Shown here: positions 1 to 64,000 of the stretch, one piece after another
Layout of the letters: every line of letters starts with the position of its first letter
Position numbering within the stretch: position 1 is the first letter of the stretch
Source of the DNA: Selaginella tamariscina
Taxonomy: Eukaryota; Streptophyta; Lycopodiopsida; Selaginellales; Selaginellaceae
Assembly (NCBI GenBank): GCA_003024785.1
Contig: PUQB01000101.1
Location: forward strand, 186,001 to 250,000
Direction: 5' to 3'
Length of the DNA: 64,000 nucleotides
Position numbers and translations under genes: made by a program
Notes under the pieces: generated by a model
Told to the model about the DNA's origin: nothing
The model's input: only the letters and a program-made list of their open reading frames with translations
Databases searched by the model: none

Positions 1-719
1 GGGGACTTTTTGCCAACTAGGAGAGTTTATGCTAGCATATCTAGTTGGCACCATAATGAAGAGACAAAAATGGATGTAAGATACTCAAAAATAAATGTAA
101 CTTGAGAAGAGACATGTAAGCTAGGAAGGGATTAAGAAATGAGAACTCACCTTATTGTCTATGTTAATGGTGATGGCACACCATTATTTTCTTCACTTGT
201 TTTCTTTGCTTTTCCTCTTCTCTAGTTTATGTTTAACTTGCTTTTCTCTTAATAATTGTTAGGTAGCATTGACAAATCGAGATAGGTGTTAGGCGGCATT
301 AACATCAAGCTAGGTTTGATCATCCGGACCAACCACCCAAGGCACAGAGGACGGCACCCATGGGGAGGTGCATTAAGACAGTTGACCCAGTACCCAATCC
401 TATTGAAGGTACCCAACAAGAAGATGCCACATGGGTTATGGACAAGTACCACCTGACTTACTATATAAGCAAGCAGGTGATTCATAAAGAAGGGTTCTTC
501 TAGTTAGTTTTCTTCTTGTTTTCTACACACATACTTGCTTAGGCTCATATTACAATTAGTCCTGGGCACTCTGCCTTGAGCGTCGACCACTAGAAAGGCC
601 ACTAGAATTTTGTAATAGACATATCTTCCATTCTACACTTGTTATTGGCCAAGTAGTAGTACAAGCTCCCGCAACAAAGCTCCATTACAGCAACTAATTT
701 AATAGAGAATACTCCTTTC
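1..719. other. Uncharacterised repeat-like flank, possible LTR remnant
   Basis: No coding region is convincing here. A TATA-box-like CTATATAAGC lies near 462-471, downstream of a moderately GC-rich stretch, which would fit the promoter of an old LTR. The chromovirus beginning at 720 is inserted into it, after the sequence CTTTC that is duplicated on the far side. I see no matching second copy in the window, so its identity is open. Confidence 0.3.
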
Positions 720-1136
720 TGTCATGAACCACTAGAATATGCCAAGTTGATGCTAATGTTGGTATATGTCAACATTAAAATATTCCTTTAAGTTGATGCA
801 ACATTGGAATATTCTCTTAGAATATTCTCTTAGGATATTCTAGGATTAGGAAGTGATGGTCCAAATTCAAATCTAGAACAAGAGGTCCAAATTTAGATCT
901 AGAACAAGAGGTCCAGATTCAGATGCAGAACCAAAGGTTTAGATTCATATTTATACTAGTGGTTCAAAGATACCAGGTCCTAATATATAAAGGAGGTTAA
1001 GTTTTTAGCATTCCAGTTCAACACCAGTTGTTGATCGATCTCTTTCAATACTAAGTAATTGGTATTTTTTTTCTTCTTCTTTCTTATTTGCTAAAATGGT
1101 TCTGCTCACATTTAATTATTGGCTTCGGCTGTGACA
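720..1136 (+). repeat. 5' LTR of the chromovirus
   Basis: It starts TGTCATGAACCACTAG and ends GGCTGTGACA, and the same ends appear at 7603-8039. It contains three closely spaced GAATATTC-type palindromes near 807-841 and a TATA-like TAATATATAAAGG near 977-990, consistent with U3 and promoter functions. Confidence 0.88.
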
Positions 1137-1539
1137 ATTTGAATTAGAATCCCTTCATGTTAATCGCATCTCAATCACGCTAGGATAATGACAAAAATCA
1201 TGCAATAAGATGTCACACACATGCTTTCAAAGTTGCAACAAGAGAACTAGTGACTAACAAACGAAAATCAATAGTTGATGGTAGAAAAGCATGAGATTGC
1301 TAGGATCAAGGAATGACATGATTAGGAAGGGCAAAAGCTAGTGTACCAAGTGGCTGAACTCACACTACATATCCAGCTGTTACAAGGCAAGCCTTCAAGC
1401 TTAGTTTCCTCTACAACACCATGGGAATCTAAGGTTAGTCTGCCATAAAGGTTCAATGGCACAAGGTTCTAATTTTGTGGGTTCATGATCTAGGTTTGCT
1501 TGGTCATCCGGATGAACCCCAATCATTACGCAGATGATC

Positions 1540-2321
1540 GCTTGAAGGTAGATTTAACTGGATTATTACCCATCGGTACTGCTTGAGCTTGGTTTGCACC
1601 TTTATTGGAGAAAGATTCATTGCTATTGGACAACATTGAATTGTTCATTTCGAAGTTTAAGCATTGCTTTAGCAACAACGACAATGTTCGAATGGCAATT
1701 AACAAGATTCGTCAGCTTCAACAAGGTAACCGCCCAACTTTAGTATATGCATCGAAGTTTTGCCTTAAAGCATGCGACATGCCGTGGGATGAGGAGGTCC
1801 TAATTGACCAATTTTGCCAAAAGCTCTACAATGATGTCAAGGACCTCCTCTTGACATTTCATGAAAACTTGGTAAGTCTTTCCAAGGCTATTAATTGTGC
1901 CGTACGATGCGATAATAAGTTATTTGAACATCGTTTGGGATGGTTCTAGCAATCCCATTCAAGGGAATACACTTACGCTGCAGTAGTGGCTTCACCCCTA
2001 ATAGCACCAATGGGAAACCATGGTCATGCTTTAGCCTCAACTCAAGGACTAGTCCTTATGGAGTGTGAAGTCACCCAAGCTTGACATCGAGGTCCTTTGG
2101 CCCCAATTGAAAAGCAAAGTCGTAGGGTCCATGGTTTGTGTCTGTATTGTGGTGGTCCTAATCATATTGTAATCAACTGTTCGAACAAGCCAAAACACAC
2201 GATTAACCACGTTCACCCCGCGAATCCTCAACCCATCATGATCAATCATGTTTGCCCTGAGAGTCCTAAGCCTTTGAGTCAAAGCAACAGTTTTGAAGTT
2301 CTTAACAAGTTAAATGAGTAA
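1540..2321 (+). pseudogene. gag remnant of the chromovirus with CCHC zinc knuckle
   Basis: An open stretch at 1605-1949 has the look of a retrotransposon capsid C-terminal region, with a run resembling the gag pattern of regularly spaced hydrophobics and WDEEVLIDQF. The nearby frame at 2097-2321 holds a clear CX2CX4HX4C knuckle, CLYCGGPNHIVINC (2139-2180). This knuckle is the nucleic-acid-binding motif of the retroelement nucleocapsid. The two parts are in different frames and the upstream part of gag has no continuous frame, so it cannot make a full capsid protein. Confidence 0.7.
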
Positions 2322-2439
2322 GTCCAGCCAAAATAAGAGTTATTTGGTTGGATAATCTTAAGCATAGCTTGTGTTGCAAATGACCTTTCCCACTCAAGAT
2401 GATGGAATGGAGCCAGTTATTTGCAAGGACTCTTTATGT

Positions 2440-5330
2440 TTTGCATGGCCAAGAGTAGCAAGGTCGTAGCATTCATTTTGCTGGACTTAGAGCCAATGCT
2501 TGCTTCATGGATTATACCTTTGCATGTCAACATTCTATTTCCTTGAGGAAGCTTCTGTACCAAGTCCATGTCTCAGTCATGGATTCTTGGCCTATGACAT
2601 CTAGTGTTATTGTTGAGGAGTTTGAGCCCATCTAGGTGACCTTGAGAGATACTTCTTACAAGATCTTTTTCAACATGATTAGAAGTCCTGAGTATTTAGT
2701 TATCCTTGGTACACCGTGGTTCAAGATGCACAATCCGACCATTGACTAGTGCAAGTGATGTTTCAGTTTGACGAGGGAGGTTGAAGTTTCCAACTCTCTA
2801 GATCTAATTTTGAAACCTTTACGAGTTTGCATGATCTCGTTAGATGAATTTATCCAAGAAGGTAAGTAGGATCCTTCATCAGTTTTTTTTATAGTTATTA
2901 CCCCAGCACCTGAGTCCAACCCAAGTAAATCTCAAGTCCAATTACTAGCTAAGTACAATGAGTTTGCTGATGTCTTCGACAAGGTCAAAGCCAATAAACA
3001 TCGATCATATAATTGTCCCATTGATTTGGTGGAAGGTGCTCAACCACCTTGGGGACTAATTTACAAGCTCTTTCTAGCGGAGCTTGAGGTGTTGCAGGCA
3101 TACATTGAGGAACACCTTTCAACTGGGTTCATTTAACACTCAAAGTCTTTAGCTGGTGCACCCATCTTCTTTGTCAAAAAGAAAGATGGCTCATTGCATT
3201 GGTAGTGGATTATTGTGGCCTCAACAAGGTAATGGTGCAAAATCGGTATCCCCTATCACTAATATTGAGCATGTTGGAGCTTCTTGTTGGGGCCAAGTAC
3301 TTCACCAAGATTGACCTTCATGGTGCATATAACTTAGTCAAGATCCCGCCCAAGGGACAAGTAGAAAATTGCATTTTGCATGCAATATGAACAATTTGAG
3401 TATATGGTGATGCTGTTTGGTCTCACTAGTGCATTAGTTGTTTATTAACACATAGCCAATGACATCTTTTGTGAGTTCTTGGACATGTTTATGATTTTGT
3501 ACCTTGACAATATTCTCATATATTTCAAGACATTAGAGGAGCATGAGGAGCATGCTCGACATGTATTGTAGAAATTGTGTGATCATGGCCTTTATGTCAA
3601 ACTTGAGAAGTGCAATTTTGAGCAAGATCATATGGAGTTCCTAGGGTACATTGTCTCGCTAAAAGGAGTTTCAATGGATCCTACCAAGGTGAGAACTGTG
3701 TTGGATTGGCAGGTCCCGTGGTTAATATGAGATGTTCAATGCTTCTTTGACTTTACCAACTTCTACTGCAAGTTCATTAAGGATTACTCCAAAATCGTGC
3801 TACTACTCACCAAACTCATGTAAAAGAACAAGTCATTTATGTGGACACCAGAGGCGGAATCTGTCTTCAATGTCTTAAACAAGCTATCACTGGCTCATTC
3901 GAATCTTGCCAAACCTTTTGTCATCAAGGCTGATGCATCAAACTTTGCACTGGGTAGCATCATGTCCTAGGTTAGTGAAGATGGTCAACTCCACCTGATG
4001 GCATTTTACTTCTGTAAGTTTCTTGCACTAGAGATCAATTACAAAATACATGATAAGGAGCTTTTAGCTATTGTGGATTTGTTTGAAGATTGGAGGTACT
4101 TTATGGATAGTTCATTACACCAAGTCATAGTTAATTCTTACCATGGTTCAACTTTATTATTACTTATTGACCAAGTTTGCAAAAGGGTAAAATAGATGCT
4201 CTGTCTTTGGCTCCTTGTCCTGGTGACCTAGCGTTTGACCAACAACAGTAGGTTCTTCTGGGATCAGATCGGTTGAAGTTGATGGTTATTGAGGTGTTGC
4301 AAGCTCCAGTGGATTTTAACATTCTTGACATGGTTCATGCAGCACTACCAATATATCTAATTGCTTAGGATGTTATAAAACATATTGTTTCTAACAAGCC
4401 TCAAGTTTTGGTTCCCAATACAACCTTGGTAACTACAATTGGTTCAAGTTCCACGACGGGTTATTACTTTACAACAATCTTGTTTACGTTTCATATGGCC
4501 CATGTCCTCTTTGAGTGTTGCAAGATTGTCATGATAGTCTTGTTGCTGGACATTTTGGCATTCACAACACATTTGAGTTTATTACTCGAGAGTACTAGTG
4601 ACCCCTAACTTCGAAGGTACATCACAGACTTCATTTGCACTTGTGATATTTGTTGTTGGTCTAAGGCCTCTCACTGTCATCCATATGGGTTGCTTTAGCC
4701 ATGGCCGATTCCAATTAGTCCTTAAAAGTCAATCTCCATGAACTTCATCACTGGCCTTCCTCGATCGAAGGGGTTTGATGTGGCTTTGATTTTATAGTGG
4801 ATCGATTCTCTAAGATGACTCATTTTCTCCTATGCACAAAGTTCATCACAAGTGAGGAGACATCAAAACTGGTGCTTAAGGAGATTTCCTAACTGTATGG
4901 TCTACCTAACAATATTGTCACTAATCATGGCCCTTAGTTTGCTACTAAGTTTTGGAAGCGACTTCTCCAAACTTTTAAGATTGAATGTAAGTTGTCCTCG
5001 AGGTATCATCCACAAACCAATGGTCAATCTGAATGTACCATTCATACCTTAGAGCAGTAACTTTGGTGCTTCAGCAACTACTAGCAGGACAATTGGGTCG
5101 ATCTCTTGCCCCTTATAGAGTTTGCGTACAACAACTCGGTGCATGCTTCTATAGGTCAGTCCCCATTCTTTGTAATTCATGGTCAGCATCCTCGTTAGTC
5201 ATTGCATGCTTGTGTTGAGGTTTTGGTCAACCCATTAGCAAAAAATTGCCTCAACCACCTTCAATTTATTCACGAGGAGTTGGCTCATCACTTCCACTAA
5301 ACCCAAGCCTCTCACAAGGTAGCTACCGAC
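2440..5330 (+). pseudogene. pol remnant: protease, reverse transcriptase, RNase H, integrase
   Basis: The protease is recognisable by its C-terminal LGTPWFKMHNPTID near 2711-2750. Reverse transcriptase follows: a KKKDG-type segment near 3175-3190, then [10 protein letters not shown] and [11 protein letters not shown] (3200-3340). An FGLT-like block lies near 3415 and a degenerate YLDNIL-type catalytic loop near 3500. RNase H is seen as INYKIHDKELLAIV around 4033-4075. The integrase zinc-finger region (AGHFGIHNTFE) is near 4550, and the core start (NFITGLPRSKGFD) is near 4740. The catalytic YxDD equivalent reads LD-N, and there are many stops, for example TAG within the region before the reverse transcriptase. 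This is a non-functional polyprotein of a chromovirus. Confidence 0.85.
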
Positions 5331-5569
5331 CGACATCGTCAAACTACCCCTGTTTTCCAAGTTGGTGATTAATTTTGGATCCTTTGACGAAGTTTACAGA
5401 CCACTCAACCATCTCATAAGCTTAATTATCAATGCCTTGGACCATTTCCAATCATCGGCAAGGTCAATGAGGTTGCATTTCGTCTCCAGATTCCCTTTAC
5501 CATGAAGATCACCCAATTTTGCACATTTCTATTTTTGAGTCATATACACATAGTACCATTTCTGGACGT

Positions 5570-5765
5570 ACTATGCCACCACCACAACATGTTGAACTCG
5601 ATGGTGAACCCAAATATAAAGTTCATGCCATTTTGGACTCCAAACTCCTTTATTACCTTGTTGATTGGACTAGTTACTCTCCTAGTGACCGCACTTGGGA
5701 GCTTGTGGAGCATTTGGGTAATGCTTAACAAGCCATTGCCACATTCCATGTCAGAGTTTTAACCC
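5570..5765 (+). pseudogene. Chromodomain at the integrase C-terminus
   Basis: The frame at 5519-5728 reads ELDGEPKYKVHAILDSK followed by YYLVDWTSYSPSDRTWE, a textbook chromodomain with its aromatic cage segment (YLVDW and TWE). Such domains sit at the end of chromovirus integrases and are known to steer integration to particular chromatin. A stop follows at the GNA position, whereas relatives continue about ten residues, so the end is slightly truncated. It is separated from the integrase core by frameshifts. Confidence 0.85.
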
Positions 5766-5890
5766 AAAGGGCCAACACATGGCTACCAGGTGGCCATTCG
5801 GCATCATCACCCTGTGTGAGCAACGCTAAGTTTCCCAGAACAACCCCAACGACCCCTAAGGTTAGACTCTAATGCCCAAGTGGATAGGAG

Positions 5891-6040
5891 ACTTAGAGTT
5901 TAGCCTAAGTCTCCCTAGAATGTCTGCCCCCAGAACCCTTGAGGGATAACCCTAGTTGACTTAGGGTTTAGCCTAAGTCTCCCTAGAGTGTCTACCCTAA
6001 AACCCTTGAGGGATAACCCTAGTTGACTTAGGGTCTTGCC
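5891..6040 (+). repeat. 67-68 bp direct tandem duplication
   Basis: ACTTAGAGTTTAGCCTAAG... at 5891 recurs at 5959 as ACTTAGGGTTTAGCC, and a third unit starts at 6026 (ACTTAGGGTCTTG). It lies in the non-coding part of the chromovirus. The units share the block AACCCTTGAGGGATAACC. Confidence 0.75.
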
Positions 6041-6651
6041 CTAGAAGACCTAGACAGGCTTATGCCCTAACCCCCATCAAGGAGATGTGTGTTCCACACA
6101 TACCCCTGTGACAGAGCTAAGGCATCGTCACTTACCCCTTGAGGAATCACCCTCATCCGAGAGTACAACCCCTTTAGGGCGACAAGGGGTACCCTGAACC
6201 ACGACTAACCCCTAAGGGTTTGAGTGGCCAAGTCATACCCTAGACCTAGGGCTAGTACTTAGTAAGGACACGAGTGTGCACCGTAGGCGGACACGAGTGT
6301 TCTGCTAAGCAAATTCCCTAGGGCTAGATTTGGGATAACCCTAAGCACATGACCTTGTGAGTGCCTCACGAAAGGGCTCCTGCTAACATGTTTAGGTTGT
6401 TCAACCCTTGAATTCCAAGGAGAACACTCCCCTAGCCAAGTGTGCCAAAGCACACCTAGTTATGAGACCTAACCTCCCTTGAGTGGATGCCCAAGGCTTA
6501 GCACCCTAATGCAAGCACAAGCATGTCTATTTGCTAAAGTATCCAACCCCTTGGCGACAAGGCCATGACATAACCCCAAAGGGCATGCCTCAGGCATTGT
6601 ACCATGTGACGTTTAGCCCAGTGTCACATCTCCATGTGACACTGCCTTCCA

Positions 6652-7523
6652 TGATGTGGGCTATCATGCCATAGCCCTTTAGATTCAAGAGTTGCACCAA
6701 GTGCCACAAACGTGGCTCCTAAATGCCAACTCTAGAACCCCTTATTGAACCCTTAGGAACTGGTAATGTAAACTTGTCAAACAAGATCCCACGCCCACAG
6801 TTGGACAAGGACACGGATGTGCCTTGCTTGGCCGTGAGTGCTACACCTAGCTTGACGTGGAGGAGGAGGCTAGAGACAAGCCTCAACCTCTACCTCTTGG
6901 AACATGCATTCCGACAAGACCTCCCAGGCATGGATTCGCCAACGTTAAGGGTAAGCTACCCCGAAGGTGGGACGTACCCCTGGCATTTGGAAGTTAGGGC
7001 GGCACAACAAAGGGTTGTGCCTTGACGACACAAGCTAAAGCTTGCACCGGGAGAAGAGTAACGAACTCAGTCATGAACCCAGGAACCCTCACTCCTATAT
7101 ACTACCTTATTTATGTGATAGAGCCCCCCCCCCCCCCTGTTTTCCTGTTTACATAAGTGGGCTAGCACTGAAATCTCATTCTCAGAGGGAACATACTTGG
7201 TGAGTTATCCATCAACCCCTAAACCCTAACCTATCAAACCTAGGGGTATTTCTAAACATATTCGACATGTCGAACTCATCGAAACTAACCATTAACCCAA
7301 CCGGGACACAGAAAACCAAGGTAAGAGTTTTCTAGAAGGTAAGTTTTAGCTTCGCCTAGAGTTTCCTGCAAATACCTAATGACACCCGGCCGGACTATCA
7401 CTAGATACTCAAGTGCACTAAGCAGGCCTGTTTCCTACTACATCTAGAGCTTATCAACATAGTACAGTAGGTAATAACAGTTAACGTCCAAAGTAAAGGG
7501 GAGTCATAGTAAAAACTATGACA
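6652..7523 (-). mobile_element. Solo LTR nested in the chromovirus
   Basis: The segment from about 6950 to 7523 is clearly homologous to 35250-35787: a shared gene-free sequence beginning GAAGTTAGGGCGGCACAAC, a poly-C run, and a terminal hairpin GTCATAGTAAAAACTATGAC. The candidate ends TG...CA are bordered by TTCCA on both sides (6647-6651 and 7524-7528), as expected for a five-base target duplication. The same LTR family borders the gypsy fragment at 31.8-34.9 kb. The left boundary is less certain than the right. Confidence 0.6.
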
Positions 7524-7602
7524 TTCCATGCTCAGCACACGGACAAGCATGGATCCCACTCTGGTCTAACTTGTGGAACTCATTGCCAAAGAGGGGTGAT
7601 GG

Positions 7603-8039
7603 TGTCATGAACCACTAGAATTTGCCAAGTTGATGCTGATGTTGGTATATGTCAACATTAAAATATTCCTTTAGAATATTCTAAGTTGATGCTGATGTTG
7701 GTATATGCCAACATTAGAATATTCCCTTAAAATATTATAGGATTAAAAACTAATGGTCTAGATTCAAATCCAGAACAAGAGGTCCAGATTTAAATCTAAA
7801 ACAAGAAGTCCAGATTTATATCCATGACTAGAAGTTTAGATTTAGATTTATACTGGTGGTCCAAAGATGCCATGTCTTAGTATATAGAGGAGGCTAGGGT
7901 TAGGTTTTCAGCATTCTGGTTCAACACCAGTTGTTGGACGATTTCTTTTAATACTAAGTAATTGATAATCTTTTTCTTTTTCTTTTTTTTTTACTAAAAC
8001 GATTTCGCTCATATTCTGTTATTAACTTCGGCCATAACA
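7603..8039 (+). repeat. 3' LTR of the chromovirus
   Basis: Homologous to 720-1136, with the same start TGTCATGAACCACTAGAA and an ending GGCCATAACA. It is followed by CTTTC, the duplicated target. An internal duplication of the segment TTGATGCTGATGTTGGTATATG makes it about 20 bp longer than the 5' LTR. Confidence 0.88.
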
Positions 8040-8507
8040 CTTTCCATCCCAATTACTTCAACCCTTATGCACGTTGTAACTAAAGTGGGCATGATACGTG
8101 AAAATGGGAATATAAAATAAATTACTAATTAATACTTAAGTTTTAATTATTAATTAATCATTTAATTAATATGTAATTAAGCCTTAAATATTAATTAATT
8201 AATTAATTAATCCTTCAATAACCTTACTTAGTAAGGAATATTCCTAAAATATCTTAGAATATTCATATTATTCTAAAAATAGTTTACAATAATGAAGAAA
8301 TACTATCAAACATAATTACAAATGAAATCATTTTCTTATCAACATGTTAATTTTTTTATAAATACTTTCTTTCTATCATACAAAGAAATCTTTTCATTTT
8401 GTCTAAATCATCACTCTCCGGATTAATCAAATCATTTTGGTCAATATCTTGATGTTGTTGCCACCACTTAACACTCTCACGAATGCAATTGGGAGTTGCC
8501 ATCCTTG
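8040..8507. other. AT-rich intergenic stretch with TTAATTAA runs
   Basis: The stretch from 8110 to 8215 is almost entirely TTAATTAA-type sequence. A short open frame on the minus strand (8356-8541) follows the HAD-like gene and could be its decayed 3' end, because it overlaps the end of that reading frame. No other gene signal is visible. Confidence 0.5.
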
Positions 8508-9498
8508 TTAATACATAAGATGTATAAGAGAAGGTCTGCATAAAGGCTCATCTAAAAACTGACGTTCCTTAAGAATAATATTATAAAGCGCCCGGTTGCT
8601 ATCCTTCATTTTATAAAATTCAATATCACGAGAAAGAAAAGCTTCAGGAAATGTATGATACGGTGGATACTGCTCACAAAAATTTTCGAGATTCTTCTTT
8701 CTGAGGCACGTATCCAAGTAGTTCACTAGCTCATCCATGATATCGATATCAGAATATGGATCGAAAGTGATTGGATGAATACAAGCAATGTTTTGGTTGA
8801 GCATAGCCTTCTGAGGAGAGTCGTCTACTACTAAGATATGTGCATTCTTCGTTATCCTTAAGCGACTGATCTCCCCATGAGTCCCAATTATTCTTTCATT
8901 CTTGAAGAAGTATGGCTTGCTTTCCTTTCTTATATTGTGAAATTCGAGAGGTTTATGAACATTCGCTGGTCAAAAATCCAATCTTTACGAATCACCTCTT
9001 CTGCAACACTACAATGTTTCTTAAGTAAATCAACAGCGGTGTTAAGTTATGAATCTGCATGCATGACCAAATCCCCACAAGCGCACCCATCTCCTTAAGC
9101 TTTTGAAAGAGACGATCCAACCCTGGACGAAAAATAATATCATATCGAAATTTACCATGACAAGGAATGAAATCTCCTTGTTTGATTTCTGTTTTTCTAT
9201 CCTCGGGCCTTTGTCGATGAAGCAGAACACCATTGACATCCAACAACACAATATGGCCATGAGTAACATGAGATAGCGTTGCCTCTTGAATACTTTGCAA
9301 ATCACTTGTTTGCTCCCTTTCACATTTATCCGTTGCCACTATTCGTTGCCTATCCCTTCATCATTTAATTGTACATCATCCTTACAAGATTCAGATATTG
9401 CATGCGCTGAAGAAATTGATTTCGGAACTGAAGCCAATAAAAATGATGATGCAAAAACTGAAGTGGCCCCCATGGTAACGATGTTTTGAGCTGCCATA
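8508..9498 (-). pseudogene. HAD-superfamily FCP1/SCP-like phosphatase, frameshifted
   Basis: Two signature motifs of the FCP1 homology domain (NLI-interacting-factor type) are visible. VLLDVNGVLL (9220-9249) corresponds to HAD motif I, with the second aspartate replaced by asparagine. ILVVDDSP (8814-8837) is motif IV, with the double aspartate that binds Mg2+. Between them, FRPGLDRLFQKL and VGIWSC match the conserved strand-loop following motif I. Members dephosphorylate phosphoserine, classically in the RNA polymerase II tail. The domain is cut by at least two frameshifts, near 9030 and 8965. A likely N-terminus (ATG at 9498, MAAQNIVTMGATSVF) is out of frame with the rest, implying another near 9335. 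The motif I D-to-N change would weaken catalysis even in an intact copy, although plant relatives with LDLNG exist. It lies just downstream of the ParB-like gene on the same strand. Confidence 0.72.
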
Positions 9499-11440
9499 TT
9501 ATCCTATTTCCTGCATGAACTCTGTCATTCTGACATGTGGCACAAGAAATTGTCGCCAAACCCCTCTCTTACCTCATGGCAATGCTGAAAATCCATGTTC
9601 TCAATTATTTCATTACATCTGCAAAATGATAATTAGCTGACCTTAAAATTATCAAGGTATATTATTTACCTTGTTAATGTGTGACCCATGTTTGAACTAA
9701 AAGCTTCATTAATCCTTGAGAATTTATTTTCTGTACAAATATAAAAGAAATATACAAAAATGCCTTATGTTACACTCATTTACAACTATTCATCACTCTA
9801 TCAATTCATTATCAATTCTTCTTCGCTATTACCTTCTGATGAGGCGAAGAAGGTCTAAGCCGCTTGTGAGATGGTTCAAGATCTTCTGCATCTTCTATTG
9901 ATGTTTCCATGGGTCCTGGAGTGTGCGAATGTTCTGTACTCCTCGAGATAACTTCCGGTCTAATATCTGATTGAGTTCGTTCTCAGACTCCGAGATTGAA
10001 CCAGATTCACCTTCAGAGCTATCGCACTTATCTGGAGGGAACTTTCTCAAATACGCCTTTATGGATCGTTGGGGTACTCAGTTGAGACCCAATCTATCCA
10101 CTTGTTCAGGTCCTCAACCATGGTCTTATCCTTCTCAACGGCAAACACACATGTATGCCGAAGGTAACACTCCTTCAAGACGGACCCCCTAGTGCAGTAG
10201 TCAAAAACCCACGCATCACTGTGAGGACCCCTGATCAAGTTGACGATGCTCCGTGCCGCTTGACTTGTAATGTTTGGATAACGTACATTGCCGAATACGT
10301 CACTCATACCTATCGGTGTATCGGATGGAGGTTCAGGGCCGTTGGAGTGCAAACAGATGCCTGGCCAGTCATTTGGAAGCTTGAAATTGTTTGGCGCATT
10401 CCTAACAACCAAGTGAACAACAGTATCAATGCACTTGGGATTAGCATCGTTCATATAAAATCCTGTCCAACGATGTCTATTCTTCTTGGCGAAGGCGAAG
10501 GCAAAAGTATCGGTGACATGAGCAAGAATCAAGAAATAAATACCTGAAAAAGTAGGTATCAGTGAAGAGCGCAAGCATGAATTCAATAATAAATACCTTC
10601 TATGTATATGCTTGCACGGCTAAGTTTCTCCACCAGATCCTCTAGTGCCCTATCTGTCGAAAGATTTTTTGACACCCGCCGATCCATCACGAACAATTGA
10701 AACGGTTTCCTACAAGCAGTGATGTTACCCCATAAAGTCTCCGAATCTAACAACAAACATCTGTAGGGCTTGTCGTGATTCGTAGCATCCTCCTTTATAA
10801 GGTTCAATTCGGTTCTCCGCTGCTGAAGGACTGCCATAAGAGAAGGCGTCATCCCAATGTTCTCCTTTTTGGCGTTGGCGTGCAATAGATTCTTGCCTAG
10901 ATCTTCCGATTGGTTCACCCATTCGACAAGCATATCATCGTTCGTCACATGCAAATATTTGCTGACCTCTTCATATGTTGAAGTCGAGGTCCAACCCAGT
11001 TTGTGGCAGTGTATTCCCAACCACTCCTTGAAATGCCTGACCGTCTTCAACTCCATTGCCTTGAGATGAAAAGGAGAGGTTGGGCTGCTGTTATTAATTT
11101 GTAGTTTGCCATCGATCACCAAATCAGCCAAGACTTCCATCTCCTCCATCGTTGTTCCATTTAAAGGCTTCAACCATGTGAGCTTGAAATCGTTGTCTAC
11201 ATCCTTTGTAGATTGAACAGACTTAGCCTTCGGCGTCTTACTGGGTTTCTTTGCAGACTTTTCTGAGGGCTCCCCTTCACTTGTCTGCTTCTTCTTCAGT
11301 GTTCCTTTTGAAAAGGATTCCATAATCCCCAACCATTTGGCAAAGATCCTATCTTCGGGGCAAGAAATCAACATCATCAGAAATGATGTTTCCTTCCCGC
11401 CCACCTGGGCAAAATCAACTGCTGCAATTTCTTCAACTCT

Positions 11441-11501
11441 CTGAGGAAAAAGACAGATTAATATACCGGCGAGATAAATCCCGCCCAAACAATTTGCTTA
11501 C
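11441..11501 (-). other. 61-bp intron carrying one copy of the palindromic repeat
   Basis: On the minus strand it starts GTAAGCAAATTG and ends TTTTTCCTCAG. Removing it joins two long frames in phase 0 (SAEYR to RVEEIAAVDF). It contains the variant GGCGAGATAAATCCCGCC (11468-11485, plus strand). The same variant occurs at 14518-14535 in the large array. Confidence 0.75.
11468..11485. repeat. Dispersed copy of the 18-bp palindrome inside an intron
   Basis: The sequence GGCGAGATAAATCCCGCC differs from the array consensus GGCGGGATTAATCCCGCC at two positions and is identical to the array member at 14518-14535. It is about 1.75 kb away from the first array. Confidence 0.8.
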
Positions 11502-13040
11502 CCGGTATTCCGCAGATTGTGTATTCCCTGCGGTAGCTCTTTGTGGTCGCTGAAGAGATTCCCACACGGCTCGCGTGTGTTTAAACTTCTCCCATATTTT
11601 GCTGTTGTAGTGGTTGGTGTCGGCAGCGTCCCATTCCGCCGATAACTTATGGTACTGCTCGATTGTGAGATTCGGCTTAGCTAAAAACGCCGATCTTTTT
11701 GTCAGCTTCTCACGGGTATGCTCGGAAAGTTTTGTTGCCATCGTTCCTTTGTTGTGTTCATCGAGAAGTCGTTGGGCTGCCGTTATTGTGTGCTGGCCAC
11801 TAATGATGTAGTACTTGATAGATTTTTATTCTCCGTCTGAATCTTCATGAGTTGTTCTGGTGTTGTGATCCAGACTTTGTCAGCCCTTCCTTCTTTCATA
11901 GTATGGACACAAAACAGCATTATGTGGAACGGTATAAGAATTGTCGTCCTTCATCTTCTCCATGAGCTCAGCTACACGTTCCTGGTTGAGTGGCCTGTAA
12001 TTGAAGTTTGGGTTGACGCTGCAATATTTAACCCTACAAGGATAAATCTTATCATCCAACATCATTTCCTTGTGACTTATTGCAGCATGAGATGCCACAG
12101 GTGCAGCTGACAAAACGATTGATGATTTTCTTTTGCGATCCGAATCAACATGTGTGATCCCCGACTGCAGCTGTTCTAGTGTTCTCGGCACACTCTCCAG
12201 CTCCCGAAGCTTCCTAAGCAAATTGAACGTGATCTGTAGAGAACCTGAGACCGAGCCACCTTCTCAATCTCCCTTATGATGTCGCTGTGTTCTTCTTCAA
12301 TGTGAAGAGGGAGATTGCTCCACTTGCTGATTTTCTGTATTGTGAAGCAATATCTCCTGACAATACACCTACTCGATGAGTCTGAAGATCTTCGAAGTAG
12401 ACATTAGATGGATCCCCTCCATAGATGGGCTTTCGTTGAGTTGAAGAAGAACTCCAAGGTCAACATCATTAGTGAACACGTGAACGTCATTATCCACAAG
12501 TCGACAAAACCACCCGAGATTAATGTTGTAACTGACGACCTCTGGATCCGAGAACGTGACATTGGATGGAACAAGGCATATCTGTCGAGCATCGTCCAAT
12601 CTGGGTTCGCAGCCTGCTTTCGGGTGCTTGACTAGCGAATCTACTTTCCATTGTTTTGCTTGTCCATGAGATGTGACAGAGGTTAATTTGACAGCAACCA
12701 TGGTTGCTCCAATGCGCTTCCCATTTATCTTAAAATATGGCCAAGTTGATTCCAGAATCCCCCTGCCCATCTCTTCTCCTGCTCTTGTCTTTAATGTCAC
12801 TCAATTCCACATCTGAATACAAAAATGATTAGTTCAAGTATCCGAGTATAACAGATTTTATTTTAATTCTTACCCAGAATTTGACGACGACTCCATACTA
12901 ATGACTCGATCTCCTTGTTTGATCAAATCGTCCTTCTGCAAAATAATACACTATAAATATAAATTATATAAAAACGCACACACACTTGTATAAACCCGAA
13001 TATACAAAAATAATACACAGAGAGAAGTAGACGTAATTAA

Positions 13041-13123
13041 CTGTCCGAAGCTCACATTTGTGTTAGTGCAAAAGAAAGATAACATTTCGTTTTAGAACCA
13101 CCACAAATGTGAGCTCTGGACAG
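13041..13123. ncRNA. 83-nt near-perfect hairpin, miRNA-precursor-sized inverted repeat
   Basis: The 22-base arms CTGTCCGAAGCTCACATTTGTG (split as 13041-13062) and 13102-13123 are reverse complements except for two adjacent central mismatches, and the loop is 39 bases. It lies between the first exon found for the ParB-like gene and the first palindromic array. The arm length and overall size fit a plant small-RNA hairpin, but a tiny foldback transposon is equally possible. No expression evidence can be read from sequence. Confidence 0.35.
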
Positions 13124-13239
13124 TTTTACATAGATTCCTAGCTTTTACTCGAAATATTATGATAAGATGATAAAAGTAAATAAAATGAGATATGCAACTT
13201 ATATATACTAATACACATATATATTCACATGGAAGGTGC

Positions 13240-14657
13240 GGCGGGATTAATCTCGCCACCCCTTCAATGCCTCCTGAAAGAGTGGGCGGGATTAATCTCG
13301 CCACCTTTCTGGAGGCCTTGAACGGGAGTGCGGAATTAATCTTGCCACCCTTCTCGGTCTCAGAGAGAACTGGGCAGGATTTATTTCTCACACCCCTTCA
13401 GTGACTCCAGAAAGGAGGCGGGATTAATCTCGCCCACCATGTAAGGGATGGTTAAATGAATTCCCACCCTTCCCAATTCTCTCCATTGGTATGTTGAAAC
13501 CTTCTACGTCTCAGACAGAAACGTTTGGGATTGGTCCACTCACCAATGGAGAAAAAGGAAGGGTGGCGGATTCATTCCTCCAACAGGCATTGAAGACTCG
13601 GCGGGATTAATCCCGCCGCCCAGGGCCTTCACTCGGTCCCTATGCGGCGGGATTAATCCCGCCGGACGCCAATTCCCTGCGCGGAATCGGGCGGGATTAA
13701 TCCCGCCGCCTAGGCACTTCAGAGGCCAATGGCGGCGGGATAAATCCCGCCCGATTCCGCGCAGGGAATTGGCGTCGGCGGGATTAATCCCGCCTCCCAG
13801 GCCCTTCACTCGGGCCTTAGTCGGCGGGATTAATCCCGCCGAACGCCAATGCCCTGTGCGAAATCTTGCGGGATTAATCCCGCCGCCTAGGCCCTTCAGG
13901 CAGGCCAATGGCGGCGGGATAAATCCCGCCCGATTCCGCGCAGGGCATGCGTACGCGGCGGGATTAATCCCGCCCACCATGTAAGGGATGGTGAAATTAA
14001 TCCCACCACCCTTCTCAGTTCCCTCCATTGGTATTTTGTAAACCTTCTCCGTCTCAGACAGAGTTAGTCGGGATTGATTCAACATACCAATGGGGTAATG
14101 AAGGTTCGGAGATTAATCGCCACCGGGTAATGAAGGTTCGGAGGCTAATCCCGCCGCCCTCTCGTAAATCATGCGCTCACACATATATATTGGCTGCGGC
14201 ATTTTTGAACAGGGATGGGTTTAATCCCGCCGCTTACGCGGAAGTGAGCGGCGGGATTAATCCCGCCGCCCTCCGCGAAGGGCATGAGCGTGGGGCCGGA
14301 TTAATCCCGCCGTTCATGTCCTGCGTGAATTCCCTGGGCGGCGGGATTAATCCCGCCGCTCTACGACAAACCGAAGAGCGGCGGTTAATCCCGCCGCCCA
14401 TGGCCTGCGTGAGGGCCTCGGCGCGGGATTAATCCCGCCGCCCATCCCTGTAAATGCCCTGCGCGGAATCCGGCGGGATTAATCCCGCCCATTAGAACCT
14501 TCACACAGGCCATTGCCGGCGAGATAAATCCCGCCGCATTCCGCGCAGGGCATGGGTGAGCGGCGGGATTAATCCCGCCGCCACCCTCCAAGGCCATGGC
14601 GGCGGGATTAATCCCGCCGCCGAGGCTATAACCTATAGCGGCGGGATTAATCCCGCC
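13240..14657. repeat. Palindromic array 1: GGCGGGATTAATCCCGCC, about 27 sites
   Basis: The exact 18-bp palindrome starts at 13600, 13646, 13690, 13777, 13823, 13957, 14250, 14340, 14472, 14562, 14601 and 14640. Variants (for example with ATAAAT centres at 13734 and 13913, or TCTCGCC right halves at 13240, 13285 and 13417) fill the gaps. Typical spacing is 43-46 bp. The spacers are not random. From 13600 to 13956 they repeat as a set of four, giving a 177-179 bp higher-order unit, and the spacer at 13664-13689 is the reverse complement of the one at 13752-13776. Copies at the left edge are degenerate and those in the middle are perfect. No protein function is suggested: because the palindrome lacks stops, both strands stay open by chance and read AGLIPP or GGINPA. 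Confidence 0.95.
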
Positions 14658-14689
14658 GCTCGAGGGGCTTAGCGAGATAAAAACACACA

Positions 14690-15384
14690 CATATATATAT
14701 GTGTGTGTGTATATATATATATATGTATGTATGTATGTATAGGAGTGTACGTGTGTGTGCAAGAGATAGATAAATAAATAAAATTATACAGTACTGGTAC
14801 ACCTAATATATGTGTGTACATAGGTATATATATGTGTGTATATGTATATCGTGTGTATGCGTGTGAGCGAAACAAATAAAATCATACAGATAAACAAACA
14901 CACACACACACATATATATACACAGGAGTGTGCGTGTGTGTGCGAAAGATAAAACTAATAAATAAATAAAATTATACAGATAAACACACACATATATATG
15001 TGTGTATATAGATATATAATCTATAGAGAAAGAGAGAGAGTCTGTGAATATATAAGCATATATATAAACTAGTGTTGTATGTATGTATATATGTATATAG
15101 GTATATATATATGTGTATATGTATATTGTGTGTATGCGTGTGTGAGCGAAACAAATAAAATCATACAGATAAACAAACACACACACACACACATATACAT
15201 ACAACAGGAGTGTGCGTGTGTGTGCGAGAGATAAAACTAATAAATAAATAAAATTATACAGAAAAACACACACATATATATATGTGTGTATATAGATATA
15301 TAACCCATATGAATATATAAGCATATATATAAACTAGTGTTGTATACTATTTGTTAATATGCATTGATTATATATATAATATAT

Positions 15385-15422
<38 letters not shown>

Positions 15423-15487
15423 GCAGTGCGCGTGTGTGTGGGAGAGATAGATCAATAAAAAAAAATTTACAGATACTGGTACACATA

Positions 15488-15527
<40 letters not shown>

Positions 15528-15790
15528 AAAGCAAGATCAATAAAAAAAAATTTACAGATACTGGTACACATAATATATGTATGTATATATGTATATAGGT
15601 ATATATATATATATGTGTATATGTATATCGTGTGTATGCGTGTGTGAGCGAAACAAATAAAATCATACAGATAAACAAACACACACCCACACACACATAT
15701 ACATACACAGGAGTGTGCGTGTGTGTGCGAGAGATAAAACTAATAAATAAATTATACGCACACTCCTATACATATATACATACATACACA
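14690..15790. repeat. GT/TA microsatellite-rich minisatellite block
   Basis: Alternating (TG)n, (CA)n and (TA)n runs are embedded in a longer unit containing GAGCGAAACAAATAAAATC, seen near 14866, 15146 and 15648. A partner phrase, GTGTGCGTGTGTGTGCGA, is seen near 14928, 15210 and 15712. The longest pure run is (TG)n at about 15387-15418. Open frames here on both strands are low-complexity readings of the repeat (IYIYTHTH and similar) and are not genes. Confidence 0.9.
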
Positions 15791-16690
15791 CACACACACA
15801 CACAGATCTCACCTGTGTGCACAGCCGCCGCCGCCGATTTCACAGCCGCCGCCTCTTGAAACCCTAAGAATATACCTAAACCCTAAAGGAATTAAATATA
15901 TATATCAACCCTAATAGAATATTCCTTCTGAGAATATACTTAAACCCTAAAAAGAATAAAATATAGATTCGCCCTAAACGAATATTCTTTCATTATATTA
16001 TTAGCGCGTGCGTGTGCGTGGGTGTATCACATACACCTCAAAAATATAAATCATGCAGGGATTTAACATGTGTGTGTCCATGAGAGTGTTAAAGTTTCAT
16101 GTGTATCAATACATACATACACATTGCATATATTAATACACATAATATATACATACACACGTGTATACACACAGACATACACACATATTACATGGGTTTA
16201 GGGTTTAGGGTTTAGGGTTTTGGATTTAGGATGGATCATGCATGGTGTGTATGTATGAGAGAAGAGAGAGTGTTGAAAAATTATTTTTGTACACATTGCA
16301 TATATTAGTACACATATATACTTACACATATTATACACAGATATACATACATAGTATATGAGAGAAGAGAGACAGTACATATTATGGATCATGCATGGTG
16401 TGTATTATACACACAGACATACATACATATTAGTACATAATATTAGAGAGACCGAGTACATATTATAGATCATGCATGGTGTGTATGTTTGAGAGAAGAG
16501 AGACAGTACATATTAACATGGATCATGCATGGTGTGTATGTATGAGAGAAGACAGAAAGTACACATATATACATACAGAGTACACATATATACATGCACA
16601 CGTGTATACACACAGACATACATACATATTACATGAGTAAATTCATTGTGTTACATATTAGGGTTTAGGGTTTAGGGTTTGCTCCCAACA
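15791..16690. repeat. Interstitial telomere-like tracts and GGATCATGCATGG minisatellite
   Basis: Short runs of the plant telomere repeat TTTAGGG occur at about 16197-16218 and 16656-16678. Scattered CCCTAAA units lie at 15857-15975. Between them, a phrase containing GGATCATGCATGGTGTGTAT recurs near 16232, 16384, 16468 and 16519, followed by AGAGAAGAGAGACAGTACAT. No gene is seen. Confidence 0.85.
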
Positions 16691-16942
16691 AGCTTAAATA
16701 AATATTACACATGTAAATTCAATGTGTTACATACAGTCACACAGATTGAGTACATATATCATACATGCGTTGAACATGATGTTTTCAATAAAGAAGCAAC
16801 CTATTTCTTCAGTTTGGTTTAGGGTTGTGCATGTGTGTGCATATGTGTTTTTGTAAGTTCTTGTAATGCGTGTGTAAATTTATGATTGTGTTTATATATG
16901 TGTGCAAAACAAACATCGAATAATTAAGAAAATAAAATTAAT

Positions 16943-17344
16943 AAACACACTAGGAACATATTTTAAATTATACATAATAATATATGATTTTATCTAATAT
17001 ATAGCCATATATAGTTTTAATAATATATATTAATTTAATATTGATAAAAAGGTTTAACATTGAAATATTCTTGAAATAATAAGAAATTAATTGAGAAAAT
17101 CCCATTAATATATACAAATGTAAATTAAGTACTCAAATAATTAACTAAATTAATTATCATAATCATGTTTAATATTGGAATATTCTTGGAATAATAAGAA
17201 AATAATAAAGAATATCCCATTAATATAAAGAAGATTAATTACTCAAGTAATTAAGGAAATGATATTAATATATATATTATTAAAACTATATATGACTATA
17301 TATTAGATAAAATGATGTATAATTTAAAATATGTTCATAGTGTG
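16943..17344. repeat. MITE-like inverted repeat, about 85-bp arms
   Basis: The left arm (16943-17030) begins CACACTAGGAACATATTTTA. The right arm (17262-17344) ends TAAAATATGTTCATAGTGTG, its near-exact reverse complement at about 90% identity. A third, direct partial copy is at 17604-17655. The interior holds two diverged direct copies of AATATTCTTGAAATAATAAG. AT-rich and non-coding. Confidence 0.7.
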
Positions 17345-18270
17345 TATTAATTTAATATTGATAATAAGGTTTAACACATGAATATTCTTGAAATAATAAC
17401 AAATTAATTGAGAAAATCCCATTAATATATACAAATGTAGAATAATTACTGCAATAATTAAGAACAAGACTAATTTAATTATGATAATCAGGTTTAATAT
17501 TAGAATATTCTTCAAATATTAATAAAATATTAAAGAATATCCCATTGATACTAGGAAATGAAAACTAAATACTCGAGTAATTAAGAAAATAATAATAATA
17601 AACAGACTATGAATATATTTTAAATGATACATAATAATATATCAATTTATTTATTGTATAAGTATATATTTATATATATATATAATATAAATATACTTGA
17701 ATACTAAGAATGTAGAATATAGTCTAAAATTTCGTAATATTAAACAGCTTGAATCACTTGAATAACATTAAATGCAATTTTAAAATACTCATTGGAACTG
17801 GAGAGTATATATGTCAGAGTGTCGGATATTTGTGTCAACTCATCTTAAATTTTATTTTCTGTTCTTTTTAAAAAATTTGAATTTCTGACATATGTATTGT
17901 CGGTCTGACATGTAAATTTGAAAATGCATTTAATTTCCCACTCAAATTAGATCTGGTTCTTTCTCCGGCAAGGGTTTCTTCATTTCTGTATTTTTCACTC
18001 TTTAGATCTTCTTTTTTCTTCATAGTGATCATCTCAGGAGCGAGATTAAATTGGGTGCTATTCTTTATAGGAAAGCACGGCGCCTTCAGTGCTGTTTACA
18101 AGTAAGTATTATAAACAAATTTAAAAATACTTATTAAGATTCACTCTCTTACATTCTCTCTTAAAATTACAATTTAGGGGTTTAGAAATGCATTAGGATT
18201 ATAATATATTCCGTTAGGGATTTATCACGTTTAAATATCCTTTTAACTTAATATTCTAGGTTAACCGGGC
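17345..18270. other. AT-rich intergenic stretch
   Basis: It contains repeats of AGAATATCCCATTAATAT-type sequence and poly-AT runs. No gene is supported. The last 300 bases, before the second palindromic array, are less AT-rich and include GT..AG-like signals (GTAAGTATT at 18101) that could belong to an untranslated leader exon of the DUF7869-like gene. Confidence 0.4.
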
Positions 18271-19171
18271 GGCGGGATTAATCCGGCCATTTCTTTTTCG
18301 CCTCTTTGAAGAAGTGGCGGGATTAATCCCGCCACCATCTCCCGGGCAATGCTTCTCCGCCACTGAAAAAGAGTGGCGGGATTAATCCCGTCGATAACCT
18401 TCTCAACTGATGAAGAGTTACCAGAATTTATTAGAAAGAGTTGTCGGCGGGATTAATCCCGCCAACCATTTTAGGAGGCAGGGAAGGGGTGGCGGGATTA
18501 ATCTCGCCACCACTTCCCTGTTTTAAAGATTTGGGGACAGGATTTATCCCGAGATCTCTTTGAAATCATAGTGTTGGAGAGAGTTATGTGCGGGTTTAAT
18601 CCCGCCACCCATTCCCCGTCGTAAGAATTGTGGGCGGGATTAATCCCGCCTTGGACTCCCTCCCGACAAGGAAGAGCCGGCGGGATTAATCCCGCCGCCT
18701 CTTCCTCCGACGAGGAAGGGAGTCCGGCGGGATTAATCCCGCCGACTCTCTCCGGCGAGGATGAGTCGGCGGGATTAATCCCGCCGGACTCCCTTCCTCG
18801 TCGGAGAGAGTCGGCGGGATTAATCCCGCCGGACTCCCCCCGAGGAGGAAGAGGCGGCGGGATTAATCCCGCCGGCTCCCCGAGAGGAGAGCGGCGGGAT
18901 TAATCCCGCCGACTCTTCCGTCGGAGGTTGAGTCCGGCGGGATTAATCCCGCCGGACTCCCTCTCGGGGAGAGTCGGCGGGATTAATCCCGCCGGACTCC
19001 CCCCGAGGAGGAAGAGGCGGCGGGATTAATCCCGCCGGCTCTTCCTTGTCGGAGGGAGTCCAAGGCGGGATTAATCCCGCCGACTCTCTCCGAAGGGGTT
19101 GAGTCGGCGGCGGGATTAATCCCGCCGACCGTTCCTCGTCGGAGGGATTCGTGGGCGGGATTAATCCCGCC
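18271..19171. repeat. Palindromic array 2: GGCGGGATTAATCCCGCC, about 20 sites
   Basis: Exact copies start at 18316, 18446, 18633, 18679, 18726, 18768, 18813, 18856, 18893, 18936, 18976, 19019, 19064, 19109 and 19154. Degenerate copies lie at 18271, 18375, 18491, about 18534 and 18589. In the right-hand two thirds the spacing is 37-47 bp. Most spacers there begin with GACTC or GGACTCC and end with GAGTC, or hold CGAGGA/TCCTCG pairs, so each palindrome is extended outward by further complementary bases. The left third is irregular and degraded. The array ends about 155 bp before the ATG of the DUF7869-like gene. Confidence 0.95.
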
Positions 19172-19325
19172 CATCAGTTGTATTAATCAAACATGAGATA
19201 TTATCTCTAAACATAATTATGTATTATTGCATATGCATATTATTAAGTAACCGTAATTCAGATTTCTTAAAAATATTGCATAAACAGATATCATAAATAA
19301 TACAATTATTTATGTGCAGGACAAT

Positions 19326-22300
19326 ATGTTTAATACTGGAGATAAAGTATGTCTTCTTCGGAACAACGAGATAGTTGGCACTGGAACTGTGGAAGTTCGA
19401 GATAATAATGCATCATGTCACAATATTTCCCAAGGATCTTGTGTGTACGTATGGGTGAACACCATTTCAAGCATGTTGAGGTTCTGGGAATGGAATTTGA
19501 GGAGGGTTCTCCTGTATTGTGGAATTTGGATGAAGTCAAGGCTGACACAAAATATGCAGAGTCACAAACAAATAGTAGCACGAGTTTACCAGATGATGGC
19601 TTGCCTGCTGTAATGGATGAGGTGATTCTCTTTCTTCGTGAGATTGAAGTCGGAAGAGGCATCATCACAGCTATAAATCCAATGGAAGCAGTGTCAGAAG
19701 AGAAACTAGGGTCCGACTTCGTGGGTGTAGTTGTGACAGAGGTTTCACCTAATGGCACATTGTATCCTGGATCCCTCGTGAGGTGGCGAACATCTGAATT
19801 AAGACGGCAAGATGGTTCAACATATTCTGGGTTGGATTTCAATAATAACAACCCGGAAGAACAACTCATATTTGAAGAGGTTCCTTGCATTGGTCCTATT
19901 GTAAGAAAAAGGCGATTCATGGGTTGTAGATCTTCCCCTGCAAGTTTCAGCAAGAGGGTAAAGATGGATCCTACATCTTCCGAAAGTGTTACGAGCATTT
20001 CCACGATTGACTGTTGCAAGAAGAAGTGTTGTCAGATGGCAGACCGGAATGAAATTACCCAATGTAGACATGTCTTTCGTATGCTCACCCAAAAGCAAAG
20101 GCATGAGTTTGTATATGCTGCACTAACTGGGTGTATTGATGGAATGGCCTCGGACACAGGTTATCAGAGTACATCCATGGTATTTAATAAGGTGGCCATC
20201 TGCTTCAAAGCTTGGTACAGTATATACGGGATCCCAAAGACCACGTTCTACCGTCGGAGGGATGAGTGGCTAGATGGAGCGCGAACCTCAGTTCATGGGA
20301 ACACTGGCTTGGTCAAAACCCGCTCTCACATCATGGCAGCCATAGAGATACTCAAGGCTTTTGTGGAAGCAAATGCAGACAGGATGCCTCACAAATGCCG
20401 AACCACAAATGCAGGGGTCAGGGAAAATCTCAAGGTTTTACCTTCAATCTACACTCAATTGAAACTGTGTGAACATGTGAACAAGTGCCTCAGTTTGATG
20501 GGGCTCCAAGCAATCTGCACTGGTACCTTCAACAACATATGGAATACTCATTTTAAGGATGTGGAGATTGCAAAACACTCTAGCTTTTCTAAGTGTGACA
20601 CTTGTACATCATTGAAGGCTGCAGAGGCTTGTGCAAAAACCTTGGTGGAGATCACTACCATTCAAAGGAAGATGGAGGCCCACATGATTGCACAACAAAC
20701 TTGTCGGTCTCAGTACTATGCACACCGCATGCTTTCTGTGTCACGCCCATCAGAGTACCTGTGCTTGATCCATGACAAGATGGATCATTCAAAGACCAGC
20801 ATTCCAAAGCTCTTTGCAACACCAAAGTGCCTTGGAAATGTCATGAAACTTCCGATTTCTTTAACAGGTGTGCTAACACATGGACACGGTTGTGAGTCAT
20901 ATGGACACTTTTCACTTCCACATTGGTCTAGCGACTCCAATTTCACTATTGGGTCGTTAGCCATGTGTTTCAGAAACCTTGAAGCCCACTCACAGACAAG
21001 TCCTATCAGTGATCTCAAAGTGAAGAAACAACACCTTCAACCTTTACATAATGCTCTCATGAACACGTCTGCACTTGAGGCTACTTGGGAATATGAGAGG
21101 CATTGTCAGCAACCTGCACAAAAAACAGATGGCCCTGTTGAGAGTTCAGGTTCAGTGGAGGGATCTAGCTCAAATAGTGTACATGTGTCCTCAACATCAA
21201 ATAAGCTTCCTCGTCATTTGCTTTTACAGATGGATAATTGTGCAGGCGAGAACAAAAATAGGTAAATCATTTTACTTAAGGGTTTCTCAAGCTCATACTT
21301 ACTTTTATTTTCTAGATATGTGCTAGCATACTTGTCAATGCTTGTTGCCAAAGGTGTGTTTGAAACAATCACGCTCAGTTTCCTTATGGTTGGTCACACT
21401 CATGAAGATATTGATGCGTTCTTCAGCAAGGTCTCCAACTCTACAAAAAGGACAAGTGCACTTACCTTACCGCATATGATGAATCTTTTTGAAAATTGCA
21501 TCTCCAAAAAAAGTTGTGCTTTGCTTGTGACTGAGGTGCCAGACTTCAAAAAATTTCTCAAGGAGTATATAAAAGAAGGGAGTGATTCTTTAGTTGGTCA
21601 CCTTGTGCCGCTACAATTCTTTTTCTCCATACGAGATGGTATACCTATTATGCAGTACAAGTTACGGCCATCAGAGCAGGAGTGGTTACCGAAAGAGGGC
21701 TTAATGCTCTTCAAAAGTGGAGAGGATGGAAAGCCACTTCTCCCAGAAGGACAACCAGACCCTATTCCATTGAGTGCCCAGCTCAAGGAACAAGAGGTTA
21801 TTATTGATGGCATCAAAAAATATGTGGCATGGGTTCAAAAATCGATGCCAAAGAATTCTGATAAGGCAACTGGTTACTCAGAACTATATAAGCATGTGGT
21901 CAACTATTGGGAGACTGTTGTTCGAGAGTTGGAAGGGCCTACTGTCACAAGTACAGAATTGCAACACCCTTTCTGGCCTAAAACAAGGTGGCGAGAGGAG
22001 ATTGAAATGACATCACTGAGCATAGACGACATAGAAGCCAGTAGTGATGTGGAAGTGCAAACCCCACACTTTGTTGGACAAAGGAACCAAAAACCTAAAG
22101 CATACTTTGATTGCTGCAAGGATCTTCAAAAACTAATGATGGTTCTCATTACTCCAGATGCGTCATATAATCAGCCTATTTGGATGGGTCAAATTATCGA
22201 CACACCTGAAGTAATCACAAAAAATAGTATTGTTAAGGTTGCATGGTTCAAACCACAAAAAAGGCGACACGAGAAGGAGAGCGAAAGATATAATGGATGC

Positions 22301-22444
22301 CTAGAGAAAACATGGTCTCCCAATCAAAAAGACCCAGCATGTTTTATAAATGTTAAATCCATTCGATATGGGTGGATGTCAAGAAGCGTTGATAAAGTCA
22401 CGATTAACAAAACTGCAAGGGAATGTATGTTTTCTGAAGCTTAA
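19326..22444 (+). pseudogene. DUF7869-like protein with transposase-type DDE arrangement
   Basis: Two long frames (to 21261 and from 21316) join across a 54-bp GT-AG intron (21262-21315), giving MDNCAGENKNRYVLAY. The protein shows, in order: an N-terminal beta-rich region; a zinc-binding-like FSKCDTCTSLK segment near 20587; LIHDKMDH (20764-20787); QMDNCAGENKN (21229-21258); and LMVGHTHEDIDAFFS (21385-21426). The spaced acidic residues in these three blocks resemble the catalytic triad of an RNase H-fold transposase. From memory this layout matches plant DUF7869 proteins, whose function is not established. The N-terminus is in another frame: the ATG at 19326 (MFNTGDKVCLLRNNEIVG) follows a TGTGCAG acceptor-like site, and a one-base frameshift near 19455-19470 is needed to reach the main frame. 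This copy may therefore be slightly broken. If that frameshift is a sequencing error, the gene would encode about 1,020 residues. Confidence 0.65.
21262..21315 (+). other. 54-bp intron in the DUF7869-like gene
   Basis: It begins GTAAATCATTTTAC and ends TTTTATTTTCTAG. Splicing completes an arginine codon and continues the conserved DNCAGENKNRYVLAY block. Confidence 0.85.
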
Positions 22445-23095
22445 AGCAATTACAAAATTATAAAATATCATATATTTAATATTCATAATTATTATAAACT
22501 CTTTAATAATAGTACCAAATTGTATACTTAACTATATAAATTTAAAAAATGATATGGAAGATTGACTATATTATTATAGGATTTTATATATATATTATTA
22601 CTACTACAAATTTTTAATTAATAATGTTATATTTAAATATTAATATTTTAATAACAACATCAATATTTATATAATGTACCTCTTATGCTCTTCCTTAATT
22701 GTTATATTAGGCAATATATTATATAATTTAATACATTCTACTTTTATAATGTTATTAATTTTTGTTCAATGAATGCTATAATTTATTAAAGGGTAGAATA
22801 CAAAATAGAATATTCTAAAGAATATTCTCTTTTCAAACATATATTCTAAAGAATATTCCTTTAATATTAGAAAATGCTAATTAAATAGCTAAAATTGCTA
22901 ATTATTAGGAAATGGGACTATAGCCATGCCATTAGTTAAACTTGCATCCTTGTGAAAGTGTCATCCTTGAAAGGTCTAAGACATTAGCTATTTTGACATA
23001 CTAATGCCTCAACACAATTTTAAAGACACCCATTTTGACAAAGTCTTCATTGTTGGTGTACATGGTAAGCTCCTCATCATATTCTTGCAAATGCA
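22445..23095. other. AT-rich intergenic stretch
   Basis: No gene is seen. A cluster of AGAATATTCT palindromes lies at about 22798-22853. Some are arranged as nGAAnnTTCn pairs like heat-shock elements, though the same motif is common throughout the window. Confidence 0.5.
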
Positions 23096-23283
23096 TGTCA
23101 TAGTTCTAACCTGGTGGGTTGACCACCTAGGTAAAGATTGTGGGTTTTGTGGGTTATGTGGATATGTGGGATATGTGGGAAAAGACCCAAGCAGACTTGA
23201 GTCATCATGACTAGAGGCCCTTTCATAAATATTAATTGGCCCTTTACCTTGTTGACTTAAGGGGAGAGGGAAAGGTTGTGACA
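23096..23283 (+). mobile_element. Solo LTR, 188 bp
   Basis: TGTCATAGTTCTAAC...GGTTGTGACA has TG..CA ends and is flanked by ATGCA and ATGCC, a near-duplicated target. A homologous copy lies at 36507-36677, sharing GACTTAAGG.GAGAGGGAAAG. Confidence 0.7.
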
Positions 23284-23614
23284 ATGCCCTTCTTGCAAAT
23301 CCATATATTTAGAAGTCTACATGCACATATCATATAAGAAAACACATACCACACATGTAAAATTACAAAAGATAGAGGTGCACACATGTCTACACACAAT
23401 GTAGGCATATACATGGATATGCCTATTTAGGCATTTTTGTACATTACAAAATATACATTAGGAAATACCATGTGTCTACACACAATTCATTTATATATAA
23501 ACAAGTATAAACTTATAAATTACTTGAACAAGAATATAATATCCAATTAACAATTAAAGTTGCATCACTGCTTACATTTCACAAATTATTCCTGCTAAAA
23601 TAAAACAAGAAAGT

Positions 23615-23615
<1 letters not shown>

Positions 23616-23664
<49 letters not shown>
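23616..23664. repeat. (TA)n microsatellite
   Basis: A nearly pure TA dinucleotide run of about 24 repeats. Confidence 0.95.
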
Positions 23665-23668
<4 letters not shown>

Positions 23669-23823
23669 ATAAATATAATACTAACTTGTACCTATAAAAT
23701 TTACCTTATTTATTACAGATGGGTTACCAATCTTTATAATGTTGCACTACATATAATCTTTCGGAATATTCAAAGCATGAAAATTTACTTCATTAACATC
23801 AATTATGAATATATATACAAAAA

Positions 23824-24590
23824 TAGCTATTGGGAGGGATAATTAAACCACTTAGCCTTACTTCACATGTTCTTGCTTGTTCATGGTTCCTCTTACCTTT
23901 GCTTCTAGCTTGATGTCATCTCTTGTTAAATCTACATTACCTAGCTCTTAATATCACAACTCCCACACATTGCAGTAAGAAAACCTAAAGCTTCAAGTAA
24001 GAACTCAAGTTGGCCACGTCATTCTCCCATGTAATACACATGTGTCTCATATGACATGTGTATACCAAGCTGTACAATATACTTAGATTTTCTTGGGCTG
24101 TGTGGTTCTGGCTCTAATCTTAGATCAATTTGTATTATATTTTTTTGTGTACAAATGATTCTATGTAATTATACCATAAAAAACTCAATTTAAAAAACAC
24201 ATCTACATTGATGTTGAACATTGGTGACAACCAAAACACTTGTACTATGGAAAGCCATTTGTAACATAATAAAAATAATATAAAATTGATCTAAGATCAA
24301 AACCAACACCACACAACTTAAGAAATTTTAAGCATATTCTGTATAGCTTGGTATACACGTATGTCATATGAAACAAGTATGCATTACATGGGAGAATGAC
24401 ATGGCTAGGTTGGGTTCTTGCTTGAAACTTTAAGTTTTGCTCTAGTGTGTTAGAGTCACAATACAAAGCTAGGAGTGTAGATCTAAGAAGAAATTAGCAT
24501 AAGCTAGGAGAGAAGGTAGAAGCAGTTGGGAAGAAGCAGGAGTGAGAGAAGTAAGGCCAAGTGCATTTCATTATCCCTCTCAATTATATA
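23824..24590. mobile_element. Long-TIR foldback element, copy 1
   Basis: The two halves are reverse complements over most of their length. The left end, TAGCTATTGGGAGGGATAAT, pairs with ATTATCCCTCTCAATTATAT on the right. The left phrase GTATACCAAGCTGTACA (near 24061) pairs with TGTATAGCTTGGTATAC (24339-24355). The middle pairs around TTACAAATGG and CCATTTGTAAC. No coding potential: a non-autonomous element. Related copies lie at 26411, 36678, 42234 and 44445. Confidence 0.75.
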
Positions 24591-25559
24591 TTGTTTAATA
24601 TGGTAATATGTTGAATCATACCATACATATATGAATGGTAATATGTTTGAATTCACTTTGTTGTGAACATTAGAGACTACATATATTTGTGTGTGTGTGT
24701 GTGGGTTTACACACAATCTTGAGCAGATGAAGACCTTGCATCTTATACATAACTTGTCATGTACAACATGCCATATATCTCTATATGTATAAGTGTTGAG
24801 CAATGATATTTTCCAAGTGTGCGACATCATGTGGTCACGAACAAGCACAAAGCTTACTTATCAATAACTGTTTTCACATTTACATAATATATATACAAAA
24901 ACTCATGCTACAAATGCCTTGAGTTTTTGGCATCACACATAGAAAAGAGAATATTTAGAGTCTGTTGCACAAGGCTTTGAAAAAGACAAGCAAGGCATTG
25001 TTGGTAACAAAATATATAAAATGCTTTATTTATTTGGATGGTTAACTAAACATATTGTTTTGTTTACTATAATCGAATACATATAGCTACTTATATAGTT
25101 ATTTGGCTTCTTCTCACCACTATAGAAATGTATGAAATATGCATGAGCATTGAGATTATGCAAAAACATTTTATCTATGGTATATAAAAATAGCATGTGT
25201 TTGAGAGAGATATTTAAATTTATCTATATATTTAAATGTCTACATGCACATATCATATAAGAAAACATGTACTACACTTGTAAAACTTTAGAAGAGAGGT
25301 GTGCACATGTATACACATAATACAAGCATATACATGGATATAAACAAGTATAGACTTACAAATTACTTGAAAAAGAATACAACATCCTTTTCATAATTAA
25401 AGAGTCTTCAATATTGCATCAATGCCTACATTTTACAAACTATTTTCTATTAAAATTACAAGAAAGTTATATTTATGTATTTTACTTTTTTATAATTTTT
25501 ACTATAACTTTTACTTTTTACTTTGAGTTGACTATTGTTACTTATTGATTATGTAATGA

Positions 25560-26280
25560 ACTCTAAATGTAGTGAGAAACAGCCCTACTTAGTTTAACAA
25601 TAGTTCAGTTGGCTATCACTAAATATCTCGAGAAACTCTAGATAAAGGTAACACTTACCTTTTATAGAAATTTTTTTTCCTAATTTGAATATCCCAATTA
25701 AGTTCTTATAGTTTTTCTAGTTGACTTTGGTAAGTTTGGCATGTTGGTATGGGTTAGGAACACCTCTAGGGCACCCCCCAAGAGGGTATAGAAATATGTC
25801 CCAGAGTCTAAGTAGGAACCCACTTACTCAAATAAAAAGCAAGGGGGGAGAGCTATATATGTAGTGAGAGTTCCTGGGTTCAAAAGAGAATTTGTTATTC
25901 TTTTAATTGGTGTAAGCTTAGCTCGTGTTGTTAAGGCACAACCCTCTGTTGTGCCGCCTCAACTTTCAAAATGATAGGTGTACATCCCACTTCGGGTTAG
26001 CCTACCCATAACGTTGGCAAGATTACACATTTATGACTAGGTACATCGCATCCAAGAAAGTTAGTTAACTCCTCTTGTCCAATAACTCATACGTATTACC
26101 TGAGCTAGAAGGTATTACCTGAGTTCATGTTCCATAAGAGTAGTGGTTAAGGCCTTGCTCTGGCTACGTCATCCACACCAAGCTAGAAACGATACTTGCA
26201 ACTCAACTAGCCCAACATCTTGAATCATAAGGTGAGCATTGTTCGTGAACTTGGCCAATTAGGGTGTGAATTCCTAAGAT
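25560..26280 (+). mobile_element. Diverged LTR fragment, same family as 34863-35787
   Basis: Much of this stretch is the reverse complement of 6950-7480 and 35250-35740. Examples are the phrase GGCACAACCCTCTGTTGTGCC-type sequence at 25945-25965, a poly-G run (GGGGGGAG) at 25843-25850, and CGAGAAACTCTAGATAAAGG near 25628. No second LTR or internal region is attached, so it is a solo or truncated LTR. Its right end is blurred. Confidence 0.55.
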
Positions 26281-26410
26281 AGTGATTCACATTTGTGGCA
26301 TTAAATAAAAACTCTGACAACTTTATTACACACAAGGTTACTAATTTTTATAATGTCTCACTGTATATAATCTTCAAGGATTTTCAAAGCCTGGATATAA
26401 ATATATATAC

Positions 26411-27112
26411 ACACAATAGCTATTTGGTGAAATGCACTTAGCTTACTTCACCTGCTCCTACATCTTCTCCTAGCTTGATGCAAATCTCTTGTTAGATCTA
26501 CATTGCTTAGCCTTGATATAACAACTGCCATACACCATAGCAACAAAACATAAAGCTTCATGCAAGAATCCAACCTAGCCACATCATTCTTCACTTTAAT
26601 GCACACATGTCTCGTATGACATATGTATAACCAAGCTATACAGAATATGTTTAGAACTTTTTGGGCCGCGTGTGCTGGCCCTAATCTTAGATCAATTTTA
26701 TATTAAATTTTTTTTCATGTTACAAATGGTTTTTCGTACTCGTACATCTAGCATTAGCTTGTACATAATTTAATATGGAAAGCCATTTGTAACATAAAAA
26801 TATAATATAAATATTGATTTACAATCAGGGCCAACACCATGCGGCCCAAGAAAAAACTAAACATATTATATACATCTTGGTATACATATATGTCATATGA
26901 GACACGTGTGCATTACATGGGAGAATGATGTGGCCAAGTTGGGTTCTTGTTGTTGTAGTGTATGGTAGTTGCAATCCGGAGGCTATGTAGTTTAGATCTA
27001 ACAAAAGATTAGTATTAAGCTAGGAGAGGAGGCAAGAGCAATTGGGAAGAAGCATGAGCATGTGAAGTAAAACTAGATGCATGTCATTATTCCTCTTAAT
27101 AGCTATTGTGTA
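26411..27112. mobile_element. Long-TIR foldback element, copy 2, with clean ends
   Basis: It starts ACACAATAGCTATT and ends AATAGCTATTGTGT, a perfect 14-base terminal inverted repeat, and it is bordered by TA on both sides. The arms pair over roughly 300 bp, including GTATAACCAAGCTATACAG with CATCTTGGTATAC. It is the best-preserved end pair of the family in this window. It belongs to the segment duplicated at 42.3-46.7 kb. Confidence 0.75.
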
Positions 27113-29100
27113 TATATATATATATATAATTGATTTTAATGAAGCAAATTTACATGTTTTAAAAATTCTTGAAGACTATATGCAATGCAACATTATAAAG
27201 ATTGATAACTTCATGTGTAATAAAATAAATTTTATATGTACATGTCAGTATTGTGTTTATGTGGTATATATGTATATATATTAACTTTCTTATTTGATTT
27301 AAACAGGAACGATTTGTGAAATGTAGGTAGTGATGGAACACCCTTTATTATAAAATGGATGTTATGTTCTTTTTTAAATAATTTGTAAGTATATACTTAT
27401 TTATTTATATTTAATCTCTAGATACATGGTATTCTCCCTTATTAAGTGTCTGTTTTGTTATATATAGAAATGCTTGAATAGGCATATCCATATATATGCC
27501 TACATTGTAAGTATACGTGTGCACCTCTCTCTTCTGTAATTTTATAGGTGTAGTATGTGTTAAATATATGATATGTGCATGTAGACATTTAAATATATAG
27601 ATAAATTTAAATATCTCTTTCACACACACATACTATTTTTATATAAAATACATAATATTTATTTACATAATCTCATGCATGTTTCATACATTGCTAAATG
27701 TAACTATATAAGTAGTTAAACATATTAAATGTAAAGTGTAAAAGTAAATAAGTATACAAACCATATGTTTAATTAACCATCTAAGTTGACTAACAAACTA
27801 GATATAAAATTACTATGTACTAACTAATAAAACATTTCTATATATTTTGTTTGTTGTCAAAAATGCCTTATTTGTTTTTTAATTACAAAGTAAAGTCAAC
27901 TTTTAAGTTATGAATGTCAATAGTTGTCATACATTTTCATACAACATAAGCCTCTTCAAAGCCTTCTACAAAGCCTTCTAGACAAATTTTAAATATTTTC
28001 GACAAATACCTTTTTATGTGTAATGTTAAAAACTCAATGTAGTTAGTAGTATATATTTTATAAATATGAAAACAACTATCGACAAGCTAGTTTTGTGCTT
28101 ATTTATGAATATACAGGATGTAGCACACTTGGAAATATATCACTGTTCAACACTTGTACATATAAAGATTATGTACATTTGTACATGACATATTATATAT
28201 AAGATGCAAGGTCTTTATCTCTTTAAGATTGTGTAAACACACACACTTGTAAATAGTCTTCAATGTTCATACCAAATGCACTCTTGCATGATTTGCAAGC
28301 TATTCACTAGCTGTCTTTTTAAGGATCTACAAGCCACCAACATCATCTCGATAGAATATAGTAATTAAATATGAGTCTCTACGTGGACCGGAACCATTCA
28401 TAATGTTCGAAGTGGTTCGGATTTTCACATAGTTGAACGTCCTCAAACTCTTCCAGTGTTGTACAAGGTTACCTTTGTTCTTCTAAGAGATGATATATAT
28501 GCACACGTGTCTCATATCACATATGTGTATATTAAGTTGTACATAATAATGTTGTAACTTCTGATCTTAAATAGATTTTATATTACTTTTTTAATGTTAC
28601 AAATGGCTTTCGTAAATTTAGATAGCCAAAATGTTGCTTTTAAAACAATATATCGTATAAAAAAATTTGCAATAATGTTTTTAACTATCCATCAAAAGAT
28701 ATTCAATGTTTTATAAAAACTGTAATTTGTCTTGTATAAGTAATTAATTAATAATGTATTTATACCGATCAACAAAGATGAATCATGCACATGAACTTTA
28801 GGAAATATTTCAAGAGCGCATTCTACACCTTATAATTTAAAAGGGATGGGCATCGCTTCTCTTTCACAGCTGTGCGACCCAGCTCCACTCGTACAAATCA
28901 AAAGCGATGCGAAAAGTGAACCAATGCGCTTCTTGTTTCGTGAGAATAAGGTAAGAGAGCGCGGTACTTGAACACCCTCTGTCACATATTGTGTACTTTC
29001 TCATGTGCGGACAAGTAGAAGACTTACAAGTGCGCGCTTTTAAAGCCAGAAATTTAAAGCTGATGTGGTTCCTCTTCAAAGATAAAATATAGTCAAACAT
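27113..29100. other. AT-rich spacer with inverted-repeat remnants
   Basis: No gene. The segments at 27470-27600 and 28150-28290 are reverse complements of parts of 23300-23450 and 24690-24800, showing that the foldback family is embedded in larger inverted repeats. A single arm of the family (28490-28620) ends this tract. The last 400 bases before the wax synthase are conserved in the second copy and could hold its promoter. Confidence 0.5.
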
Positions 29101-29142
29101 TGTGGATCTCACATCCGCTCCAGCCAATTCTAGGGCCGTCGC

Positions 29143-30194
29143 AATGGCAGGAGGGGCGGCAGGAGCAGTGGGGATTGGATGCATTGTATACGGCTACACT
29201 GTGCTTCTCCATTTGCCGCCTGGATTGCCACGAGCGATTGCGTTTCTGCCATGGATGCCCCTCCTGCTGACAACTGCTTGGTATGTCCCCACTGTCCACA
29301 TGAGAGCACTAGTATCGTTCTTCTTTGTCTGGATCATCCCGTCCAAGATGTTGCTCCTCTGTTTTGGTGCAGGCCCGGCTAAAGATCCATGGATTACAAG
29401 CACATTCCCTCGCTTCTTTGCGAACATGGCACTCACCGTTCATGTTCCTGTCGCGAGCCAGCATCATAAGCAACCAGATCATTCAAGTTGGTGGAACTGG
29501 ATCCAAGACTCTCTCGCATGGCAAGCTATTATAGTTCGTGCAGCATTCAAGCTTGGGCTGGTGGTGCTACTGTTCAGAATCTATGCATTCCGGAACGATC
29601 TCCACGAGGTGTTGCTGTACCTTGTCTTCTCATGCACATCTACTTGGCATGTAGTCTCATTTTCGAGGTTCTTGCCGCTGTGGGTGCTGCTACAATTGGG
29701 CTGGAGCTGGAGCCTCAGTTCGACAAGCCCTTCCTGGCTTCATCCTTGTCTGATTTCTGGGGGAGGAGGTGGAACCGACTCGTGAGCAACATCTTGCGCG
29801 CGTCTGTTTACGAGCCACTGATGCGTAAGGTGCATGCTCGTGGAGAAACTCAGCTGTTGTTCATTAGGGGCGCTGCAACACTGGCAGTCTTTGTGGTGTC
29901 TGACTGATGCACGAGATTATATTCTTTTACTTGAACAAGTCCAACCCAACCTGGCAAGTCACTGCATTCTTTGTCATCAATGGTGTGGCCACAGTGTTAG
30001 AGACGGTTGCAAGAAAGTGCGGCATTTGCAAAAGGTGCACAATTAGCCAGCCGCTGCGGGTTATCTTGTGCTTAGGATCTGTGTTTGGACTTGCTTGCTG
30101 GCTCTTCTTCCCACCCATCCACAGGACGGGCACTTGTTTTCGAGCACTTTCCGAGTTCGATCAAATATTGGAGTGGTTCAAATCCAAATTCTGA
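29143..30194 (+). pseudogene. Wax synthase (MBOAT), copy 1, two frameshifts
   Basis: An intronless reading frame of about 350 codons begins MAGGAAGAVGIGCIVYGY and continues with alternating hydrophobic membrane segments. It carries SLSDFWGRRWNRLVSNILR (about 29740-29797), the hallmark of plant jojoba-type wax synthases. It also carries a LMHE box (29904-29915) holding the MBOAT histidine. Such enzymes esterify long-chain alcohols with acyl-CoA in the ER membrane. The frame is broken twice: near 29627, where a G present in the second copy (TCTCAGTGCAC) is missing, and near 29901, where a G just before the LMHE codons is missing. Length and ends otherwise fit the family. Its near-twin lies at 45546-46590 with different lesions. 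Confidence 0.82.
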
Positions 30195-31819
30195 CAGACA
30201 TATATATGTACTTCTAATCACACATCTTAATAATCTTAATCTGCATATATGCTCGGATCTGTGTGCATATTCAAGTCTGTGGATGCGTTTGTCAGAGGTT
30301 TTTAGCGTCGTTAAAACCGTAATTCTGACATTGATTAGTCAATATTTAATACACGCTTAATTTAATTTAGGTTAACCTTTAATTTAATAAGCACGCCTCT
30401 AATTTAAAAATAATAAAAATTTAATGTGATAACCGAATTTGATACTGGACTTATAAAGGCAGCCCCAATGGTGAACCATAAATTCACCATAAATATATAG
30501 AATATAACCCTTTATAGATACATTTATAAATTCTTTGAATAGAGTATGCACCATAAGTTCACCATATTCCTCATCCACACTCAGCTCCCAATGTATCCCC
30601 TTGTGGAGCTCTCACAAGAGAGACATTTAAATATAACTTGGTTAATAAATCAGCAAAAAGAAAATAAAATAATCCCCTAAAATCTTTATTGTTATATCCA
30701 CTTTTCGTAACCAAATTTGTACTCTTTCATACACTGACTAGATAAGCTAATATACCATTCTTATACCATTCTTATAAACCAATGTGGAAATCAAGAAATT
30801 CAACCCATCTCTCTCATTGTACTCATTCTCTAAACAGCAACATACTAGGTGCCATTCAATAATTCTTAACTCCTTATCTCACTAAGTTTAAAATACCGAA
30901 TTTTAAAACTTAATTTCTACGATAAGAGTCTCCTTAAACTCAGAATACTGCACATTTTTATAATATTATATTCATTTCCAACTCTCAAACTGATTATGTA
31001 AATGTTCCTCTAACACTATATTGAAGTATAGCATTTTCACTAATTTGAATAATTAGTGTTTTGACAAGCAACCTTTTAAACTAATCTTTATTCCATAAAT
31101 AGTTGCAATTTTGATATTGATACTTTCGAACTGATAACGATTGTTGTAACATTTAAATTCCGAGTTTAATAACTAGTTGTTACATTAGTGGATATAACCT
31201 TCCAATTATATCAATTTATTGAAATACTACAACTATAATATGGACATGGTCTTAATTTATATGAATTAAATTTCAGTTTTGAGATGGAAATATAATGGTA
31301 CTTCAGTATTCCAAGGAACTATTCAGAGACTAAGAGGAATTATGAATTAGTGTTTAGTTCATCTAACTGATTTAGTAAGACATTATTTTCCACACTAATG
31401 TTATCATGACATTGAAGTGCCACATTAACTTCATGTTTTAGTTATATTTCATAATTTAGCAGATCTCCCCAAACATAAATAAGATATCTAATTTAATACG
31501 TTGAACTAAGATACACTATTCATTTTAGACACCTAGCTATCCACAAAGTACCACATTGCTCCTCAAGCAACGTATTGAGAAATACCTCATTTCTCAACTA
31601 ACTTGAAAACATGTTTCAAGTTACTACACTAAGGTACTGCCTTATCAAAGTGTCAGACTCAGATCCGTTTGAGTCTTTATATTTTATGATTATGGCCACC
31701 TCATGTGATCATAACCAAGTCTTAATATTGAGTGTTTCAAACTCAATATTCAAGAGATATCATACAATACTTTGACAAGTCATTTAAAGCAAAGTCAAAA
31801 GTGTCATACTCTACCTCAA
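30195..31819. other. Intergenic AT-rich stretch
   Basis: No gene or clear repeat recognised. The left 60 bases are shared with the region after the second wax synthase copy; homology to that copy stops by about 30250. Confidence 0.5.
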
Positions 31820-34800
31820 ATGGATTTCAAAGATGGGTAACTGTAAAACTAGCTTAAAAGAGATAGCTTCTTTGAGTTTGACGAATGCATGTTGGCACTC
31901 TGGAGTCCAATGCCATGAAATGTTCTTCGTGATATTTGTCAATGGGTTGCTACCTTCGAGTAATCTTTTATGAACCTACGATAATAACCTGTCAGACTAA
32001 GAAATGATCTGACTTCATGCACGTTTTTTTAAATTGTCTACTTGGTAATAGCTTGAACTTTCTTTAGATCCATGACAACCTTCTAAGATCAAGTGTCCCA
32101 CGAAATCTATCTTGGTTTGACCAAATGCACACTTGCTTTCCATAGCATACAACTGGTTCTTCCTTAACCTCTGAAACACCTTTTTCAAGTGTTTCACATG
32201 TTCCTCAATTGGCGAACTGAAAGCCAGAATGTCATCAATATACACCACTACAAACTCTTCTAGATAGTCTCTAAACACATCATCCATCGTTGTGCAAAAA
32301 GTTACTGGAGCATTGCACAACCAGAATGCTAAGACTAGAAACTCAAATGATCCATAACGCGTTCGAAAAGCAGTCTTTTCAATATTATTCTTTGCTACCC
32401 AAATCTGATGGTACCCAAATCTCAAGTCTATTCTTGAAAAATACTTTGCTTTTGATAGCCTATCAAATAAGTCGTTTACTCGCGAAGAGGATACTTATTT
32501 TTTATAGTTATTATATTCAACACTCGATAGTTCACCACATTCGCATTGTACCATCCTTTTTCATTACAAACAGGATTGGTGCACTATACGGCGATCAACT
32601 AGGTCAAATGTGTCCTTAATCAATCAATTCTATCAGCTGTCTCTTCAATTTTATTAACTCTTGAGGATTCAACCGATATGGGGCTCTTGTTGGTGGAGAC
32701 GAACCTAGCAGAATCTTTATCCTGTGGGCCACACCTCGACGTGGAAGTAACTCAAGCGGCAAGTCTTCTGGCAACACGTCCTTAAACATGTTCAAGACTT
32801 TCAAAATAGGTTCGGGAACACATTCTTGACCATTTCTTATCTTGACTTCACTAGTATCCAAAACCATTACAAGAAATATATGTTCCCGATGTTTAACTGT
32901 CTTACGCAACTGAGTTAAGGTAAGGAACATATAATTTCAATCATTATTAATTAGTGTCTCCATCCTGAGTGTTGTTTTTTTAATGTCCTCTTTGTTTGTT
33001 GCAAGCCTAATTCAATTATTTCTGGAACCCTTCATTTCGATTACATGTTTATGAAACCATTCCATACCCAAAATAAAGTTAAACCCCGTCATATTTAAGA
33101 CAATTAAGTCTAGCTTAACCTTTCAACTTTTAATTTGGACAGGAACTGTCCTTACTATATTATTAGTATTTTGAGAACCTTTGCCAAAATTGATCTTTAT
33201 TTTATACATCTTTATTACATCCAAATTCAATCGACGAGCTAGAATAATCGATATGAAGTTGTATGTTGCTCCAGTATCAATCATCATTCAGACTCGATCC
33301 CCTCGTATCCTTCCTATCAAATATAGCAAAGGGTCAGTTTTGTCTTAAATAGTGAATAAGGCAGGTTGTGTCTGGCACCATTACCTTTTCTGACTCATCT
33401 TCTAGATCTTCAAGTGTTTCTGGTTTAGCAGCTTCCTCTTCTACCATCGCCTTGAAATAACCCGATTGTTGTGAGGGTGCCCAACATTCTTTAGCAAAAT
33501 AATCAGGCTTGTTGCAATTATGACATTTTAAAACCCCGTCTGTGGACTAAGAGGGAGCAAACTTTGGAGCCGAGCCCTTGGCCTACTGAGGTGGTGGTAA
33601 TGCTAATGGTTTTTAAGATTCGATGGGTTTTGATGTATCCGAAAAATTAAAACTGCTGACAAAGGGACTTGCACTTCGAATTGATGATGATTGATTTGAT
33701 CGTCTATCAAACCTTCTGAACCCAGACTTTGGAGGAAAACTCCTTGGTTTAGGTTTTGCTTCCTCTTCCTTATTGTACAAGTCTTTTAACAACATGCCAT
33801 AAGTAACCTTTTGAGCTGCCTCTTGACATTCCCGATAGCTTGTTGGCTTGTACTTTAGGATCTCCTTTCACGTCTTCTCATTCAAGATGGTCATGAAACA
33901 ACTTCGAGCTTCATCATCGCTCATGTTTGGGACCAAACACCGTACACTTTCAAATTAATAAACTTGGTCCACCGGGTTTTCAAAAACTCCTTATTTACAA
34001 GCTGCCAAATCAGCACGCAATCACAACCCAAGGTCATCCAGCATATACTATTTTTTGATCTCCTTTTTCATGTGTTTCCAATTGTTTCGATATTTAGGTT
34101 CACCTTCAACTATCCGCCACCAAGTCTTAGCTTTTTCCTTTAAGAAACTACTTGGCACACATAACCTTTTCTGTCTTTCTCATGGAAGCAACCTCGAAAT
34201 AACTTTCTATATTATATAACTAGTCATCCGAAAAATTTGATTCAAAAGAACTTAACTCTGAATCATACTTCTTCTTCTTTCTTCGTGTATCTAGTTGTGG
34301 AACATCTAGCAATATGGTAACCGCTGGAATTTGATCAGCAACATTACCGATTCAATCATTTAACTCTAAAATATCCCCTCGAAGTTCATTTAGGGCATCC
34401 ATCATTATTTCCTGCCAACCAGGCCGCTGCCTAACTCTAGGGGATCGACCTAGATCAACCTCATTCATCTCCTCATTTTGAGCCTCTGCGACAGCCCTCT
34501 CTGCCTCAAGCTCTGGTTGCTTTCTTTTGTTCATCATCTTAAACCCTAGTTTCAACACTCGGAGAATATGATTGAAATATTCCCAATATGAAGTTGGAAA
34601 CACCCTACACAGGTTGTACACCCACACACATCAACTTGAATCAACATAAGACTTTTAGACATATCTAGAATCTCACGCTGACTCACTGAGCAAGTGTTCT
34701 TCGAAGATTGATAACTCCCAGGATTAAACTTTTTGCGCATAATACAAACATGTCAACTGAAAGCGATAGAGTAAATCAAGAATTTAAAGTTATCTAAATA

Positions 34801-34862
34801 CTGAAACACCCTATGACTTAAAACAGTCCTACTGATCGCAAAGAACTTGCTTCGATATCAAT
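31820..34862 (-). pseudogene. Ty3/gypsy retrotransposon fragment: gag, protease region, RT
   Basis: Read on the minus strand from 34860, a primer-binding-like TGATATCGAAGCAAG (34846-34860) lies next to an LTR end. Gag follows (34627-33613, charged and coiled). A knuckle, CHNCNKPDYFAKEC, lies near 33500, with the histidine replaced by tyrosine. A protease-like stretch lies near 33100-33300. Reverse transcriptase comes next: EDLPLELLPRRGVAHRI (about 32760) and VVYIDDILAFSSP (near 32220-32260), with the catalytic double aspartate intact. Then GYYRRFIKDYSKVA near 31960 marks the RT-RNase H connection. The element stops around 31820 without integrase or second LTR. Many frame breaks are present, so it is truncated and dead. 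Confidence 0.8.
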
Positions 34863-36219
34863 TGTCACCACAAAGGCGGCTTGCCAAGTGCCAACCCTGA
34901 AATCCCCTCTCTGGAAACCCCACTAAATCTGGTAAATTAACCCATACTAGGATCCCAACCCTTAGGAACTTAAGCCCCCAGCTGACCAAGTCCACGAACG
35001 AGGCTCACCTTGTGAATCAAGATACATGAACCAGCCGAGTTATAGGTATTGTTCCTAGCTTGGCGTGGTTGAGGCGGCCGGAGCAAGGCCTCAACCACTA
35101 GTTCTGTGGAACGTGAACTCAAGCAATGCCTTTGAGCTTGCGAGTAGGTTTTTGGACTAAGGAATTTGACTAACTCCTTGGAAGTGACATACCCAGTCAC
35201 AAAGGCAATATCTTGTCAACAATATGGATAGTCTAACCATGTCGTGTGGAAGTTAGGGCGGCACAACAGAGGGTTGCGCCTTGACAACATAAGTTTAGCT
35301 TGCACCGATAAGAGGTTAACGAGCTCTCTTTTGAACCTAGGAAGCCTCACTCTACCTTAATTATGTGACGAAGCGCCCCCCCGTTTTCCTAAATGAGTAA
35401 GTGGGCTGGCACGAAAATGCTAGCCCTTAATGAAAATGCATTGCCTAACCTAATCCTAAACCCTAGGGGGGGTATTAGGATGTGGGGTTAGAAAAACCCT
35501 AGGGTTAGGTCAAGCCTAGGGGTGTCCCTAACCCTTTTGACAAACTATACTTTTGCGAAAAACCTATTTTGAAACGTCAAATCGGGGGAGAGTTTTCTAG
35601 AAGGTAAGTACTATCTTCGCCTAGAGTTTCTCAAGGTACCTAGTGACAGCTGGCTGGACTACCCCTAAACACCTAAGTGCACTAAAAGGGGCTGTTTCTC
35701 ATTACAACTAGGGTTCGTCACACAACTCGGTAGGTAACATCAGTAAAACCCCAAAGTAAAGGGTCAAGTCATAGTAAAACTATGACAAAGCCTCACTACA
35801 TACACTCTACCTTAATTATGTGATGGAGCCCCCCCCCCGTTAAGTTTAGGGTTAGGTTAGGCAATGCATTTTCATTAAGGGCTGGCATTTCCGTGCCAGC
35901 CCACTTGGAAAACATGGGGGGGGATTAGGTGTGGGGTTAGGGCAACTCTAGGGGTGTCCCTAACCCTTTTGACAAGCTATACTTTTGCGGAAAACCTACT
36001 TTGGAACGTCAAATTAAGGGAGAGTTTTCTAGAAGGTAAGTACTACCTTCACTTAGAGTTTCTCGAAGTGCCTAGTGATAGCCAGCCAGACTACCCTTAA
36101 ACACCTAAGTGCACTAAGCAGGGTTGTTCTCACTACAACTAGGGTTCGTCACACAACTCGGTAGGTAACAACAATCAAACCTCAAAGTAAAGGGTTGAGT
36201 CATAGTAAAAACTATGACA
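34863..36219 (-). repeat. LTR of the gypsy fragment with a partial tandem copy
   Basis: It starts TGTCACCACAAAGG next to the primer site. A first end, ACTATGACA, lies at 35787. A second partial copy (35788-36219) repeats the poly-C tract, the GCCAGCCCACTTGG segment and the ending GTCATAGTAAAAACTATGACA. The terminal hairpin GTCATAGTAAAAACTATGAC is the same as in the solo LTR at 6652-7523. Confidence 0.7.
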
Positions 36220-36506
36220 CACTCCCCGCCTTTGAAAATGTTAACTATGGTGCACTTGTCCTTGCCTAACTAAACCCCTCGATCACATGTGTACAGCTAA
36301 GCGTAGCATCTCTAGGACCGCCTCTGGCCCGATTAACATGTGATGCGAGTACAACCAAGTGGTTACACAATGTGGGGATCGCCTCTGAGCTAGGTGTGAG
36401 CCAAGCGTGAGTAGAAATGCCTCTAAGTGCACCTTCTATAGGAAGGCATAGTAGCAACCCTTGAGTATGTGGATGAGGGCATCCACTTTCTCAAATGGGT
36501 GGAGAG
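36220..36506. other. Repeat-derived sequence between LTR pieces
   Basis: No coding signal is convincing. It lies between the LTR copy ending at 36219 and the short LTR beginning at 36507, and probably represents internal sequence of a collapsed element. Confidence 0.4.
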
Positions 36507-36677
36507 TGTCATAGTTCTAACTAGTGGGTTAACTACCTAGGTAAGGATTGTGAAATATGTAGGATATGTGGGCAAAAGACCTAAGCGGACCTGGGTCATC
36601 ATGACTAGGGGCCCTCTCATAAACACCAATTGGCTCTTTGTTTAGTTGACTTAAGGAGAGAGGGAAAGGTTGTGACA
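36507..36677 (+). mobile_element. Short LTR, homologous to 23096-23283
   Basis: TGTCATAGTTCTAACTAGTGG...GGTTGTGACA. The flanks GAGAG and CTTTT do not match, so it may be one end of a larger deleted element. It has cut off the left end of the adjacent foldback element. Confidence 0.65.
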
Positions 36678-37375
36678 CTTTTAACTTGATGTCAATCTCT
36701 TGTTAAATCTACACTATCGAACCCTCACTATCACAACTCCCACACACCACAACAAGAAAACCCAAAGTTTTAAGTAAGAACCCAAGTTGGCCATGTCATT
36801 CTCCCTGCAATGCACATGTGTCTCATATGACATGTGTATACCAAGCTGTACAATATATTTAGAATTTTTTGGGCTGTGTGGTGTTGGCCATGATCTTAGA
36901 TCAATTTTATATTTTTTTTTTGTGTTGCAAATGACTCTTTGTAATTATAGCATAAAAAACTCAATGAACCTTTGCATCATCTAAGCATTTCAACTGTATC
37001 GTACTTTATGGGACCAATTTGAAAATGAACATTGGTGACAACCAAAAACACATCCATACTATGGAAAGCCATTTGTAACATAAAAAAATAATATAAAAAT
37101 AATCTAAGATCAAGGTCAACACCACACTGGCCCAAAAAATTTTAAACATATTTTGTACATCTTGGTATACACATATGTCATATGAGACACATATGCATTA
37201 CATGGAAGAATGAGGCTAGGTTGGGTTTTGCTTGAAACTTTAGGTTTTGCTCTAATGTGTTGGAGTCACAGTAGCAAGGCTAGGAAGCAAGAGATTAGCA
37301 TAAGCTAGGAGAGAAGGCAAAAGCAGGAGTAGGTGAAGTAAGGCGAAATGCATTTCATTATCCCTCTCAATTATA
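36678..37375. mobile_element. Long-TIR foldback element, copy 3, left end truncated
   Basis: The arms around GTATACCAAGCTGTACA (36835) and ACATCTTGGTATACAC (37157) are reverse complements. The right end, TTATCCCTCTCAATTATAT, matches copy 1. The left terminus is missing where the LTR ends at 36677. A (TA)n run follows at 37388-37425. Confidence 0.7.
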
Positions 37376-37385
37376 TATTTTTTAA

Positions 37386-37428
<43 letters not shown>

Positions 37429-38172
37429 TAGATATATAGCTAGAAAGTGATTCAAACAATTTCAATGACAAGCTTTGGTTAGAAAGTGCTTATGCAAATA
37501 TAATCAAGTAAGTTAATGTTAATAAAACCCTCTTATTATATATATATAAAGAGAGGGGGGGGAGCATTATCATCTCTTAGAAGAGGCCCTCAGACTTAAC
37601 AAAGGTGAACTTGCACAATACTAGGAGAGTTTGAGGACGTTATACAATTGAATTTTATCCACCTTGTGAGGAATTAGATACTGTGGATGGTTTTGGTCCA
37701 CATAGAGACCCAGACTTGATTACTATACTCTATCAAGATGACATTGATGACTTGCATATCCTTAAAAATGGCTAGTGAATAGCTTGCAAATCATGAAATG
37801 TGTGGAGATTACTTACATGTGTGTGTGTGTGGGTTTACGCACAATCTTGAGCAAATGAAGACCTTGCATCTTATAACATAACGTGTCATGTACAGTATGT
37901 ATATAACGTAATATATATCTCTGTATGTACAAGTGTTGAGCAAGGATATATTTCTAAGTGTACAACATTCTGTGGTCACGAACAAGCACAAGCTCACTTA
38001 TAAATAGCCATTTTCACATTTATAGAATATAACATAGAAACTCCTTCTACAACTGCCTTGAGTTTTTGAGTTTACACTATATAATCTTCAAGGATTTTCA
38101 AAGCCTGAATATAAATATATAAAGTAGTGTAGATCTAATAAGAGATTTGTATCAAGCTAGGAGAGGATGTAG
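37376..38172. other. AT-rich repeat spacer, inverted copy of 43.7-44.4 kb
   Basis: The stretch 37440-37860 is a diverged reverse complement of parts of 43960-44400 (for example AAAGTGCTTATGCAAATATAA against TTTACATAAGCACTTTCTAA). No gene is seen. Confidence 0.55.
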
Positions 38173-38177
38173 GAACA

Positions 38178-38389
38178 TGTTAGGCACCACTACGTACAAA
38201 CTAGAGACCCTCACAAAACCACCCGACCTCCCCCGAGCTGTCTCTAGTCTCCACACGCTGCTCTCCAAAAAGGCTTCCCATATTAGTGTGCCCTTAATTT
38301 TCTCTTAGATCTAGGTATAGCTCTTTAGGAATATTCTAGCTTATACCTTTCTGGAGAATATTCTTTGATTCGTTATACGGGTCGTAACA
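38178..38389 (-). repeat. 3' LTR of the young gypsy element (212 bp)
   Basis: TG..CA ends, near-identical to 42018-42228. Contains GGAATATTCT and AGAATATTCT motifs. Confidence 0.92.
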
Positions 38390-38699
38390 ATCCTCCCCCC
38401 ATTAGCAAGTCCTTGTCCTCAAGGGCAGTATAACTTACTCAACTGGTCCTGTATCATTAGCCTTGTACATCCACAAAGAATCTACCCGGGACTCGTTCCT
38501 TGTGAGTACTCTCTTTAACTGGCTAACATGAAACACTGGGTGCACCCTCACTCTCTTTCTAGTAGCCGTAGTCGATATATCACCTTATCGATACGCTCCA
38601 GAATCTCATAAGGACCTGAGTACCTAGGAGACAACTTATCATTGTGTCCCTTCTATAAGGCCACAATAATGTTCCACCTTACATGTGTGGCAAATACCA

Positions 38700-39253
38700 C
38701 TCAGAGATATACATTATCTCTCACCTGGAACTCTTGGAAGCTTCTGTGCTCATTAACAAACTAGATAGCTTGGCTTTGAGCTACTTGTAAGTTCTTCTTG
38801 CACAAACTCTGAATGTTTCTAAGCTCAACACTTAGATCCTTAGCTTCCTCATCCATGTTGCCTTGAGCTTTCTTACTTGCTAAACCCAGCTCAAAAGCTG
38901 TCTTGGAATGCCGTCCAAACATAGCATAATATGGACTCATTCCAATGCCATGTCCTTAGCAAATGGGTGACAAAGTCCATAGAGATACTGCCCCATCGCC
39001 TGTCTGGAATAGGCAGTGGTACTAATAGCCCACTTGGTTTTTCCCTGGGCACCTTTACTTGCTGACACTTGTCACAAGTCCTGCAGTACTCTATGATATT
39101 AACTTTCATATTCCTCCAATAGAACCTTTTCTTGATCAACTCATACATTTTCCTCCCCCCAAAATGACCAACCTCCGGGTGATCATGATGGAAATATACC
39201 TGGTTGATCAAATGGTCCACACGAGGAAGATACACACGGCCATTGTAGTACAA
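38700..39253 (-). pseudogene. Integrase remnant: HHCC finger with catalytic core deleted
   Basis: The frame from 39253 holds HHDHPEVGHFGGRKMYELI, KRFYW and CRTCDKCQQVK. These form the HHCC zinc-binding domain that precedes the integrase core in gypsy elements. WGSISMDFVTHL starts the core, but the three catalytic acidic positions never appear. The sequence then continues directly with C-terminal-type text, ELGLASKKAQGNM and FQEFQVRDNVYL (38700-38890). The deletion is internal and leaves the reading frames on either side recognisable. Confidence 0.82.
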
Positions 39254-39489
39254 AACTCCATCCTAAAATGAGAATGGTGGCTCTAACTGTCCTCTGAGCT
39301 CCTGCACCTCAGCGTCTTGTGCTTGAGCATGTTGAACTACCTGGCTAAACTCACTAATCATCCTTGTTAATGCATTACATAAGCGTGTTTGGAATTCTCT
39401 AACCACTGTGGCTCTCCTAACACGTGACAAGCATCTACCACCACGTTAGCCTTTCCCACGCAATGCTCAATAGGAAATTTGCCAAACTC

Positions 39490-40560
39490 CATGAGCTTAA
39501 CCATCTAGCGAGCTTGCTGAGAGTTTAACTCTTTCTGTTTGAACAGATACACCAAAGTCTTGTGATCTGTAAACACTTTGAAACTTGCACCATAAAGATA
39601 GTGCCTCCAAACTCATAATGCATTAACAATAGCTAGTAGTTCTTGCTCATACGTTGAGTATTGTTGCTCTGCAGGATTCAAGTACGGCTCTTATAAGCAA
39701 TAGGCCTTCCCTCTTGCATAAGTACAACTCTAATGGCCACTCCACTTGCATCACACGATACCTCATAAGGCTTAGAGGGATCTGCAATACATAAAACTGG
39801 TGCACATACCAAAGCTTGTTTCAAAGCTTGGAAATTGCTCTTCTCTGAAGTACTTCATGCAAAGGGAACGTCCTTCCTTAACAACCTAGTTAATGGAGAA
39901 GCTTTCTTGGCATAATCCTTGACATACCGCCGGTAATAACAGCCATGCCCAAGAAACTCCGTAACTCTTCTGCGTTGCTAGGAACTGGCCATTGCTCCAC
40001 ACTGCCACCTTCTGTGGATTAGTTTTCACTCCACTTGGCGTCACAATGTGACCCAAATACTCCACTTTGCACTAAGCAAATGCACATTTACTCTTCTTTG
40101 CATAGAGCTTGTTCTCCCTCAACAACTGAAGAACTCTTTGCAAATGCTGCACATGCTCCTTCATATTCTTACTGTAAATAAGAATATCGTTGAGGAAGAT
40201 CTCCACAAAGTCGTGTAAGTAGTCACCAAACACCTCAGTCGTCAACCGAGTGAATGTGACTGGGCATTTGTTAAGCTGAATGGCATAACAGTGAACTCAA
40301 AATGCCCAACTATCTTGGTGAACACTCTGGCTCCACCGAGATGATTCATGATAGTATCCACACATGGCATGGGCATCCTGTCCTTCACTGTTTGCTTGTT
40401 GAGAGCTCTGTAGTCTATGCACATCCTCATGGTGCCATTTTTCTTCCTGACAAGCAATATTGGTGCACCAAATGGAGACTTGCTCAGTTGTATGAAGCCA
40501 TATTCCAATAGCTCCATCACTTGTCTCTTAACCTCTTGCTCCTTAGCATGGCTCAGTCAG
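39490..40560 (-). pseudogene. Reverse transcriptase and RNase H remnant of the young element
   Basis: The block from 40520 reads [20 protein letters not shown] and [19 protein letters not shown], the N-terminal fingers of a gypsy reverse transcriptase. GGARVFTKI follows and then a frameshift. Downstream, sequence near 40190-40210 and 39650-39700 fits the remaining RT and the RNase H STYEQELLA region. Frames are repeatedly broken. Confidence 0.8.
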
Positions 40561-40804
40561 AATGGCTTACGGTAAATGGCTTTCATACCCTATTCCAGCT
40601 CCATACCTCTTACATGTGGTAGCCATGAGGTAGCTCGGGAGGGAAGACGTCAGCAACTCCTCGCACAACAGCTTTTGCTCAAGGTGACAGTAAAAGAACT
40701 TGTTTGGAGACTCAAGCTTTGTCCCAAACCAAGTATCTTTCACTTCACTATACTCAAGCTTCATGTGCTTAATGCTCCACTAGATCATCATTAGCTCCGC
40801 AAGA

Positions 40805-41767
40805 AAAAAGTCTCCACCAGCTAGTTTTGCCAACTCAGCTGTAACTCCTCCACACTTGCTGTGACAATGAGCTCAATCTCTATTAGCACAATCTTGTGCA
40901 ACTCCATCAGCTAGGTTTTGCCAACCTACACTGTAACTCCTCCACACAAGCATTGTAGCTTTGTGTGATAGCTGCCCTCAATCTGTATTGAGGCACTCTT
41001 CATGCAGCTCCACCAGCTGGTTTTGCAACCTACAGCTGTAACTCCTCCACACAAGCATTGTAGCTTGTTGTGATAGCTGAGCCCTCAATCTCGTATTGAG
41101 GCTCTTCGTGCACTCCAGCTGGGTTTTGCCAAACCTCCAGCTGTAACTCCTCCACACAAGCACTGTTGTGTGATATTGAGCCCTCAATCTCGTATTGAGG
41201 CTCTTCGTGCAGCTCCACCAGCTGGGTTTTGACAACCTCCAGCTGTAACTCCTCCACACAAGCACTGTTGTGTGATAATTGAGCCCTCAATCTATATTGA
41301 GGCTCTTCGTGCAGCTCCACCAGCTGGGTTTTGCCAACCCTCCAGCTGTAACTTCCTCCACACAAGCACTGTTGTGTGATAGTTGAGCTCTCAATCTCGT
41401 ATTGAGGCTCTTCGTGCAGCTCCACCAGCTGGGTTTTGCCAACCTCAGCTGTAACTCCTCCACACAAGCACTGTTGTGTGATAGTTGAGCCCTCAATCTC
41501 GTATTGAGGCTCTTCGTGCAGCTCCACCAGCTGGGTTTTGCCAACCTCCAGCTGTAACTCCTCCACATAAGCACTGTAGCTAAGTGTGATAGCTGAGCCT
41601 TCAAATTCATATTGAGGCACAGTCTTCGTGGGCAAGCTGCACTCCTCCACTAACTTTGTTGACACAAAGTTATCGCTACTCATGTTATCCACAAAGACTC
41701 GTACTGGACGCTCACCAAGTCGTCCCTCCACCACAATAGCATGTGTGTGTGGCTCCTCCCGTGCCAT
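40805..41767 (-). pseudogene. Retroviral-type protease region interrupted by 103-bp tandem repeats
   Basis: The minus-strand frame from 41767 starts MAREEPHTHAIVVEGRLGE and reaches RPVRVFVDNMSSDNFVSTKL. This aligns with the DSGAS flap region of retroelement aspartic proteases, but with DNMSS in place of the active DSGAS/DTGAT triplet. Immediately after, a unit reading VELHEEPQYEIEG and CVEELQLEVGKTQ repeats about eight times (landmark AACTCCTCC at 40843, 40933, 41040, 41143, 41246, 41349, 41453 and 41555). The unit is mostly 102-104 bp, so the frame would slip at each repeat, yet several frames stay open. Confidence 0.75.
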
Positions 41768-41879
41768 GTAGTTTACCTATTGAACAAGAACAAATAGAAA
41801 TTTACCTTGTGGTTTAGAGAAGTCTCGTTTGTGCTCCTCTCCACGCTCCATCTCCTAAAGCTTTTTAGGCGTCTACTTG

Positions 41880-41960
41880 TCCTTGTTGCCATTGAAACTT
41901 TTGCCCTTGGGCTTGCTTCTCTTTGGACAATTTGCCTTTTAGTGTCCAATGTCTCTATAC
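41880..41960 (-). pseudogene. gag zinc-knuckle remnant of the young element
   Basis: The minus-strand translation gives CYRDIGH followed by a stop and then KANCPKRSKPKGK, the tail half of a CCHC knuckle (C..GH....C). Upstream gag is missing between this and the primer site. Confidence 0.55.
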
Positions 41961-42017
41961 ATGTGGTATTATCCCTTCCCACCAGGCACTCATCTCGCAC
42001 ATGCCTCCGATACCAAT

Positions 42018-42228
42018 TGTTAGGCACCACTACGTACAACTAGAGACCCTCACAAAACCACCCGACCTCCCCCGAGCTGTCTCTAGTCTCCACACGTTGC
42101 TCTCCAAAAAGGCTTCCCATATTAGTGTGCCCTTAATTTTCTCTTAGATCTAGGTATAGCTCTTTAGGAATATTCTAGCTTATACCTTTCTGGGGAATAT
42201 TCTTTGATTCGTTATACGGGTCGTAACA
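42018..42228 (-). repeat. 5' LTR of the young gypsy element (211 bp)
   Basis: Near-identical to 38178-38389. Followed by the target duplication GAACA. Confidence 0.92.
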
Positions 42229-42233
42229 GAACA

Positions 42234-42845
42234 GATGAAGTAAGCTAGGTGCATTTCATTATCCCTCCCAATAGCTATTGTGTGTAAATCCCAATATCGC
42301 AACTACCTACACCATCACTTTAATGCACACATGTCTCGTATGATATATGTATATACCAAGCTATACAGAATATGCTTAGAACTTTTTTGGGGTGCATGGT
42401 GTTGGCCTCGATCTAAGATCAATTTTGTATTATTTCTTTTTCTTGTTACAAATGATTTTCCATGCCCATACATCTAGAATTAACTTGTGCATAATTTAGT
42501 ACGAAAAGCCATTTGTAACATGAAAAAAATAATATAAAATTAATTTAAGATTAGAGTTAACACCACGTGGCCCAAGAAAAAACTAAACATACTACGTACA
42601 TCTTGGTAAACACATATGTTATATGAGACATGAGTGCATTATATGGGAGAATGATGTGGCCAAGTTGGGTAAAGCTTTAAGTTTTGTTGATGTAGTGTAT
42701 GGTGGTTGTGATGCTAGGCTAGGTAGTGTAGATCTAACAAGAGATTCCTATTAAGCTAGGAGAGGAGACATGAACAACTAAGAAGAAGCATGAGCACGTG
42801 AAGTAAAGCTAGATGTATTCATATCTCTCCCAATAGCTATCGTGT
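42234..42845. mobile_element. Long-TIR foldback element, copy 4, rearranged left end
   Basis: The right end, CCCAATAGCTATCGTGTGTG, corresponds to the terminus of copy 2. The arms around ATACCAAGCTATACAGAATAT (42353) and ACATCTTGGTAAACACATAT pair. The left side is unusual: a right-end phrase, CCCTCCCAATAGCTATTGTGTG (about 42266), is followed directly by left-arm sequence. It looks as if the young LTR element landed in a neighbouring copy, or as if two copies recombined. Confidence 0.65.
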
Positions 42846-44444
42846 GTGTGTGTGTATACACACACACGATTATAATATATATATATTAAAATCGATGTTA
42901 ATGAAGCAAATTTTTAGGCTTTGAAGATCCCTAAAGACTAGCAACATTATAAAGATTGATAACTTCATATGTAATAAAGTAAATTTTATATGTATATGTT
43001 AGTACTGTGTTTATGTGATATATATATATATATAACTTGTTTGATTTTAACATGAACGGTTTATGAAATGTAGGCATCAATGGAACATTGAAGACCCTTT
43101 TATATAAAATGGATGTTATATTCTTTTTAAAATAATTTATAAGTATATACTTATTTATTTATATATAAATGCATATATCTCTAGATACATGATACTTCTT
43201 CCCTTATTAAGTGTCTATTTTGTTATATATAGAAACACTTGGGTAGGCATATCCATGTATATGCCTACATTGTGTGTATATATGTGCACCTCTCAATTCT
43301 ATAATTTTATAGGTGTAATATGTGTTTTTCTTATATGATATGTGCATGTAGACATTTAAATATATGTCTCACACACACATACTATTTTTATATAACATAC
43401 ATAATATTTATTTACATAATCTCATGCATATTCATACATTTTTATAATGGTGAGAAGAGCCAAATGTAACTACATAACATATTAAATGTAAAAGTGTAAA
43501 AATAAAAAGTATATAAACCACATGTTTAGTTAACCATCTAAGTTGACGAACAAACTAGATAGTAAAATTAATATGTACTCATTAATCAAATATTTCTATA
43601 TTTTGTTATCAACAATGCCTTACTACTTGTTTTTTTCAATTGTAAAGTAAAGTCCAATCTTAAATTATGGATATTAATAATTGTTATACATGTTTTTATT
43701 CAACACAAGTCTCTTCACAAAAGAGTTATGTACGGACTTCAAATATTTTGAACGGAAACACGTAATGCCAAAACTCAAGGCGGTTATAATAGAAGTTTTT
43801 ATATATATATTTTGTAAATGTGAAAACAACTATCAACAATTCGTGACCGTACATAATGTAGCACACTTGAAAATATATCACTGCTCAACACATGTACATA
43901 CAGAGATTATGTACATTGTACATGACACATTAGTATAAGATGCAAGGTCTTCGTCTCCTCAAGATTGTGTAAAACCGCACACACACACACTTGTAAGCAA
44001 TCTCCAATGTTCACAACAAACTCATTTCGACATGGTTTGCAACCTATCCACTAGTCATCTTTGGAAGGATATAAATATATAAGCCACCAATGTCATCTTG
44101 ATAGAGTATAGTGATAAATATGAGTCTTTATGTGGATTGGAACCGAACCATAAACGTTGTACAAAGCTTACCTTTGTTCTTCTAAGAGATGATATTTTTC
44201 TAATCCATTCAGGATGGATGGATTATGGAGAAATCATATAATATTTATCTCTTTCTTTTTTTTTTCTCTCTGTATATATATATAAAAGAAGATTTTATTA
44301 ACATTAATTTACTTGATTAAATTTACATAAGCACTTTCTAATCAAAGCTTGTTAGTTATAAGTTTGGATCAGTTTCTGACTATATATAGACCATATTAAT
44401 ATATAGAGAGAGAGAGACAGATATATATTATCATATTAAATATA

Positions 44445-44755
44445 TAATTGGGAGGGATAATGAAACACTTACTTCACCTATTCCTGTTTCTTCCCATGTC
44501 CTCTTTTGGATTAATGCTAATCTCTTGTTAAATCTACATTGCCTAGCCTTGATATATCACAACTCCCCCACACCACAGCAACAGAACTTAAACCTTCGAC
44601 CGAAACCTGGTCACATCATTCTCCATGTAATGCACCCATGTCTCATATCACATGTGTATATTAAGTTGTATAGAATTCAGTTAGAACTTCTTGCCTGATC
44701 TTAAATCGATTTTATATTTATTTTTTAATGTTACAAATGGCTTCCACAGCCAAAG
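44445..44755. mobile_element. Single arm of the foldback family
   Basis: It starts AATTGGGAGGGATAATGAAAC like the left end of copy 1 and runs through CTTGTTAAATCTACATTGCC to TTACAAATGGCTT. The second arm is missing. Confidence 0.65.
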
Positions 44756-44812
44756 TGTTGCTTTTAGAACATATATCGTATCAAAATTTCAATAATGTTT
44801 TTAGCTATCCAT

Positions 44813-45171
44813 CCTGTTGATTAATGTAGTTTACCAGGATAATTAGTGTTTTATGTTGAAGTCTTAATTCTTACCTCGATTCATAATAGGATTTTTAGTT
44901 ATCTATTTAGTGGTACATAATTTATTAAGAATAATTATTAGTAGATAGTGTGATTTTCTAAGTATTATTGTTATTAATATTAATTTAGTAGGTAAATATT
45001 GTGCTTTATCAGAAATAATAGTTCTTATCTTATATAGCCTCAACACAAAGTTTAATGTTTTATCTTTTAAGGCAATGCGGATTTCCATTACAATCCTCCT
45101 CCATTGAGGAACCACACGTCTCTCCAAGATGTTCTTACCATTGGTTTTTTCTTAGTGGCTCTAAACATCAA
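44813..45171. mobile_element. 360-bp insertion absent from duplication copy 1
   Basis: In copy 1, TATCCATC is followed directly by AAAAGATATTCAATG (28673-28696). In copy 2 the same TATCCATC is separated from TTTGATATTCAATG by about 360 bases ending in AAACATC. The repeated CATC could be a short target duplication. No family recognised. Confidence 0.6.
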
Positions 45172-45545
45172 GTTTGATATTCAATGTTATATAAAAACTA
45201 TAATTTGTCTTGTATAAGTAATTAATTAATAATGTATATATACCGATCAACAAAGATGAATCCTGCACATGAACTTTAGGAAATATTTCAAGAGCGTATT
45301 CTACAACTTATAATTTATAAAGGATGGGCATCGCTTCTCTTTATGCCACAGCTGATATTGGGGCGACCCAGCTCCACTCATACAAATCAAAAGCGATGTG
45401 AAAGTGAACCAATGGGTAAGAGGCGCGGTACTTGAACACCCTCTGTCACATCTTGTGTACTTATGCGCGGACAAGTAGAAGACTATAAAATATAGTCAAA
45501 CATTGGATCTCACATCCGCTCCAGCCAATTCTAGGGCCGTCGCAA

Positions 45546-46590
45546 TGGCAGGAGGGGCGCAGGAGCAGTGGGGATTGGATGCATTGTATACGGCTACACT
45601 GTGCTTCTGCATTTGCCGCCTGGATTGCCACGAGCGATTGCGTTTCTGCCATGGATGCCCCTCCTGCTGACAACTGCTTGGTACGTCCCCACTGTCAACA
45701 TGAGAGCACTAGTGTCGTTCTTCTTTGTCTGGATCATCCCGTCCAAGATGTTGCTTCTCTGTTTTGGTGATGGCCTGGCTAAAGATCCATGGATTACAAG
45801 CACATTCCCTCGCTTCTTTGTAAACATGGCACTCACCGTCCATGTTCCTGTCGCGAGCCAGCATCATAAGCAACCAGATCATAGTTCAAGTTGGTGGAAC
45901 TGGATCCAAAACTCTCTCGCATGGCAAGCTATTATAGTTCGTGCAGCATTCAAGCTTGGGCTGGTGGTGTCTGTTCAGAATCTATGCATTCCGGAACGAT
46001 CTCCACGAGGTGTTGCTGTACCTCGTCTTCTCAGTGCACATCTACTTGGAAGGTAGTCTCATTTTCGAGGTTCTTGCTGCTGTGGTGCTGCTACAATTGG
46101 GCTGGAGCTGGAGCCTCAGTTCGACAAGCCCTTCCTGGCTTCCTCCTTGTCTGATTTCTGGGGGAGGAGGTGGAACCGACTCGTGAGCAACATCTTGCGT
46201 GCGTCTGTTTACGAGCCACTGATGCGTAAGGTGCATGCTCGTGGAGAAACGCAGCTGTTGTTCATTAGGGGCGCTGCAACACTGGCAGTGTTTGTGGTGT
46301 CTGGACTGATGCACGAGATCATATTTTTACATGAACAAGTCCAACCCAACCTGGCAAGTCACTGCATTCTTTGTCATCAATGGTGTGGCCACTGTGTTAG
46401 AGAAGGTTGCAAGGAAGTGCGGCATTTGCAAGAGGTGCAATCTTAGCCAGCCGCTGCGGGTAATCTTGTGCTTTTTGTGTTTGGACTTGCTTGCTGGCTC
46501 TTCTTCCCCCCGATCTATAGGACGGGCACTTGTTTTCGAGCACTTTTCGAGTTCGAACAAATATTGGAGTGGCTCAAATCCAAAATCTGA
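45546..46590 (+). pseudogene. Wax synthase (MBOAT), copy 2, at least four frameshifts
   Basis: Nearly identical in sequence and length to 29143-30194, including the FWGRRWNRLVSNILR box and the VVSGLMHEIIF catalytic-histidine box, which here is in one frame. Its lesions differ from copy 1. A base is missing near 45559 (GGGGCGCAGG against GGGGCGGCAGG). Two are missing near 45969 (GGTGTCTG against GGTGCTACTG). One is missing near 46083, and two are missing just after the LMHE box near 46325. Because each copy is intact where the other is broken, the parent gene was functional when it duplicated and both were then damaged, unless the indels are sequence errors. The role would be wax ester formation at the ER. 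Confidence 0.82.
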
Positions 46591-46624
46591 CAGACATATA
46601 TATGTACTTCTAATCATATCTTAA

Positions 46625-47746
46625 TACTTTCAATCATCTGCAAATATGCTCATCTGACGTTGTGTATATAAGAAACACTTGATATTTAATACACGCTTAT
46701 TTTAATTTAAAAGTGCACACCACTAAAACAAAAAAAAAAAAATTTTTTTCTAACCTTTAACGTTTGTATGGGATCTTGGAATATCCGGAATTTTTCTGTT
46801 ATCGAGACCGTCGGAATTCAACGGTTTAGATTAACAAATTATATGAAAATTACTCACCCTCAAATCGAACGGCTACTTTTGCCAGAAATATTACGGTAGA
46901 TTTGGATCGTTATGAACGGTCGTGATCTCGACAGGATTATCAAAACTAGGTTTTTGAGAAGTGCATAGAGTCAGAATGAGCACGCGCGCGCGTCTAGTTC
47001 TTCTGAATCGGGTAAGAATTTATACTGAATTCGTGTTCTCTTATATATATGTGTGTGTTCAGCTCAAATAAGTCTAGATAACACTTGAGTGTATATATGT
47101 CTATAATACTTACAATCGAGCGTTTTTAAGTCCCAGTGTGTAAATGTATTGAGTATGCACTTGTACGCAGGTCGGAGTTTATGGTAATTGCGTGAGAAGA
47201 GATACAATCGAAGATCCAGGCATATTTTTCTCTAGAGGTAACATTGGATTACATGTTGCTAAACCTGTTGATCATAAATTAGGTGAGAAGATCATAAATT
47301 AGGAGAGAAAAACGCACCAAGAGACACTTGAGTATATATATTACGTATACCGTGTGTGGTGTATGTGTATAATTACTCTTTAAATCAGAATGCTGTTAGA
47401 ATTGAAAAAAGCATGACTAAGTCATCACACCTCGCGAGTATGCGTGTACAAGCAACATGCATATATAGTTCATATGCCTAGGTTTTCTATATATTGATAT
47501 ATCTATGCATTGTTATAACGATTGCATAAATCCAAAAATATGCTTAAACTGTGTGTGTGTGTGTGTTTATTTTGTTTGAGACATATATATGTATGTATAT
47601 GGCATTCATTATAGTGAGATACAGGGAGCATATAATACATGAATCCAACTGTATATATTAAGATTGCAACTTGAACTTAAGGACAAACGTGGCTGATTAT
47701 TGAATGGAATACATGTGCAGGTTTACATATAGATAAAGGTATATAA
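46625..47746. other. Intergenic region upstream of the ELF4-like gene
   Basis: No coding signal. There are several TATATATGTGTGTG runs. A TGTGCAG site at 47714-47720, just before GTTTACATAT, looks like a splice acceptor and may close an intron in the 5' untranslated leader, 26 bases before the ELF4-like ATG. Confidence 0.4.
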
Positions 47747-48179
47747 ATGGAGGCAGATGCATCATCGGCACCAGTAAAGGCACCCCCAGTGGACAGGAAG
47801 ATGTGGGCAGCATTTGAGAGAGGGTTCAGCCAGGTACAGTTCCTTTTGGACCATAACAGGCTGTTAATCAACGAGATTAACCAAAACCACGAGTCTAAAG
47901 TACCTGAGAGTCTAACCAGAAACGTGGTGCTAATTAGGGAGCTCAACAAGAACATTGGACAGGTACTCTCTTTCTCTGTCTGTCTCTCGCTCTCTCTCTC
48001 TCTCAGGTGTATCTAATGGGCAGGTTGTGGATCTATACTCAAGTATCTCATCTTCTTTTGTGAAGTCTTTTGAGAAGTCTACAGAGGCTGACTCTGTTGC
48101 TAAACCTGTTGATAATAATCCTCCTGCTACTGGGGTTAATTCTCCTGCTAGTGGGCATAAGAGAGGAAGAGAGTCTTAA
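47747..48179 (+). CDS. ELF4-like: ELF4-like circadian clock protein, two exons, intact
   Basis: Exon 1 (47747-47962, 72 codons) and exon 2 (48024-48179) join in phase 0 across a 61-bp intron that begins GTACTCTCTTTC and ends AATGGGCAG, giving 123 residues. The core reads KMWAAFERGFSQVQFLLDHN, then INEINQNHESKVPESLTRNV and VLIRELNKNIGQVVDLYSSI. This matches the EARLY FLOWERING 4 domain (DUF1313): two helices that in flowering plants form a coiled-coil dimer and join ELF3 and LUX in the evening complex, a night-time repressor of clock and growth genes. Length (usually 110-125) and the short variable tails fit. The C-terminus ends GHKRGRES, a basic patch that could aid nuclear localisation. The alternative start is none: the ATG is preceded by in-frame non-coding sequence. 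It is the only gene of this window without visible damage. Confidence 0.9.
47963..48023 (+). other. 61-bp intron of the ELF4-like gene
   Basis: It starts GTACTCTC and continues with a CT-rich microsatellite. An earlier AG (after TCTCTCTCTCAG, 48006) would give a different frame. The acceptor at 48023 restores the conserved NIGQVVDLYSS. Confidence 0.85.
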
Positions 48180-48407
48180 CTGTGTTTTAAGGATATGAAA
48201 TCTTTGTGTTAGTCTTACTACGTATCGCACACAGCCAAAACCTTAAACTTTTAAACCTAGTAACCATGTTGACTTTAACATTTTTAATACATTTTTGGTA
48301 TAAAATTTGATATCTTAAAATTTTAAAACTTAAAGTTCATAGTCTTGAATTGTTAAAATTTTAAAATAATTGCATTATGTTAAAAAGTACTAATGTGTAT
48401 AATATGC

Positions 48408-50570
48408 TTATGATAAATGTTGCACGGTTACCATCAACGGCGTCGTTAACTTTCCATCAACTTCCTGTTTTATCAGAAGTCCCTTGTGCTCTCGGGGTTC
48501 TCCAGCACAACGGATAAGATCTACCATATCAGTCGCCGCCAGTAATTGAATGTAATCATCCTTACAATACTGTTGCAGCCGTCTTACCACCTCTGTCTCT
48601 TCTGGAGTCCGATGGTTATGGTTTTCATGCAGATAAAAGCCAAGTGGATTCAGCACCTCAAATCCATTCCTAACTGGAGTTTCACTAGCGAACACAGGCA
48701 GCAGCTTGTTTGTCTCCTCGCTCCTGAGAAAGAACATCAAGTCCGGTTCGAAAGTGTTATCCCACCACCAGTCCGTAAGCATACATGTCAGCACCACTCT
48801 CAATATCTGTGAAATACTCCGAGACTCCGTACTCTGCACTCCATCCTTCACAAGAGGCAGAGCTCCAAGGATTTTAGGCCGAACAACCCTTGCAACTTCA
48901 TCGTATACGTTGGCACCGCCAGTGCGAGAACCCGCACATACCGGGTGACTTACCATCAAAACACATTACTAAATCCAGTGCCGTCTGTGCGTCTGCAATG
49001 GATAAACCACCCGCCCTCAGCTCAAAAGGGAGCTCCTCCTTAGTAACACAAAATTGCCACAGTCCCACATACCAAAGGGTCTGATCCCGTTCACCCGCGA
49101 GCTTCACTCGGTTACGCTCCGTGTACCACCTCCGGGCAACCACCTTCCGAAGATCTTAGAGATCCTTTCGGAGAGCATGGAGTTTAAGCGACCTTTCTGC
49201 GGAGATGATCCGAGTGCAGCGGAGCTTCATCTGAAACCGGTTTCTCAACATCCAATATATGCATATCATTGTCGTCCTCGTCCAGCTGCTCCATAGTTCC
49301 GTCTTTCTCGAAAGGACCTCTGATCTCAAAGAGCCCATGATCCTTCCTATACCCGTCCAGAACCCCAAGCCTTCCAACCCCGTACCTCACCAACTCGAGC
49401 CCGGGATCCATCACACGCACGTTCCCACCGTGGAAAAAGTACTGGAGCAGAATCGACTTAACCAGCGACTCAAACTCGTGAAAATTCAGCCTTCTGGAAG
49501 AAACGGCAGTGCCATGGTAAACAGTTCCCAGCGTGTTCTTCTCTGTTGCTAACCTCACCGCGAAAGAAACCATGTACTGCGAAGCGTTACCAGTAGTCCA
49601 TCGTTTATAAAAACTCTCGAGGGCAGATACGTAGAACCCGTGTCTTCCCTGGTACAACTGGAATAGTCGGTTAAAGTGAACTGGATCGCTCGAGTCAAGG
49701 AAGACATCAGTGTATTCTGAGACAAAACCGAGTATAAGTAATTCTGCATTTATACTACGTACCGGGATTCGTAAAATCTTCCAGGATTGTAAATATATCA
49801 ACACCGTCGTGTGCCGGTTTAGCAGTTCCAGGTATATTTCCGACCATTACCAACAGAGAGACGAGACAGTTCCAGAAACATACACCGGACAACCGAAGCC
49901 GATTGTAGGGACGAGACGCATTTATCCAGGAAGTTCCTGATGGAGCTACGGTCAGCTACCTGTGTTAGACAATAACCTGTTCCTTAGCCACTCTGATACT
50001 TCTTGACAATTCATCTATAATCATTTCCAATTATGCATCCGTCATGTACCACAGGTTGTCTCTGCTGATCAAATCGAGCCAAACGCTCCTAAGGATCACG
50101 GAAAGTGGTCGACATTCACCTGCTGAACAACCACGCTAAGTTGGAGAAAGCCTTCCCCATACATTCCTGTGTCTTCCAGAGCATAAACAGCCTCCCAGCC
50201 ATGAGCGCAGCCATGAAACAGTCCATAGCACTATCGGAGATTGTATCTGTCCCGTGCATCTCTTGCACAGATGACAAGTCTGCAGAACCCGTGCCCGAGA
50301 GAAATATACAAGTGTGAGCAACTCCAATCTCATACATTGTTCTTGTTTTTCCCGAGCCAGAGGCACCCAGAAGTTGGAGAAGGTCCTGAGATGGTTTGAA
50401 AGCTTGTCTAAGTCGTGCTACAACAAAAGACTAGCCTTTCCTCGGATTGTGCAGAGGTGCTTTCCCTTGAAATGTTTCTTAAATGCATATCCCTTGGCAT
50501 GTTTACAACACGCAGGTCTTCCTAAAACTTTTCACAAGCGTTCCAAAAGTCGGCTTGGGTGACTTTGGTG
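48408..50570 (-). pseudogene. P-loop NTPase, possibly Crinkler/RHS-like, frameshifted
   Basis: The minus strand encodes LLGASGSGKTRTMYEIG, with a Walker A motif GASGSGKT at 50344-50367. Further blocks in shifted frames follow: YTDVFLDSSDPVHFNRLFQL and FHEFESLVKSILLQYFFHGG (49804-49184), a segment at 49143-48898 beginning RRWYTERNRVKLAGERDQTL, and 48959-48408 ending near LIRCAGEPREHKG. The layout, a N-terminal NTP-binding loop followed by a long poorly conserved C-terminal region, resembles the NTPases of Crinkler/RHS-type proteins. Those occur in oomycetes, fungi and some plants. Several frame changes (near 50116, 49800, 49150 and 48950) could be introns or lesions; I could place no clean splice pairs. 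No clear Walker B was found. Confidence 0.5.
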
Positions 50571-50950
50571 ACTACAATCAGAAAAAGAATACCAAGCATG
50601 AATACATATGAAAGAAATACATCTATGGGTTTGAAACGCGGCAGAATTCAAGCATTGTAAATACATATATATATAAGCATATGATTTATAAACTATATTT
50701 TCATTTGTTCTAAATAATTTATTAATTTATACAACAATATTTTAAATTTATATTTATAACATTAATGTTGAACTTGCCAAGCTTGTTAATACATTTCATG
50801 CACGTAACCACATTTCTCTGATATATCACGATATATCAAATAATAATTAAATTCTATAATCTGTATTAGTTAGAGACATACCAAACACTTTGGAGCTGAA
50901 CCATTCACACGAGTCACCGGGCCCATATCCAACCAACGAATGTAACAACA
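50571..50950. other. AT-rich intergenic stretch
   Basis: No gene or repeat recognised; ends at the minisatellite. Confidence 0.4.
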
Positions 50951-50954
50951 GCGG

Positions 50955-51170
50955 GCCGCATATCGCATGAGTACCCACTCGCCGAAGCTACGGGCGTTTG
51001 TACCATACGAAGGTCAAGCACGATCGGGCCTACGCATCGCATGAGTACCCACTCGCCAAAGATATGGGCGCTCTATACCATACGAAGGTCACTTACCATG
51101 GCCGCGCATCACATGAGTACCCACTTGCCGAAGCTATGGGCGCTCTGTACCATATGCAGGTCAACAACAG
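50955..51170. repeat. Three-unit minisatellite of about 73 bp
   Basis: The phrase CATGAGTACCCACTCGCC recurs, with GTACCCACT at 50971, 51045 and 51117. Each is followed by GAAGCTATGGGCG-type sequence and CCATACGAAGGTCA. Confidence 0.85.
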
Positions 51171-51369
51171 GATCGAACCAATGCCCAACTAAAGGCCTCG
51201 ATAAAGAGGCCTTACCCAACCAAAGGTTGCAGTTGCAAAACGCTAACAAGTCAGAGCAGACGGTTAGCGAGATATGGCAAGCAACCTCCATGCACTGGCA
51301 TCCTAAGAAAGTGAAATGCAAAGCTGACCGGGAATCAGCACCAAGGTGCAGACCACACAGGCATAGGTA

Positions 51370-51690
51370 TGCAGCTCTGTACAGTGCAGCAATGCCATTG
51401 CCCACTATGAGACACCTCAATACCAAGCAAGTTTAATCAGGTTTACTATGTTATAATACTTGCATGCCATCCTGTAAAATCTCTTGGTGTACATAGAATT
51501 TAAAATGTTTGGACGCATTTTACAAGCCCGGCAAGTACCGAATGCCTTACACTGCTCAATCATGTTTAGTTTGCATGTGTTTAGCCTTAGAACACTTTAT
51601 ATGTTCTATGTACTAACGGGTTGTGCTTTGTTGTTGGCTGCAGGTACGTCTCGGACTACCCTGTGTGAGTGTGTCCATGCTCTCTTTATA
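51370..51690 (+). repeat. Direct repeat, left copy
   Basis: It shares ACACCTCAATACCAAGCAAG, GTATGCCATCCTGTAAA-type sequence, and CTCGGACTACCCTGTGTGAG with 54055-54395, 2.7 kb downstream. It could be the LTRs of a degenerate element or a plain duplication. The interior shows no coding signal. Confidence 0.7.
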
Positions 51691-54054
51691 TACCTTGCTG
51701 TTTCTTGTGCGAGACACTGTTACCACTGGGGGTACCCAGGTAGCTTCGGCTTCATTTGGTCTTGTTATAGACACTTGAACAAAGCGTCTCTCCTTAACCA
51801 AAAATGACTCACGGGTATTGCTATGCAGTGATGGGAGTCTCTGCTGGTAACACTGAGTGTGTTAATGTGCTGTTTTAATGAGAGTTACGTATATGATATG
51901 AAGCACAGATGGTTACTGCTATTTGTATTAGTACAGACTTTGAACAAGCAGCGGCTTGATAACTGGAAGGTACACCACATCATGCTCACCAACACTTGCT
52001 TACGGCAGCCTTTGTGCGGAGCATATATATTAACTGGCTGCAGAAATGTGAGCCTCTTTTGCTTTCACTGATTTTTCTGTGACTTGTAAACCAGTGTTAA
52101 CTGAGCTAACCAGAGAGTGTTTATTTTGATATGCCTGCCATTGTGAGTACACTTTAAAAAGGACGCTCACGTGGTAGAGATGGGGTATTCACAAGCATAT
52201 CTTATTTGTATAAAAGATAAGCTTGTGCAATTTTGAGTAACTGCCGTTTATATAACAGAGAAACATTCTAGCCAAGTATATTCTGGTGTAAATGCTAAAC
52301 CAGTTAATATATTCCCATAAGGTATCTACGTTTTGATTCCCTTAATGTGAATAAACATATTCTGGTTCTGAGTATTTAAACCAGAACCAGCAAGTACATA
52401 TATATATAGATCCCTTAATGTGAAAACAAATATATATAGAAAATCTGGTTTAAACTATCCCAGAAAATAATAATGTCTGGGTTTCTTCTCTTGAACAAAA
52501 GGAAATTTTTGTTAAGAGAATGACATACAATAAACTTCTTAATAAGTTTATTAATATAATAAATATTATGGGAAATATTTATGCATTTTATTAAGGCTAG
52601 TTTGGATACCTTAAATATATAACTAAGAGAAGATAAATACAATATCACAGGGTTTGTTCTTATACAGACTTCACATAATATAAATATAATTAATATTGTT
52701 AGACTGTAATTTTAAATTAAAAAATTATTATTGCTGACAATAGATAATTTATTCTCTTAACATGTCATTATGAGAATAAATCAAACATCAAGAGTTATGT
52801 TTATTTAACAAACTTCTTTTGTGAATCTCATTTTTCCGTAAAGACATTAATAATATGTAGAATTATGGAAAATCATCAAATGAGTTTAAGTTTAACAATG
52901 AACTCGTTCATATTTTTCTCTCTTGGTTTGGTTTAAGTATATAATACAAAAACGAGCATATTGTAATAATAAAAAAATATATACCCACTAATTACACTCT
53001 CAAATTCTATGAACTAATAAATAGTTCTGACTTGGGAATATTTAATCCAATTTTGATTAATATGGATAAGCCTTTATTCAAAATAAAAAATAGTAAAAAA
53101 GACTTGTTATTATTGCTATTATTAAATTAATAGTAATAACAAAAAATAATTTAATTTAAACTTATAGCTTTAATTTAAAAGCTATAGTTTAATTTAATGG
53201 GTATAAATTAAATATTTTTATATGACTTAAGTCAATATATATATAAAGCATAATGAAGAAACAATTATATATATACCAAAACTGCACTCTCATGTTATAT
53301 GAACTAATAAATAGTTCTTACTTGGGAAAACGTATTAAGCTATTTAATAATCCAATTTATAATAATATGGATAATAGCTTATGCATTTACTAGAGATTTT
53401 GTGAAAAACTAGTATTAAAAGCTTAAGATTCAGAGTAGGTGAACTTTGAATAATTTATTATTACTACTATTATTAAATAAATAATGTAATAATAAATAAA
53501 AATACATGTTAAACTAATAAGTAAGTTAAAGTTTAACCTATGGTATATTAAATGCTATTCATTTGCTTTATTAGCCTTAAAATATGACATATATATTTTC
53601 ACCATATAATTATGAATATTCTACGAATATTCAGCTTAGGGTAAACTAAATTTGCCCTAAAACCAGCATAAACACTGTTAGGGTCCACTATAGCTGCCCT
53701 AAAAGCAGGGCCGACAGATTTCACAGCCTGTGTGGTGCGCCAAGGTTGGGTGCGCCGAGATCTGGTTTGAGAGTGCAATGGGTAGCTGGTATACCTCCAT
53801 GGCATGGGCAGATTTTAATTCTGCACATTCTATGGCATTTGAGATGACTTTTGCAGGAGAGGCAATGCTTTTAGCAGCCGGATTTTAACATTGTTTCATA
53901 TTTGAAAATTGGTTCAAAGATCATCCGTGAGGTGTGCCCCGACGACATACTCACATGGATTTTGACCAGTGTTGTGAAGGGCATCGTGTCCTTGTTTTAA
54001 ACCCGGTTTCTTCTACTTGTGTCTCTGTATTCAGAGAGATACATGTGTCTCAGC
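51691..54054. other. AT-rich stretch between two direct repeats
   Basis: No gene recognised. From 52680 to 53600 it is over three-quarters AT. The diverged phrase TATGAACTAATAAATAGTTCT occurs at 53009 and 53297, showing an internal direct duplication of about 290 bp. Confidence 0.5.
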
Positions 54055-54395
54055 GCAGCTCTGTACAGGGCAGCAGTGCCATTGCCACATTGCATATATA
54101 GACTACATAGAGCCCCACATGGAGAACGGCCATGCTATCCGACTATGACACACCTCAATACCAAGCAAGTTTAATCAGGTTTACTATGTTATAATACTTG
54201 TATGCCATCCTGTAAAGTTCTCTTGGTGTACATAGAATATAAAATGTTTGAACGCATTTTACAAGCCTGGGCAAGTAACGAATGCTTATACACTGCTCGT
54301 TTGCATGTGTTTAGCCTTAAAACACTTTATGTGTTGTGCTTTGTTGTTGGCTGCAGGTACATCTCGGACTACCCTGTGTGAGTGTGTCCATGCCT
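54055..54395 (+). repeat. Direct repeat, right copy
   Basis: Homologous to 51370-51690, with a deletion of part of the segment between GCTTACACTGCTC and GCATGTGTTTAGCC. Confidence 0.7.
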
Positions 54396-55907
54396 CTCTG
54401 TTATACCCAAAACCTAGGATTGCTATTATATTCTCCATTTGCCACGCGTGTAGCCGTTTACGACACGTGCATCTCTAAATAGTACCTTGCTGTTTCCAAG
54501 GCCACTGAACTTACAGCTTAATTGGTACTCCACAAAGCTGGAAAGCTTATTACCTTCCTAGCAACCGAATATCATTTGCTATTTTCATGAGCGAAAAAAG
54601 CAAGTGTGTTAAGGCGCACTAGCTTCCACGAATGCATCATGTGCTGCCTACAAGCATAAGTTAGTGGAAGAAAAACAATGGATAGAACATACTAGTGCTT
54701 CAAACTTGTTTTCACAATAAGGAAGGGGAAAGCTAGTCTCCTTAGCGGCAGTATCAGCAATCTTCTTGTCATAGTATATGGATTGAAATAAACTTATCAC
54801 TATCCATTTTTTACCCTTTTTTTTGTTGATTCTGTTCCACCTTGTGCAAGCTGCCAAAACAAGCAACATAAAAAGTGCTGAGATAGTGCGTATGAAAGTT
54901 TAATGATATAGTCTTCTGTGTAGGAGTAACATTCACTTTGTCATATCATTACGACTTATTATCACTTCACAGGAATATGGGATGTGGTTGCATGTCGATG
55001 TGACTTATGTATTTGCATTTACCCCCAAAACAAACACTTTCTAAATGGAGTTGAAAAGGCCGACTCAGTTAGTATAAATTTACATAAGTGCTTTATTAAA
55101 GAATCAAGGAAACAATGAGGATTTTGATTTTATGACTGACTGTTTGCCTCAATAAGCAATATATTCCGGAAGTAACGGAAAGAAAGATTGACTTGTTAAC
55201 TTAAACAAGTCACAATTGAGACAGTTGACAAGCCAATCCTTCTTTTCATTGCTCACACCAAAAACATACTGAACTGGATAATTGGAATTCACATTCATCA
55301 CAGCTGCCAAGCACCTGGCGTTGTCCATCCCTATGAAGAAGGGTACACACAACCTATCCTATACCCCCCTCAAGAACCGCAACAACACTATTCTTGATTG
55401 AGGTATTTAACCTCTTCACAATTCTACTATAATAACCCTCCATGGAAGAATAAAAACACCAACCACAACAGTAAATAATGAAACATAAATAACTCGATTA
55501 TGTCACATTATAGTGAATTCTATTTTTTTCATTATGCCCCTTCAACACTTAATATAGCTTCTTCCTACCTCAGTTTTTAGAAAAGGAAAATTGGTACAAA
55601 ATAAAATTTAGGAGGTGTAGATTGCACACGTGCAGATCACAAGCTCCAGGTGCTCCTACAAATTTAGTAACACACTCATCTCTTAATAATGGTGTCAATG
55701 TGAAACACCCCTCCTCTGGGCCAAATATAGCAGAGAGCATGATAATTACATTCATTTCAAATATATAAAAAATGATACTGGCAATGATGACATTAAAATG
55801 CCTAAATTTAATAAATTTAGCACTTTAATGGTTTAATTTTATTGATAGATAGGTTGTTTTCTTTATTTTATTTTCATAGTGAAGGTTCTAATATTTTATT
55901 TTAATAT
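54396..55907. other. Intergenic stretch without recognised genes
   Basis: Short open frames exist (minus strand 55149-55352 and 55570-55755), but none matches a family I know and none has supporting splice or codon signals. Confidence 0.4.
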
Positions 55908-57125
55908 CAGGATTAGCAACATTGTCATCACTATATGCTATTGCTCATAGCAGATGGGTGGGGATATTAACGTGCATAATAGTTGCATGACTTTATTGGT
56001 ATATCACCCTCTTCATATTCAAATGCATAAAATCTAGTAATGTAAATTCCTACATGACATTAGCAAAATAGGCCTTTCCACATTGGGGACATCATGTCAT
56101 CACTACTTTGTTTTATTTGGAGACATTTGAAACTTTGGTGAGATTTTTTATATTAATTGGTGACATGTCAAAAATTGCAATGCCTCACCTTGTACACCTC
56201 CGCTTCAATATTTTCCAAGGTTGTGATATTGCTATTTTGATAACATTCATTATTATATTACTAATGACATGGTAGCATTTAATTATCATGTTATTATTTT
56301 CTTTCTTTTGCAACTTGTCATTAATTATTGTTATGGAATGCATGTTATTCATAGGTACATCACATTTATATTTGCCCTCTAATTTGTTTTTAATTTATTA
56401 TTTTCTAGGTGCAAAAGAAATAAGATTTCATCGTATATCAAAAATATTAAAATTAAGTGAAATCTTTAAAGCATTTGGAATTTTATTTTTTTTCTTTTGG
56501 AGCTACCCTAGTGTTTCCTAGCATTTATTTATCCATAAGGTATGTCCTTACTCTTTTTATTCCTCCTTATATTAACACTAAATTTATATTAGGTTTTCAC
56601 ATTGAGCCTTATACTTACAATTGGAATTTACATAATACTTGGTGTGTTGGAGCTATTATGTTTGGGCATACAACCTAATCTCTTGTTATTACTAATGTAT
56701 TTTGTTCTTTGGTAGCTTCCAAAATTGCTAATTGTATTGAGATTTTAATCTCAATAACTAAATTTCCACTTTTAGCTGCACCTATATTGATTGACATGGT
56801 AAGGTGGAAGTATATATCAAAGAACACGATCCTTTACAATTATTCTAAGGTTTTTAAATATAAAATTATTGATGATTTTAACTTTAATATTTTGTAGGTT
56901 TATTACTATTTTCCTCATGCTACTTATTACAGTTTTTGTGCCTTATTTTTCAAACAGATCATGTTTGTAGGGTCATCCTTAACTATTGCTCTTTGCACAA
57001 TTATTCCAAACATAGTTTACGTGAAGATTTGCAAACCAACGTTTCAAAAAAGCATTTTTATATATTTTATAACTGTTGCTGGTATAATCATTGGAATAAG
57101 TGGGACAGTCAAAGTCTCTTATAAC
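55908..57125 (+). pseudogene. AVT-type amino acid transporter (AAAP family), degenerate
   Basis: Separated stretches in different frames correspond, in order, to a vacuolar amino-acid-transporter fold. LSSLYAIAHSRWVGILT (about 55924-55975) resembles the first membrane helices (IPYAL..GGW). FGATLVFPSIYLSIR (about 56497-56545) resembles the FCYSGHAVFPNIYTSM segment. SKIANCIEILISITKFPLL (about 56715-56775) matches the conserved cytosolic-loop pattern (IA..T.VINP.TKYAL). MFVGSSLTIALCTIIPN plus VAGIIIGISGTV (about 56961-57110) resembles the last helices. Such proteins move neutral amino acids across the tonoplast by proton exchange. Whether the frame changes are introns or lesions is not fully resolved; the A/T richness of exonic sequence suggests old decay. 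Confidence 0.5.
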
Positions 57126-57640
57126 TTTTATTAATAAATAAAAGTTTGTTTTTTTATAAAAATAACTCTTATTTATTGATAAACAGGTGTGCTTGTTTTG
57201 TTTTTTAACATTGTGGCTAGGCTTTCCGGGATGAACAGAGGGCTGGTCTGTTTGTTCAATCACTCCATAGCAATGCCTTGTTGCTGTTGCTATTAATGAT
57301 AATGATGATGGAGATTATGATGTTCACTGTGAAACAAATTTGGGCTAAACCCTCAGGCATTCCTCACCCCTGCGGCGAGTCTGGGTCGATGCGGCACCTT
57401 AATCCAGGCAGCAACAGAATCTTTGGATGAACTAGTACCCATTCGCATCAAGCAGCAACAGATCTAATCGACTGCCCAGCAGCCCCAGCTCCATGGATCC
57501 CTACGAAGCAACATGCCAGAGTTCAAGCTCAGGATCCGGATTCCGGAAAGCGGCTCCAATATTATGGGCTACTTGCTGCTGGACCGAAGCGAGTAGGAAA
57601 TGGCTCGATTGGCAGTGAGCTTCAATGCTCTGCTTCAATC

Positions 57641-58082
57641 CAGGGTCAAGACCAAACTCTGATCCTCATGCTCGATGTGGGTAATTTGGCATACAGCTTC
57701 CGCAACACTTCTAGACTCCCCGCTGTTGGAGTGCCTTACGGAGGTTGGGAAGCTCCAAATCAAGAACTCAGGGGGCACTTCGTTGATATGTCTACTGTAA
57801 GTACTGCCATTCCTTTTGTTTCATGATCATCCTTGCTTGGTATAGAACTGCTAGAACTTCTAATCGATCATAAAAGCTGCTAGTTTCCAGAGTGAATCTT
57901 ATGGATGAATTCTGCTGTGCATGTCATTATCTCAGTGCGACTGCGAAGCTGTGGGCGAGCACTCACAACGCCAAGGTGAAGAAGCGAATGGACGCCTTGG
58001 TCAATATACTCGCCGAGTGCCAGGTTGCCAGCAGAAAATCGGAACCGGCTACCTCTTGGCCTTTCCTGTCAACTTGTTTTAG
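57641..58082 (+). pseudogene. GH127 (DUF1680) beta-L-arabinofuranosidase-like fragment
   Basis: Two exons are recognisable. The first reads LMLDVGNLAYSFRNTSRLPA then GVPYGGWEAPNQELRGHFV (57658-57785). The second starts HYLSATAKLWASTHN and runs to LAECQ. After a one-base frameshift it continues QQKIGTGYLLAFPVNLF and stops (57923-58082). These are successive pieces of the N-terminal catalytic (alpha/alpha)6-barrel region of plant DUF1680 proteins. Relatives have an intron between GHFVG and HYLSA. Here that position holds ATATGT in place of a GTATGT donor (57786-57791) and GCAT in place of a GCAG acceptor (57919-57922), so both splice sites have mutated. The rest of a normal protein of roughly 800 residues is absent: a dead fragment. 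Confidence 0.78.
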
Positions 58083-58097
58083 TTTCTGAGTCTTGAG

Positions 58098-58454
58098 TTG
58101 TTTCAAATCATGGCTGGCCTGGATTGGGAAACGAGGTTGAAGAGGAGGACGAAGATCAACGAAGCGTTGCTGGGTCGCAGCGATTTTGGAAATCTCGCAG
58201 AAGGAAGCAAGATTCGGTGTGTGGGTTTAAAGTCCTGCCAAAGTCTTTCAATGATGCTAGAAACAGCTTCTGTTTATGCACCTTTCATGCTGCAAGAAAC
58301 TTTGCTGCTGGTGGAGCTGGACTTTGGTCCAGATCTTTCTCACCAGCTCAGGCTAGCAAGGCATTTCGAGAAGCTACTCGAGTCTGGTCCATGCTTTGAT
58401 GGATGCTTGTATATACATATATACATGTATATAATCATATATTGTGTTTGCTAA
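58098..58454 (+). other. Unassigned overlapping open frames after the GH127 fragment
   Basis: Two frames of 118 and 91 codons overlap (58098-58454 and 58124-58399). Neither is recognisable. GC content is higher than the surroundings, as in decayed exons. The sequence may be a downstream part of another dead gene. Function unknown. Confidence 0.3.
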
Positions 58455-58577
58455 CCTGGGCATGACTGGGATGCATCGTTGAACATGAGCTGAGAAGGAT
58501 AAGCATCATATATATCAACAAATTGCTTGTAAGTTCCTCGAAGATCATGTGAAATCAGGCAATGGTATCATTGATTG

Positions 58578-58579
<2 letters not shown>

Positions 58580-58613
<34 letters not shown>
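58580..58613. repeat. (CA)n microsatellite
   Basis: A pure CA run of about 17 repeats. Confidence 0.95.
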
Positions 58614-58614
<1 letters not shown>

Positions 58615-58615
<1 letters not shown>

Positions 58616-60285
58616 GGAATCAGTATTTACAAAGTTTTATACCAGTTCTCTCTCTCATGTGTATTCGTATTGACTAAGTATAATATATATATGTGCGTGT
58701 GTGTGTTAAATAGATGTATATGCATACGCTAAAGTTTTTATTCCGTGGAGCAACCTCCAAATACATGTGACGTCCAAATACATGTGGATGCTCATACTTA
58801 CTTTGGCGTAAACAGTTAATTAATCATTTATTAGTGTCTTGCTTTCTCGGTGTCTCTGAGCAACAGGATCTCCTTCTTTTCTGGCATTCGAAAATCTGGA
58901 GGCCGGCAAATACATCTACACAGCCCCACTATGCATCCACACAAGGGAGGAAGATCCACATCTGTTGCATGTATTAACCTGCCCTCAGATTTCCCTCTCG
59001 ACAACTGCATCCCCATCAACAGTCTGAACTTCATCTCTTTCGGAACAGATTTTTAAAACATAACTTTTGACCTTCAATACTAATACACAAACTCATCAGT
59101 ATATAAACACGAGATCTTTTGCAATGTTATAAAACGCTAACCTTATCAACATCTTCATAGTTGTCCTCGTACTGCCCAGCAATCTCAGCTACAACCACAA
59201 TGTTATACAGCCCTTCCACGTCATTACCTTTCACATTACCTGTCATGTTATCACTTTAAATGATATGGCATGTGATGTGCGTCAGGTAAATAGATAATCC
59301 AGTATACACTCATTATAATTTGATTCATGTGTACATATAATTAAGTTATATATACACATATATGTAAAATAATTATGTATAAATAATCTATCTATCTATA
59401 CACACACACAACAGAAGCCTATTGCATCCTAGTTTTATTAAAGTTTTAATATCATCCTATTTTATCATTAATTAACTAAAATTAATGTTAACTCTTTACA
59501 TTTATACTAGTTTGTTATACAAGTTTATAATATAAGAATTTTTATAATTAATTTAATAGATTAGATTATTATATACATGCTAATTTTGAAATTATACTAG
59601 TTAAATATGAGTCACAATTGATAATTTAGTATTGTGCCATGAATGATAATTTATCACTGTACCATAATGAAAATTACTAAAAACTGATAAACCAGCTAGC
59701 ATATTTCCTAGCTAAGATTTAATATATACAGTAAGTTATTATAAACAGCAGGCAGAAATAACACGAGTTTATAACACAATACTTTCCCATTTTGAGAATG
59801 TTATGACTCTATAAAGGTTATTAATTATTTAAATATATAACCTTTCTGCGATGTCTCTCTCCTGTTTAAACATATTTAAAATTTTATTTAAATATATGAA
59901 TTATATTTTACTTAATATACATGTAGATACTCTTTAGAAAAAAATTGTCAAAATCGATATATTAATTACTAATTTAACAATGAATAATTTCATTAATTTA
60001 CTTGTTTTATATAAAATGTACATGTATAACATAAAACTTATAATTTAAAATTTCATCCAGAAGGCCTTGTATTTCCCCGATCACGCTTTGTTCAATGCTG
60101 GAAATGTTGAACGGGAGCTGCAAGCAAAGCAGGTAGTTTGAGCGGATTGAATTTCACTCGCTTAGTGGCAACTGATCAGGTTTCCTTGAATATATCTGAT
60201 GAGGAGAGGGCATACATTGGCAAAGTTGAAAATGAAGAGTGCTGGTATTGTATAGCAATTTTGTTTTGGGTTTTTGTGGATGCAG
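58615..60285. other. AT-rich intergenic stretch
   Basis: No gene is convincing until the zinc-finger remnant. A pair of complementary small frames at 58831-59056 lies on opposite strands and cannot be assigned. Confidence 0.4.
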
Positions 60286-60771
60286 GGTGTCAATTGCTCG
60301 ATTGTCGGCTGTGAGCCAAGTTGAGAGGACTCTGAGGAGCTAGAATCACACCATCTCAAGCAACATGCTCGATTTGCTCCCGAGTTTTTCCAACCAAACG
60401 ATTTCTCAGCCTACACATATCACTCTTTCTTCAAAGCTAAAGCTGCCCGTGGTCATCCTATGGTAAGTCTTTGTTGCAAAGCTTTTGGTTTTAGTACGAG
60501 TGTCTCTTGTTGAGGCATGCGATGGCGTGTTTCAAACCGACAAAACAAGGCACCATCACCTCATTGACAAGCACAAGTTTCAGTTTCATAAGAAAAAACA
60601 TCCTTCTCACAAACAGCGGCAGCGCCGGCTGAGCCAAACAGCCGAAGGGAGGAAGGATGTAGCGATGGCAGTGGACAATCTTACTTGTGCCATTTTACGG
60701 CGGGAGGAGATGTGCCCCGGACTATCAGGTTTGAGAGGAGGCGTGGTGGTTGTCCCAGGTTAAAATGTTTG
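60286..60771 (+). pseudogene. ZNF511-like C2H2 zinc finger protein fragment
   Basis: After a TGCAG acceptor (60281-60285) the frame reads GVNCSIVGCEPS, a TGA stop, then EDSEELESHHLKQHARFAPE and PNDFSAYTYHSFFKAK, ending RGHPM at a GTAAGT donor. A 32-bp GT-AG segment (60463-60494) follows. Then MYECL, a two-base insertion, and VEACDGVFQTDKTRHHHLID lead on to KHKFQFHKKKHPSHKQRQRR. The C...C...H...H spacings and the KTR.HHLIDKHKFP..F motif resemble the plant ZNF511-type protein, a small multi-finger protein of uncertain function. The P and K after KHKF are deleted. The tail VPRTIRFERRRGG fits the family end but is in another frame. The in-frame stop and the indels mark it as a pseudogene. Confidence 0.65.
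60463..60494 (+). other. 32-bp candidate intron
   Basis: It starts GTAAGTCTTTG and ends TTGGTTTTAG, with complete consensus borders. Splicing joins RGHPM to YECL as expected from the family. It is far below the usual minimum plant intron, so a deletion within a dead gene is also possible. Confidence 0.5.
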
Positions 60772-61308
60772 CCCAACGATTAGATGTATCCAACAGAATG
60801 GTGTAGGTACTTGGACGTGCTATTGAGTGCTCTCAAGGTCAAACTTGTTGTATTTTGTGGTATGCTCACACAGGGGAGGTACCAGCTCCATTGCTGAGGG
60901 TGTAAACTTCCAGGCCGCTCTTCGAGAAGCACCTTCTTGGGTGGTACACAGTGCCAATCTCCCGGATCCTTAATAAGGCGACTTGCAGCTAAAAACGATC
61001 CTGTGCCCTTGCGCGACCGACTTGTCCTCAATGCACCGCTTCACCATGGATGCTGCATTTCTTCTCCACCCGCTCAAGCGTGGCATTCGCCGGCGGCTTC
61101 GACCTTCACCTGTTGGGCATCCTCGCGACAACGGCTGCATCGCCATCATCCGCAGAATATCTTCTTCACATGTATTGCTCCATTGTACATGGCACCATCT
61201 CCAGCTCCATCCTGCACATTCATTGGGACAGTGGACGGATGGATTAAAATTGTAGATTAATCAATGCGACAAAACATCTACACGACAGTGATGATCCATC
61301 CTTGGTGT
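60772..61308. other. Intergenic; possible remnant of an unknown gene
   Basis: A GC-rich stretch (60930-61260) is open in all three plus frames (107, 90 and 65 codons). The frame starting at 61050 has the most protein-like composition (AGGFDLHLLGILATTAASP). I recognise no family. Confidence 0.3.
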
Positions 61309-63486
61309 TTAAGATTGGCAGTAGCGGCATAGAAATGAACCTTCTCCCTTCATGTCGTGCTCAATGCACAGCTTATGTACCCACAGCAAACATTCTTCAC
61401 ACTGAACCCAATCGTCAAAAATATCGGGACCTCTGGCACAGCAATACAAACATTCCTGCAAGCAAGAGTTGTTTCGGCAACAAATAAAAAAACTTGGTTT
61501 ACCTGCCCAGGTATCATTCTGAGCGATGAACATCGATTGTCAACACATCTCAGGTCGTGATGTAAATCACCAAATGGAATCAGTATGTCTTCATAGTCTT
61601 CGAACTTCTCATAATCCCAGCCAACTCCAGCAAGAACCCAGAGAAGTATCCGCCTCCTCTTTTCAGCAGCCCGGCAAGTTCTCATCAGCTCAACGGTTGG
61701 GAGGTGCCTTTTCTTTGCGTTCCGTGCCACGGACAACTGTATAATCACGATAGTTTCCTTATCCTCGTAGTATAAATCGGCACCGGTGTGGTTGAAGGCA
61801 TAGGGAACATGGAGCACCTTATTGCCACTCCATGAACCCCAAGAAAACTGGCCTGAAAAGTGCCGCACCTCGTCTGGTTTAATTTCCAGGATATCTTGGG
61901 GTGGTTTAAGGAATCCAAGTTTTATAGCCACACCTAGTAAGCTGAGTGCGATAATCCCTGCTGCCTCTGCATTCCACCCGATCCTGCATATGTTTGTGTC
62001 ACTTGGAACAGCTGAAAGCCACCTTAGCATCTCCTGCTTGCCATCCATCGAGGCTTGAAGCTTCATCTGCTCAACAGCACACCCAAGCGCGTAAGACTTC
62101 AAGTGATTTGTCAAGCACTCTGCGGTCCCGTTAGGCCCACGGTAGAAACACCTTGTGCTCAGACCATCAAACAGCTCCTCCACCTTCTCCGTGCCACTGA
62201 ATATCCGATATATTTCATGCCCTTGTCAATGTGCTTCTTGACAAATGCCTGGATCCCTTCCTGATACCAACTGTAGCAATCCTGCAGCTGTTTCGGAAGT
62301 CCAGGTAGCTGAGAAGTCTGGCACGCACCCCGCACGTCCTCGTCGTGGCTGCTTAGAACTATATTCCTGTGCGACAAGTAGTCAGACCTTTCGCTCATCT
62401 ACAATCAAAACCATGGATTAGTTAGGCCACAGAGATTGACAGCACCAGCTTACCGTAAATCCTCCACCAAAAACTTGTAAGGAATCCTTTGGGTACTGAA
62501 AGACGGACAAGACTGCTCTCACGACGCACATACTACAATGGCACAGTACTTCATGAGTTCTGTCAGAACACTCCATGCCTCGTCTGTTTCCTTTGGAAAC
62601 TTCCGACGGTGACTTTTGCTACTCTGCTCATCGTCATCTGGGTCCATGGCATTACCGTCGTCGACAAGAATGTAGACCTCATCCTCCTGCTTGCCGCCAT
62701 GAAGAAAGTTGAGTATGCCGTCGAGAGCTGGACGCTCAATCAATGCCATTAGTTCCGGATTCTTGTCTTGAACCATATCGAAGTGAGAAAGCAGAAGAGA
62801 TGACACGATGGTGTTGCTGGGTTCGTCAACAAGGTCATCACAATGTGTACATAATCCGCTTTCGCTTTCTCGGGGCCGAAACGGACGTAGAAGCTCCAGC
62901 GCCCTTGGCGATGATCGGATTGCAAACGCCCTCGAGCTCCTTCTGCTTGTCCTCATACTCGCACTTGGGCCAGCTTGTTCGAGTCGAGAAAATGAATCAC
63001 ATTTCCAAGGCCTCTTCAATCTTCTTCATGTCCGCAGGATCCAGCTTGCCTGCAAGTTGCTCGTCCACACTCTTCCGCACATTGTAAGCGTACTTCTCGA
63101 GCGAGTTCTTCGCCTGGATGTTGGGCAGGAAAAAGTGGTACAGATTGCCGAACGCTGCCTTGAGTGATGTAGACTTGCCGTAACCTGGGACGCCCGACAC
63201 AAATCCCCATTACCGTCTGGATGAAAAATCTCGGTCTTATCTTCCCTAAGATCCTCAAAACCGACAAGCTGACCTATGAACAAGATAAATTGGCGGATAT
63301 CCCTCGTAAGTAGCCGACCCATGTAGCAGTAGCTCATATAGGATCAACGGGATCTGGAAGGCAAGGAATCCAATTCTTGGAATTCGTCAGCGCAGCGATG
63401 TCGTACTTTCCAAATGCCTCCAAGATGCGATTGTACAAACACTCCGCGCTTGCTATTAGCAAGGCATCGCGGTGCCGCTTCGCCAT
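61309..63486 (-). pseudogene. Crinkler/RHS-like NTPase with nuclease region and C-terminal PHD finger
   Basis: The minus-strand start MAKRHRDALLIASAECLYNR (63486) is followed by a Walker A, GVPGYGKST (63168-63194), a Walker B-like VYILVDDGNAMD (62642-62677) and AIVVCAS, a sensor-like strand. The 3' frame (62183-61503) holds VLHVPYAFNHTGADLYYEDK and ETIVIIQLSVARNAKKRH. These resemble the D...QxT-type restriction-endonuclease fold that follows the NTPase in CR/RHS proteins. A 47-bp intron (61456-61502) then joins in phase 0 to ECLYCC, FDDWVQCEECLLWVHKLC and FLCRYC: a PHD finger with Cys4-His-Cys3 spacing that normally reads histone H3 tails. The upstream part needs frame changes near 63340, 63200, 63000 and 62400, which I could not resolve as introns. 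The C-terminal 276 codons are clean. In other organisms such proteins are secreted or nuclear effectors; here the host role is unknown. Confidence 0.6.
61456..61502 (-). other. 47-bp intron joining the nuclease-like region to the PHD finger
   Basis: On the minus strand it runs GTAAACCAAG...CTTGCTTGCAG. Removing it joins RMIPGQ to ECLYCC without a frame change, and the intron itself would shift the frame. Confidence 0.75.
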
Positions 63487-63839
63487 TATCGGCTACAACC
63501 CTAAACCTACATACTTAGTCCAAACCTTTTTAATATAATATTTAAATTAAACTAGTTTAAAAACCTTTCTATATTTAAGATTAAATGAGTAATAATATAT
63601 ATGTGGTAAATCTGATCCATAATAACCTAAACTTCCATCTTATAATTATGAATATATGATGAATGTTATGTGTTTCAATAGAATTTATCAAAGTTTTCTC
63701 TATCTATAATATTGTAACGTGAAAGGCAAGGAGAGACCGAGCTTGGCATCGATGCATTACCTGTTGACAGCAATTCGATGAGGTAGAAATTTTTTATTTT
63801 CGAGTGGATGCATTTGTTCAGCAAGTACGTTGATCGGGC
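63487..63839. promoter_or_regulatory. Upstream region of the NTPase-PHD gene
   Basis: AT-rich, no coding signal in most of it. It would contain the promoter of the minus-strand gene. No defined element can be named. Confidence 0.25.
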
Positions 63840-64000
63840 AGGTTGTTGATATTAAGGCGTTCCCCTTGCAGATATCCGGCTATCCGAATGCCTACTTCAG
63901 GGGTTTCCACCAACTACAGGAAGCAGAACAATTTGTTCTTATATATTGACGACGACTGCGGGCTGATATAGCTGGTCCTTCAATTACTTCTTCTACAACA
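63840..64000 (+). pseudogene. RNase H1 N-terminal (viroplasmin-like) domain fragment
   Basis: The frame around 63860-63950 reads ISGYPNAYFRGFHQLQEAEQ followed by F. This fits the nucleic-acid-binding module found at the N-terminus of eukaryotic RNase H1 and in plant caulimovirus-type proteins (pattern: G-a-kfKgF.t.eeAe.F). It stops soon after and the window ends, so whether it belongs to a host gene, a retroelement or an integrated relic cannot be decided. Confidence 0.4.

Follow-up and report, generated by a model that had tools for sequence, protein, structure and literature searches.

Arrays of an 18-bp palindrome reside within a high-copy, DUF7869-bearing DNA transposon

The window, i.e. 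the whole 64-kb stretch of DNA that was analysed, contains a 14.88-kb DNA transposon (8067..22947, no strand assigned) delimited by its similarity to other genomic copies, which starts at 8066-8071 and stops at 22946-22947. The element is flanked by the target site duplication CCTT (left, 8063..8066; right, 22948..22951; no strand) and bounded by terminal inverted repeats (TIRs) located at 8067..8093 (strand +) and 22925..22947 (strand -). The right TIR of the window copy is shortened by small deletions, the typical right end of the other copies being identical to the 27-bp left end at 25 of 27 positions. Element ends start with ATGCA[CA]GTTGTAACTAAA, 4-bp target duplications are exact in four of seven independent insertions and the genome holds 1,726 copies of the 34-bp left end when no more than three mismatches are allowed. 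A TIR search confined to the window was unsuccessful and pointed to GAATATTC repeats; the ends were settled by the comparison of copies. The element successively carries a NIF-like ORF, gene A, array 1, a promoter region, array 2 and the DUF7869 gene, and this gene order is constant across the window and six complete copies from contig C1. No RNA family was found at threshold in the window.

The DUF7869 gene (19326..22441, strand +; Pfam PF25273; relatives P0003-P0013), which is a candidate transposase gene, shows one apparent frameshift near 19.4 kb and an intron (21262-21315) that is kept in all eight copies compared. No relative was found in viral contigs and no mention of DUF7869 was found in the literature searched. 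The AlphaFold model of its relative P0003 is poor (pLDDT 56, pTM 0.34) and gave no PDB match at E<=0.001. Gene A (10062..12935, strand -) shows copy-specific frameshifts and, when copies are compared, more substitutions at codon position 3 than at the other two (for example 24/21/54 for the window and copy A over five segments), and neither homology nor Pfam searches detected any homologue or domain. Its assignment as ParB-like was dropped, as it rested on one motif with no profile match, and its list of PDB hits was taken as chance. An N-terminal domain shared by gene A and DUF7869 was also rejected as weak (7.2 bits on the whole sequence, BLASTP E of 3.6), the bit score being beaten by one of 200 shuffles (7.5). 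The element also carries pieces of a NIF/FCP1-like phosphatase ORF (8511..9357, strand -) whose match to PF03031 (E=8e-5) is just above the cut-off; this ORF is found in eight of nine C1 copies, the sequence examined for the ninth (copy I) stopping short of that region.

Gene A and the DUF7869 gene are divergent and each has one array upstream of its coding part, one further site being located inside gene A. As the splice signals are conserved among copies, both arrays probably lie in 5' leader introns. The predicted leader intron of gene A (12936..15812, strand -) has a GTGAG donor after the exon boundary and a TTTTGCAG acceptor, both kept in all seven copies in which this sequence is present; the base at the exon end before the donor differs in one copy (E). 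The predicted leader intron of the DUF7869 gene (18102..19319, strand +) has an ACAA/GTAAGT donor and a TATGTGCAG acceptor, and both splice sites are kept in 8 of 8 copies. The lone palindrome outside the arrays (11468..11485, strand -; two mismatches) would lie within a GT-AG intron of gene A that is 61 nt long and in frame (11441..11501, strand -). It is identical in the seven aligned copies with sequence there (the window among them, and C and D being duplicates), with no change out of 108 positions vs 2 out of 256 in the remainder of the intron.

The repeated motif, GGCGGGATTAATCCCGCC, is an 18-bp palindrome found in 27 exact copies split over array 1 (13240..14657, no strand; 29 sites at no more than six mismatches, 12 exact) and array 2 (18271..19171, no strand; 20 such sites, 15 exact). 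Altogether, the two arrays hold 49 non-overlapping sites at six mismatches or fewer, 41 of them at three or fewer; 42 sites of the latter type occur in the 64-kb window vs none in 100 dinucleotide shuffles. The sequence-only reading had described about 27 exact and nearly 20 imperfect copies in two blocks, and both the number of exact copies and the limits of the blocks were recovered. The spacing of 43-46 bp that it gave holds for 29 of the 46 inter-site intervals shorter than 80 bp, and the decay that it saw at the edges is found at the left edge of each array but not on the right, where the edges (14640 and 19154) are exact sites. The tandem units measure about 44 bp and form four-unit higher-order repeats of about 163 and 177 bp. 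Their spacers, which occur as direct and inverted copies, are dissimilar (spacer pairs 0.49 and 0.62 alike; 0.43 and 0.44 when shuffled), the well-shared part of the units being the 18-bp core only.

This core is kept while the spacers drift and units are gained or lost. In the first set of duplicated four-unit repeats, 1/72 core positions differ vs 13/103 spacer positions (plus seven gap columns; P=0.009), and in the second set, 0/144 vs 18/177 (plus 42 gap columns; P=2e-5). Changes between the window and other copies affect 24/609 core and 211/1128 spacer positions for copy A, 0/646 and 34/1438 for B, 20/448 and 166/913 for C, 11/436 and 153/894 for D, 21/530 and 186/1033 for E, 5/639 and 98/1450 for F, and 6/303 and 135/504 for H, a contrast that is overstated because array alignment favours core-on-core matches. 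The duplicated repeats and the window-B pair provide the cleaner evidence. Picking sites for their likeness to the 18-mer also biases the data toward conserved cores. Between the window and B, array blocks of 41, 79 and 210 bp differ, whereas all gaps in the gene parts are shorter than 30 bp and all those between the arrays shorter than 60 bp. In copy F, 164 bp of array 2, i.e. one four-unit repeat, are missing, and there are gaps elsewhere too. Exact sites become fewer in old copies (C and D each retain 7 of 29). Concerted homogenisation and selection on each site had both been proposed; as cores are held while the spacers of the same units drift, homogenisation of whole units is insufficient alone, and the sites look selected.

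A search of the whole genome (300.7 Mb), as the sequence-only reading had advised, retrieved 27,128 exact copies of the 18-mer vs none of its reversed control, so the motif is not private to this locus. The setting of the arrays was judged from the first 100 places listed, which are all on C1 and group into 17 arrays, and from the window's own arrays. Sixteen of the 17 have a gene A or DUF7869 match next to them; the remaining one (C1:2070.6-2072.5k) has no such match in the flanking DNA examined. The arrays are resident inside a DNA transposon that is present in high copy number and carries a DUF7869 gene. They resemble satellite DNA by their tandem units of about 44 bp and their four-unit higher-order repeats but differ from it, as only the core is well shared and the arrays examined occupy fixed places of the element. 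With unlike spacers and element-resident arrays instead of a homogeneous free-standing one, assignment to a plant satellite was rejected, in agreement with the earlier remark that the repeat is unusual for one. Searches of bacteria (49 stretches) and of one viral contig retrieved no arrays and at most two sites in one examined stretch (L012); these occurrences were treated as unrelated.

In two divergent relatives, sites of the GGATTAATCC or GGATTTATCC type occupy equivalent positions, i.e. the leader in both and also the same internal intron in one. In the other relative, arm position 4/15 covaries (20 of 34 sites paired vs 11.4 expected; 1 of 2000 permutations), a paired change that may stem from few events; the remaining three arm positions do not covary over these 34 sites.

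Taken as a whole, these features suggest that a dimeric DNA-binding protein uses each 18-mer as a dyad site, in keeping with the dimer-binding element that the sequence-only reading had put forward. The arrays would thus consist of operator-like sites, and the dimer bound to them would probably be encoded by the element, as in the VANDAL/VANC system; we favour this reading by a modest degree. More weakly, gene A would be the first candidate for the binder and the DUF7869 protein the second; DNA binding by gene A is a guess, since it has no detectable homologue or domain, and an identical pattern would be expected if the binder came from the host.

One such host factor is E2F/DP, as each palindrome contains two inverted TCCCGCC that could make the element's expression dependent on S phase or could titrate E2F. 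In the parts of PMC5464667 that bear on this motif, TCCCGCC is named as the shorter element that E2F factors recognise in vivo, and TCCCGCC/GGCGGGA occurs 72 times in the arrays vs four times elsewhere in the window, one of the four being in the lone intron site. Amplification of E2F-type motifs by transposon families is likewise described in Brassicaceae (PMC12595863), there mostly in MITEs and Helitrons, whereas here dense palindromic arrays lie in a large coding element. However, 5 of 34 sites of a divergent family (GGCCGGATTAATCCGGCC) lack TCCCGCC yet retain the decamer GGATTAATCC, the sites of an older relative (e.g. GTGGGATTTATCCCAC) also lack it, and E2F leaves the dyad and the AT centre unexplained, which makes this alternative unlikely.

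It is also improbable, to a similar degree, that the intronic palindromes act as RNA, forming hairpins or long duplexes that control leader-intron splicing or feed small-RNA production. The arrays and the lone site do sit in predicted introns, the 18-mer folds at -12.6 kcal/mol, 13646-13794 forms one near-perfect duplex (-146.5; shuffles -64.0) and array 2 folds at -694.6 (shuffles -389.1), but good folding is expected of any palindrome array and the fold of the 61-nt intron is unremarkable (z -1.2). Besides the paired change at 4/15 in one divergent family, eight pooled copies give 212 paired cells at 4/15 vs 204.9 by permutation (22/2000) and 228 at 2/17 vs 214.4 (0/2000), in a pool that includes chance and decayed sites and has few symmetric changes (two at 4/15, none at 2/17). 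In the window, 55 changes affect a single arm vs one compensatory and two unpaired double changes, so that neither the cruciform-forming element proposed from the sequence nor a hairpin is supported as a selected feature in this family. Flank symmetry within either array is no better than permuted, flank covariation being absent from array 1 and array 2; the slight covariation over both pooled (199/5000) arises because the arrays differ from each other.

That the palindromes are functionless products of slippage and unequal exchange inside a transposon is distinctly unlikely: the gain and loss of units and blocks between close copies and the two orientations of spacer copies are in keeping with it, but cores are kept while the spacers within those units drift, like motifs recur in the leader and internal intron of divergent relatives, and the lone non-array site is unchanged across seven aligned copies.

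Operator-like arrays have counterparts in other plant transposons. VANDALs are Mutator-like elements with target duplications of about 9 bp, and their system includes an element-encoded protein that removes methylation. In the sections of PMC5735166 and PMC10398659 devoted to them, internal noncoding regions hold a short motif in tandem, whose copies evolve in concert while the repeats expand and contract, and the Arabidopsis element-encoded protein VANC binds this motif and has an anti-silencing role. Motif arrays that expand and contract in noncoding regions are likewise found here, but the VANC21 motif, YAGTATTAY, is non-palindromic, and the present element differs by its DUF7869 gene, its 4-bp duplication and the location of its arrays in predicted leader introns. 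No Mutator-like Pfam match was found among its scanned ORFs. CACTA/En-Spm elements, e.g. soybean Tgmt*, are described in the relevant portion of PMC2613891 as having many copies of short motifs capable of forming stem-loops, with GC-rich and AT-rich parts as here, that an element-encoded DNA-binding protein (TNPA) is thought to use. Their arrays adjoin the termini, whereas those of the present element are 5.2 and 3.8 kb from its ends. Membership in this group was rejected, as the TIR lacks a CACTA/CACTG start and the target duplication is 4 bp instead of 2-3 bp. Pfam scans of the element ORFs and of 13 relatives or pieces found DUF7869 but no tnp2-type model; among the 13 members scanned, a single one, P0003, gave TNP1 (PF03017), at a score below the cut-off (15 bits vs 21). 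Nothing on point was found about intron palindromes in transposons among the literature matches listed.

For these operator-like arrays, the following model can be drawn. An element-made dimer would bind the dozens of sites that closely follow each of the two promoters, in the manner of VANC on VANDAL arrays or of TNPA on En/Spm repeats, and would regulate the genes of the element or protect them from silencing. The array would act as a multi-site switch carried by the element and would be re-expanded through unequal exchange between palindromic units. More tentatively, and with less than an even chance in our view, the element may exemplify an undescribed plant-type transposon group, with a DUF7869 protein, a 4-bp duplication, an orphan as its second gene and a phosphatase acquired by capture, in which an element-encoded dimer would read leader-intron arrays for family-specific activation or anti-silencing, palindrome and reader having co-diverged between families of this genome (GCGGG vs CCGG arms around a constant GGATTAATCC core). 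If so, self-recognition through arrays of motifs, which has to date been characterised in VANDAL and En/Spm, would have arisen in another transposon group, with recognition sites placed in introns downstream of promoters. With roughly 1,700 left ends and at least two types of motif, this one genome would lend itself to a direct test of co-evolution between transposon proteins and their target sites, and the element supplies a genomic context for DUF7869.

The palindrome GGCGGGATTAATCCCGCC occurs in 27 exact copies within the two arrays (13240–14657 and 18271–19171), in agreement with the sequence-only reading, which had claimed about 27 exact copies in two blocks; 41 copies are found with up to 3 mismatches, and 100 shuffles of the sequence gave no match. 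Over 49 sites, the mean frequency of the consensus letter is 0.93 in the 18 core columns vs 0.44 in the flanks. Higher-order repeats of four units (lag 4), 177 and about 163 bp long, are present in both arrays, and the array spacers occur as direct and as inverted copies. A lone site with 2 mismatches (11468–11485) is located outside both arrays.

The palindrome arrays are parts of a transposon. The genome (300.7 Mb, 1,391 contigs) carries 27,128 exact copies of the 18-mer and none of the reversed control. The first 100 places listed are all on another contig, C1, and group into 17 arrays, 12 of which form pairs with inner edges 3.0–3.6 kb apart (among the matches listed). Copies were compared using 20 stretches, then 3 more, around the C1 arrays, plus the window. 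The six complete C1 pairs (copies A, B, C, D, E and F) all have the gene order of the window: NIF-like ORF, gene A, array 1, array 2, DUF7869 gene. Copy H includes a 2.5-kb run of N, and copies G and I are covered in part only. For one of the 17 arrays (C1:2070.6–2072.5k), no match to a neighbouring gene was found in the fetched DNA. The similarity of the C1 copies to the window starts at 8066–8071 and ends at 22946–22947. The element ends are a 27-bp inverted repeat (left and right typically identical at 25/27 positions), with small deletions in the right end of the window's own copy, W. Exact 4-bp target duplications flank four of seven independent insertions (W, CCTT; C, TTAT; E, ATAA; H, ATGT); those of copies A and B fit only if the boundary is moved by one base, and copy F shows none. 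Copy D is a duplicate of copy C, with identical flanks. Two element copies 18.7 kb apart (C1:890001–940000, stretches L065–L069) have flanks and target duplication in common and therefore result from a duplication rather than from two insertions. The 34-bp left end has 1,726 genomic matches at 3 mismatches or fewer (control, 0); if all of these were full-length, the element would make up about 26 Mb of the genome.

The right-hand gene (19326–22441) matches Pfam DUF7869, with eleven relatives among the proteins searched (P0003–P0013). Its product is a candidate transposase because the gene moves along with the element and its two neighbours are less likely to encode one. The literature searched contained no mention of DUF7869 or of the 18-mer. 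Gene A (10062–12935, minus strand) gave neither homologue nor domain in homology and domain searches, and one of its motifs has what we take to be a ParB-like look. Its substitutions between the window and copy A, summed over five segments, number 24, 21 and 54 at codon positions 1, 2 and 3, a concentration at the third position that shows past selection at the protein level; its frameshifts differ copy by copy. The transposon also carries an NIF/FCP1-like phosphatase ORF (8511–9357), present in eight of nine C1 copies, the fetched DNA of the ninth ending short of it. This ORF diverges little (0.6–2.4%) and displays no third-position excess in the between-copy comparison.

The DUF7869 leader donor ACAA/GTAAGT (18102) and acceptor GTGCAG (19319) are identical in all eight copies; between the arrays, five of the other seven copies are 10–17% divergent from the window. 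The gene A leader acceptor and donor GTGAG are conserved in the seven copies having them, within rearranged sequence; the exon base preceding this donor differs in copy E. These conserved splice signals suggest that both arrays lie in introns and would occupy mirror-image places, i.e., the leader introns of two genes transcribed divergently from a shared promoter region. The lone site probably lies centrally in an in-frame gene A intron of 61 nt, with changes at 0/108 compared bases vs 2/256 in the remainder of the intron. A short hairpin-like, MITE-like insertion recognized by eye (AACTGTCC...AGCTCACATTTGTG / CACAAATGTGAGCT...GGACAGTT; 13038–13125) sits in the putative leader intron of gene A, and telomere-like TTTAGGG/CCCTAAA stretches are found between the arrays (15858–15975 and 16194–16230); like the gene content, they suggest a plant host.

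Duplicated four-unit blocks allow cores and spacers of one age to be compared (gap columns, 7 and 42, excluded). Differences affect 1/72 core vs 13/103 spacer positions in array 1 (P=0.009) and 0/144 vs 18/177 in array 2 (P=2e-5). In six of the seven comparisons of another copy with the window, spacers differ at 4 to 13 times the rate of cores; in the seventh, with the closest copy B, differences affect 34/1,438 spacer and 0/646 core positions. This contrast is partly artefactual, as every core can be aligned with every other and the sites were chosen by likeness to the 18-mer. Close copies also differ from the window by whole-unit blocks (B, 41, 79 and 210 bp; F, 164 bp). Transitions per site are commonest in the CHG context (10/100 vs 7/200 at CG), which plant-type methylation could explain.

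A second family (C1:2055–2059k) has gene A pieces 39–63% alike and an array in the leader. Among 34 sites from this array and that at C1:2070.6–2072.5k, one of them in a neighbouring element outside any array, GGCGGGATTAATCCCGCC and GGCCGGATTAATCCGGCC occur five times each. At position 4/15, the bases pair in 20 of these 34 sites (expectation, 11.4), a number attained in 1 of 2,000 permutations. A small number of independent events may lie behind this; no excess pairing is seen at the three remaining arm positions in this set. A third, older fragment (C1:1817.7–1819.9k; gene A pieces 29–63% alike) carries GGATTTATCC-type sites, three in the homologous internal intron (matched by eye) and four in the leader, some spaced 44–47 bp; they are 7 of 11 matches within 2 mismatches of the decamer in 14 kb, so that single ones may be due to chance. 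The part retained across families is the palindromic decamer, not TCCCGCC.

The sites keep their exact sequence, have dyad symmetry, are multiplied beside each of the two promoters and persist in divergent relatives; each 18-mer is thus predicted to be the site of a dimeric DNA-binding protein. By analogy, the element might practise self-recognition of the VANC/TNPA kind. TNPA acts through subterminal repeats of En/Spm. VANC proteins attach to tandem arrays of a motif in noncoding DNA of the VANDAL elements that encode them, and they relieve silencing (PMC5735166, PMC10398659). The subterminal repeats of soybean Tgmt* are described as stem-loops (PMC2613891). The best outside candidate is host E2F, for which TCCCGCC is given as an element (PMC5464667), but it fits the divergent families poorly. 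A role of the arrays as RNA structures, in line with their strong predicted folding, is not supported by the change pattern in the window's family, in which the arms are not maintained by compensation (changes hit a single arm in 55 cases, are compensatory in 1 and are double but unpaired in 2).

The 18-mer was also found in nine stretches of one Prevotellaceae bin (L013, L022, L026, L027, L033, L035, L037, L039 and L050), mostly near contig ends. Another palindrome, GAATATTC, occurs 21 times in the window (e.g., 7674, 22808 and 22820) vs 1.7 expected under a first-order model. To the right of the transposon lies a second repeat family (23299–28403, 36678–38084 and 42290–44759), whose copies are long, inverted relative to each other and about 65–78% alike. 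A gene-like stretch is present in two copies, 88% alike (28685–30270 and 45161–46669), without Pfam match in the two ORFs scanned. Seven copies of a 102-bp unit form a tandem array (40892–41618) near remains of a Ty3-type retrotransposon.
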